Assembly (NCBI RefSeq): GCF_026151205.1
Contig: NC_087074.1
Coordinates: forward strand, 14,568,667 to 14,632,666
Source: Bolinopsis microptera
Taxonomy: Eukaryota; Ctenophora; Tentaculata; Lobata; Bolinopsidae
Direction: 5' to 3'
Length of the DNA: 64,000 nt
The position numbers were made by a program, and so were the translations under genes. Below, piece after piece: positions 1-64,000 of this stretch; the first letter of the stretch is position 1, and every line of letters begins with the position of its first letter. The notes below the pieces were generated by a model. That model searched no databases. It saw only the letters and a list, made by a program, of their open reading frames with translations, and was not told where the DNA came from.

Positions 1-1194
1 GGCAGGAGTTTTTCAGGCATTAAGACTCATCGGAAGTCGTTCAGCAGATTTATTTTTAGTTCAAAACATTCTAATTTGATGTCAAAGATGACAGGAATAA
101 AAAATAGTTATGTTGAGATTTTTAAGAAATTTGCATAAAATACTCGCCAGCACTGTTATACGAAATTCGGTAAAAAACCCAAAATCGCCATATTCAGGTG
201 CCTTAAAAACCATGTTAAAATTGAATTAGAGATCTGAAATTTTTCAGGGCGTCTAGACGTTGACCAAATCGACTGCAAAAAAAGTTACAGGTTTCAGGAG
301 CATCGGGAAGTGGGTTTTCTAGAACCCCTGTTTTACGATAGATTGTCGTGATATATATATACATACATATTCAGGGATAGACGCTTTGCCAGTCAATTGT
401 AACCTGTATTTAAGTGTCCATAGATTCAAAAGTATAAAAGATACAGCCATTTCCGACCACAGGTCTTGCAAATAATTGTTTACACTTTAGTTTACATTGT
501 ATAAAAAATTATTTGACGTCATAAACACCCCTTGATGACGTCATCAAGTTGTCCGTTTTTAAAACTTGATTTTTAACAAAGTAATAACTTTAAAAATTAA
601 TTTTACACCATTAAGGAGTAATTTTATTCAAAATCTGAGGAAATTTGCATCTTAGATAATTGTTCAAGCATTCTGAAAATCTACCGGAAAGTTTTTTTAG
701 CTTGCTCCTTCATAAAGATATTCGTCATTGAAGTTTGTGCTTTTTTGAAGAATTATTTTATAAAAACGTCAATTTTGCGATTTAGTATTCTCTGGTGTTG
801 GGCCATGCCTTGGGTTGTGGAGCTCAGTTCTGCTTTTTATAGGTATAAATTGTGCATTAGGCTAGTTTTAAAGTTGAAAATCGAAAAGTTGCACACGTGG
901 GGACACGCCCAAATTGATAGAAAATTGCTAAAATCACTGAAAATTGCTGTTTTCGTCATTTTCTGTCAACTTTAGAGTGCCGTTGTGATTACAGTTCTTC
1001 TTGAAATACTTTGAAACTTTGCATGCTTATCAAACTATATATAAAACACCATCATGCAAAAATTTACGGCGATTCAATATTGGATGCGCACGCAACATCC
1101 GCTCAAAGTTTGCACGTGCGAAAGGTGAGAATTTTGCTCATTCGTGATTTCAAACACAAATTTTGCTTTGCCACGACAGTTTAATGTCATTATA
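1..1194. other. Non-coding stretch
   Basis: AT-rich sequence without a convincing exon. The one open frame here (745-975, plus) has no recognisable motif or splice context, and no repeat structure was seen. Confidence 0.5.
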
Positions 1195-1926
1195 TATGAA
1201 TTTAATGCCAACTTGAATGAGTATTAAGTGGCATATTCACTATTCAGTCAGTGATCGACCGATATGCTTCCCTAAACACAAGGAAATGTTTTTAAAGGAA
1301 AAATTTCGAAATCGTTGAAACTTCCTCCTTATTAATGAAGATATCAGTTTATATTTCGACTTTATAAAGTACCCTGACATTATAATCAAAAAGAGATGAT
1401 ATTTTACCAAAACCCATAATCATGGGTAGAGTGGACCGCTGCCAGTGTCTCTCTTTCCCAAACAAAAGGAAATGATATTAATTTGATTGACCGTTCTCAA
1501 ATGCAAAATGATACCGAGAATGAAATCGGTCGCTCGCTTTTCCCATCCATTTACAATTGTAATAGATTAACTTTAAGAAGAACTGCCCAAAGGCAGCTGT
1601 ACTCGGCAATAAAGATTCAATAAACTTCAGCTTATTCAATAAGTTATAACTACCACCCTTGTCCCTTATCCCGAAATACTAGGTATCGACCCGAACGCAA
1701 CCCAAAGAGATTTTTACAGCATCTGATTGATGTAATCAATCGAAACTTATTTATACAATTCGTAAGCCGTGAATGAATGGGAAAAGCGAGCGACCGATTT
1801 CATTCTCGGTATCATTTTGCATTTGAGAACGGTCAATCAAATTAATATCATTTCCTTTTATTTTGTTTGGGAAAGAGAGACACTGGCAGCGGTCCACTCT
1901 ACCCATGATTATGGGTTTTGGTAAAT
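1195..1926. mobile_element. Foldback MITE-like element, copy A
   Basis: Two long inverted arms face each other. The left arm (about 1400-1556) begins TTTTACCAAAACCCATAATC, and the right arm (about 1774-1926) is its near-exact complement ending GGGTTTTGGTAAA. Similarity to a second copy at 44658-45128, on the opposite strand, extends left of the TIR to about 1195, so the repeated unit is larger than the hairpin. No transposase frame is visible. It is best read as a non-autonomous DNA element; superfamily and target duplication are not clear. Confidence 0.75.
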
Positions 1927-2548
1927 ATTAAATACGCATATTGGTAACATTGGTGTCCGTGTTGTCTAAACGATCGAACGGTCGAATGAGAGGTCACAGC
2001 GAGTCAATCAACTATTTGCAGACGGATGGAACGATATTTGCAATAAACCTCCTTTCGCGCTAGGTGGTCTATTGGCCACTAAAGGCAGTCTTTTGGTTGG
2101 TGGTCACGAGTGCTTCAAGTTCAATACTCAACCACCACCCTTTTATTGAAATAGCCATCTTTTCTGGTCCATGTTAAATAGATTGTTGCAATTTATCTGG
2201 TAACGCGTTAATGGTACCTAACGCGCGATGTAGCTGGTAGCTGCAGTATAATATAAGAGCTGACCTCTAACTTTCTCTAACTCAGTTCCGATTTAGGTCA
2301 ATTCCTTGATCTAACTGAAATTATTATTTTTAAATAATAGTGTGTTTAAAAACACACTATTATTTAAGTCGCCACTGCACCGCACTCGAGCTTACCTTTT
2401 ATTACGAGCGTCAAATGGGCGAGGTCCATTTAAAATGTCAGGGTTATATTAGAATTTTGGAGTAAAATATCGCTTTCATTTGCCATGTTTAAACGACTAA
2501 ACGTCCAGCTCCAAGCCGTCTAATAGATCAGTTGCGTGAACAGGGGAT

Positions 2549-3430
2549 TTGTAACGCACGGTATAAAATAAATAACGGAACAGCTGAACTCAGTTCTGAG
2601 TTCAGTTGATTGCTTCAGTTAATTCAAAGTTTATATCTTCCGTTTGCTGACGTGGGCATGTTGCCAAAGTAGGCTGTGACAGCTGGTGACAACGACGTTA
2701 AAGCTTAAATACTTCTATCAAAATGTGTGTTTAAAATGCTCTACAATAGCAGAAGTTAACAACTCCCTTTTAAATCGGAGACCCTAACGAGCTGCGAGGT
2801 ATTTAACGCAACTACTCCATTTCACCGATTTCCCTTGAGAGCCCCTGGTTTAATTTTCAAGATTTATACACCGGCCCTCAGTGCACATTGCACTGGCTCT
2901 CAGTGCACATTGCACTGGCTCTCAGCAAGTTTTGTAACGCACGGTATAATATAAATAACGGAACAGCTGAACTCAGTTCTGAGTTCAGTTGATTGCTTCA
3001 GTTAATTTAAAGTTTACATCTTCCGTTTGCTGACGTGGGCATGTTGCCAAAGACTGTGACAGCTGGTGACAACGACATTTAAGCTTAAATAAAAAATACT
3101 TCGATAAAAAATGTATCCCTGGAATCAGGAAGCAGTGATTAATCGCTTCCTCTTTAATACTACTTGTAAACACCACTTTAAATACCACTGGTTCCAGGTT
3201 CCTTGTTAATACTACTAGTTTAAGAGAGAGGCTGCATCTCGACTTAATTATAAATTTATTAAACGGATTAAACGGATTTAATCTCACTTTTAAATCGGAT
3301 ACCCTAGCGAGCTGAGAGGTATTTAACGCAACTACTCCATTTCAACGATTTCCCTTGAGAGCCCCTGGTTTAATTTTCAAGATTTATGCACCAGCCCTCA
3401 GTGCACATTGCACTGGCTCTCAGTGCACAT
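2549..3430 (+). repeat. Tandem duplication, ~380-bp unit
   Basis: A block beginning TTTGTAACGCACGGTATAA near 2549 is repeated from about 2931. Shared parts include a palindromic AACTCAGTTCTGAGTT segment, a stretch ending TGACAGCTGGTGACAACGAC, and the tail that runs into the 22-bp minisatellite. The second copy carries an extra ~100 bp near 3110-3290. No gene is supported. Confidence 0.8.
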
Positions 3431-3524
3431 TGCACTGGCCCTCAGTGCACATTGCACTGGCTCTCAGTGCACACTGCACTGGCTCTCAGTGCACATTGCA
3501 CTGGCCCTCAGTGCACATTGCACA
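3390..3524 (+). repeat. 22-bp minisatellite
   Basis: About six head-to-tail copies of a 22-bp unit centred on the near-palindrome GTGCACATTGCAC, separated by TGGCTCTCA or TGGCCCTCA. Two further units lie at about 2876-2925. The open frame across the array is a by-product of a 22-bp period lacking stop codons. Confidence 0.9.
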
Positions 3525-3807
3525 ACTAAGCAAAAGCCCTGATTCATTCAGTGTGTCTGGTAGATTATCTGGTAGAGTATATTTATTTTTATTTTTGTAA
3601 AGTATTCATGAGCGAGAACAGTTAAATTTTAGTAGTAGGGGTAAGAGTCTGAGCACATTTAGCTTTTTTAAATAATGGGGTTACATATTGTGTGATCGTT
3701 ATCGGGTTTTCTAAAATATACACGCACAACTTTGTCCAAGATTTAGCGCTGGGTATACGTACTACTTATGTTTGGGACGAAGTCAGAGGTCAAAGTGACT
3801 ATTCCAT

Positions 3808-4180
3808 ATAACTTTAGTGCACCTCAATTAAATCTAAATCCAATTCAATCAAAATTCAATTCGATCAAATTTCAATTCGATCAAATTTCAATTCGATCAA
3901 AATTCAACAATTATTCATTATATACAAAGGTGTGTTAATGCCAAAAAGATATTAAAATTCTTTGTCCACGTGTGAATCACATGTTAGGGAGCGCCCAAGC
4001 CACATAAATCACGTGATGATTAAACTTCGAACTTTAGTGCACCTAAATTAAATCTAAATCCAATTCAATCAAAATTTCAATTCAATCAAAATTCAACAAT
4101 TATTCATTATTATATATACAAAGGTGTGGTACTGTTAATGCCAAAAAGATACTAACATTTTCTGTCTACGTGTGAATTAG
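3808..4180 (+). repeat. ~220-bp tandem duplication with AATTCAATC micro-repeats
   Basis: Copy 1 (about 3808-3975) and copy 2 (about 4028-4180) share ACTTTAGTGCACCT, a run of AATTCAATC/AATTCGATC motifs, and a tail containing ATGCCAAAAAGATA. No coding evidence. Confidence 0.8.
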
Positions 4181-4589
4181 GAAGTTTCAGTTATGCTCAA
4201 TGATAACATTCTATGTGGAATGAGTTTGAGTATCAAGACTCAAGAGTCATCATTGTTATCGCCACTCGACTGTGTTTTTTTTCTTTTTGTTGTTGTTGAT
4301 GTAGATTGTAGAGCTACTTGCCATTTAGGTCCAGGATCATTATTATAATACATAAAGCCGGACTTCTAGGCATGGTGCTTGGTTGTGGGACACACTCAAC
4401 TAAGTAACGTTGAGAGACCTCAAATCTCCCAAAAGAGATATCAACAGAGTTTGAGCCAATCGACTGTGTTATTTGCTGTTTTAATCGCCTTGATGCTGTT
4501 TTGCATATTACATATAGTGACTTTAAAACGGGCTTCTCCGTCTCGCAGCTCGCCTCACTCAATTAATTTACGATAGATAACGAGGCGTG

Positions 4590-4697
4590 AGATTATAGTA
4601 GATTATAGTAGATCATAGTAGATTATAGTAGATTATAGTCTGATGATAGTAGATTATAGTAGATTATAGTCTGATGATATTAGATTATAGTAGACTA
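4590..4697 (+). repeat. 10-bp minisatellite (GATTATAGTA)
   Basis: Roughly ten copies of GATTATAGTA, some replaced by GTCTGATGAT variants. A short related piece recurs at about 5292-5320. Confidence 0.85.
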
Positions 4698-6071
<1,374 letters not shown>

Positions 6072-6386
6072 ACTTTTGAATTATGATGTAAATGATTTTA
6101 TCAAAAAAATACAAATCGTGCAGACCTAGAAATTACTCCAATTTATTATATCAAGTTTAACGAGATTTGAAAATAAACATAACCCACCTAAGCGGTTGTT
6201 GGGATTACGTTTGAAGACTGCGCGTAGCAAGCTCTGAGCTTTTGATGACAGGAATTGAGGCATTCCTAGTTTCGCCCTGAAAAGTTAGAAATTCAGTATT
6301 TTAAAAGTGATATATTTATTTTTAAGCTTTCAAGCTGTAGACTATTTGGTATTTTGTTTTCTATATTGAATATTCTATTAGACTTT

Positions 6387-7038
6387 GGGGGGGGGGGGGG
6401 GGGGGGGCCAACCATATTAAAGTATATTAAAATGTAGGATTTTTTCCAATTTTGACCCGGGGATATACTTTAATATACTTTAATATACTTTAATATACTT
6501 TAATATACTTTAATATACTTTAATGTACTTTAATATACTTTAATATACCTACATTTTCTCCATTAAAATTTTGAATCCATGTTACTTACCATATACTTGA
6601 CCAATTTATGAGCCAAAATATATGAATTATGAGTTCAGAGGACTAGCAACTGGCTTATCTTCTAATCTACTAATTGTAGGTATATTAAAGTATATTAAAA
6701 TGTAGGTTTTTTTTCCAATTTTGACCCGGGATATACTTTAATATACTTTAATATACTTTAATATACCTACATTATAAAAAATTATGTGAAAAATTTTGTT
6801 TTATTTAATGTATATATTAGATTTACCTTTCATGTAAAGTTAGTCTTGTTCAAAGATATTGATACTTGACTAATTTATGAGCCAAAATATATGAAGTATG
6901 AGTTCAGGGGACCAGTAATTGGCTTATCTTCTAATCTACTAATTGTAGGTATATTAAAGTATATTAAAATGTAGGATGTTTTCCGATTTTGACCCGGGGA
7001 TATACTTTAATATACTTTAATATGGTTGGCCCCCCCCC
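6387..7038. mobile_element. TIR element with G-run/C-run termini and AGACTTT duplication
   Basis: The left end is 21 G followed by CCAACCATATTAAAGTATATT. The right end is the complement, AATATACTTTAATATGGTTGG, followed by nine C. The heptamer AGACTTT abuts both ends (6380-6386 and 7039-7045), as expected of a target-site duplication. Inside are three palindromic modules of TATACTTTAA decamers around a TTTTGACCCGGGG core, and two copies of a ~130-bp spacer (near 6590 and 6860). There is no coding capacity. The superfamily is unknown; a 7-bp duplication is compatible with several DNA-transposon families. Confidence 0.75.
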
Positions 7039-7137
7039 AGACTTTTACTTAAGTCTAGTTATACATTACTTTATCATATTTTATTGATCTTAGGTGCAGT
7101 ATTATATATTGCCAGATACCAGTTCAATTTGTAACGG

Positions 7138-7458
7138 AGTTTTATCAAGAAATCATAACACATTGCACTAAAATTACATGTGACGGTGACACGTCACAGA
7201 TATGACATCGCTTATAATAGAGTAATAGTCCGTCAAAGTAATATTGATTCGAGGTTTTAAGTCTTTTAAAAAACCGAGCCTTTATCAGTTATCAAGCCAG
7301 AAAAACCAAAAAGCTTTTTAATATTTATCGTCTCATCAAGAAATCCTAACACATTGCACTAAAATTACATGTGACGGTGACACGTGCACAGATAAGACAT
7401 CGCTTATATCGCCTCAAAGTAATATTGATTCGATGTTTTAAGTCTTTTAAAAAAAACA
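7138..7458 (+). repeat. ~195-bp tandem duplication
   Basis: The block ATCAAGAAATC..ACATTGCACTAAAATTACA..GTGACGGTGACACGT..TTTTAAGTCTTTTAAAA occurs at about 7143-7276 and again at about 7334-7458, with small indels. Confidence 0.8.
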
Positions 7459-7671
7459 TCCCAAAAAAAAATTGGGCCCCCCCCCTTCCAACTTTTTTTT
7501 CATCTGCGATCTTTTCTCCGTCTTTGTCTCGATCTGAATAAATTTCATAGTAACATTATTTTAATGATACGATGTTTTAAATTTCATCACATTACGCATT
7601 GCAATACTAATAACTACTGTATAAATCTAGGTAATGTTTAATGCGAGTACTAATAGAATAAATCTGACTAA

Positions 7672-9388
7672 ATAGAACGTGGTTTCCTCCTTCGTCATCG
7701 CCGGATCCCAGAGCCTCCTTCGCAACCTTTATTGGACCTGCCACCTCGACTCCTTTAGAAAGGGTGAGGGCGACAACTCCATTACTTGCTGGTTCACCAG
7801 CACTGCATCTTTCTTAACATCGATCACAGCTATGCGAGGAGACTTGAAAATCTTGTTCTTGACAACAGTTTGCTTAACAACGTAACAGTCTGAGTCACCA
7901 AACTGATCGGTCGATCTATTTATAGGTTAGATTTGTGAGGTGGCTTGTGTTCTTTTTAATGTACAAATGATGAAATAAATTCAGAAAGATTAATAATGTA
8001 TGATGTCGAAAAATTTTGAGTATGGTAGAAAATTCCTCACAAAAAAAAATCAAAACAATGTACCCGTCACAGATCTTGCTGGCGAACTGGTTCAGTGTCG
8101 GTTATCAGCGTTTTAAAGTCGACTTTCACAAGGTTAGACACGGTGTTTAGGACGCTCTGGGCCACTGCCTCGGAGATTTCCCCGCTTTTGACGATGGATT
8201 TTAGAACATTAGACACCGCCTCACCGTCACCGATACCGTTCTTACCTCTTTATTTGACATACTTCTCCGATCTGTGCCGTCTTATCTTCATATCGAGGCA
8301 GTCTGAGGATAAATGTAGTTAATGACCGGCCATCAACTTAAACATTGGAAAATTAAACTATGGTTTTAAGCTAGTTGTATATGGATACATATTTAACTTT
8401 TTGTTAACTTTTTAACTGACATGAGTCATACTAAACTTTTCGTTTGGCTAGTTGTTCTATACTATCGTATTTTTAGTGTTCTTGCCAATAGTAAGTCCCC
8501 TCCACATATAACTCCTGTTCCTCCTTCATCTTGCAAGTGAAACACCGCCGTGAAGTCCATCAAACTGACATTCTGTACTGGAGCTTTTACCGAGCCCCAG
8601 CCACAGTGGCTGGAATGTTCCGTACTGCGTTCGATATGTTCAGAAACACAGCCTTGTCCAATACCACTGAAACATAGATCATTTTATTTTTAAAATTAAA
8701 AAAAATTCATATTGCACTCTAAAAGTAGAAGGAGTAAAAAAAGGGTGCATATGCGATGTCCCCCGGGTCCACTCTTGACTCTACCCAATTTTTGTTTGCT
8801 TCAAAAATTCAAAATGTAAAATACGAAGTTTAATTTCGAGCATCTTATTAACCTCAAGCATAAGATATCATACTAAAACTTGTAACCTGGTTTTGGCAAC
8901 TAACCTGTTTTGGACAACTCACCTGGTTTTGGACAACTTACCTGGTTTGGACTATAGGCTCCGCTAGATAAGTAAAAGCGTCTCCAGACGTGCATGTCAC
9001 TTCACTGCTCCCTTTGTTGAGAGCTCCCAGAGTACAGCATGTTAACTTCACACGTGTTGAGCACACTCCACCTCGTTACAGTGTATCACAAGCCTGATAC
9101 ACACTTTTGGTGAGGGTGAAAACGCCATATCTTTCCTGCATCATCGGGGGAGGTGTTATGGAGAAGTTAGACCAGGAAGGCTTGCTCCCAGTCGAGTTTG
9201 TATTTTAGAGTTTCGCCGAAGTGTGTTGATCCATACTTTCCTGCATTGTACTTCCAAGCAGAGTATAAGGACTTGTCCAGGTTATCTAGACTCTGCAAAC
9301 TCGCTTGTTGGTTAACTTTAAAGGTACTTAGGCCCAGGCCCCATTCTACTACGCATCGTCCATCAGGTTGCACTGGTAACCAACCTGT
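7672..9388 (-). CDS. Candidate exons of an unidentified gene, partly GAIN-like (partial)
   Basis: Several minus-strand segments read like exons of one gene, 5' to 3'. (1) 9388 to ~9166 has acceptor-like ACACAG and encodes ..QPDGRCVVEWGLGLSTF.. (2) ~9075 to ~8946 is Cys-containing (VKLTCCTLG..SSEVTCTSGD) and ends at a CAG|GTAAGT donor. (3) 8666-8591 runs from TTTCAG to CG|GTAAAA and encodes VLDKAVFLNISNAVRNIP.. (4) 8247 to ~8068 joins in the correct phase and encodes ..EAVSNVLKSIVKSGEIS..VLNTVSNLVKVD.. (5) ~7920-7672 encodes ..SDCYVVKQTVVKNK.. and then, after a frame change near 7805, ..SNGVVALTLSKGVEV.. The helical repeat in (3) and (4), followed by a beta-type segment, resembles the GAIN region of adhesion-type receptors; that is my inference from pattern alone. 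Segment 4 hits a stop at 8067, and the frame change in 5 may be a sequence error or decay. Confidence 0.3.
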
Positions 9389-9400
9389 GTGGTATTTAAT

Positions 9401-9528
9401 AAAGTGACGTCACGTCTGGTATAAGTGCGTCACGTCTGGTTAAGTGACGTCACGTCTGGTATGAATTGACGTCACGTCCTGGTATTAAGTGACGTCACGT
9501 CTGGTTATTAAGTGACTCACGAGAACTG
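9401..9528 (+). repeat. Minisatellite of CRE-like sites
   Basis: Five to six copies of a ~22-26-bp unit, TAAGTGACGTCACGTCTGGT. Four copies hold the full palindrome TGACGTCA, the consensus for CREB/ATF-type bZIP factors. It lies just 5' of the minus-strand exon candidate ending at 9388. Regulatory use is inference. Confidence 0.8.
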
Positions 9529-11007
9529 AGAGAAATGAATCTCAATCAGTGTGAATTTTTGTGATAGCACACCTCCGCAATCAATGTAATACAAGGTGGT
9601 CCTATATTATTGGATTTACGGTATAAAAACACGACAGTGAAGCAGAGACTCCCCTGACAATAATTCTATATGCCATTATATTTTATACTATCGATTTGTG
9701 CTGTTTAGAGTCAGTATATAAACGAGTCAAACAGCATACAAACAGATTAATCAGCCAGACTTAAGATTCGTATCTAAAGATTCTAAGAACTGGTTGTTAC
9801 TTTCACCCAGCTCGGTTTCAGTCCTAGTGCATTCTGGTGGAGTGTTTATAGCTAATCAAACAATCCATCAGAAATATCGTTTTTATATCAATTTAACCCA
9901 AGCACGTACCAACTCAATAACAGATCAATTTGGGATCATATAACCTTTGGTCCCAAAACATGACTTATAAGCTGTAAACAAGCCCGACCGGAACCAATGT
10001 CCACTGTACTTTAATCTATAACACCTGCCTCCTGGTCCAATGAGCTGGGCATATAAGTAACTGCTAGAACAAAGTCCTCTTCATTAACAAACTATACAAT
10101 CGTTCTTGTTGATCAGGATTTTCTGTCCCAATTCGGTATAAAGTCTCCTATGTTACCGGTGTTATTATGCCAGCAACCTGACATTACTAAGGTAAGTAAC
10201 ATTTTTCACAACGATAAACCCCCTTTTGAGTCTTGGTATTTCGTTTAAATTTGATAAGCGACAATCATTCTATTATGAAAAATTGAATATGTATCTTGAT
10301 TCAAAGTCATTTCAAAACTAGAGATTAGGGTTAAAATGATAATGTAAGATCTTACTAATACCTTCGTGTTGCAGAGTGCAGTAAGTACGCTATGAAAACG
10401 ATAACCAAGCTTCATGGTAAACGCTGAACATTCTTACCTGGAATAGACAAAAACTTTTTGATTGATGTTTAATGATCTCAGAGGACTTTGAAGACGTTCA
10501 ACCGAAATTAAGAAAATTTCGTATGCAGAGCCAGACACTAGAAATAGAATACCCTTTATGATCTTTTTCTTCGACATCTTTCACTGTGAATAAAGTTCGT
10601 TACTATGTACTAACCATTAACGCTGTTCAAATATGAGAGCGAGCCAAGGAAACTCCGCTGAATCCTGCCACTGATAGACGATAAAAGTTTACTAAAAGGA
10701 CCGATTGATCTAGCGTGTCATTAGCGCCCATCACCTTGCTCGATCCAGGTAAAGCATTCACCATTTTTGAAGCTGTAGTCTTTTATTCTACAGAATGCAT
10801 AAAATATCACGGCGCCTAACGAACATTTCATTGTTCGAGATAACTAATGCTCGATCTAGGTCTTGTGTGAGAAGAATCAGTTCCTCGTCTTCTAGTGCTG
10901 CAGATTTGAATATTTATCGAGAGAATCGGGTCTCGTCTTCTAGTGCTGCAGATTTGAATATTTATTGTTACTAGAAAACCGCCGAGAGCTTTGTAGTACA
11001 CGGCATG
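9529..11007. other. Non-coding stretch left of the 4-kb array
   Basis: No secure exon. A direct repeat, TCTAGTGCTGCAGATTTGAA, occurs twice (about 10893 and 10940) just before the array begins. The expected downstream part of GFM1 is not here. Confidence 0.4.
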
Positions 11008-13122
11008 TAATAAAGATGGCAGAATCGTGAATGGCAGCTAACTTACTTATAGGCCATTTGTATGAGATCAAGTTAGTCATGCTCGGCATTAAACTTATAA
11101 GCATTGCCCAACATACCTAAGAATCTAAGATAAAGAGTCGGAGTTATTTCTTACGATGAACAAAGTTGGTGTGATTATTACTGATCAAGAAACAATGAAA
11201 ACTACTCGTTACTTTATAATTTGGTCCAAAAAAGGTTTATTGACACTCCATAAAGAAATAAAAAACGGTAACAACTCATATTCCATTATCTATCATGTAT
11301 AAAACAACATAAAAACCGTTCTTTACAATAATAGACCGGATCTAATTAAACAACATTACAGCTCAATCGTAGTATTGTAAAACTTCTATTTTAATTTTGG
11401 TCTATTGGAAAAAATTTGTTTAGTTTTTACAACTACGAATATAATACTATAATAACTTATCGTATCAAATAAATAAATTAGACAGAACTCAATTAATACA
11501 TTTCCAGAATGGAGGGAAAATTAACCCGATTTTTAGATCAATAACAACTACGTTACCAAATATTTCAAAACTGACAAATCTATTACAATTATTGATTAAT
11601 ATCATTATGTAATGGAGGGAAGCGTTTTAACCAGGTGTAGCTAGTCCACATCCCCTAGCTCTATAATAAGAAGTAAAATGTTTCAATTCTAACTGAAAAG
11701 CTCAAATATAATAAATCACAATCTATTATAGAAATTAGGGATTCACCGACATGATGAAGAACCAGTTCTGGAGTAGCCCGAATCAATGCCACCACAGGAT
11801 CGGTTAACTATATAAGACTCCCAGACAATGTCCAAAGCAAATCGGTATCACGGGTGATGTGTTGTTTCACTAATAACAGTTTTCACTTCAAAGTATCATA
11901 TCAATCTTTGTCAAAATTCAACTTATTATAGATTTAATCAAAAAGTTTTATACCAAAATGCGGTTCTTAGGCGCATGCAATGTTAGACAGTTACTTGATT
12001 TATAACTTAATTACAGCATACGGAAATATTTACCCTTCTGTTAAGGCAAACGCAGAAAGCAGATAGATCTTCTAAATTTAATTTATACTGTTCTAATGAT
12101 TTTCACAACTTTTAATTCTTTAAAGAAATTGACATAACCCGTGGTATGCGCTGGCAATACCAATTACTTACAAGAACTGTTATTACGATTGCAAGTAACA
12201 AACTAATAAAGTTAAACCATAGAAATTTAACGCATTTTAAGTTTATCAATTAAACGACTACAAACTGTGCTATCTTGTGTCCCTTTCCACTATTTACTGA
12301 AATTTTTGCCACCGCTAACTAAAAAAAGCACCTCTCTCTTCAGATCATAGCATACTGAATGTCCTGACTGATCTTGAGGCTAGTTTTTCTGAAGTTACGT
12401 TGAGTTTGGGACACGAGTCAGGAGCCATGTAAAACTCCTGGTGAGGAGAGTATCTTAGATCTGTAAAGCTAGGTTATGTTCTGTAGTTCCCACCGATAAT
12501 CCGGGGAGCATACACGCACTGTCCCTATCGAGTCTACATGATCTCCTTACAACCTTGTACCAGATTTCACTCGATAAGTCTGACCCGCCTCACTTGACAA
12601 ACCAGGATCTTGAGGCGGGTGTTCACCACACACCATGAAATGAACTGTTCCTCACGTGACTTGCGGTCAGTTTCACAGAGTAGCCAGCCCTTTGCAGTGT
12701 CTGTGGAGAAGATTGCCAGGTTCTCTCCACTTCAACATCGAGGCATGCCGTATTCTTTTATCTCTCCTGAGAAGAAAAGAATATCGATATGTTTTCTTCC
12801 TTTTATTGTATTTGTAAAACAAAACGTGTTACACAAATTAATGGTGCTTCTGATTGGTTGTCAGTAGAATTACTTACCGATACTGTGACTAGATCAGTAC
12901 TCTGCGTATGGCCAGTGTAGTCCCTGAGGCAAAGTCGAGTAAACCAGCAGCTGGTTTAAGCAACAGTCCAATGAGACCCTTTAGCCTAGTCCGGTCACTG
13001 CCCCGTTCACCCGGTCTTGGTTAAACCCTCTCACATATAGAACTGGGAAATGCTGTAAGCCCTCCGATAAAGTTCCACTTTCTTAACCCCTGCCATCCTG
13101 CACTCAGACAGTACACTTGAAC
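11008..13122 (-). repeat. 4-kb tandem array, leftmost partial unit
   Basis: Similarity to the other units starts near 11008 (TAAAGATGGCAG) and runs to the GFM1/VPS13 junction at 13122. It contains only the VPS13-derived 3' exons and their downstream AT-rich flank. Confidence 0.85.
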
Positions 13123-14150
13123 CATCCAAAACCCTCAGAGCTCGCTCCACTTCAACTGTGAAGTCTATGTGTCCGGGGTGCCTAATCAGGGTTCAACTGG
13201 TTACCTGGGAAAAAAATGGAATTTCCACAATTTATTCATACTCTTGATTATTTCAAAATTAAAAAGATGAAAAATGTATTTAACAAGTTGGAATACTACA
13301 TAGCATCCAGTTAATCAAAACTTAACTCGTTTCAACCTCCCAACCTTTCCACAGCAGAGATGTAGCAGCAGAATTAATTGGTGATTCCTCGCTGCTTCTC
13401 CGTGTCCATAACTGTCCATCTTAGGCTCCTACACCGTCCCTTACCTGAACAAACATGTCTTAAACGAACCGACCTCTTTAAATTGGGAAAATTTTGACGG
13501 TAGTTTATTGTTAGTAAGAATATATACGACGGACATTAATTGACCTAATAAATAGCAAATGATCGTGAACCAGAAACAACAAGTTACCACAAACCTTTGA
13601 CATCGTAATAGCGTCTATTTCTCCGCCGTAGAAGGTAATTCGTTCTGGACAACCGTTGTCTTGCCGGAGTCAATATGTGGCTGACTTTCCTGACGAAGTT
13701 AGTATAAGTATCTATGACAAAACAGTCATACTTTAAACAGATTTACCCGGATTTATTATTCATTTTTTCAAATACGATGCTTAGAGCTTGTGAGCTAGCT
13801 TTTGACCTCCGGCGAAATCTCGGCCAACTCAATCATCTTTTAAATCGAATTTGAATAAAATGTTTCAAAAATCCAACAAACCAATATTTCCGATGTTTTC
13901 TTCCTACTTTAGTAAACGCAGGGTTTGAAGACATTTGATTCTGAAAGACGGCGGAATGGGAGACGTCTGGTATAGTTTTTCATCTCGTACCTCGAAAACA
14001 CTAATTTTGAAAATTAGAAATATTCAGAAAATGTGTTATTGGACTGGTTTGGGGAGCGGCTAGGGCGCTTTAATAATTCTTGCCCATCTTCACCGCTGCC
14101 CCGGTCCCCCGAGACTTCATCTTTACTTTCGTCTGTTTCACTCTCTGTTT
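12315..14150 (-). pseudogene. GFM1::VPS13 chimeric gene, copy 1
   Basis: Reading right to left: an acidic exon candidate (~14150-14030, ..TGAAADDGQELLKRP..); an exon with ATG at 13836 ending ..KPNELIKSG (13836-13747); the EF-G G1 exon with AHIDSGKT and RILFYAGRID (13689-13595); the G2 exon with DGVGAKMDSMELEKQ and RGITI (13444-13345); and the G3 exon with [16 protein letters not shown] (13204-13123). The signature is that of mitochondrial EF-G1, a ribosomal translocase. At RVLDG, where GFM1 should go on to the rest of its G domain, the frame passes without an intron into a VPS13 segment (SLRAGWQGLRSG..KPAAGLLDFASG), then a GTAAGT intron and the PH-like exon (RLPRCC..SREEQFISW..LVSSERV). G4, G5 and EF-G domains II-V are absent, so no working GTPase can result. 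Indels break the frame here; whether these are sequencing noise or decay is undecided. Confidence 0.7.
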
Positions 14151-17100
14151 CAATCATCAGGTACTAGCTATGTAACATGATAATCGAGCTGAGCTAAAGT
14201 TTCAACGTAACAACGATTCGAGTATGGTTACAGACAAACCAAAAACCCCCACGCAGCAAACGCTCTAACCATTTGAACAACAACCATTGCACTGCCAACT
14301 GTACACGGTCCTCACACACTTCTTAAACCAAGTACTTTTATACCCACATAGTTGAACGGAACATTTACTTTGGCGTAAGGCTGCCCTGCAAGCGATAACT
14401 GATGACCTAGCTCCTCATATAAGGCGTGTAATTTAGGGTGCAAATATCGACGTGCTAGATGCAGCAAGCTAAGAGATACCCTGCAAGTGATTACACCGGA
14501 GCTAGCTCAACAGTCCCCCTGTTAATTATGACTTATCTGGCCCCGTAATACCTTGCAAAATCACGTGCTAATCCGCCACTAAGCGCGCTCAATCGCTATC
14601 TCGTGACTCTCACGTGACAGCTATCAAGAAATTTCCCTATATGCGCTCCGTTGAAAACTAGGCAAGAGCTAGTTTTGAGCATTAACTCGGCAGGACAATT
14701 CTCAATCTGTAGTTTAATCTGAATAGTTAACGACTCAAACAGTCGACGATGGAACAGATATTTTGCGAGCTTTCTCTACGAGAAATAGCACGCTTCACAA
14801 ATTCTGGCGAACCTTCCTTTAAAGGAGGACCCACAGAAAGTTACATCAGGAATTATAGTATGGATTAAGTTTAACAATAAAGTAAAATTTATGACTGGAC
14901 AAGCCTTGCGGCAATCACTCAATGTGAGACTCATATTTCAAATTGTCCAGGATTCATATCAATAGAAAAGGACCATTTTGTAAATGAAACCCATAGTGTC
15001 AACATATTAGAACCATTCCAATTTCCGTGATCTCATTCAACACAAGAAATAAGTTAAATTAATCCGCCATTGTGCTAGAGCCTATCCTGTAAGACTGTTG
15101 TAAAGATTGTGGGCAGATCGTAGAATGGCAAGCAATCTTAATTATATGCCATTGTATGATATCATGTTACTCATTCTCGCATAAACTTATAACAGTGCCC
15201 AACAACCTAAGAATCTAAGATAAAGAGCTCTGGAGTTAATTTCTTACGATGAACGAAAAGTTTTGGTTTTGATAAAAAAAAAAAAATATTACTGTTGAAG
15301 AAACAATGAAAACAACTCGTACTTTAATATTTTGTTTCCAAAAAAGTTTATGACACTCCATAAAGATATAAATAAACGTAACAACTCAATAATTATTATC
15401 ATCTGTAGAAAACAACATAAAAACCGTTCTTACAATAAAGACGTGATCTAAATTTAAACTACAGTTACAGCTCTATCGTAGTAAATGTAAAACTTCTATT
15501 TAATTTGTTTCTTCTGGAAAAAAATTTGTTTAGTTTTACAACTTACAATATAAATATACTATAGAAATCTTATCAGTCTCAAATAAATAATTAGACATAA
15601 TCAATTAATACATTTCCAGAATGAGGGGAAAAATTGAACCGATTTTATATCAATAACAACACGATTACCATTAATTACAAAACAACAAATCTGTTACATT
15701 ATTGAGTATATCATTATGTAATGGTATGGAATCTTTTAACCAGGTGTAGCTAGTCCACAGCCCTAGCCCTATAATACAAGAAATTGTTTCAATTCTAGCT
15801 GAAAAAGCCCCCTGTCCTAATAAAAATAAAAAATAAATCACAATCTATTTATAGAAATTAGGAATTCCCCGACATGATGAAGAACCAAGTCTGATGAGCC
15901 CATATCAGATCCACCCACAGGATCGGTTACTATATAAGGACCTCCAACCAATGTCAAAGCAAATCGGTATCACGGGTGAGGTGTTTTTTCACTAATAACA
16001 GTTTCACTCAGTATCATATCAATATGTCAAAATTCAACTTATATAGATTTAATCAAAATTTTATACAAAATGCTGGTCTAGCGCTATGCAATGTAGACAG
16101 TTACTTGATTTAACTTATTTACAGCATAGTCTGCAAATAATTTACCTTCTGTAAGCAAACCAGAAAAATAGGATTTCTAAATTTAATTTATACAGTCTAA
16201 TGGATTTACCACAACTTTTAATTCTTTAGAAGAAAATTGACATAACCGTGTATTGCGCGGCAATACCAATTATTACAAGACATGTTTAAAAGATTGCATG
16301 TAACAAACTAATAAAGTAAACCATAGAATTTAACCCATTAATTTATCAATTAAACGACTACAAAACTGTGCTATCTTGTGTCCTTCCACTATTACTGAAA
16401 GTTTTGCCACGCTAACTAAAAAAAGCAGCCTCTCTCTTCAGATCAATAGCATTCTGAATGTCCCTGACTGATCTTGAGGCTAGTTTTCTGAGAGTTACAG
16501 TTAGTTTGGACACGAGTCAGGAGCCTGGTTAAAAACACCTGTGAGGCAGATGTATCGTAGATTGTATAGCTAGTTTATGTTCTGTAGTCCACCGTTATTC
16601 CGGGGACATACACACACTGTCCTATCGAGTCTAACATGATCTCCTTTACAACCTTGTACCAAATTCTCTCCTCGATAAGTCTGTCCCTCTCACTGGACAC
16701 CAGGATCTTGAGGACGGGTGGTTCACTAACACATCAGGAAATGAACTGTTCCTCACGTGACTGCGGTTGAGTTTCCACAGAGTAGCCATGCCTTGTGAAG
16801 TGTCTGTGGAGAAGGAATTGCCAGGATCTCTCCACTGGCAACATCGAGCAGCCGTAATTCTTTTTATCCTCTGAGAAGAAGAAGAATACCGTTTATATGT
16901 TTCCTTCCGTTTATTGTAATTGTAAACAAAACGTGTTAACCCAAAATTAAGGTTATAACTGTTTGGTTGCTGAGAAGAAATTAACTTACCGATACTGTGA
17001 CTAGATCGAGTACTCTTGCGTTATTGCCAGTGTAGTCCTCTGAGCAAAGTCGAGTAAACAGCAGCTGGTTGAGCACAGTTCCAATGAGACCTTATCTAGT

Positions 17101-17226
17101 CCGGTCCACTGCCCCGTCACTCCGTCTTGGGTTAATCCCTCTCCTATAGAACTGGAATGCTTGTAAGCCCTCCATAAGTCCACTTCATAACCCCTGCCAT
17201 CCCTGCTCTCAGACTTACACTTGATA
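13123..17226 (-). repeat. 4-kb tandem array, unit 2
   Basis: Full unit of ~4.10 kb. Read on the minus strand from its right edge it runs: VPS13 3' exons, AT-rich flank, a region with CACGTG E-boxes and TATGGCGCCTCC, then the GFM1 5' exons ending at the left junction. Numerous one-base indels relative to its neighbours. Confidence 0.9.
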
Positions 17227-18224
17227 CCATCCAAAACCCACAGACTCGCTCCACTTTCAACTGTGAATCCTATGTGGTCCCCGGGGTGTCTATCAGGTAA
17301 ATTTATTCATACTCCTTGATTTAAATATTCAAAATTAAAAAGAGGAAAAATGTATTTGATTTTAACAAGTTGGATACTACAGACATCCCAGTTAATCAGA
17401 ACTTAACTCGTTTCACCACCAACCTTTCCAAAGAGAGATGTACACAGATTTAATGTTGATTCTCGCTGCTCTCCAGTTCATAACTGTCCATCTTAGCTCC
17501 TACACGTCCTTACCTGATACCAAACATTTCTCTTAAACCTAACCGACTCTGTAAAGGGAAAATTTTGAAGGTAGTTATTGTTAGTAAGAATATATACGAC
17601 GGTCATTAATTGACCTAATAAATAGCAAATGATCGTGAACCGAACAACAAGTTACCACAAACCTGACATCGTGAATAGCGTCTATTCTCCCCGCCCCGTA
17701 GAAGGTAATTCGTTCTGACACCGTGGTCTTGCGGAGTTCAATATGTGCTTGACATTCCTGACAGATAGTTTAGTTCATAAGGTAATCTAGTGACAAAACA
17801 GTTCATACTTTAAACAGTTTAACCGGAATTTTATTTAATTCAATTGGTTTCAAAATAGATGGCTTAGAGCTGTGATCTAAGCTTTTTGAACTCGGCGAAA
17901 TCTCGGCAACGGTCAATCATCTTTATATCGAATTTGAATAAAATGTTCAAAAACCAACAAACCATATTCCTGATGTTTTCTACTTTAGTATCGTCAGGTT
18001 GAAGACTTGATTCTGAAGACGGCGGATTTGGTGAGCGTCTGTAAGTTTCATCTGTACCATGAAAAACACTAAAATTTTGAAATTAGAAATTTTCAGAAAA
18101 TGTGTTATTGGACTGGTTTTGGGGAGCGCCTAGGCGGTTTAATATTCTTGGCCCATCATCGAGACCGCTGCCCCGGGCCCCGAGACTTCCATCTTTACTT
18201 TCGTCATTTTTCCACTATCTGTTC
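16412..18224 (-). pseudogene. GFM1::VPS13 chimeric gene, copy 2
   Basis: Same exon order as copy 1, with the fusion point at about 17226. The G3 exon lies at about 17227-17300, the G2 exon near 17430-17520, and the G1 exon near 17665-17760 (the SGKTTV coding stretch has indels). The open stretch at 17234-17001 on the minus strand is the VPS13 part read partly out of frame. More indels than copy 4. Confidence 0.6.
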
Positions 18225-21200
18225 AATTCATCAAGTTACTAGCTAGTAACATGATAATCGAGCTGAGCTACATTTTCAACGTAACAACGATTTCGAGATG
18301 ATTTCATACAAACCCACGCTCTAACCATTTGAACAACAACCCAGTGCACAGCAACTGTACACGGTCCTCACACAATTTCATTAAACCAAAGTTACTTTTA
18401 TACCCACATAGTTGACGAACCATTGACTTGAGCGTACGGCTGCCCTGCAAGCGATAACTGAAGACCTAGCTCCTCCTAAAGGCGTGTAATTATGTGTGCA
18501 ATATCAAGTGCTAGATGCAGCAAGCAAGAATACCCTGCAAGCTTCACCGAGAGCTAGCTCAACATCCCCCTGTTAATTATGAATTATATGGCCCGCGTAA
18601 TTCCTGTGCAAATATCACGTGCTATATGCCGCCACTAAGGCGCGCTCAATCGCTATCTCGTGACTCTCACGTGAACAGCTATCAAAAGGAAATTCCACTA
18701 TATGGCGCCTCCGTGTAAACAGGAAAGAGCTTAGTTTGACATTAACTAGCAGGACAATTCTCAAATCTGTAGGTTTATCGATTACGTTTAACGACTCAAA
18801 CAGTCGACGATGGAACAGAATAAATTTGCGAGCATTTTCTCCTACGAGAATAGCCACCGCTTCACATATTCTGGCGGAACCTTCTTTTAAAGGAGGACTC
18901 CAAAGAAAGATACATCAGAATTATAGTATGGTTTAAGTTACTAATAAGTAAAATTTATGATCTGACAAAGCCTTGCGGCCATCACTCATGTGAGACTCAT
19001 ATTTCAAATTGTCAGGTTTCATATTTCAATAAAGAAGGAACCATTTGTTAATGAAACCCATAGTGGTCAAAATTTAGAACCATTCCCAATTTTCCGTGTT
19101 CTCATGCCACTCAAGAAATAATTAATTAATCGCCATTGTGCTAGAGCAAATCCGTTAGACCTGTTGTAAAGATGCAGATCGTGAATGGCAAGCTATCTTA
19201 CGTATAGGCCATGTATGATATCATGTTTAGATCATGCTCGCAATAAACTTATAAGCATTGCCAACATACCTAAGAATCTAAGATAAGAGCTCTGATTTAT
19301 TTCTGACGATGAGACAAAAGTTTGTTTGATATTACTGATTAAGAAACAATGAAAACTAACTCGTTACTTTATATTTGTGTCCAAAAAGGTTTAATGACAC
19401 TCCATAAAGATATAAATAACGGTAGCCCCCGCAACTCATATTTATTATCTATCTGAGAAAACAACATAAAAACCGTCTTTACAATATTAGACCGTGATCT
19501 AATTTTAACTCAGTTACAGCTCTATTCGGTAGTATTGTAAAAACTTTCTATTTTAATTTGGTTCTTTTGGAAAATTTGTTTATTTTTACACTAACGAATA
19601 TAATAGACTTTAGAAATCTATCGTATCAAATAAATAATTAGACATACCACATATTAATTCATTTCAGAAGCGGGAAAATGAACGATTTTAGATCAATAAC
19701 AACACGATTACCAATTAATTACAAAACTACAAATCTGTACATTTATGAGTATTATCAATTAAGTAATGGAATGGAAACTTTTAACCAGGTGTACAATCCA
19801 CAGTCCGAGCCCTATACTACGAAGAAATTGTTTCATTCTAGCTGAAATCCTACATATTAATAAATCCACAATCTAATAAGAAATTGGGGATTCACCGACA
19901 TGATGAAGAACCAAGTTCTGATTAATCCCATATCAGATGCCACCACAGGAATTCGATACTAATAGAAGACACCAGACAATGTCAAAGCAAATCGGAATCA
20001 CGGGTGAGGTTTGTTTTCACTAATAACAGTTTTTCACTCATATCATATCAATATTGTCAAAATTTTTAACTATTATAGATTTATTTTAATTTAACAAAAA
20101 GCTGTCATAGCGCATGCAATTTAGACAGTAACTATGATTTAACTTATTTACAGATATCTGTCAAATAATTTACCCTTCTGTAAGCAAACCATAAAGCGAT
20201 AGTCTTCTAAATTTAATTTATACTGTTCTAATGAAATTTTAGAACTTTTAGTTCTTTGCTTTAGAAGAATATTGACATAACCGTTTATTGCGCTGGCAAT
20301 ACCAATTAATTACAAGAACACGTTTTAAGATTGATGAAAGTTAAACCATAGAATTTTAAACCATTTAATTTATCAATTAAACGACTACAAAAATGTTCTA
20401 TCTTGTGTCCCTTCCACTATTACTAAAAGTTGCCACCGCTAACAAAATAGCACCTCTCTCTTCAGATCAATAGCATACTGAATGTCCTGGCAGATCTTGA
20501 GGCTGGTTGTCTGAGAGTTACAGATTAGTTGGGACAAGAGTCAGGAGCCATATTAAAAACACCTGGCGGAGCAGAGTATCGTAGATCTGTAATACTAGGT
20601 TATGTTCTGTAGTTCCACCGTGATTCCGGGATCAATACACACCTGTCCTATCGAATCTAATATGAACTCCTTCACAACCTGTTACCAGATACTCTCTCTA
20701 TAAGTCGGACCCTCTCACTGGACACATGATCTTGAGCGGGTGTTCACCACACACCAGGAAATGAACTTTCCTCACGTGGACTTGCGGTTCAGTTTCCACA
20801 TGAGTAGCCATGCATTGTGCTGTGTCTATGGAGAAGATTGCAGGATCCTCTCCATGAACCATCGAGGCAGCCGTATTCTTTTTATCTCTCCTGAGAAAAG
20901 AATAATATCGTTATGTTTCTTCTTGTTTATTGTAATTGTAACACAAAACGTGTTAACACCAAATTATGGTTATACTGTTAGGTTTGCCTGAGTAGAAATA
21001 CACTTATCGATACTTTGACTAATCGAGTACTCTGCGTAATGGCCAGTTAGTCCCCAGAGGCAAAGTCGAAGTAAACCAGCAGCTGGTTGCAACAGTTTCC
21101 AATGAGGACCTTTAGCTATCCGGTCACTGCCCCCTCACTCCGTCTTGGTTAATCCCTCACTATAGAACTGGGAATGCTTGTTAAGCCCTCCGATAAGTCC

Positions 21201-21244
21201 ACTTACTTAACCCTGCCATCCTGCTCTCAGCTAGCACTATGAAC
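17227..21244 (-). repeat. 4-kb tandem array, unit 3
   Basis: Full unit of ~4.02 kb with the same internal order as unit 2. Small C-rich inserts interrupt otherwise matching sequence, for example near 19424. Confidence 0.9.
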
Positions 21245-22262
21245 CATCCAAACCTCAGAGCTCGCTCCACTTCAACTTGAAGTCTATGTGTCCTGGGGTG
21301 TCTATCAGGTTCTACTGGTTTACCTGTTGAAAAAAATGGAATTTCACAATTTTTTCATACTCTTGATTTATTTCAAATTAAAGAGGAAAAATTATTTTAA
21401 CAAGTTGGATACAACAGAGCATCCCAGTTAATCAGAACTAACTCGTTCACACCAACCTTTCACAGCAAGATGTAGCAGCAGATTTAATGGTGATTCTCGC
21501 TGCTTCTCAGTCCTACTGTCCATCTTAGCTCCTACAACGTCCTTACCTGATACAAACATTCATTAAACCAAACCGACTCTGTAAATTGGGAAATTTTGAC
21601 GGTAGTTATTGATAGTAAGAATATATACGACGGTCATAATTGACCAATAATAATGCAAATGATCCGTGAACAGAACAAAACAAGTTACCACAAACCTTGA
21701 CATCGTGAATAGCGTTATTCTCCCGCGTAGAAGAGAATTCGATCTGACACCGTGGTCTTGCCGAATCAATATGTGCTGACCATTCCTGAACAGATAGTTT
21801 AGTTTTAATGAAGGTAATCTAGTGCAAAAACAGTCAACTTTAAACAGATTTACCCAGATTTTATAATTCATTTGGTTTCAAATAGATGGGCTTAGAGCTG
21901 TGAGCTAACTTTTGAACTCCGGCGAATCTCGGCCAACACAATCATCTTTATATCGAATTTGAATAAATGTTTCAAAAATCCAACAAACCAATATTCCTGG
22001 ATGTTTTTCTACTTTATAATCGTCAGGGTTGGGGAAGACTTGACTCGAAGACGCGGAATGTGGTGAGCGTCTGGTATAGTTTCATCTAGTACCTCGAAAC
22101 ACTAAATTTTTGAAAATTAGAAATTTTTCAGAAAAAGATTTATTGGACTTGTATTTGGGGATCGGCCTTAGGGCGCTTTAATATTCTTGCCCAAGCATCA
22201 GCCGCTGCCCCGCTGGTCCCCGAGACTTCATCTTTACTTTCGTCTGGTTTTCCACTCTCTGT
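20439..22262 (-). pseudogene. GFM1::VPS13 chimeric gene, copy 3
   Basis: Same order; fusion point near 21244. G1, G2 and G3 exons are recognisable at about 21690-21790, 21450-21550 and 21245-21325. VPS13 parts are at about 21000-21244 and 20440-20900. Confidence 0.6.
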
Positions 22263-25212
22263 CAATCATCAAGTTTTACTAGCTAGGTATCATGATAATC
22301 GAGCTGAGCTACGAGTTTTCAACGTAACAACGATTTCGAGATGGTTCAGACAAACCCACGCTCTAACCATTTGAACAACAAAACCAGTGCACTGCCAACT
22401 GTACACGGTCCTCACACACTATCATTAAACTAAGTTACATTATACCCACATAGTTGACGGAACATTTTCTTTGCGTAACGGCTGCCCTGGCAAGCGATAA
22501 ACTGATTACCTAGCTTCCTCCCATAAAGCGTGTATTAGGTTTGGCAAATATCACGTGCTATATGCCGCCACTAAGCGCGCTCAATCGCTATCCGTGACTC
22601 TCACGTGACAGCTATCAAAGGAAATTCCTATATGGCGCCTCCGGTGTTAAACTAGGAAGAGCTAGTTTGAAGCATAAAGTAGCAGGACAATTCTCAATCT
22701 GTAGTTTTAATCTGATTACTTTAACGACCTCAAACAGTCGACGATGAACAGATAAATATGCGAGCATTTTTCTCCTACGAGAAAGCAAGCTTCAAAATTC
22801 TGGGCGAACCTTCCTTTAAGGGAGACTCCAATGAAAGGTACATCAGAATTTATAGAATGGGATTAAGTTACAATATAGTAAAATTTAAGAATCTGACAAA
22901 GCCTTGCGGCAAATCACTCAATGTGAGACTCATATTTTCAAATTGTCCAGAATCCATATGTCTATAGAAGAAGGAACCATTTGTAAAGAAACCATAGTGT
23001 CAACAATTAGAAACCATTCCAATTTCCCGTGTTCCTCCATTCAACTCAAGAAAATAGTAATTAATCGCCATTGGGCTAGAGCCACCTGTAGACTGTTTGT
23101 AAAGATGGCAGATCGTGAATGGCCAGCTATCTTACTTACAGGCCATTGTATGATATTTATGTTATTCAGGCTGCAAATAAACTTATAAGCATTGCCCACA
23201 TACCTAAGAAACTAAAATAAAGAGCTTCTGAGTTTTTTCTACATGAAACGAAAAGGTTTTTGGGTTTGATTCAGCTTACTAATTAACGGAGAATCTACTC
23301 ATATAGAAACAGCCCTCGTTACTTTATAATTTGTGTCCAAAAAAGGTATTGACACTCCTAAAGATATATAAACGGTAACAACTCTATTTATTAACTATCT
23401 GTAGAAACAACTAAAAACCGTCTTTACAATAAAGACCGTGATCTAATTTAAACTACAGTTACAGCTCAATCGTAGTATTGTAAAACTTTTATTTTAATTT
23501 GGTTCTTTTTGAAAAAATGTGTTTTAGTTTTACAACTTACGAATATAATTGACTATAGAAATCTTATCCGGTAATCAAATAAATAATTAGACAGACACAA
23601 TTAATACATTCCAGAAATGAGGGGAATATTGAACCGATTTTTAAATCATACCTACACGATTACCAATTAATTACAAACTACAAATCATTACATTTTTGAG
23701 TATTATCAATTATGTAATGGATGAAACTTTTTAACCAGGTGTAAGCTATCCACACCCTAGCCCTATAATACGAAGGAAAAATTGTTTCAATTCTACTGAA
23801 ATCTCTAATATAATAAATCACAATCTATTAATAGAAATTGGGGATTCACGACATGATGAAGAAACAAGTCTGATGTAGCCATATCAGATGCACCACAGGA
23901 TCGGTTACTATAGAAGACTCAGACCATGGTCAAAGCAAATCGTTATCACGGGGTGAGGTGTTGTTTCACTGAATAACAGTTTTCACTCAGTATCAAATCA
24001 ATATGTCAAAATTTACACTTATTATATATTTTAATTTTAATTTATACAAAAAGCTGTCATAGCGCAATTCAATGTTAGACAGTTACTTGATTTAACTTAT
24101 TTACAGGATAGTCGCAAAATTGTACCTTCTGTAAGCAAACCAGAAAGCAGATAGATCTTCTAAATTTTAATTTATAACTGTTCTAATGAATTTTAGAACT
24201 TTTAGTTCTTGCTTTAGAAAAGGAAAAAAAAAAATGACATAAACGTGTATTGCGCTGGCAATACCAATTAATTACAAGAACACGTTTTTAAGATTGATGA
24301 GTTAAAACCATATGAATTTTAACCATTAATTTTTATCAATTATCGACTACAAACGTGCTATCTTGTGTCCTTCCACTATTACAAGAAAGTTATGCCAACC
24401 GCTAACTAAAAAAGCAGCCTCTCTCTTCAGATCATAGCATACTGAATGTCCTGCTTGATCTTGAGGCTGTTTTTCCTGAATATACAGTGAGTTTGGACAA
24501 GAGTCCAGAGCCATACTAAAACACCTGCGGATGCAGAGAACGTAGAATCTGTATAGCTGAGGTTATGTTCTGTAGTCCAGCCGTTATTTCCGGGGAGCAT
24601 ACACAAACACTGTCCCTATCAGTCGTAATATGATCTCTCACAACACTTGTTACCTGATTCTCTCTCGATAATTCTGACCCGCTCACCTGACACCGGATCT
24701 TGTGAGGGTGTTTCACCACACACCAGGAAATGAACTGTTCCTCACGTGACTTGCGGTTCAGTTTCCTCAGAGTAGCCATGCCTTGTGCTGTGTCTATGAG
24801 AAGATTGCCAGGATCTCTCCACTGCAACATCGAGGCAGCCGTATTCTTTTTTATCCTCCTGAGAAGAAGAAGGATTAATCGTTATGTTTCTTCTTGTTTA
24901 TTGTAATTTGTAAAACAAAACTGTAACACCAAATTATGGTTATACAGTGGGTTGCTGAGTAGAAATACACATACCGATACTGTGACTAGATCGAGTACGC
25001 CCTGCTTAATGGCCAGTGTAGTCCCTGAGGCAAAGTCGAATAAACCAGCAGCTGGTTTAAGCAAACAGTGCAATGAGACCTTTAGCTATCCGGTCACTGC
25101 CCCGTCACTCCCGTCTTGGTTAATCCCTCCACTAAGAACAGGGAATGCTGGAAGCCCTCCGATAAGTCCACTTCTTAACCCTGCCATCCTGCTCACAGAC
25201 ATGCACTTGAAC
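21245..25212 (-). repeat. 4-kb tandem array, unit 4
   Basis: Full unit of ~3.97 kb with the same order. Its VPS13 part is among the cleanest; the PH-like coding segment near 24780-24700 stays open for much of its length. Confidence 0.9.
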
Positions 25213-26236
25213 GATCCAAAACCCTCAGAGCTCGCTCCACTTTCAACTGTGAGTCTATGTGTCCGGGGGTGTCTATCAGGTTCAACGGTTACCTGTGAAA
25301 AAAATGGAATTTCACAATTTAATCATACTCTTGATTTATTTCAAAATTTAAAAAGAGGAAAAATTTATTTAACAAGTGTGATACTACAGAAGCATCCCAG
25401 TTAATCATAACTTAACTCGTTTCACCACCAACCTTTTCCACAGCAGAGATGTAGCAGCAGAAATTAATGGTGATTCCCGCTGCTGTCTCCAGTTCCATAC
25501 TGTCCAACTTAGCTCCTACACCGTCACTTACCTGATACAAACAATTCTTAACCTAGCAGACTCTGTAAATTGGAAATTTTTTACGGTAGTTATTGTTAGT
25601 AAAAATATTATACTCAAAGTAATTGACCTAATAATAGCAAATGATCGTGAGACCGGAGAACAACAGTTACCACAAACCTTTGACATGTGAATAGCGTCTA
25701 TTCTCCGCCTAGATGAGAATTCGTTCTGACCGTGGTCATGCCGGAGTCCAATATGTGCTTACATCCTGACAGATTGTTTAAGTTAATAAGGTAAACAAGT
25801 GACAAAAACAGTCATACTTTAACATATTACTCCGATTTTTTATTAATTCATTTGGTTTCAAAATAGATGGCTTTAAGAGCGGTGAGCTAAGCTTTTGAGA
25901 CTCCGGCGAAATCTCGGCCAACTCAATCTCTTTATATCGATTTTGAATAAAATTTTCAAAAATCCTACAAACCAATATTCATGATGTTTGTCTACTTTAT
26001 ATCGTCAGGTTGATGACTTGATTCAGAACGGAGATGTGGTGAGGTCTGTATAGTTTCATCTAGTACCCTCGAAAACACTAAATTTTTGAAAATTAGAAAT
26101 TTTCAGAAAATGTGTTATTGGACTGGGTTTTGGGGAGCGGCCTAGGCGCTTTTAATAATTCTTGTCCCATCACACCGCTGCCCCGGTCCCCGAAGACTTC
26201 ATCATTACTGACGTCTGGTTTTCCACCTCTCTGTTC
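24402..26236 (-). pseudogene. GFM1::VPS13 chimeric gene, copy 4
   Basis: Same order; fusion point near 25212. The VPS13 segment before the intron reads LLKPAAGLFDFASGTTLAI almost cleanly (25073 downward), and the next exon keeps AQGMATL..KLNRKSREEQFISW. The upstream exon with ..AEISPE..KPSILKPNELIK is readable at about 25930-25830. It is one of the best copies for deriving a consensus. Confidence 0.65.
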
Positions 26237-29197
26237 AACAACAAGTTACTAGCTAGGTAACAGAAAATCGATCTGAGCTACAGTTTCAACGTAACAACGA
26301 TTTCGAGGATGGGTTCAGACAAACCCACGCTCTTACCATTTGAACAACAAACCAGTGCACTGCCAACTGTACACGGTCCGTCACACACCTTTCATTAAAC
26401 CAAAGTTACTTTTATACCCACATAGTTACGGAACATTTACATGTGCGTAGGCTGCCCTGCAAGCGATAAACGAGACCTAGCTCCTCCCATATAAGGCGTG
26501 TAATTAGGTGTGCAAATATCACGTGCTATAGGCCGCCCACTAACGCGCTCAATCGCATCTCGTGACTCTCACGTGACAGCTATCAAAGTAATTCCCTATA
26601 TGGCGCCTCCGGTGTAAACTAGGAAAGAGCTAGTTTGAGCATTAGTAGGCCAGGACAATTCACAAATCTGTAGTTTATTCTGCTTACGTTAACGACCAAA
26701 CATTTCGACGATGGGAACAGATAAATTTGCGAGCATTTTCTCCTTCGAGAATAGCACGCTTCAAATATTATGGCTAACCTCCTTTAAAGAAGGACTCCAA
26801 TGAAATTTACATCAGGAATTATAGTAATGGGATTAAGTTTACAATAAAGTAAAATTTAATAATCTGACAAAGCCTTGCGGCCAATCACTCATATGTGAGA
26901 CTCATATTTCAATTGTCCAGGATTCATAATTCAATAAAAGAAGAACCATTTTGTTTAAAGAAACCCATAGTGGCAACATTTAGAACCATTTCCAATTTCC
27001 GTTTTCTCATTCAACTCCAAGAAATAAGTTAATTAATCGCCATTGGTGCTAGAGCTATCCTGTAGACTGTTGTAAAGAGGCAGATCGTGAAGGCAGCTTA
27101 TCTGTACTTTACAGCCATTGTATTATATTATGTTTATTCATGCTCGCAAATAAACTATATAGCATTGCCCAACATACTAAGAATCTAAAATAAAGACTCT
27201 GGAGTTAATCTTACGAAGAGACGTAAAAGTTTGGTTTGATTGATTACTAATTAAGAAACAATGAAAACTACCGTTACTTTATATTTGTTGGCCAAAAAAG
27301 GTTTATTGACACCCATAAAGATATAAATAAACGATAACAACTCATATTTTATTATCTATCTGTAGCAAACAACATAAAAACCGTTCTTTACAATAATAGA
27401 CCGTGATCTAATTTTAAACTACAGATACAGCTCTATCGTAGTATTGTATAACTTTAATTTAATTTGGTTCTTTGGAAAAAATGTGTTTTAGTTTTACAAC
27501 TTAACGAATATAATAGACTATAAGATATCTTATCGGTATCAAATAAATAATTATACAGACCAATAATACATTTCCAGAATGAGGGGAAAATTGAACCGAT
27601 TTTTTTAGAACAATAACAACACGATTACCAATAATAACAAAACTACAAAATCTATTACATTTATTATTATTATCAATTATGTATGGGATGGAACTTTTTC
27701 AAACCTGTGTAGCTAGTCCACACCCTAGCCCTATAATACGAATAAAATGTGTTCAATTCTAGCTGAAAAGCCTAATAAAATAAATCACAAATCCCCCTTA
27801 AATTTTTTTTATTTAAATTAAAAAAGAAAAAAAATTAGGAATTCACACGACATGTATGAAGAACCAAGTCTGATGTAGCCATATCATATGCCACACAGGA
27901 CGGTTACTATAGAAAGACTCCAGACAATGTCAAAAGCAAATCGTTATCACGGGTGAGGTGTTGTTTTTCACTAATAACACTTACACTCATATCATATAAA
28001 TATTGTCAAAATTTAACTTATTATGATTTAATTTTTAATTTTATCCAAAAAGCAGGTCAAATCGCATTCAATGTTAGACAGTTACTTGATTTAACTTATT
28101 TACAAGGATAGTCGGCAAAATATTTTTACCCTTCTGTAAGCAAACCAGAAAGCAGATAGATCTTCTAAATGTAATTATACTGTTCTAATGAATTTTAGAA
28201 CTTTTATTCTTTGCTTTAGTATAAAAGTTGACATTAACCGTGGTATTGCGCCTGGCAATACCAAATAATTACAGAACACGTTTTTTAGATTGATGAAGTT
28301 AAACCATAGGAATTTTAACATTATAAATTTTATCAATTAAACGACGACAAAACTGTGCTATCTTGTGCCCTTCACTAGTAATAAAAGTTTTTGCCACCGC
28401 TAACTAAAAAAGCAGCCTCTCTCTTCAGATCAAAATCATACTGAATGTCCTGGCAGATCTTGAGCTGTTTTCTGAGAGTTACAGTTGAGTTGGGACAAGA
28501 GTCAGGACCATATTAAAAACACCTGCGGAGGCAGAGTATCGTAGATCGTATAGCTAGGTATGTCGTAGTTCCACCGTTTATCCGGGGAGCATACACAACA
28601 CTGTCCTATCGGTCTAATATGATCTTCCTTCACAACCTGTACCAATTCTCTCTCGATAAGTCTTACCCGCTCACTGGACACCAGGATCTTGAGCGTGTGT
28701 TCACCACACACCAGGAAAGAACTGACCCACGTTGACTTGCGGTTCAGTTTCCACAGAGGTAGCCATGCCTTGTGCGTGTCTATGGAGAATATTGCCAGGA
28801 TCTCTCCACTGCAACACAGGCAGCCCGTATTCTTTTATCCTCCTGAGAAGAAGAAGAAATCGTTATGTTTCTTCTTGTTTTTATTGTAATTGTAAAACAA
28901 AACGTGTTAACACCAAATTATGGTTATACTGTTTTGGTTTGCTGAGTAGAAATACACTTAACCGATACTGTGACTAGACGAGATACTCTGCGTAAGGCCA
29001 GAGTAGTCCGTGAGGCAAAGGTCGAGTAAACCCAGCAGCTGGTTTAGCAACATCCCAATGAGACCTTTAGCTATCCGGTCACTGCCCCGTCACTCCGTCT
29101 TGGTTAATCCTCTCCACTATAGAACTGGGAGCTGTAAGCCCTCCGATAAGTCCACTTCTTAACCCCTGCCACCCTGCTCTCAGACTTGCACTTGAAC
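25213..29197 (-). repeat. 4-kb tandem array, unit 5
   Basis: Full unit of ~3.99 kb. An A/T homopolymer insert at about 27790-27835 is absent from the other units and looks like a local consensus failure. Confidence 0.9.
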
Positions 29198-30242
29198 CAT
29201 CCAAAACCCACAGAGCTCGCTCCACTTCATCTGTAAGTCTATGTGTCCGGGGGTGTTTTTTTATTAAATTATTTTTTTTTATTTTGTTTTTACTATCAGG
29301 TTCAACTGGTACCTTGAAAAAAAGGAATTTCACAATTATTCCATACTCTTGATTTATTTTCAAATTTAAAAGAATGAAAAATGTATTTAACAAGTTGGAT
29401 ACTACAGAGCTATCCCAGTTTAATCAGAACTTAACACGTTTCACCACCAACCTTTCCACAGCAGAGATGTATCAGGCAGCTTTAATGGTGAGTCCTCGCT
29501 GCATCTCACCGTTCCATACTGTCCATCTTAGCCCTACCCGTCCTTACCTGATACAAACAATTTCTTAAACATAACCGACTCTTAAATTGGGAAAATTTTG
29601 ACGGTAGTTATTGTTAGTAAAATATTTACACGGTCATTAATTGACCTAATAATAGAAATCATACATCGTGACCAGAACAACAAGTTTCCACAAACCTTTG
29701 ACATCGTGAATAGCGTCTTCTCCACGACGTAGAAGAGAATACGTTCTGACACCGTGGTCTTGCGAGTCAATATGTCTGACATTTCCTGACAGATATTTAG
29801 TTAATAAGGTAATCTAGTGACAAAAACAGTCAATACTTTTAAACAGATTTACCCGATTTTATTAATTCATTGGTTTTCAAAAATAGATGCTTAGAGCTGA
29901 GCAAGTTTGAACTCCGCTAAATCTCGGCCAACTCAATCATCTTATACGAATTTGAATAAAAAGTTTCAAAATCCAACAAACCAATATTCCTGAATGTTTT
30001 CTAACTTTAGTTTCGTCCAGGGTTGAAGACTTGATTCTGAAGACGGCGGATGTGGTATCGTATGTATAGTTTCAATCTAGTACCTCGAAAACTCTAAATT
30101 TTGAAAATTAGAAATTTTCAGAAATGTGTTATAGGACGGTTTTGGGGAGCGCCTAGGGCGCTCTAATAATTCTTGCCCCATCATCAGCCGCTGCCCCGGT
30201 CCCCGAACTTCATCTTTACTTTCGTCTGGTTTTCCACTCTCG
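28400..30242 (-). pseudogene. GFM1::VPS13 chimeric gene, copy 5
   Basis: Same order; fusion point near 29197. Here a single open stretch crosses the junction: EVERALWVLDG (GFM1 side) continues directly into SSASLRAGWQGLRSGLIGGL (VPS13 side). This is the clearest direct evidence that the join is in frame. The G1 exon, containing TVSERILFY, lies at about 29775-29690. The region 5' of this copy is replaced by the G-rich block at 30337-30508. Confidence 0.7.
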
Positions 30243-33200
30243 TCAAATCATCAGTTACACTAGGTAACATGATAATCGAGCTGAGCTACAGTTTTTCACC
30301 GTAACAACGATTTCGAGATGGTTCAGACAAAAAATAAGAGGGGGGGGGGGGGGTAGATGGGGAGGGGGGATGGGGGGGGGGGGGGTGTGGGGGGTGGGGG
30401 GTTGGGAAAGGGGGGGGGGTGGAGTGAAAGGTGGGGGGGGGGGGGGGGGGGGGGGGGGGAGGGGATAGCAGGGGGAAAGGGGGGGGAGATTATGGGGGGT
30501 GGGGGGGTAACGTCCTCTAACACACTTTCAATTAATCCAAAGTTACTTTTATACCCACTTAGTTGACGGAACATTTACTTTGTGCTACAGGCTGCCCTGC
30601 CTAGCATAAACTGATGACCCTAGCTCCTCCCATATAAAGGCGTGTAATTAGTGTGCAAATCACTGCTATAGTGCCGCCACTAATCGCGCTCAATTGCAAT
30701 CTCGTGACTCTCGACGATGACAGTCTATCAAAGGAAATTCCCTATATTGCGCCTCCGTGTAAGGACAGAAGGAAAGAGCTAGTTAAGAGCCATTAAATAG
30801 CAGTACCAATTCTCAATCTGTAGTTTTTTAATCTATTAGTTAGACGACTGCCAAACAGTCGACGAAGGAACAGATAAGTTGCGATGCATATTCTCCTACG
30901 AGAATAGCACGGCAACAAATATTCTGGCTGAACCTTCCTATAAAGAGGAGCACCAAAGAAAGTTACATCAGAAAAGTGTAAGGGAGTTAAGTGTACAATA
31001 AAGTAAAAATTTATGAATCTAGACAAAGCCCTTGCGCCAATCACAGTCAATGTGGAACACAAATTTGAAAAATTGTCCAGATTCATATGTCAATAGAAGA
31101 AGAACCAATTGTAAATGAAACCCATAGTTGTCAACAATTAGAACCATTCCAATTTCCGTTTTATCATCAACTCAAGAAATAAGTTAATTAATCGCATTGG
31201 TGCTAGATGCCTATCCGTAGACTTTGTAAAGATGGCAGATCGTGAATGGCAGGCTATCTTACTTACAGGCCATTGTAAGATATTATGTAATTCATGCTCG
31301 CAATAACTTATAAGCATTTGCCCAAACTTATTTTTTAAACAAATACCTAAAGAATCTAAATAAAAGAGCTCAGGAGTTATTTCTTAACGATGAGACGAAA
31401 AGTTTGTTTGATATTACTAATTAAGAAACAATGAAAACTAAACTCGTTAACGTTATATTTGTGTCCAAAAAGGTTATTGACACGCCATAAAGATATAAAA
31501 TACACGGTAACACTCATATTAATTATCTATCTGTAGAAAAAACATAAAAAACCGTTCTTTACAATAATAGACCGTGATCAACTTTAAACTTACAGTTACA
31601 GCTCTTAACCGTAGATTGTAAAACTTTTATTTTAATTTGGTTCTTTTGGAAAAAATGTGTTTAGTTTTACAACTTACGAAATATAATAGACTATAGAAAT
31701 CTTATCGTATCAGATAAATTAATTAGACAGACTCAATTAATACTTTTCCAGAATGAGGGGAACATGAACCGATTTAGATCAATAACAACACGATATACCA
31801 ATTAATAAAAAACTAACAAATCTATACATTTATTTGATTAAATCAATTATGTAATGGGATTGAAAACTTTTAACCCAGGTGTTGCAGTCACAGCCCTAGC
31901 TCTATAATACGAAGAAATTGTTCGATTCTAAGCTGAAAAGCCTCTAAACTAATAAATCCCAATTAATATAGAAAATAGGAATTCACCGACATGAATGAAG
32001 AACCAAGCGATTAGTAGCCCATATCAGATCCACCACATGATCGGTTACTATATAAGACTCCAGACAATGTCAAAGCAAATCGGTATCACGGGGTGAGTTT
32101 TGTTTTCACTAATAACAGTTTTCACTCAGTATCCTTATCAATATGTCATAATTCCAACTTATTATAGATTTAATTTAAAGTTATACAAAATTGCTGGTCC
32201 TTAGCGCATGCAATTATAGACAGTTACTTGACTTAACTTATTTACAGGATATCGGCAAATAACTTACCCTATCTGTAAGCGAAACCAGAAAGCAGATAGA
32301 TCTTCTAAATTTAAATTTAATACTGTTCAAATGGATGTCACAACTTTTAATTCTTTATAAGAAAATTGACATAACCGTGTGATGCGCTGCAATACCATTT
32401 TAATTACAAGAACATGTATTTTAAGATTGCATGTAACAAACTAAAAAGATTAAACCAAGAACTTTAACCAATAAATTTATCAATAAACGACTACAAAACA
32501 GTGCTACTGTGTCCCTTCCACTATACTGAAAGTTTTTGGCCACCGCTAACTAAAAAAGCAGCCTCTCACTTCAGATCAAAACATACTGAATGTCCTGAAT
32601 ATCTTGAGCTAGATTTTCTAGAGTTACAGTTGAGTTTGGGACAAGAGTCAGGAGCCATAATAAAAACACCTGGTGGAGGCAGATATCGTAGGATTCTGTA
32701 TAGCTATTTATGTTCTGTAGTTCCACCGTTTTATTCCGGGGAGCAAACACACACTGTCCTATCGAGTCTAACATAAACTCCTTCACAACCTTGATACCAG
32801 ATTCTCTCTCGAAAATCTGACCCCTCACAGACACCAGGATCTTGAGGCGGGTGTTCACCACACACCAGAGAAATGAACTGTTCCTCCCACTTGACTTGCG
32901 GTCAGGTTTCACACAGAGTAGCCATGCCTTTTTTCTGTGTCTGTGAGGAAGATTGCCAGGATCTCTCCACTGCAACATCGAGGCAGCCGTAAGCTTTTTA
33001 ATCTCTCCCTGAGAAGAAGAAGAAAATCGTTATGTTTCTTCCGATTATTGTAATTGTAAAACAAAACGTGTTAACACCAAAATTATGGTTAGACCTGTTT
33101 GTTGCTGAGTAGAAATAAGCTTAACCGATACTGTGACTAGATCGAGTCTGCTGCGTAATGGCCATTGTAAGTCCCTGAGGCAAAGTCGAGTAAACCATCA

Positions 33201-33361
33201 GCTGGTTTAGCAACAGTCCACTGAGACCTTTAGCTAGCCGGTCCACGCCCCGTCACTCCGTCTTGGTTAATCCCTCTCACTAAGAACTGGGAATGCTTGG
33301 TAAGCCCTCGATAATCCACTTCTTAACCCCTGCCATCCTGGCTCTCAGACTTGCACTTGAA
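29198..33361 (-). repeat. 4-kb tandem array, unit 6 (rightmost)
   Basis: Full unit of ~4.16 kb. It includes a G-rich block (30337-30508) in place of normal unit sequence and a T-rich insert just left of its edge at about 29257-29298. Its right edge, near 33361, is where GFM1 sequence would start but native VPS13 intron sequence appears instead. Confidence 0.9.
30337..30508. repeat. G-rich low-complexity block inside the array
   Basis: About 170 bp of G runs with scattered A and T replaces the ~80 bp present at this point in the other units (between TTCAGACAAA and a CACACT..TTAA.CCAAAGTTAC segment). No other copy has it. It is most likely an unresolved read or consensus artefact. The Gly- and Pro-rich open frames on the two strands are spurious. 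Confidence 0.8.
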
Positions 33362-33926
33362 CTCTGGTATCAGTCGGAGAAATGGAAATTTGGTTGCTTC
33401 CACAATCGACTGCATTAATAAAAAATAAATATGATACAAAAAGGAATTGGAAAGAAAAAAAGTAAGAAAAGAGATCGCATCAAATAGGAAAGAGCACACG
33501 AAAGAGAAAGAGACGCACAAGAAAAACAAAAGATAAAAAGTCTCCTACCTGGAAGCACTAAGTCTGTCCTCTGTCCGGCCTCTGGAAAGCAATCATCTCC
33601 ACTAACATACGTTAAACACAGAACTAGCATTGAACTGAGTTACTGGCGGTATCTGACATGCCGTGAGCAACACTCTTTACCATTCCTGACACGTCCCATC
33701 CAGCCCCACTGAGAGACCACTCGCTGTAATCGTTAACAGCATTCCTATTTTACCTGTGTCATGTGAGGGGAAAGGTTGTTTAAAGTTTACGTTATCATGG
33801 TAAGTAACTAGTAGAAACAATGAAATATGAGGTAAAAGTGATGAAATCACGAAGAAGGTAAAGTGTCAAACCTGTCATTTCTGAGTTGAGTGACTATTTT
33901 TGAGTTTATGTCCAACTGCGCAGTCC
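32546..33926 (-). CDS. VPS13 family protein, 3' end of the native gene (partial)
   Basis: VPS13 proteins are large bridge-like lipid-transfer proteins at membrane contact sites; this is the extreme C-terminal part. Exons on the minus strand: 33926-33872 (..TAQLDINSKIVTQLRND); 33744-33549 (..YSEWSLSGAGWDVSGMV.. to ..GQRTDLVLPG, with two apparent indels); about 33365-33126 (SASLRAGWQGLRSGLIGG.., KPAAGLLDFASG); and 33008-32546 (RLPRCC.., SREEQFISW, LVSSERV, the PH-like end). Phases match across 33872/33744. The exon start near 33361 works if one extra base there is an error. The glycine-rich amphipathic repeat followed by KP.AG..DFASG is the usual VPS13 C-terminal signature. VPS13D-like is my guess; the paralogue cannot be fixed by eye. 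More exons probably continue to about 34430 (an open minus-strand segment at 34420-34300). Frames are broken by indels in places. Confidence 0.65.
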
Positions 33927-34643
33927 CTGTAAGTGTCGTAATGATGTTGTCCCTTATAGTTACTAGTAGCTGCTATCACATACTGGTATGGTATCTTGTT
34001 GCAGCATAAAAGTAACGTCCGAGAAGTTCAATAAGTATCTCATTCTAATCCTTGTGTGGATGTCCTTGAGGTCGTCCCTCTAGAACTGGAGCCCGATCAG
34101 ACTGACATTAACCTGGGTCTGGTGAAATTAACAAACTCTCAACTAACACGGGATTGTAACTCCAACTTCCCGTACTCAACTGTACTCCGCTTCTGGATCG
34201 TACTTGGTCGTCTTTTACTTACAACCCAAGAAGAGAAGCCATCTCAAAAACTGTATTAGTTTTCAGAATAGACCCTCGTCGAGCTTGGGAGCTTAAGTTT
34301 TGCGAACAGAGCCTGGACCTCGGGTACACGAACGAACCCTGCCATCGCTCCTAACCTCCAGATCATCTGAAGTGTACTGTATGTTTTCTCCATCCTCATT
34401 CACCGGTTAGATAACAACAGGAACCATTGCCGCCCTACACTGATTATCACCTGTAATCCTAGCAAGATCAAAAACAACCGTTTAGTCCATTTTTTCGAAA
34501 TTTTGAGATATTGGTACCAAAATTTTCAGAAGAAGATTCTCTTCAACAATCAAGTTATGAAAATACTGTTTTAGCTGCCACGATAGGCATTTAGTCACAC
34601 AAAACGTGACAATTTAGCTAGTTATCCCGAAACCTTCCCTGAG

Positions 34644-34790
34644 AAAAGGCATTAAGTCCATTTGATTGCCTTTTCTGCGAGGGAACTTTTTCTGTTCCCT
34701 GAGATGCCATGAGAAAAGGCATTAAGTCCGGACTTACTGCCTTTTTGATGATACAGAATTACCTAGAACTGGACTTAATGCCTTTTTGTA
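34644..34790. repeat. Inverted repeats of AAAAGGCATTAAGTCC
   Basis: The motif occurs at about 34644 and 34712, and its complement, GGACTTAATGCCTTTT, at about 34728 and 34771. The middle pair is a nearly perfect 32-bp palindrome (34712-34743). Probably a small foldback remnant. Confidence 0.7.
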
Positions 34791-34984
34791 ATTCGTATTT
34801 GTATCAAATGCGATCATGAGGTAGGTGGTTTCCTCCACGTGAACGATGGTTAATTGGTTAATAAGGGGTAGTTAACGATTCCTAGTTTGAGTGAATCAAG
34901 TAAACAGGAAAATTTTCAAATACTCGAGTGTTGAGGTATAATTTAAATTATGTCAATAATAATACTCTGATCGTCCACGGTAAA

Positions 34985-35402
34985 TCTGATTTCAATGCCA
35001 AACTTGCTGTTTGCTCTTTTATATACGGACGAGACATTTCCTGATTTCCAACCTTGTTATTAATATTATGAGTCTTCTCACCCTGGTCCCCTTTACTATT
35101 ATAATCACCGTGATTAACACAGTCCCGTGGGCTTATGTGAGTACGTATTTAAAGTCACATACGGACACTCCACTCAGACCACCACAGCCCTGGTCACAAC
35201 CGCGGCGGTTACAGGTCTCTTCTGGGTGATGTGGTGTCCTACTGCGGTACGGTTCCACCTCTCTGCTATAAAAGGGGAAGACTGGATACCGGCATGGCTG
35301 GAAAAAATGCGGTATCTCTACATCTTATTGTTGGGAGCGTTAGTACCTAAACCCGTTTATCTATACCTTGACATTTTTTCATCGCCTCAATCAATTCTTT
35401 AA
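34985..35402 (+). pseudogene. Rhodopsin-class GPCR fragment (ECL2 to TM7)
   Basis: Three adjoining frames encode, in order, an ECL2-like piece (..AVCSFIYGRDIS), a TM5-like helix (SLLTLVPFTIIITVINTVPW) and a TM6 with the CWxP-type core as FWVMWCP. A TM7-like helix ends KPVYLYLD, where NPxxY would be expected. The frame changes near 35041 and again near 35150, and the N-terminal half of a receptor is not found upstream. It is a class A receptor fragment, either a pseudogene or a gene with two sequence errors. The degenerate NPxxY favours decay. It lies 440 bp upstream of the LDLa receptor gene, on the same strand, but is too different to be an exon of it. Confidence 0.55.
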
Positions 35403-35482
35403 AAATCTATAGATGCAATGCCCGAGGCTGCATGCTGCAGCAGTAGCCGCAACAGCAACTAAAGACACCACGATAAAAATTT

Positions 35483-35737
35483 ATTAAATACAGAATAAAT
35501 GTTTATTAATCCACGAATCAACGCTCGCGGATCGCGCTTTCTCACAAATCAACGCTCTCTTACTGATCAGGATCTTATTCTTAGTGCTTAGTCTTACAAA
35601 GTTATTTTTCGATACAGCATCAAACATGGAATAATTGCTATTGATCAAATTATATTATTTTGCTGAGTGGTGTATCTTAAAAATAATATCTTCAAGAACG
35701 CGAGCGTTGATTCGTGTATTTATTCTGTATTTGATAA
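35483..35737. repeat. Inverted repeat, ~40-bp arms
   Basis: AAATACAGAATAAA..CACGAATCAACGCTCGCG at 35485-35530 is mirrored by CGCGAGCGTTGATTCGTG..TTTATTCTGTATTT at 35699-35737. Probably a small foldback element between the two receptor loci. Confidence 0.75.
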
Positions 35738-35839
35738 ACTATCTTAGATATAGGGCAGTCGAGTTTTCTTCTTCTTTCTTTCAACGTTGGACAGCACTCG
35801 TGCATATCGAATTTTTGGCAGTCCTCGAAAATTAGTGCC

Positions 35840-38800
35840 ATGACAAGAATTAGGAGCCATTTAATAATAGGAATATTAATTCAAGTTTTCATCCTTGACC
35901 TCGTCCTCGGCTCCAATGACCCGCGAGAACCCTTGTCTAAAAGTAAAGAAAAGGTAATTGTAACCAGGGAAACGTACAAAACTCCACCTATTCCCTCGTT
36001 TGGGGCATTTTTTACCACAACTTGCGAAGATCAAATTCACTTTTTCCTTCGGAATGTCAATGACACCAGATGGACATACAATAGACCATTTTATAACAAC
36101 GTAATGAAGAAAAGGGACACATTTCTTCTATCACCTGAAGACATTCATGCTTGCCCCATGTCGATACACAAACATCAAGTATTGGACACAACAAATTGGA
36201 CGTGTTTGATCCCTGTAGAAAAAGTCTGTGATGGTTTCTCTAGTTGCCTAACTGACGAGTGTGGTTGCGGAGAGGAGACTACCGAGCAGTCAGTAACCCA
36301 GACTCCGGTATTCTACTGTGTTCAACAGCCTGGATGTGTTTCATTTCCACAGGTAACGAAAACATAAGACAATATTTTTCTTTATCAATACAACGTGACA
36401 GTGCGATTGATCACTAATTAATGGCGACATCCCTATAAATTAAATGACAAACCTTATCGCCCCTAACTTCTGTTCGTCGGTAGATTACCTGGTCATAGAT
36501 TGGGCAGCTTATTGTGTCTCATTGTGGTCAATCCATAATCGGGCCTTATATAATTTCGTGCATTAAGCATGCTTAAGAATCCTAACCCTTTAGTTTTGTG
36601 CGTAAGTGATCGAAGGGTCAACAGTCACTGATAATTTACATTTAAACGACTCTTAAATTTAAACGATCATCGACAGATTACTAACTCCCCACTTGTTTAT
36701 CGCACGTTTCTGATAATTATAAACATATTCCTGTTTGTTTTATGAATATGACTGCACCTCCCGGCTCCCACCTCAGATTTGCGATAACAACGAAGACTGT
36801 TTAGACGGTAGTGACGAGAGTTTCTGTTCAAACAACGTCAACGATCAGATAGAACAGAATAGTTTAATAAGGGACAATCCAATTGCGCAATGCATATACA
36901 ACATGAGTCATTTTGAAAATATAATAGTGTATTTTCACCAAGACCAGCAATTAATAATGTTATGTGAAAATAATTGCAGCAGTTATTTTTCAAAATCAGA
37001 TCAATGGTATAAGTTTTGCAAGCTCCTATAGGCTTTAACTATAATTCGGAATTTATGCAAATTCCTGCACTATCTTTTTGTCAAAGCCCTGATGGTTCTT
37101 CTATGCCCAGCCTGGAATCAATTTGTGACAATGAAATAGACTGTACAAATGGTGCAGATGAAGTTGGATGTCCGGGCAGATTCTACTGCTATAACCACCT
37201 TGAAAATGTGTCCACAAGCGAAAGGACAATGTCGGTTTCACCGGATAAGAAATGCGATCAAGTTAAAGATTGCCCAAATAATATTGATGAGTGTAATATT
37301 GACTGTGACCTAGGTAACATAGCTTCTCCAAAATCCCTCATAAAATCGAACGCTCTCTCGTGTTTAAATTTCATCTTTGGATTAGCTGTTTTGATTCTGA
37401 ATGTAAGGAACGGTTATAAAGCAATGAAACGCACAGCCACTAATGTTAGTGCGAAAACTGATAGACTTCTTTGCATACAAATATTTGCATATGACTTTAT
37501 TATGGGAATTTATCTTTGCTTCATCGTACTGGCATCCCTCGTTCTCCGATATACTGGAGGCTATTGTGTACGATCTGACTGGTGGAGGTCGAGCGTTTAC
37601 TGCGATATTTTTGGGGTAATCTTCTCTTTTGCAAGTCACGGATCTCTCTTGATAGTTTCTTTGATGAGTATTGTAAGGAGCATTCAGTGCACTGTATCAT
37701 TTATCAGGATTCCTTATAAAGCCATAATTTTAAGTTCCTGCATCATTTTCACCCTCAACTTGATTCATGCAATACTTCCAGTTGTAAAGCTTCCCCTAAT
37801 TGAACACATCTTCAAATCGAAAATCTTCATGGAGAACATTGCCGAAAATCCCTTGTTGAGCTCTTTTGATGAACAGAAGATAACAAATCTGCATAACAAA
37901 TTCTTTCCAAACCGGACTACTGAGTACATTACAACGATGCTGGATGATTTGAAGCAAATAACGAGCATGCCTGAGATCTTCGACTTCAGAATGATTGGGT
38001 ATTATGGGACCACGCCAATTTGCATAAGCGTTATATTCAAGGATCAGGAATCTTACCGAGCTTTTAAAATTGGATATTGTACTGCCATATCTGTGCTGTT
38101 AGCTGTAGTTTCAGTATCATATATTTTAATAGTGGTGAAGCATAACAAGTCAGCAGCAATTGCAAACGACAACCAGGAAGATCATCAGCAAAACAACGAC
38201 CTCCTTATCAAGGTTTGCTTGATGATCGGATCTCAACTGGTAAGCTGGGTGTCCCTAATAATACCTTATCGGACCTTATTTGGACGGACATTACTTGAAC
38301 GCTGGAGGCCCTAGCGTTCATCTTAATGGCCGTTCAAATAAAGTCCGTTCAATTAATGTCCGTCCAAGTTAAAGTCCGTTGAAATTTTTTCAAAAATTTT
38401 TCCATTTCGAACTTTTTGTCCAGAATATGACAACTTTGAGAACTTTATTGTGCCGTAAGTTAACGACGGAAAGGTTCTCCTTGGTCTGCCGAAGGCACAG
38501 AAAACTCTACTAGTATATAATGTTTTCAAGGGTCACTTGGCGGAAAAAAGTCAACGAAATTATGGCACTCAACAACATAGTTCATGAGCTAGTCCCCGCC
38601 AACATGACAAACTTGTTCCAGCCTCTAGATATTACGGTAAATCGTGTTGCCAAGGACATTTTCCGACGTTGTTATAGTTCATATTACTGAGGGGAGGTAA
38701 TGAAACAGTGCTAGGAAAGCTCCACGTGATGTTAAGGTTAACCTAAAGTTGTCTAAGATAAAACCACTTCACGACGAATGGCTTGTAAAAGTTAACAATG

Positions 38801-39361
38801 AAATGCAGGACCGGGGTAGTTTGATTAAAAAAAAGGTTTCCACAAAGCTATAAATCACTGATGCTTGTTTAAGCATGGACTATTTCATCCACGAAAACCC
38901 ATTTAATGAAGATGATATGTGATATTAGACACTGATCATGTACACATATTTTTACTAATGACTGCTTTTCTTCAAAAAACGTCAAAAAACTGAAAAAATT
39001 CGGATTTTTGATGGTTTTGAATGCCTTCGAGCGTTCATATTAATGTCCGTTCACAATTATGTCCGTTCATGTAATGTCCGTCCAAATAAGGTCCGATAAG
39101 GTAACCGCTAACTATTTCATCGGCGCTGACGGAAGTTCTGTACCAGAATATGTATTTGAAGTTTTCGCCCTGTTTGTGATGCCCATCAACAGTTTGCTTA
39201 ACCCAATATTTTACAGTGATATGTATAAAATTGTCAAGCAGAAAGGTTCATATATTATTAGTGCTATTGTTAATAGAATTAACAAAAGAGTTAATCCATC
39301 TGACCAAACAGCAGAGTATGAAATGAACAATATCAATCGGCGAAGAAATTTAACAGACTGA
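35840..39361 (+). pseudogene. LDLa-module 7TM receptor gene, split by a DNA transposon
   Basis: Exon 1 is 35840-36352 (phase 0, CAG|GTAACG), exon 2 starts at 36777 (CCTCAG|ATT), and the coding end resumes at 39104-39361. The product, ~750 aa, has a signal peptide (about 1-24) and Cys-rich modules of LDL-receptor class A type, including one split across the first intron that ends CLDGSDESFC and a next one with ICDNEIDCTNGADEVGC. Seven helices follow, with LLNPIFY as NPxxY. No leucine-rich repeats lie between LDLa and 7TM; the DRY position reads SIVRS. The nearest families are relaxin-receptor and GRL101-type receptors; the ligand is unknown. Two lesions: a one-base loss in a T run at ~37014 shifts the frame (probably an error), and the TE at 38264-39101 cuts the codon run ..CTAATAATA between TM6 and the third extracellular loop. 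Unspliced, translation reads 16 codons into the element and stops at 38314. Joining 38263 to 39104 restores one frame. Confidence 0.85.
38264..39101 (-). mobile_element. Pogo-like DNA transposon, internally decayed, in a receptor exon
   Basis: 838 bp with perfect 30-bp terminal inverted repeats starting CCTTATCGGACCTTATTTGG and flanked by TA on both sides (38262-38263 and 39102-39103), as in Tc1/mariner/pogo elements. Subterminal repeats of GTCCGTTCA cluster near both ends. Plus-strand frames inside keep transposase-like pieces: KAQKTLLVYNVFKGHLAEK (about 38490-38550), VPANMTNLFQPLDITVNR (about 38600-38650) and LSKIKPLHDEWLVKVNNEM (about 38745-38805). The N..QPLD motif belongs to the C-terminal part of the DDE domain of pogo/jerky-type transposases. 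Frames shift between pieces and the helix-turn-helix half is missing, so it is non-autonomous. Strand of the annotation is arbitrary; the transposase remnant reads on plus. Confidence 0.85.
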
Positions 39362-39639
39362 GGAAAGCTGACGAATATATGTCAATATCTCATAACATTA
39401 AGATATTATATGAATAATATGGGTCAGAATTATTGACACAAATATAGGTAAAAGCATTTAACCGCAATGACCGTAAAATGTAAAATAAACAAAATGTTAC
39501 TTGTTTTTTAATCAACATTTACCTTAAATAACATCAGTAATCGTGAGCTATTCATGCTGCTGATATTTATACACTATGGAGCCTTTTATCTGCTCAAGAG
39601 GGTTTATGCCAAGGATGAGCACATTGCAATAAATTATTT
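39362..39639. other. 3' flank of the receptor gene
   Basis: AT-rich. AATAAA-type signals are near 39482 (AAAATAAACA) and 39629 (CAATAAATT), either of which could serve as a poly(A) signal. Confidence 0.4.
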
Positions 39640-39732
39640 AAAAAAATAGAATAAAGAAAAAGAGAAAACAAATTTGACAACGTATTCAGTTTTGGGATAT
39701 GATAAAGCTGCTGTAGTGTTGATTGACGATGT

Positions 39733-39784
39733 CAATCCGTCGAGATCGTTGCTCTGCGAAGCAGAGCAACGATCGTCGACGGAT
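39733..39784. repeat. Long hairpin within a satellite copy
   Basis: CAATCCGTCGAGATCGTTGC..TCTGC pairs with GCAGA..GCAACGATCGTCGACGGATT around a GAA loop; about 24 paired bases with one bulge. It sits in a GC-rich insert not present in the other satellite copies. Confidence 0.85.
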
Positions 39785-40096
39785 TCGATGCGAAGCAAGA
39801 ATGCTAGTTTGCGCGGCGCGTCGAAGCGGCGAAGTCCTCCAACTGTAGTGCTGTATATTCGTTTTTATGTTCCGTTTTGTTAGTCAACGGTTTTATTAAT
39901 TGTGTGTTATTCAATATTCATGTTGCTAATATTTATATACTATTCAGCTGTTAAATGTTTGCTCTTTTTATTTGCTTAAGAATAAAATTTAACAAAAAAT
40001 CAGAATAAAGAAAAAGAGAAAAAAAAATTGACATTGACAACGTATTCAGTTTTGGGATATGATAAATCATAAAGCTGCTGTATATTATACATTTAT

Positions 40097-40257
40097 CACA
40101 TGCCTTCTCATGCGATATCAAAACTTTCGCCCACGAGGCTTGCCGAGTTAGCGAAAGTTTCGATATTTCCCGAGGCTTGCCGAGGGTTATATCGACATTT
40201 TCAATCACGAGGCTTGCCGAGTTTTGAAAATGTTGATATCGCATGAGAAGGCATGTG
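40097..40257. repeat. Cruciform: outer stem with three like-looped hairpins
   Basis: A perfect 23-bp outer stem (40097-40119 with 40235-40257) encloses three hairpins: a 10-bp stem AAACTTTCGC/GCGAAAGTTT (40121-40160), a CGATAT/ATATCG stem extended by CC/GG (40161-40194), and a 9-bp stem CATTTTCAA/TTGAAAATG (40196-40232). Each carries the same GAGGCTTGCCGAG in its loop, while the stem sequences differ. Confidence 0.85.
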
Positions 40258-42118
40258 ATTAATGTTTTATCACACTTTCTTTGGAGCCAAATTTGGCCGG
40301 GAAAGCAGAATTTGATCAAACGTTAGTTATAAATCTCACCAAAGCAAACTAGACATGTCCAACTTATTTATGTTTATAATGTCCAAGCTATATTATATAG
40401 CTCTCGATGAGTTAGTATTTCAGATATCGAAGATACATGAATACGTAAAATTAGGATCTCACGTTCCCACATTTATGACACAGTGAATGCTGTACGCCGC
40501 GCCCAATTTGCTTTCTATTGGTACGTTGTGCATCGGATATCAATATATTCACGCCTATGGGTCTTGTACTTATTGCATTCTAGAATATTCCACCACGAGC
40601 GCGTATTTTAATCATAAATTATTTCCTGCATATCAATCGATGTGAGGTGATTCTTATACTTTATTTCTGTTAGATATATTTTGAGTCATTAAACCTGAAG
40701 ATGTATAATGTATAGAACATCTGTTTTAGTGTTGATAACATCCTAGTCCTTATCATGTAATACTAATCTGCGATAAGGTGATAGTATTTCCTGGTTGTTA
40801 TATTTGAATTGGGCTGTGGCGCCATGATTGTCTATTCATAAGTCCAAATTTTCAACTGTTCATGTTGTACTCGTACTATAACACGCCCTAATTCATATAT
40901 CAACAATATTATCGTCCGTCTTGATTGTTTGTTATTTCAGAATGATTTATCACTGGAACTTGTAATCATTGACTTTTATTGAATTTTATCGAGTATTATA
41001 ATAGTCTTCTAATATATTCATCTTGCCATCATTTGCTTCGCTAGAAATTATCATAACAGCCGTAATATAATGTATCTCTTCAATACAACTCTAGTTATTT
41101 TAATATCAAGAGCAGACATCCGTACTCTTTAGTATTGTTTATGAAAGTAACTCTTGACTTAATAGCCCGATAATCGGCCTGGTAATACCATTTTAGAACG
41201 CACTTCACCAGCCTTTTATAACCACCCTGGTCATTGCCAGGCAGTTCACCCGTACTGTTAGCAATATTGAATTGGTCTAAAGAATGGCAGCATATCAATC
41301 ATCGGACCTAAATTTGCCCCAGCGACCAGACCAATTTATAACCGGATTAGCAAATTAAGTTACGCCATTCGTCGCTTGATATGGCATGTGATTAATGTTT
41401 TATCACACTTTCTTTGGAGCCAAATTTGGCCGGGAAAGCAGAATTTGATCAAACGTTAGTTATAAATCTCACCAAAGCAAACTAGACATGTCCAACTTGT
41501 TTATGTTTATAATGTCCAAGCTATATATATATAGCTCTCGATGAGTTAGTATTTCAGATATCGAAGATACAATACGTAAAATTAGGATCTCACGTTCCCA
41601 CATTTATGACACAGTGAATGCTGTACGCCGCGCCCAATTTGCTTTCTATTGGTACGTTGTGCATCGGATATCAATATATTCACGCCTATGGGTCTTGTAC
41701 TTATTGCATTCTAGAATATTCCACCACGAGCGCGTATTTTAATCATAAATTATTTCCTGCATATCAATCGATGTGAGGTGATTCTTATACTTTATTTCTA
41801 TTAGATATATTTTGAGTCATTAAACCTGAAGATGTATAATGTATAGAACATCTGTTTTAGTGTTGATAGCATCCTAGTCCTTATCATGTAATACTAATCT
41901 GCGATAAGGTGATAGTATTTCCTGGTTGTTATATTTGAATTGGGCTGTGGCGCCATGATTGTCTATTCATAAGTCCAAATTTTCAACTGTTCATGTTGTA
42001 CTCGTACTATAACACGCCCTAATTCATATATCAACAATATTATCGTCCGTCTTGATTGTTTGTTATTTCAGAATGATTTATCACTGGAACTTGTAATCAT
42101 TGACTTTTATTGAATTTT
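40246..42118 (+). repeat. Recent direct duplication of ~740 bp
   Basis: 40246-40987 and 41383-42118 are nearly identical, with only a handful of substitutions and short indels (for example GTTGATAACATCC against GTTGATAGCATCC). They are separated by ~395 bp of unrelated sequence. The copies carry the left TTATCACAC inverted-repeat end but not the cruciform. Confidence 0.9.
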
Positions 42119-43020
42119 CGCTCTTTATTGTACAGAATTTATAAGTCTCAAGTTATAAATCAGCCACGAATTTCGCAAGCCATTCTAGGGGAAGCCGGTT
42201 TGGAAAAGCCTAGTATAATTTCTGCACAATTTCTATATGGAATATGGCTCACAGAAGGGATCAGAGGGGGGTTAAAAGTGAGGTCTGAAATGGCTGAAAT
42301 GTGGCTAAATTAATATGCGAATGATCCAGGATCCCATATCGTAATGTATCACAATTTATTACGTTATGATTTGCTGACCAGCCCTTTATCAATTCTTGAC
42401 AATAATTTTCTTTCAAATATAACTACTTGACACCAAGATTCTTGTTTTGTGTGTTTTCTACGTTCGAATTAATCAAACATCGTTTAGTGTTTACTATTTT
42501 TTGTGAGGGCGACTGTAGTTTGTTCTGACACTTCCTTTTTAATTTCAAGTAAGCGATTAAGGAAATCAATTAGCCTGATTGATTGTATCGCTGACAAGTA
42601 CCAAAACTTTGTGCAACTTTCAAGTCTGCTTGTAAACTTTGATCTCGTTTTCAGTAATCTTAAGTCACTTAAAGCTCGTACAAACCAGGGAGTTTTTACT
42701 TTGTTTCATCATCCGAAGCCTAATTAGGCTTTGAACTATGAAGTGCAATAAAAAAGCAACAGCTTGAAAAAGTTTTACAACAAAAAATTGTATTTCGCTT
42801 AACACATCTCAAACGCAAGGAAATGTTTTTAAAACCAACTATAAATATACATTTTTCCTATTTCTGGAAAGTCCATCTGATCATTGCATTTACGGTCAGA
42901 GACTACTTCAGGTTGTTGATTTAAATCTTTATTTAAATCAGTACCTCACAGTAGTAGAACAGTTGTTGAGAGTGGGCTCCTTGTTCCTATGGGAATATCG
43001 GGCTCTCTCTGAGCAACTAA
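42119..43020. other. Non-coding stretch within the insertion
   Basis: No motif-bearing frame. A short piece, AAGGAAATGTTTTTAAA (near 42817), resembles part of the MITE-like family at 1195 and 45060. Confidence 0.4.
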
Positions 43021-43374
43021 TTGATATTTCATGCCCCCGGGTGAGAGCCAGTGCTCCCCATCTAATCGGGGCATGCAATATCAATTCTGCTTTCCTGCCA
43101 AATTTGGCTCGAAAGTGTGATAATAGTTTTTATGTTCCGTTTTTTAGTCAGTTGTTTTATCATTTGTATTTTATTCAATATTCATGTTGCTATTAATGTT
43201 TATATATATATATATAATACTATTCAGCTGTTAAATTTTTGCTCTTTTTTTGCTTAAGAATAAAATTTAACAAAAAATCAGAATAAATAAAATGAGAAAA
43301 AAATTTTCATTGACAACGTATTCAGTTTTTGGATGAGATAAAGCTGCTGTATATTAGTTTTTATGTTCCGTTAT

Positions 43375-43548
43375 ATGTTAAGTACTTTTGGTTTTTATAT
43401 TTGTTACTAGTATTATATTCATATATTGAGTATCTAGTTTTGGATTATATCGCGAGGCCAGCCGCTTTGACATCGGCAATCTTTATTTTTTATTTGGATT
43501 GTTGATATAAGCGGGATAAAAATGCTTTACTTCATTTCATTTCATTAG
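43375..43548 (+). mobile_element. Possible short retroelement 3' end
   Basis: A ~170-bp insert within a satellite copy contains GATTATATCGCGAGGCCAGC and ends in a CATTT repeat (TTCATTTCATTTCATT), the kind of simple-repeat tail left by non-LTR retrotransposons. No internal promoter or coding motif was recognised. Confidence 0.3.
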
Positions 43549-44657
43549 TCAGTTGTTTAATTAATTGTTTGTTATTCAATATTCATGCTGCTAATATTTA
43601 TATACCTATTCAGCTGTTAAATTTTTGTTTCTTTTTATTTGCTTAAGAGTAAAATTTAACAAAAATCAGAATAAAGAAAAAGAGAAAAAATTTGACAACA
43701 TATTCAGATTTGGGATATGATAAAACTGCTGTATATTAGTTTTTATGTTCCGTTTTGTTAGTCACTATTACTAGTCAGTTGTTTTATTAATTATGTGTTA
43801 TTCAATATTCATGTTGCTTATGTTTATATACTATTCAGCTGGTAAATTTTTGCTCTTTTAATTGCTTAAGAATAAAATTTAACAAAAAATCAGAATAAAT
43901 AAAATGAGAAAAAAATTGTCTTTGACAACGTATTCAGTTTTGGGATGAGATAAAGCTGCTGTATATTAGTTTTTATGTTCCGTTTTGTTAGTAAGTTTTT
44001 TTTTGTTAATTGCGTGAATATTTGACCATTGTTAATGATCTGACCCGGCGCGCGCTACTTCGTAGCTCTTGCCATCTTACGCTGTTCAACATATTTATGT
44101 TGCTAATATTTATTAACCTGGGGACCCCAGGCTATTATATTTAATTTTATGTTCATAATCCGAATGGAAATTTGGCGGAATGACAGGCTGTACTGAGCGC
44201 CGCCCAGTAAATATTTATATACTATTCAAGTTCAACTGTTAAATTTTTGCTCTTTTATTTTGTATTTGCTGGAGAGTTATATAAAATTGAACAAAAAATC
44301 AGAAAGAAATTTGACAACGTACTCAGTTTTGGATATGATTATGATAAAGCTGCTGTATAATTATATTATTATTAGTTTTTATGTTCCGTTTTGTTAGTCA
44401 GTTGTTTTATCAATTGTGTTATTCAATATTTATGTTGCCAATATTTGATATTTATATACTATTCAGCTGTTAAGTTTTTGCTTTTTTTTATTTGTTTAAG
44501 AGTAAAATTTAACAAAAAATCAGAATAAAGAAAAAGAGAAAAACAAATTTGACAACGTATTCAGTTTTGGGATATGATAAAACTGCTGCATATTAGTTTT
44601 TATGTTCCGTTTTGTTAGTCAGTTGTTTTATTATTTTTGTGTTATTCAATTTGACCA

Positions 44658-45128
44658 AAGGCGAAACTCATAATCATGGGTAGAGTAGACCGTTGGCGTT
44701 GCCAGTGTCTCTCTTTTCCAAAAAAAGGCCAAGGTAATGATATTAATTTGAATAACCGTCCGCAAATGCAAATTGATACCGAGAATCATGCAATCGGTCG
44801 CTCCATTTTCCCATTATGCATTCATTCACGGCTTACGAATTGTAATACAGCTTATTGAATTTGGAAAAGAGAGACACTGGCAACGGTCCACTCTATATCT
44901 TAATCTACCCATGATTATGGGTTTTGGTCAAATATCATCCCTTTTTGATTATAAATATAATGTCAGGATAATTCACTAAGTCGAAATGTAAACTCATAAC
45001 TTCATTCATATTAATTTTAATAAGGAGGTAGAAGAATTCGAAATTTTACCTTTAGAAACATTTCCTTGTGTAGGCATATCTGTCGATAACTGACTGAATA
45101 TGGCACTTTTTACTCATTCAATGCTCTT
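44658..45128. mobile_element. Foldback MITE-like element, copy B
   Basis: The reverse complement matches copy A (1195-1926): the TIR CCCATAATCATGGGTAGAGT, the TGCCAGTGTCTCTC segment, GATACCGAGAAT, and the flanking segment up to GGCACTTTTTACTCATTCAA near 45120. It is more compact than copy A and partly rearranged. Confidence 0.75.
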
Positions 45129-45187
45129 CATGATTGCACGGTTTGGAAAAGATAATGAGCACTTTGGAAGTGACTTTATGAGCTCTT

Positions 45188-46326
45188 AGTCTATGTAATA
45201 AGCGCCATGAGTTGGCACAGAATTTGTTGTCTCTGATTTTGATAAATTTGGTACCAAAAGTTGCCCCTCACCGTGTAGCACGATAACGTCGAGCTATATG
45301 TGGGCCTCCTGTGCATTACAAGAATGTCGCTCCTACTAAATCGCTCGCCCAAATTTTAAGAAAATTCTTGTGAAAAGGCCCTTTAGGCATGAAAGTGATC
45401 TGGATCGGTGTATTTTTGGACGCTGATTCCGAATCACCCCCCATGACGTAGGGTTAAAATGCTTCCCTGGAGAGTTATGGGCAAAAAACCGTTTTGGTCA
45501 CGTGACAGGCTAGTAAAACGTGAATTCGATTATTTAGGGCTCGGGTTAGGGTTAGGGTTGTGGTTAAGATTATGGATAGCTTCGGGGTTATGGTTAGGGT
45601 TGGGATTAGGGTTTATGTAAAACCGTTTTGTGCGGCTGCAAAACCAAAAAAACCAAAGTCACGTGAAATTTTTGGGCGATTTAGTAAGAGCCCAAGAATG
45701 TACAAAGGACGAAAAATGGGTAATTTATTGCTTAAAATGCCTATAACTCCTAAAATATTGAATATTTTGAAATAATTATTACAGTATCGTAATGAGCTTG
45801 TATCACGTGGTGACCCCCACGGTCGTTTCACTATAGTGTAGAGTTTCGACGATACAGGGGCCGGAGCCGCGCACTCTTGCGCGGCGGGTCATACAACGTT
45901 TGACAATAATGAGCGTAGTCAGACGCAACTTTTGGTACCAAAATTATAATATTTGAAGCACCAAATTTTTCAAAAATTTGTTCAAAATTTCACACGGGAC
46001 CTTGTGTTCAGATTGAAAAATTTTGAAAATAATTTTCATTTAAATCTTAAAATTTTAGTACTAAAAGTTTCGTCTCGATGAGTTGATTACGATGCCATAA
46101 TAATTATGTGATAATAACTGAAAATGTGAAAGTTATAGGCCAAAAACTAAAAATTTGCGCGAAAAAAGCACGCGCGGCGAACAAGCGCCGTGTATCATTT
46201 TTAGCGAAAATTGCTACACGGTGGATTAATTTTATTCACATTTTTAGACAAATTTTGGTACCAAATTTATCGAAATCGGAGAAAAAAAGTTCTGTGCTCG
46301 CGCTTGGCGCTTATTACACTGACTAT
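45188..46326. mobile_element. TIR element remnant, ~1.14 kb
   Basis: The left arm, 45188-45262 (AGTC..TGTAATAAGCGCC..GATAAATTTGGTACCAAAA), is mirrored at about 46241-46326. The inside holds another GGTACCAAAA-type inverted pair and a telomere-like tract. The open frames inside match nothing known. Confidence 0.65.
45538..45615 (+). repeat. Interstitial telomere-like repeats (TTAGGG-type)
   Basis: GGGTTAGGGTTAGGGTT followed by degenerate GGTTA units (GTGGTTAAG, GGTTATGGTTAGGG). It lies inside the TIR element. Confidence 0.75.
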
Positions 46327-46664
46327 CTAGCTGCCGCTCTTTAGAGAGCGTTCTGCGTTATTCAGCGTTGCAGTTGCACTAATCCCATCCTAAAAGCGGG
46401 TCTCACCACTGATAATGTCGCATTAAAAATGACTGAAAAATTGTCATGCGACAATTACCTCAGCATGAGTGATGAAGTAACCAGAATGTTTTTAACTCTG
46501 GGTGTTTGTCAAGCTTCCATAAAAATGTGTTTGAATAAACGTAGGCCGTAGCCATTACATAACTACAAGAAATTCGAATCAATGATGTACAGATTTAATT
46601 TCAATTATAGTTATGATGTTTTTAATAATTTATAATCAAAGCACAAAGCTTATATTAGTTTTCT

Positions 46665-46831
46665 CTCTCGATGTCGATCTATTTGTACCAGGAAAAATGC
46701 TTAATTACAAAAATAGGTATTCTCAAAATATTTTTTTGTGTGGAAACGGTACGCTAGATGGTCACTGAACTGCATATGAGGTCATTTGGCTTGGACGGCA
46801 CAAACCACTGTTTTGGTGTACGCCCCCTTAA
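46665..46831 (-). mobile_element. Single end of the TTAA-flanked element family
   Basis: Its reverse complement starts TTAAGGGGGCGTACACCAAA and matches the left end of the element at 61844-62806 for ~165 bp (CAAATGACCTCATA.GCAGTT, GTTTCCACAC). Only one end is present. Confidence 0.75.
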
Positions 46832-47362
46832 AATCACATTCCAAGGCACAGAGTCAGTTTCTTACTGTGTAACATATTATCCTTCAATCAATCGTTATTA
46901 TGGCATGAAAGAGGTCATATCTCTAAATTTCATTATGAAAAAGAAATTAATAAATCCAAATTTGTTAAGATAACAACATGCAACATGAACCAGGCATATG
47001 AAAACAAAGGTGCACTTCACGTATTCCTGGTTCATTCAGCAGTAAACCGTAAAGACAAACACAGAAGTCTAAATCTAATAGTCATCTATATTCTCAACTA
47101 TTAAATATTAATATATATCAATTCCCAAACAATTTAATTTCGCAGCAAATTCAAAACAGCCCAAAAATTTATGCACTCGACATTGTTCAGTAGGGTTGTA
47201 TCACCATATCAGACATCACCACATTTCTTCAATGTTAATGAATCAATGGTGATATACAACAGTAAATGGTAATATGCTAAAAAACAGGTTCAAATAAAAT
47301 TCGTCAGAGTCTTGCGGAGGTAATGTTCGGATTAGTAAGTTCTGGAAAAAGAAGAGGTGTCC
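46832..47362. other. Intergenic, 3' of RSRC2
   Basis: No gene seen. It probably includes the 3' UTR of the minus-strand gene, although no single poly(A) signal stands out. Confidence 0.4.
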
Positions 47363-49429
47363 TCAGGTGGGGGGAGGCGGTTTGGTGAATTGTATCATAC
47401 CCAATCCGACTCCCTTGTTAATATGTTGCATATACCTGGGAAAGTGAATCATCAGGGAATTTTATATGAAAACGTGATGTGAACCGATAATGAACGAATA
47501 GTTTGAATTCTTTCAGTTACACTAGAATAATTTCAAAATAAAAGATAAATCAATTCAAATTGGGGTAGTAACGCATCATTTATTTATCAAAGCTCTATTA
47601 GCTGTTTACCTGCTTTTCTCATACTCATTTTCCATAGAATTAACAGCTTCAGATGAGCGTAACACGCTCTCATCAGACTTTTTATAATCCTTTAAATCTG
47701 AAAAAAAAAATTTTTATAGGAAATATGAGATAAACAGCACAGTGTAATTCGACAAGAGTTTAATCTACGATTGTATCTGAACCTTAAATTGCTAAGACTT
47801 ACTGTCAGCAGTAACATCCCTGACTCCCATGAGTTTCAGAAACTTGGCTGTTTGCTCCCCTGTTTCGTCGTTTTTAAGGCATCCTGTTCCCCAGGCACCT
47901 TTCTGACTTGAAGTTGATCCCTCTCCATCCTACGTTTAATTATTATTAATTATGAGATTCACATCTAAGAAAACACAAAGTGTCATGTCTCTGATTTAAA
48001 ATTAAATTTCGACATTTCCCGTTATTTTGAATCTAAAAACACGTTTGAAACCATCCACTTATCATTTTAATGACCTCTTTTTTGCCCCAAAGCAATTTCC
48101 TCTTTTCTCGTTGAGCGGCCAGCTGCTTTGCGATGTTGTTGTCAAATGAAGTTGGAAGAGTTGAATCTGTCTTAACATCCTTCAGAGACTCTGAGAAAAT
48201 AGAGGCATACAAAAACTTCGATGAGTGATCATTTTTTAATTAGTATCTAGTTACTAATTTATTATTTAGTAATCATTGAACTATTTCCGTTTGATATTCG
48301 TTTAATTTCTTTAGTCATGATTTAAAATATTCTGTGATCGAAATAGGGATTCAAGGTTCAGATAATAATCCAATATTATTAATTCTTAAATAACTTTGTG
48401 ACTGTAGTAAAATAATATTTAAAGGTGGGGAAAAGCTAAAAATTAATCTGGAGAACATTATATTGTTCTGACCTGCGCTAACTTTGCCCCAATCTCTGCT
48501 ATCCCCATATTTTTTTCTTCTATATTCTTCAAATTCTCGGTCTTTTGCCTCCTGGCTGGCCGACCTATATAATAAAGTATTGATACAATAACAGCAACCA
48601 TTACAATGAATATGAAAGCATACTATTGGTGCTATTTTACGAATTCATTTCAATCGTATCACACGCATTTATGAATAATGAGCCCAGGAATAATGCGACC
48701 CACCTGTGCCTAGGAATAATGCGACCCACCTGTGCCTAAAGTCTGTGCGGTGGTCTCTACCGCGGTAACCTCTGCCTCTAAAGTCTCTGCCACCACGGTT
48801 GTCTCTACGTTTGTAGTCACGTGATCTGGAAAGTAATTTGCTTATAGGTCATACATGAATAATAATATGCGGTCGGGTTGGTCATGTTTTGTAAGGATAT
48901 AACTAGATTTACTAGAGTATATTATCTAGCCTAGTATAATAATACGACATGGAGCTGACACGTGACAGGACCGCCTATAACTCATGTGCTTTCTGTAGCT
49001 TATGTTGTGCTCCAGAAGGACTGAGGATAAGATAAGACAAATCATTGATCGGTAGGCACGGAAACTGTAAATACTGAATAGGTAAATTTAACTGTATACG
49101 AGTATACATTACAGAGAAGACATCTCAAACCTCCAATGTTAGCGACACCCTCCCCAAAATGTATAAATCTCACCTCTCGTGATCACGGCCTGATCTATCA
49201 TCCCTTTTATGGTGCGTGTGGTCCATTCTCCTCTTATCTTCCCGGTCTCGAGATCTGTCACTCTTATATTTGTCATCTCTTGACTTGTCGCCCCGGTTCC
49301 TGTCGTCACGTGACAAGTTGTCAGACGAGCGGACACCATGGTTCCTATTAGCTCGTGATTCATCAGAAGAGCTGGTTCTATCGCCGTGTTTGTCTTTGTT
49401 CTTTTCATCAGAATTACCGTCTGATTTCC
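47363..49429 (-). CDS. RSRC2: RSRC2-like RS-rich protein (5' exon not found)
   Basis: Seven exons with correct phase and GT-AG borders: 49429-49174, 48825-48730, 48564-48473, 48190-48075, 47929-47803, 47697-47610 and 47435-47363 (stop at 47365-47363). They give 281 residues after an unseen first exon. The N-terminal part is rich in Arg/Ser/Asp (SRDDKYKSDRSRDREDKRRM) with an RGG-like stretch (RGGRDFRGRGYRGRD). The C-terminal part carries the RSRC2/SMAP signature: KRKLLWGKKE, KFLKLMG, ENEYEKSR and the short basic GVGLG tail in the last exon. RSRC2 is a nuclear RS protein thought to act with the splicing machinery; its precise role is poorly known. The human protein is longer, so one or more upstream exons must lie right of 49430; none could be fixed. 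A duplicated donor follows exon 48730-48825. Confidence 0.85.
48692..48745 (-). repeat. 26-bp tandem duplication of a splice donor
   Basis: TAATGCGACCCACCTGTGCC occurs at 48691 and 48717. On the minus strand this places two identical CACAG|GTGGGT donors 26 bp apart at the end of an RSRC2 exon. The exon-proximal donor (exon start at 48730) gives the right phase; the distal one would shift the frame. Confidence 0.85.
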
Positions 49430-49774
49430 CTGTGAATAAAATGTTATAGAATCAGTGATTGTACGGACAGTGCAGTGGACACAGAAAACGTGATTAATAA
49501 TGAGATCAACAAATTATCACTCTGTGTTCCACAATAACGTCTCTAGGGCTACCAAATTTCAGATAACATTGTAGATACGAGCTTTTAAAACTTCAGTAAT
49601 TCGATGGAGATAATTCAAGGCTAAAAAACGTGGGTGTTTAGTGTTTACGCTCCTCATTTAATTGAAGAAGTTAGGAACATAATTATTGGAATATTGCCAA
49701 ATAAGGAGAGTTCTTGTTTAACCTTAGATTAATTTTAGAATAAAATCCATGCCCTCTAGACCCTAGCTAAACGG

Positions 49775-49792
49775 CACGTGACGCGTCACGTG
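49775..49792. promoter_or_regulatory. 18-bp perfect palindrome with two E-boxes
   Basis: CACGTGACGCGTCACGTG is its own complement: two CACGTG E-boxes (bHLH-zip sites of the MYC/USF/MITF type) around ACGCGT. It sits ~345 bp upstream of the first recognised RSRC2 exon, where a promoter or first exon would be expected. Function is inferred from position. Confidence 0.55.
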
Positions 49793-51288
49793 ATCAATAA
49801 CGAGATGCGTGACAGGGCGAATTTTAGAGCTCAACCTCTTGCCTCTTGGGAGGCCGGAGGAAGAGTGCCATTAGATGCCAGAAGAAAAGTTGTACTTTTG
49901 TGAGAACTTTTTGTCTACATCACGAAATTCATATAACTCAACCCGCAAGAGTTGAAGATATTTTCACAATTTATGGGATTTTCAGATCACGTACTCGGCG
50001 TTATATACGAGATGCGCTATGTGCCGACCAGCTATAACAGAGACTCACGCAACTACGAGATATGCGTCAACGTAATTCAAATGCACGAAACTTAAACAAT
50101 TTTACTATCAATTTGGCGAGAACCTAGCGAATTAGTCATAATTAAGATTTAAGGATAATCCTGGCCCTGACTTCAAGCAAAGATGAATGTTTTCATTAAT
50201 TTCTGTCAACAATTTCGACGGTCCATGATAATGGATCTATAATTTAATTTTAATCATGTGTAATTCTGTGTAATCCATTAAGTGACGCGTTACATACCGT
50301 CTAGTTAAGGTCTCATAATTATACCAAGACTTCAGAGACCACCTCAGTGCTGAAGCTAAGCCTTTTCACCAATACAGGTTTCTCTTGACAGACATCTAAG
50401 TTATTAGCTGAGTAGGATACGTTACATTATTTTAGGGGAATCTACCTTTCTAAGGTCGCATTCATTGTATGAATTTATTGTTTGAAAGGTTATACCTGAA
50501 CCTCTACTCTCGCTTTTGATCTTGGATATATTTAGTGTTCCACTGTTGTGTTTTAATCAGTAATTTATCGACTCTATTCATGATTGGTAAAGTCGGGAGT
50601 TTTAGGTCTACCCTTCACCAAATTTTCTTTTATTTAAAGTTTGTCTCATCCGAAAATGTTAATATTTGACCAATTCATGGCCTAGAAGCTATCAAATTTT
50701 ATGCGTATGCCAAAATTTAAATATGGGCAGTTCTTCGATAAAAATTCAGCCTTTTTTGTCCAATTAGGTTAAAAATTATAGGTATTTTACCCAACAAGTG
50801 AGCAATTTCACTCTTGAGTTTCAATTTAATGTTTGGGTGCTTCATCACTGTTTAAGAACACAAGTAAAAAGAGTGAATAAATGGCGACAGAAATTGTCAA
50901 ATAAGTAATATAAATTATAAACTATAAAGTATATTATTACGGAAACACCATAATATGCATACTTTGTTTGTACTAAGACCGTTAAAAGATACAAAATTCT
51001 AAAATGAACTCCTTAGTGGCTGGCTGTTCACCTAAAATTGTCAGTTGTTATAAAAAATATTCTGAATCAGAATATGACAACGAATATGATTTTCCAAATT
51101 AAAACTGTTTAGTCCTGTCATGTTCTACTTAGTGAAACCTTTTTACACCGGGCATCTTGGGAAAGCAAAAAGTGCAAGGTATGAAAAACGTATCTGTATT
51201 CTGTACTCTGTAGCCTCACAGCTGATAACCTGTCAAGTGGCACGGCATAGAGAGATTTGACATTCGTAGAAAATTTACATATTATATC
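49793..51288. other. Intergenic between RSRC2 and the first SLC22 gene
   Basis: No convincing exon or repeat. The plus-strand frame at 49846-50037 has no motif and no splice support. Confidence 0.4.
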
Positions 51289-53106
51289 CTAGATTTTGTA
51301 CTTGTAGTCCTTTCTTCTTTCCTCGACATCTTGTCCAGTGAGAGGTATCCGCTCGTTTCCAGTCTCGACCAGCAGAAATGATCCCAGCATACAAAGGACC
51401 GAAATAAAAGCTAGGCCCCCAAGAGGTACCGCTTTGTGAGTGATGGGTGCCAAATTGTTGAATATGAACGGACCTATGAAGGAGCCAACTCTGGAAATAC
51501 CAGAACAAATACTGAACACAAGACCTCTGTGTGTTGTTGGTGCTATTTCTCCAGTCCAGAGAAACAGTCCCGCGTATGCTCCGGTAACAAATATGACTCC
51601 GATCAAACAGCTGACACTTTCCATTGTCCAGCCACTTCCAAATTCCACGTTTGGAATCGCTATGAGGTAAGTCAGAGCAGCCCCGAGAAACATGACTACC
51701 ATGGCCCTTCTTCTTCCCAGCCAGCCTGTAAAAGAGACGCACGTTAAAGAAGATATTGCTTCTCCCACACCAGCCATAATGTACCCTGAGTATATATCTG
51801 GCAATATCTCTCGCCAACCAAAACTGAAACCACAATAAAACATAGCAACAGATGGCCACAGGGCCATGAGTATTATCGTTTCAAGTCGAAGACTCGGGTA
51901 CCGAATAAATTCGGTCAGTTGCTGCTTGAAATTATGGTTTCTATCTTTAGCCTTTCCGACGTCTATAATTTGGATGTTTTCTAGATCCAAGTCTATGCTG
52001 TTCAATTTTGCTAAGGTTTTGAAGACTTTCTTGGCTGCGTTCACATCATTTTTTATCAAAAAGAATCTGGGCGATTCTGGGCAGATAAAGATTTGTAATG
52101 CTATGAGCCACATCATTATTGACGTTGCTAAAAACATGTTGTTCCAGCTTTTTATGAAGTAGCCGATTCCTACTGCAATGAAGTAACCAAATGAAGCCAA
52201 ACACCCTGACCAACCGTTCGTGATGTTCCTATGCTTGGATGGAATAAGCTCCGCTGTGAGAATGTACATCCCATCGGAAGCTAAAATATTACCAACGCCA
52301 ATGAAAAACCTAATTGCTAAGAGTAATTTGTAGTCATGACAAAATGTCCCCAATAGATGTGAAGAAGCTCCGATGAAGATGCCAATCATGGCTGTCTTTT
52401 TTCTTCCAATATTATCGTACAAGTAACCACCTAGAATAAACCCCAACAATCCTCCAGCAAACAAAATTGACGATAACAGGGTTTTCCGTGCCTTTCGGGA
52501 TCCGACATCGCAGTACAAATCAAACTCCACAGAAAATGAGGTATGCTCAAGACTCCATTCTATGTCCGAAGGTCCAAAAATTAGCTCTTCTTTGCCACTT
52601 ACTTCTTCCGTGATTTTGCAAGGAAATTTTTGAAGTAATGATGGATTAACTCTTGTCAATTCAAGACACTTTTCGGATTTGCATTTCCAAATATCGTCGG
52701 GGGTTGGGTCAATACCTGAAAAAGTATTTGCAAATTAGCAAAATTAGCTAAAATAAATACACACCATCTTCATTTTAGTACTAGAATGTAGATGAAAATA
52801 CATAAAATTGCAACACGTTTTGAATTTCTTCCCGATCTTGTACTTCTTGATTTATATCATACATAATGATCTGCGATCAGGCTTTTAAGTTATGTTATTC
52901 CAATCACCTGCGAATGCAGTTAAATAAATGTTTACGGTTTGTCCCGTCCATATCAACATCAGTGACATTATCAGAGCTGTATACTTCCAACTCCGGTTTC
53001 GGGTCAACTCCTCTAGCAAATCATCACTACTGACCGGTCCTTTATCTGCTTCCGGCAGGCTGGATTCATTAGTTGAGTGAACCTTATTTTCCACGATCAT
53101 CCTCAC
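51289..53106 (-). CDS. SLC22-type organic-ion transporter, paralogue A
   Basis: Two coding exons, 53106-52908 and 52715-51289, joined in phase (G|GT) across an intron with CAG|GTGATT and TTTTCAG. The predicted protein has 541 aa, normal for SLC22, and is intact. Seen: a cytosolic N-terminus; TM1 at about 42-66; a long extracellular loop with paired Cys (CKSEKC.., PCKIT, YCDVG); and TM2 followed by the MFS loop motif GGYLYDNIGRKK. PESPRFF follows TM6, then come a long cytosolic loop, GWLGRRRAM after TM8, and TGEIAPTTHRG before the last helices. The C-terminal tail is ..TGQDVEERRKDYKYKI. SLC22 carriers move organic cations, anions or zwitterions (carnitine) across the plasma membrane; the substrate here cannot be told. 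The start chosen is the only upstream Met before an acidic leader (MRMIVENK). It has a close paralogue at 59478-61294. Confidence 0.9.
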
Positions 53107-53707
53107 AACTAATGCTACCTTCTGTGTTATTCTTTGGTTTTTTACTGATCTTCAAAAATGCAAAGGTAATTCAGACGTATACGATTTAAACTACAACGAC
53201 TAGCAACGTTTAAATAAAGCTAAACTGGTAAGAAAAGGGTGCGCTTTGTAGCGGCAAGGAGATCGCAAAATAACCTATTGAGTATTGATGAGCACAGCTG
53301 AATGAGATCTGCGTATTGCTTCAAATTGAATGTTGGACTAGAAACAAACTAAACCCCATGACCAGTTCTTATAGAGGCTTCATACTTTGACTTTTAAATA
53401 TATATAATTCGGTGCAATATGATACCAAAATTATTTCGCAAAGATTAAGTTAAACACAAATCAGCCGACTAGATGGCGGTCTGAAAGTGATCACGTGATA
53501 TTCGAAAGCTTCACTGCGTTTAGAATTAGTGTTACAAAGAGCTTCCTGGAATACTCCTGTTTTTATTAAAGCGAAATACCCGATGGTATCTTAAGCCAAA
53601 ACGTTAAATATAATCATCACACTGTAAGATAATGGTATGTGAGTAATTATAGACGTTATTAAACGGAATTAAATTTGATTTCGTTATATTAAATTCTGTC
53701 AATGCAC
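53107..53707. other. 5' flank of SLC22 paralogue A
   Basis: AT-rich upstream region of the minus-strand gene; no clear TATA box or named site was picked out. Confidence 0.35.
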
Positions 53708-54164
53708 AAAGTACCATCTTTAGATATAAACTCTTGAAGTATTTGCGGTTCTGACAAATGAAACGAACGTTTTAACTGTTCGAATATTGACTTTGCAGGT
53801 GTAGTGAGTGTACATAATATGGAGAAAATATAAAGTTAAAAAATACAACTCTTCCGTCATATCAAAACCATAACAGCATGCTTTTTTTCACGCTCCAATA
53901 ATTTGAAACGCTCCAATAATTTGAAACCGGAGTCTGTTATCTCTCAAAATCAGCCAAAACTTTAAAAATATTTTAAAAGCAGTTTTCTGTCCTTTTCTGA
54001 ACCATGTCTCTATATAGGTTAGGGTTAGGGTTAGGGTTAGGCCGGTTAGGGTTAGGGTTAGGGTTACGGTTAAAGTACCATCTTTAGATATAAACACTTA
54101 AAGTATTTGGGGTTCTGACAAATGAAACTAATGTTCAAACTGATCGAATATTGACTATGCAGGT
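53708..54164 (+). repeat. ~364-bp tandem duplication, second copy split by an insertion
   Basis: AAAGTACCATCTTTAGATAT..GAATATTGACTTTGCAGG begins at 53708 and again at 54072. The first copy continues through AAAATATAAAG, ACAACTCTT and CTCTCAAAATCAG to about 54015. The second breaks off at 54164, and its continuation is found at 59209-59408. Confidence 0.85.
54015..54071 (+). repeat. Interstitial telomere-like repeats
   Basis: About eight GGTTAG/TTAGGG units, interrupted once by GCC, at the end of the first 364-bp repeat copy. Confidence 0.85.
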
Positions 54165-54889
54165 GGCCCCACGAAAACCTCACCGAACCTCCACGCGGTG
54201 TGGGGTGGGTGGCTCGAACGGGAGGTGCATGGGTGTTTCTAACCTATGCAAAAGAAGGGACTAGCCATCTCTACAACAAAGGAAAGGCTCTAATAGCCTC
54301 TGCTAAACTTAGAACCGCAGCATAACCGCTCTTCCCACAGGCAAATAATACCTTCCAGGAAACTAACACGCTCACAGGCTTCCACGTCTCGCGTGCCCTA
54401 GGATTTGGTTTTGTATCGGATACTCAAAACAACGATAGAGGAGCCACTGGGAGACTTCGGTCCAAAATCCAGGTGTGAAGATCCCGTGTGAAAAGGCCTA
54501 GCTAAGCAATTTGGCAATAGAGATCATTTTCAAACACAGTTTCAAGAACGATTAAAATGATACGATTTTAAATGCATATTAGGGCCTGCAAGCAGCTCTT
54601 GCGAAATAAACTTGTAGTTCGAAAAGGGATGCATAATGCATTCTATCGAAAAACTGCTTCCAGAATTGAAATCTAGCAATGTGAAATGAAAAATCCAGAA
54701 AGATTTTTTGTACCAATTTAATGGTGAGAGGAAAAGTCCTGCAAGTTTTGAAAAATATGCTTATAGTAATAGGTCTCACTCTCAAAGAGGGTGCAACATG
54801 CAATGGGGAGAAACTGGAGCAAATTTTGGAAAATTTGTTTTAAGGAATGAATTCTAGCAATTATGTTATGCAAATTTGGACTACAAGGG

Positions 54890-55413
54890 GCAAACTGTGT
54901 CCTGTTAATTTAATCCCACGGCATTAAAGAGTAATCAGTAATGTTATCTGAATTTTATAATCGCTAGGCTTCTGAACTTCTGATGAATCCTGACACCAAG
55001 CTTTAATTCAGGGTAATTCACACATCGAAATTTTATCAAATTACTAATGTCCTAATAAGTAATATTACGTCTGTTATTTCATCGGATTACGATGTTATTT
55101 TATCAAAATCAGCTACCCGTTTAATATCAGAATATGTAATATAAATTAACAGATTTCTGGTTCATGCCAGCTGGATTGTGTCCTGCTAATTTACTTGAAA
55201 ATACTGAACACAGCATAGAAGAGTAACTAGCAATGTTATCTGAATTTTATAATCGCTAGGTTCCTGAACTTCTGATGAATCCTGACATGTAATATCGGAA
55301 TATGTAATATAAATTATCAGATTTCTGGTTCATGCCAGCTCACAGCTGGATTGTGTCCTGCTAATTTACTTGAAGATACTGAACACGACACAGAAGCGTA
55401 ACTAGCAATGTTT
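54890..55413 (+). repeat. ~170-290-bp tandem repeats, three copies
   Basis: Units share TGTGTCCTGCTAATTTACTT, AACTAGCAATGTTATCTGAA and TTTATAATCGCTAGG. The third copy is broken by the foldback element, and its end (TCTGAATTTTATAAATCG) reappears at about 58768. Confidence 0.75.
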
Positions 55414-56369
55414 TAGTAAGGGGAAAAGTGGCATTCCGTTGGATTCGAATGTTCACAAGGATTTCTCAACGGAATATGGTAGTTAGGACCCCTACGAACA
55501 TAATTAGACTTGTTGCCAATTTTGTATCTCAACGGAAACACCACTTTTACCACTTTTTACCACCTTTGTACCACCTTTCTGGTTTGCCAAATATCTTTAG
55601 TTGTGAACATCATAGAAGGCTGCAAATTAACCTAGAATGTTTATCTTATCAAGGAGTAAAACTTTTGTATCAAAAATTTTTACATCGGACAATCAGCTAA
55701 TTGGATAATTACCAATTAGTTAATCACCAAAAAAAGTGAAAATTTTTTATTGGCTTAAAATGATTTAAATCGTTTGAAACACGGAGAAATGTAGTTTTTA
55801 GAAAAACTTCAAAAATTTTTCACTTAAAATTTTTTTTCGAGACTTCAAAAAAAAAGTTTGAAAATTTGAAAATATTTTTTTCCGCCAAAAGTGATCGAAT
55901 TGCATGAAACGTGGATAAAAATGCTTTGCAGAAAAACTTCGAAGATTTTTAGATTGGGGAATACTAAAATCATCAATATTTGAAGTTGGAGTTCAGTAAA
56001 TCTCGACATATTTTAGTAATTAGGAATAGCTTAGCGGAAAGGGCTGGACCTGAAAAAGGTTAACCACACAATATTAGAGTTTCATAACTAATTACAATAC
56101 AGCTTTATCAAATTCCACATAAAGAAACAGCACAAAAGGACCATTTAAGATCGAACCGATTTTACCTGCTGTACTATCATTTTATTGATTTCAATGATCA
56201 AAACCTCTGTCAATCTTGCCAATCTATACCGGGTATCTGAATGTACCGGACCTCTTATTTACCTCTATAATTAGACCCAGTTGTGCAAGAAATGCGATTT
56301 CTCACAGGGGTTTCTTTAAACTGTGCACTTTTTGTCACTCTCGCAACTCGCAAGAGGCCTGGTATTATA

Positions 56370-56406
<37 letters not shown>

Positions 56407-58767
56407 ATAGGAAGCGAGTGTAAATATACCTTCCATCATCCATTGTGGCTTTTTTGTATTGTGAATGCGCATGCCGCTTCGTTTGCTATGCCATATACCT
56501 CGAATAACCCCCATATGTCATTGCCAGGGTCGGGATAGAGCTGGAGATAGCATTGAAAAGTTGCTAGAAATAGCTAGATTTAGAGTAAACTGGTGGTAGC
56601 TGGGTGGTGCTAGCATGGATGTAGCAGAACGTAGCTACACGGGGTTTCATTGGAGTTGGTTATTTTAATGGCCAAAGAGTGCCGGAACTAAAGTTACTTA
56701 AGATTGCAGTTTAGGGGCAGTGTAAACCACGGTGTAGTCAGGGACACAGAGCTACAGCGCAGGAGTACTGCAAAAGAACAGTGCAAGTGATACAGTCTGC
56801 AACAGTAAAACTCCGAAGAAGGAGATAAGATTGTGGCTGCAGAGGAGGAGAGTAGCTGGAACCTGATTGTGTTTGTGTTGAAAGAAGAGGAGGAAGAAGA
56901 GTTTCCTGCTCTGGTAACTGTATTTTTGGAAGAGGTGGGGTGAGAACTTATTTTCAAGCGACAAGGGTGGGCTGGAAGCAACCAGATACAGCTATCCGAC
57001 CTATTAAGATCACCGTCCTGAGCTTAACAGCATTTCATCAGAATCTTATGAAAACAGAGAGACTGACCCACCCTTTTTAGATCCAACGAAACCCTTTATA
57101 TAAATCGACTTTTCTGCATGAATTACTTCATGGTATCTTCTTATCAAGGCTACAGACCTTGCCGTACCGGATTTATTGATCAAAGTGAGTCTCTTTAGCC
57201 CTCTTCTTGTTTAGAGCTTTAGGTTAGTGATCAAACTCTTCGCTACTCGCTCTTCACTGGATCTATCAGGACAGATTCACATCTTTTTAGGTCTCAACCA
57301 GCCTTAGTTTTCCTGTTTTCATCATGTAGTACGTTCTGCTACCTCCATTTTAGCACCACCCAGCTTCCATCAGTTCACTCTAAGTCTAGCTTCGTCGGCG
57401 TTTTACTGTTGCAGACTGTATCACTTGCACTGTTCTATTGCAGTACTCCTGCACTGTAGCTCTGTGTCCCTGACTACACCGTGGTTTACACTGCCCCTAA
57501 ACTGCAATCTTAAGTAACTTTAGTTCCGGCACTCTTTGGCCATTAAAATAACCAACTCCAATGAAACCCCGTGTAGCTACGTTCTGCTACATCCATGCTA
57601 GCACCACCCAGCTACCACCAGTTTACTCTAAATCTAGCTATTTCTAGCAACTTTTCAATGCTATCTCCAGCTCTATCCCGACCCTGGCAATGACATATGG
57701 GGGTTATTCGAGGTATATGGCATAGCAAACGAAGCGGCATGCGCATTCACAATACAAAAAAGCCACAATGGATGATGGAAGGTATATTTACACTCGCTAT
57801 AATACCAGGCCTCTTGCGAGTTGCGAGAGTGACAAAAAGTGCACAGTTTAAAGAAACCCCTGTGAGAAATCGCATTTCTTGCACAACTGGGTCTAATTAT
57901 AGAGGTAAATAAGAGGTCCGGTACATTCAGATACCCGGTATAGATTGGCAAGATTGACAGAGGTTTTGATCATTGAAATCAATAAAATAAAATGATAGTA
58001 CAGCAGGTAAAATCGGTTCGATCTTAAATGGTCCTTTTGTGCTGTTTCTTTATGTGGAATTTGATAAAGCTGTATTGTAATTAGTTACGAAACTCTAATA
58101 TTGTGTGGTTAACCTTTTTCAGGTCCAGCCCTTTCCGCTAAGCTATTCCTAATTACTAAAATATGTCGAGATTTACTGAACTCCAACTTCAAATATTGAT
58201 GATTTTAGTATTCCCCAATCTAAAAATCTTCGAAGTTTTTCTGCAAAGCATTTTTATCCACGTTTCATGCAATTCGATCACTTTTGGCGGAAAAAAATAT
58301 TTTCAAATTTTCAAACTTTTTTTTTGAAGTCTCGAAAAAAAATTTTAAGTGAAAAATTTTTGAAGTTTTTCTAAAAACTACATTTCTCCGTGTTTCAAAC
58401 GATTTCAATCATTTTGAGCCAATAAAAAATTTTCACTTTTTTTGGTGATTAACTAATTGGTAATTATCCAATTAGCTGATTGTCCAATGTAAAAATTTTT
58501 GATACAAAAGTTTTACTCCTTGATAAGATAAACATTCTAGGTTAATTTTCAGCCTTCTACGATGTTCACAACTAAAGATATTTGGCAAACCAGAAAAGTG
58601 GTACAAAGGTGGTAAAAAGTGGTAAAAGTGGTGTTTCCGTTGAGATACAAAATTGGCAACAAGTCTAATTATGTTCGTAGGGGTCCTAACTACCATATTC
58701 CGTTGAGAAATCCTTGTGAACATTCAAATCCAACGGAACCCTTAAATCGACCACTTTTCCCCTTACT
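55411..58767. mobile_element. 3.36-kb foldback element with ~1.37-kb arms
   Basis: The left arm, about 55414-56818, is the near-exact reverse complement of about 57403-58767; the ~585-bp centre is unpaired. Both outer ends read AGTAAGGGGAAAAGTGG. The split repeat outside suggests a TTTT target duplication. Matching open frames on opposite strands in the two arms (for example MFTRISQRNMVVRTP at 55455 plus and 58723 minus) are mirror images with no known motif. Confidence 0.85.
56370..56405 (+). repeat. Poly-G tract, 36 bp
   Basis: An uninterrupted G run inserted, with TATAGGAA, into the left foldback arm. The right arm lacks it at the matching position (near 57795). Confidence 0.95.
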
Positions 58768-59208
58768 ATTTTCTGAATTTTATAAATCGGCAACTATCGT
58801 GCAGTTTGACTGCAGTTAGACAGGATAGGCCAAATGAGGCCAAAAGGTTTGCCCCTTTTAGCCCCTTTTCCAGATTTTAGGGGAGGGGGGGAGGGGGTGG
58901 TCGCCCACCTTCCCGGTGCCCCCTCTTCCTACACTCCTGAGTTGTACATAGAAGGCCATGACCTCCCCTGAAAGTCCCTGTCTCTCCGTCGTTAACCCGG
59001 CGGGGTTGCACCAGGGGCGGTGGTAACAGAACTTCAAGACTCCCGGAGTCTGTCGTCGATATCTATGTTTAATATATTTTAAATGGTATATAATTTGGGA
59101 GTCTCTCTCTCCAGCAGCAGGAGTTGGGGAAATGGGGACGTGTTGTGAAAGCCACCGTAAGGAAGGCTTACTGTCGACGCCGACCAATCAGAAGAAGACT
59201 TTGCAGGT

Positions 59209-59408
59209 AAGTGTACAATGTACATATGAAGAAAATATAAAGTTTTAAAAAATACAACTCTTCTTCTTATCAAAACCATAACAGCATGCTCAATTTCACG
59301 TTCGAATAATTTGAAACTGGAGTCTGTTATCTCTCAAAATCAGAAAAGCTTAAAAATGGTTTAAAAGCAGTTTTCAGTCCTAATATGAAGGTCTCTATGA
59401 TGTTATCT
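59209..59408 (+). repeat. Continuation of the split 364-bp repeat
   Basis: Matches about 53804-54005 (AGAAAATATAAAG, CATAACAGCATGCT, GGAGTCTGTTATCTCTCAAA). It lies directly 3' of SLC22 paralogue B. Confidence 0.85.
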
Positions 59409-59477
59409 TCGTTATAATGGTAGGTAGAGTGTCGTTGCGGGGGAGTCCTGCCATGGTCTACTATACAGGGTACAATC

Positions 59478-61294
59478 TTAAATCTTGTACTTGTAGCCCT
59501 TTCTTCTTTCCTCGACATCTTGTCCAGTGAGAGGTATTCGCTCGTTTCCAGTCTCGACCAGCAGAAATGATCCCACCATACAAAGAACCGAGATAAAAGC
59601 TAGGCCCCCAAGAGGTACCGCTTTGTGAGTGATGGGTGCCAAATTGTTGAATATGAACGGACCTATGAAGGAGCCAAATCTCGAAATGCCACAACAACTG
59701 CTGAACACAATACCCCTATGTGTTGTAGGTGCTATTTCTCCAGTCCAAAGAAACAGCCCTGAGTAAGCCCCGGACACAAATGTAATTCCGTACAAACAGC
59801 TGACGCTCTCCAGATTCCAGCCCCTTCCAAATTCCACGTCTGGAATCGCTATGAGGTAAGTCAGAGCAGCCCCTAGAAACATGACTATCATTGCCCTTCT
59901 TCTTCCCAGCCAGCCTATTAAACAAACGCACATAAAATAAGCAATCAGTTCTCCCACACCAGCCATAATGTACCCTGTGTATCTATCTGGTAGTATTTCT
60001 CCCCAACCAAAGTTGAAGCCGAAGTAGAACATCGCAACGGATGGCCAAAGGAACATCAGAATTATCGTTTCGAGACGAAGACTTGGGTACCGAATAAATT
60101 CGATCAGTTGCTGCCTGGCATTATGGTCTCTATCTTTAGCCTTTCCGACATCTGCTATTTCGATGTTTTCCAGATCAAGGTTCATCTTGTTCAATTTTGC
60201 CAAAGCTTTCAAGACTTTCTTGGCTGCCTCTACATCATTTTTTATCAAAAAGAATCTTGGCGATTCTGGGCAGATAAGGGTTTGTAATGTTATAAGCACC
60301 AACATCACGGACGTTGCTAAAAACATGTTGTTCCAGTTTTTAATGAAGTAGCCGATTCCTACTGCAATGGGGTAACCAAATGCCCACAAACATCCTGCCC
60401 AACCATTTATAATGTTCCTATGTTTTGATGGAACAAGCTCTGCTGTGAGAAGGTACATGCCATTTGTTGACAAAAGACTACCAATGCCAAGGAAGTACCT
60501 GATTGCCAAGAGTAAGGAGTAGTTGTGACAAAATTTCCCTATTAAAAGTGAGGAGGCCCCGATGAACATGCCAATCATTGCTGTCTTCTTTCTCCCAATT
60601 TTATCGGGCAAGTAGCCACCAAGAATTAATCCTGATAATCCTCCAGCGAAGAAAATTGATGTTAACAAGGTCTTTCGTGCTTTTCGGGATCCAACATCGC
60701 AGTACAAGTCAAAATCAGCAGAAAATGAGGTATGTTCAAGACTCCATTCTATGTCAGAAGGTCCAAGAATCAGTTCTTCTTTGCCATCTTCTTCTTTGGT
60801 GATTTTGCAAGGAAATTTGTGTATTAATGATGGATTGGCTCTTGTCAAATTATAGCACTTTTCGGATTTGCATTTCCAAATGTCGTCGGGGGTTGGATCA
60901 ATACCTGGATCAAAATTTGCAAGTTAGTAAAATTAGATCATCTTCAGTAAATTTAAGTAGTTCAATAAATAAAAGTGATGCATACAAGAGAACATAGCAC
61001 GATTTTTATCAATTTATGATCTTGTACGTTTCGACCTATATGATACATCATAATCTGTGATTAGTCTTGCAAGTTATTTCAGCTGCAAAAATCACCTGCG
61101 AATGCAGTTATATAATGAATAGAAGGCCCTCCCATCCATACCAACATCAGTGACATTATGAGAGCTGTATACTTCCAACTCCGGTTTCGGGTCAACTCCT
61201 CTAGCAAATCATCACTACTGACTGGTCCTTTATCTGCTTCCGGCAGGCTGGATTCTATAGTTGAATGAGCCTTATTTTCCACGATCATCTTCAC
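59478..61294 (-). CDS. SLC22-type organic-ion transporter, paralogue B
   Basis: Two exons, 61294-61096 and 60904-59478, identical in length and phase to those of paralogue A (199 and 1427 nt), giving 541 aa with no interruption. The same landmarks are kept: GGYLPDKIGRKK after TM2, PESPRFF, GWLGRRRAM, TGEIAPTTHRG, ..GNERIPLTGQDVEERRK and KYKI at the end. Compared with A, changes cluster in TM1 (MLVWMGGPSIHY against MLIWTGQTVNIY), TM4-TM5 and TM8, the parts that line the substrate path in this family, whereas the cytosolic motifs and C-terminus are almost unchanged. That pattern suggests selection for a different substrate range, which is inference. The intron sequences differ more than the exons. 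Confidence 0.9.
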
Positions 61295-61839
61295 AAGTAC
61301 TTCAAACTTCTGAGATATTTTCTGTTCTGTAACTGAACCTTATATACGTAGATCAATAAATTCTCCAAAGGTTGTTCAGTACATGGACAATTTAAAAACT
61401 GAAACGATACACAACGACGAATAAAATCGAACTTGGTATGACAAAATATTCAACAAGGAATGGATATTTAACGAGGAGCACATATCTAACGAGGAGTTTG
61501 TAGCACCGAAAAGGTCACATGATAAATTATAAATGAAATATGATTCAGTGAGGTACAACATTATAAATGAGCACGGCTCATCTTACACTGCTGAATGTTG
61601 CATAATGGTTACAAGGGTCAGAACACGGTCAGAAGAATAAAAGTAAAATTCATGTAGGCCTTGTACTTTGTAGGGTCACTAATAAAGTCTGTGCCAACTT
61701 GATTCTAATTTTATATATTAAAGGTGAATGTCTATAATGGGGTACTCCGTACTAGGTCCCAAAATGTGGACCCCAGTATATATATAATAAGTGAAAGGCT
61801 TAGTTGAGGTTCACAAACTTCAGATTGTGCATTGGTGAC
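61295..61839. other. 5' flank of SLC22 paralogue B
   Basis: AT-rich, without a recognised gene. TATATACGTAG near 61340 could be a TATA-like element for the minus-strand gene, but this is weak. Confidence 0.3.
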
Positions 61840-61843
61840 TTAA

Positions 61844-62806
61844 GGGGGCATACCCCAAAACAGTGGTTTGTGCCGTCCAGACCAAATGACCTCATAGGCA
61901 GTTCAGTGACCTTCTAGCGCACCGTTTCCACACCAAAAAAAAGATTTTGAGAATTCCCATTTTTGTAATCGAGCAATTTTCGGAAAAAATTATTTTGTGG
62001 TTGAGACGCTATAAGTTAATTATTTCTTGGGTGCAAAATAACCGCAACTAGCACATTTATCTATGAGTTATGAACAACAAAACACCCTAAAATGCTTCCC
62101 TTTGAAGTTATGAGAGAAAATGTGATTTTTTGGCTTTGCAGATAAAAAATCACATTTTCTCCCATAACTTCAAAGGGAAGCATTTTAGGGTGTTTTGTTG
62201 TTCATAACTCATATATAAATGTGCTAGTTGCGGTTATTTTGCACCCTTCAAAAAGTCACTAGCACATTCCTATCAAAATTTTAGAAAAATCAGTAAATAT
62301 TAAAAACGAAAAATGTGGCTAAATTTGTTGTTTGGCTTTGAGGTCCAATAGATCAGAAGGTGAATGAGTAAAAACATTTTTGAGGGCATCAAAAACTGCG
62401 CCAGAATTCAGAGAACAATTTGATGTCAAGCATCAAATAATCCGATCTTCCCTGACTGACTTTTTGTTAAAATAAGCCTGAAAAGGACAATTTTAGCTTT
62501 TTGACTTTAAAAATTCATAACACACCAGCCTTTTTAGATACGATATCAAGATTTTACACACACCTTGACATAGATGTGAATAAACGGCGAGCAAAATTTC
62601 AACTCGATACCGCAAGAAATGATTAACTTATAGCGTCTCAACCACAAAACAATTTTTTCCGAAAATTGCACTCTTAACCAGGAAATGCTCGATTACAAAA
62701 ATGGGAATTCTCAAAATCATTTTTTTTGGTGTGGAAACGGTGCGCTAGAAGGTCACTGAACTGCCTATGAGGTCATTTGATCTGGACAGATTTGGGCTAT
62801 GCCCCC
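61844..62806. mobile_element. TTAA-flanked TIR element with internal palindrome
   Basis: TTAA abuts both ends (61840-61843 and 62807-62810). Termini are GGGGGCATA.CCCAAA and its complement, with similarity running ~130 bp inward (CAAATGACCTCATAGGCAGT, GTGACCTTCTAGCGCACCGT, CGGAAAAAAT). A TTAA duplication is typical of piggyBac-type transposition, but no transposase is present and the termini are not the classic CCC start. A near-perfect palindrome with ~100-bp arms fills 62029-62246. One-ended relative at 46665-46831. Confidence 0.75.
62029..62246. repeat. Near-perfect palindrome, ~100-bp arms
   Basis: GGGTGCAAAATAACCGCAAC..AGAGAAAATGTGATTTTT is mirrored by AAAAATCACATTTTCTCC..GTTGCGGTTATTTTGCACCC with a ~17-bp centre (TTGGCTTTGCAGAT). 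It lies inside the TTAA-flanked element. Confidence 0.9.
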
Positions 62807-62810
62807 TTAA

Positions 62811-63479
62811 ACTAGTTTTATACTAGCAGATTGCCCGGAGCCTCCTTGAAAATCACACAAAAGAAGTGTTGTTAGAACTACGAAAACTAGAAGAACCTTA
62901 CAAAATGTTCCTGGACTTTGTACGTCCTCCAGATCGAATAAAAACACGCAAGCAATTAAATCTACAAGAAGAACTTGTTACTTAAACCATGACAATTAAC
63001 TTATCTGCAATTTTATAAAACCACTGACTGAATGTAACACTGTAACTTGCCAAAAAATATGCGGGTATTAAATATTGAATGAATTTAAATTGTGACAGAA
63101 TTTTCTACCAACACATTCATTTTTTTGGTTTTACACTTTCATATTTTTCTATGATAATTGTAAATTTGTCAGATGATTTAAGATACTTATTTTGATTGGG
63201 GACCGCACTGGTTTTTGGTACACCGGCAAATTTTTACAAAAATCATATGATACATAATTATAAGTCATAACAATATAATTTTATCTAACATAAGTGAAAA
63301 TGAGAGTTGAAAATTATGAGTTATGACGTAACCTTTATCGTTTATTCTTTTTAAGAAAACCAACTTTAAAATTAAAACTTGCATATCATGATTTATTTAT
63401 TTACTAGATTTATTTATTTACTAGATAGTTAATAGGGTTAATAGTAAGTTAATATGTCTAGTCCTGTCGTGTATCTCAA
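62811..63479. other. Non-coding stretch
   Basis: AT-rich, nothing gene-like. A short doubled TTTATTTATTTACTAGAT lies near 63400. Confidence 0.4.
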
Positions 63480-63530
63480 AATTTGCACCTTTAGTCCTTT
63501 CTCCGTTCCACGACATCTTGTCCAGTTAAA
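63480..63530 (-). pseudogene. SLC22 paralogue C, C-terminal remnant
   Basis: On the minus strand from ~63530 the frame reads LTGQDVVERRKD and then a stop, where paralogues A and B read LTGQDVEERRKDYKYKI. Nucleotide similarity (GACATCTTGTCCAGT, TAGTCCTTTCT) starts abruptly and nothing of the transporter body is found further right within the window. It is either a truncated third copy or a last exon of a gene that continues outside. Confidence 0.6.
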
Positions 63531-63761
63531 TAAAAATTTAGCATAAACTACATATTCTCTGCTGTTTGAAGCTCAATATGTGTGGAAATGTGGATACAAA
63601 ATCCAAAAAAGGACAAAACATGCACCCAATTATATCAAGATATTCACCATGGTATTATGTGAACAATACATTTTGCCTCGGTGTAAATATTTCACCAAGT
63701 AGATTCTCACCATTGTAGACACTTAAAAAAACGAAACTCCCGTATAAATGACTATACCAGT

Positions 63762-63805
63762 CCCCCCCCCCCCCCCCCCCCCCCCGGCCTCCCCCCCCCC
63801 CCCCC
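63762..63805 (+). repeat. Poly-C tracts
   Basis: About 24 C, then GGCCT, then about 15 C. Low complexity; length probably unreliable. Confidence 0.9.
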
Positions 63806-64000
63806 ACATATCAATAAAATATAAAATTCTTATTTATACCTGCTGAATTTTCACTGCTTCGATCCGCGTGTTTGTCCTCCTGAAATTGAGCATCTATCAA
63901 TGATCATAGATCGAGAAGTTGTCAACTGATCGAAATGACGCGACTTGCGTGCAAGATTGGTCTACGCGGCGACGTGCGTGCATGATCGACGATCGATCGA
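63806..64000. other. End of window
   Basis: Rich in GATC, TCGA and CGTGCGTG words; no feature identified. Confidence 0.3.

Follow-up and report, generated by a model that had tools for sequence, protein, structure and literature searches.

The array of joined gene fragments in this part of the Bolinopsis microptera genome raises two questions: does it lie where the assembly puts it, and are its units new fusion genes? The window (the whole 64,000-nucleotide stretch analysed, C3:14,568,667-14,632,666 in a genome of 264.65 Mb and 232 contigs) was said in a preliminary description, made from the letters only, to carry five copies of a gene in which the beginning of the mitochondrial translation GTPase GFM1 is joined in frame to the end of the lipid-transfer protein VPS13. 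In our reading, which we regard as highly probable, the window contains a misplaced raw-read gap fill, while a real chimeric array lies at C3:18.9 Mb and its units are probably pseudogenes.

A noisy array and its polished counterpart

Comparison of the window with itself bore out the five full direct units and one partial unit (11011-33362, main alignments 81.4-84.9% pairwise). The noisy stretch as a whole (Table 1) extends beyond the array limits first stated for the window and is collinear, in BLAST alignment, with a second region of the same chromosome. Positions 7501-30331 of the window correspond to R 8380-31221 (91%, with 757 mismatches and 1329 gap positions) and positions 30512-34481 to R 31274-35193 (90%), where R 1 is C3:18,897,000 in the reference stretch around the polished array. 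This polished array (C3:18,908,893-18,931,085, about 4.3 million bases from the window copy) consists of five units of 3.97-4.10 kb, 97.5-99.4% identical, followed by terminal VPS13 exons.

Outside a burst of poly-C the window copy differs from the polished one by 3.4% insertions, 3.3% deletions and 2.3% substitutions, about 9% overall, and its error is almost the same in coding exons (8.9%) and in the non-exon parts of the units (9.3%). Most differences among the six window units are confined to one unit, with 1564 singletons among the 2436 variable columns. The excess of indels over substitutions appears only when gaps are made cheap or in the BLAST alignment: in the first six-unit alignment substitutions outnumbered indels in five of six units, and after realignment with cheap gaps indels accounted for roughly two thirds of the differences or more. 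Indel-rich error spread nearly equally over exons and non-exons, with a polished original elsewhere, is what we took as the mark of a raw-read gap fill, and it is what was found here.

The polished VPS13 parts are separated by 57 diagnostic columns, of which 50-56 are readable per noisy unit. Each noisy copy best matches the polished unit in its own position (50/52, 55/56, 53/56, 49/52 and 48/50 for units 1 to 5, 50/53 for the terminal copy), with the qualification that a single diagnostic site separates the nearly identical units 4 and 5. Unit-specific sites kept in order, together with the noise, point to one raw read of that array, unlike an old duplication. We give almost no credence to the alternative that the loci at C3:14.58 and C3:18.91 Mb are both genuine arrays, of which the one in the window has diverged. 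Both are indeed present in the assembly with flanks, but the difference of 9% is indel-rich, nearly equal in exons and non-exons and accompanied by the poly-C burst, and true divergence would not spare diagnostic sites while unit-specific variants stay in order.

Table 1. Positions of the described features in the window
Feature	Position	Strand	Remarks
Uncorrected long-read sequence, judged a misplaced gap fill	7501..34481	.	collinear with C3:18,905,379-18,932,192
Left flank of array (noisy)	7501..11010	-	polished flank from R 9941 (~window 9060) to array equals downstream flank of C11 VPS13 copies
Unit 1 (noisy)	11011..15100	-	VPS13 part 11011-13120; GFM1 piece ~13121-13939; dispersed repeat ~14003-14864
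Unit 2 (noisy)	15101..19166	-	VPS13 part 15101-17224; GFM1 piece ~17226-18011; polished counterpart without exon-4 acceptor (33-base deletion)
Unit 3 (noisy)	19167..23099	-	GFM1 piece ~21243-22044; polished counterpart with exon-4 donor GT->AT
Unit 4 (noisy)	23100..27072	-	GFM1 piece ~25211-26022
Unit 5 (noisy)	27073..31226	-	GFM1 piece ~29196-30035
Poly-C burst, ~170 bases, in unit 5	~30341..30510	-	missing from polished copy; resembles raw-read noise
Terminal VPS13 exons, own introns and upstream exons before them	31227..34481	-	noisy copy of VPS13D-like 3' end
Probable left anchor repeat of fill	6682..6982	.	97% identical to true-locus repeat; offset 880
Possible right anchor repeat of fill, 668 bases	42442..43109	.	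92.7% identical; offset 720

It is known that long-read gap filling can fail in this way, an unpolished read becoming lodged between contigs through repeat anchors, and the window resembles such misplaced fills in both respects. On the left side the anchor repeat has an offset of 880 and the fill starts at an offset of 879, the intervening 518 bases not being alignable; on the right side the anchor repeat has an offset of 720 and the fill ends at 712. That either side has a repeat with almost the offset of the fill points to a mis-anchored gap fill. Further repeat pairs occur at other offsets on both sides, and the agreement could be due to chance, on the right more easily than on the left. 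The gap filler would have projected the read from repeat anchors near both contig ends, the flanks of the true locus carrying similar repeats. For the B. microptera assembly PMC10232365 names wtdbg, TGS-GapCloser, Purge Haplotigs and pilon, and gives 13 chromosome-scale scaffolds with 97.23% of the assembly and a k-mer genome size near 254 Mb; this recipe presumably applies to the present assembly as well.

The copy in the window is thus most likely one uncorrected read of the array at C3:18.9 Mb, placed here by assembly error. This was among the outcomes that the preliminary description had itself named as speaking against it, although the array does exist elsewhere. The case shows how a genuine rearrangement, overlaid by an assembly error, can give a picture that is striking yet wrong; diagnostic sites followed unit by unit, together with anchor offsets, offer a means to separate the two.

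Structure and reading frame of the units

All reading frames were decided on the polished copy; those of the noisy window had been mentally corrected in the preliminary description. The consensus translation proposed there as a check gave a divided result, as the majority consensus of the noisy units retains frameshifts, one of them inside the junction exon, while the polished units are in frame. Each unit is a 2.1-kb copy of terminal VPS13 exons with their 3' flank, preceded by an insert of 1.87 kb in units 3-5 and of 1.95-1.98 kb, about 100 bases more, in units 1-2. The insert is composed, in this order, of unplaced sequence, a dispersed repeat of about 0.75 kb, a piece of about 62 bases present in the array only, and 0.81 kb of GFM1 exons 1'-4'. 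In unit 4 the dispersed repeat occupies positions ~238-990 and the GFM1 piece, running from inside exon 1 to inside exon 4, positions 1053-1865. Bases 1-237 (again in unit 4 positions) had no other place in the genome among the best 40 of 122 candidates scored, and a 78-base query with the piece of about 62 bases found 10 places, all of them in the two copies of the array, and no source outside them.

The intron-less, in-frame junction that had been described was open in all five polished units. All of them encode [35 protein letters not shown] (or its frame-mate after SSVS), KPAAGLLD, SREEQFISW and LVSSERV, with DTPGHIDF to KPAAGLLD in a single frame, and the junction RVLDG/SSASL or SSVSL is in frame in each. 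The junction exon [26 protein letters not shown](A or V)SLRAGWQG is likewise open in all five, its 5' edge being deleted in unit 2. At DNA level the junction reads GGATGGT/TCAAGTG as against CAGAGT/TCAAGTG in VPS13, so that GT or T, and at most GT, is in common. A junction in frame is a one-in-three chance, and it creates an open reading frame. In three of the five units (1, 4 and 5) the spliced model keeps all splice sites and stays open through to the VPS13 stop; unit 2 is without the splice acceptor of exon 4 and unit 3 without its donor, through the changes listed in Table 1.

From VPS13 each unit holds only the last two coding exons, and the N-terminal chorein/RBG bridge is absent. As for the GTPase, the GTP_EFTU profile was covered from 9 to 95 of 188 only, with G1-G3 present and G4 and G5 absent, in agreement with the description of five copies with G1-G3 alone. 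Also in agreement with it, an intron and upstream exons of its own precede the terminal, right-hand VPS13 exon.

Control by the GFM1 promoter, which had been proposed for these copies, did not hold: the GFM1 piece starts within exon 1, so neither promoter nor initiator is carried, and upstream of it lies other DNA (about 1.05 kb in units 3-5, about 1.17 kb in units 1-2), mostly the dispersed repeat. Between exon 2 and the stop codon upstream of it no in-frame ATG was found in any of the five polished units, which presumes that no spliced exon lies further upstream. Exon 2 itself has an array-specific ATG, before SAHIDSGKT, where GFM1 reads GTG. A product started from it would have half a G domain and no targeting peptide. 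By eye, the dispersed repeat shows a motif resembling a TATA box and a donor-like GTAAR site; no RNA family was found in it at gathering threshold in the three loci searched (L020, L024 and L027).

Parent genes and the history of the array

Both parents still exist, as separate genes on C3, and the loci found agree with GFM1 and VPS13 as first named, the VPS13D end by a weak match. Exons of GFM1 lie at C3:20,375,617-20,376,555, 1.44 Mb from the array, parts of the remainder of the gene can be read in the surrounding region, and no second GFM1 locus was present among 27 matches. Among proteins of solved structure, mitochondrial EF-G is closest to the GFM1 part (E 7e-40). The same region (C3:20371000-20380999) contains a 24-base minisatellite reading EPTVNYRL in more than 15 copies.

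Domain models gave no VPS13 match for the VPS13 tail itself; a homologue of the tail matched VPS13_C at E 8.5e-4 and the neighbouring parent exon matched Ricin_B_lectin at E 0.0019, both below cut-off. VPS13D is reported to have a ricin-type lectin in its sixth VAB repeat (PMC7613979). The weak lectin match of the parent exon is a likeness to VPS13D, from which the units of the array differ in holding only the two last coding exons and a tail with no VPS13 model match. With a human VPS13D N-terminus for a query, one N-terminal-like exon was found at C3:19,012,663-19,012,851, on the same strand and 80 kb upstream (E 2.6e-4, a weak match), and the VPS13D-like parent spans C3:18.93-19.01 Mb, its N-terminal end resting on this one match. 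A triplicate of the VPS13 3' region on C11, earlier regarded as the parent, was dropped in favour of C3 after this match. Its three close copies (17.333, 17.380 and 20.773 Mb), one of them at 20.78 Mb of a 20.83-Mb contig, are either real or an assembly duplication. Intact copies of a VPS13 exon adjacent to the array lie at C3:18.932, C11:17.339 and C11:20.780 Mb; the copy at C11:17.385-17.387 Mb is split, and the one in the window is broken by four stops.

The left flank of the array is the same as the flank found downstream of the C11 VPS13 copies, which places the array within a VPS13 3' region. The preliminary description had traced the array to neighbouring genes: a tandem duplication running from VPS13 into GFM1 would have left five fusion genes under the GFM1 promoter at the place of the window. 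The in-frame junction of all five polished units and the presence of both parents on one chromosome are in accordance with such an origin, yet we consider it hardly tenable and rejected it: the genes are not neighbours but 1.44 Mb apart, the GFM1 piece begins inside exon 1 with the dispersed repeat upstream, and the left flank belongs to VPS13 and not to GFM1.

Differences between units point to another history. Between units 1-2 and units 3-5 the insert shows 0.21-0.22% substitutions and 117 to 151 gap columns, while the VPS13 part differs by 1.6-2.05%, i.e. 7 to 10 times more in substitutions. Within these groups the figures are 0% for the insert and 0.05-0.5% substitutions for the VPS13 part. 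Since the insert is nearly invariant and the VPS13 part variable, we infer that the insert is young and was multiplied recently, and that the VPS13 parts were probably exchanged with ordinary VPS13D alleles. It could be argued that the polished array is itself an artefact, a concatemer or a loop of the assembler. Head-to-tail inserts with zero substitutions within groups fit this, and the assembly evidently has errors, but the divergence of the VPS13 parts between groups speaks against it, and so does the noisy read, which has the same variants in the same order and both flanks, although it may itself underlie the polished sequence. We find an artefact of this kind very unlikely and take the array to be real DNA of this animal, located at C3:18.909-18.931 Mb where a VPS13D-like gene has its 3' end.

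The pieces were most likely joined once, by template switching during replication or by a small circle of insert and VPS13 integrating by homology, and unequal exchange would then have multiplied the unit. Template switching of the FoSTeS/MMBIR type yields complex duplications with templated insertions, in which distant short pieces are joined with little homology. Short distant pieces and little homology (the GT or T mentioned above) are found here too; the five-fold head-to-tail amplification is a difference, and the mechanism in our case is one we infer from its product. Chimeras of tandem duplicates in Drosophila yakuba reportedly keep introns while their parents remain, and both are seen here. 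According to PMC5460883, they arise by exon shuffling that joins partial gene segments; the array likewise consists of partial gene segments joined by duplication and differs in that these come from two places of the chromosome, with a repeat-bearing insert, a five-fold unit and an expression that is putative. The chimera is a new instance of a known process, displaced in the window and most likely non-functional. We view the true array as a young, sequence-resolved birth of a chimeric gene at the end of a VPS13D-like gene, the clear record of which consists of a nearly invariant insert in each unit and variable VPS13 parts.

Function of the chimera and the dispersed repeat

Lack of the GFM1 promoter, start and targeting peptide, together with loss of splice sites in two of five units, suggests that we are probably dealing with chimeric pseudogenes, or at most with sources of noisy transcripts. 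Of the five fusion genes first proposed, five in-frame joins stand, but only three units keep all splice sites and the upstream in-frame ATG is missing. It has to be considered whether the chimera is instead an expressed and selected gene, its product half of a GTPase domain joined to the membrane-binding tail of VPS13 and acting, for example, as a dominant regulator at mitochondria-ER contacts. The junction exon open in every polished unit, the full splice sites of units 1, 4 and 5 and the array-specific ATG before SAHIDSGKT would suit such a gene, as would the differences between groups in the VPS13 coding part, 10 synonymous to 3 nonsynonymous, a count covering the five units, with the terminal copy and three C11 copies left out. 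However, as the VPS13 part is 7 to 10 times more variable than the insert, this ratio says little about the chimera; exchange with VPS13D alleles, which are themselves constrained, would better explain the pattern as inherited, and selection on the chimera was set aside as its cause. With no upstream ATG, with G4 and G5 missing and with broken splice sites in two units, we consider an expressed, selected gene quite unlikely. A transcribed unit, should there be one, would be a test of whether accidents of this kind can give rise to proteins.

In a protein search no existing chimera was found among the best 120 of 4675 matches (7994 candidates scored); the best of these 120 was VPS13-only with 65% query cover, and the others covered at most 38%. 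A match from another public assembly, perhaps of the same or a close species, has the VPS13 exon with 92% identity over 26% of the query and apparently reads through the native upstream intron. A literature search for GFM1 with VPS13 and fusion or chimera gave a sole match, which by its title concerns yeast models.

The dispersed repeat of about 0.75 kb recurs at many places in the genome, several of which are tandem arrays with other cargo and other unit lengths. We noted it at C8:18452-18463 kb, C7:17869-17880 kb, C11:2607-2612 kb, C13:15294-15306 kb and C3:19894-19904 kb. The C8 array carries the last exon of a transmembrane protein, with no Pfam match, which we take to be NUP210-like, and the C7 array carries antisense C2H2 zinc-finger exons. 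Copies of the repeat have a similar boundary region at the 3' end in several cases, but not one fixed end. The unit could accordingly be looked upon as cargo of a gene-capturing mobile element with the repeat for its body, as the many sites and the arrays with other cargo might suggest. We hold this to be unlikely: among the matches listed, the GFM1-VPS13 unit, and the GFM1 piece beside the repeat, occurred only at C3:18.9 Mb and in the noisy copy, the copies have neither fixed ends nor a fixed orientation to genes, and the VPS13 part of the array matches the resident gene.

It is still more speculative, and in our opinion rather improbable, that the repeat, with its TATA-like and donor-like motifs, is a portable promoter which recurrently enters local head-to-tail arrays with exons of unrelated genes (VPS13/GFM1 on C3, and those on C8 and C7) and so builds and amplifies chimeric genes; this is to be read against a background duplication rate that may be high, with other local duplications in the window too. 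That the repeat recurs in other tandem arrays is nevertheless what could become interesting. Among the local duplications of the window are an inverted repeat with arms of about 1.4 kb (55414-56821 and 57390-58768, 94.9% identical) and direct repeats at 51286-53148 and 59475-61336 (83%). At ~35800-38300 of the window, on the plus strand, lies a candidate gene, receptor-like, with LDLa-type cysteine motifs as judged by eye.
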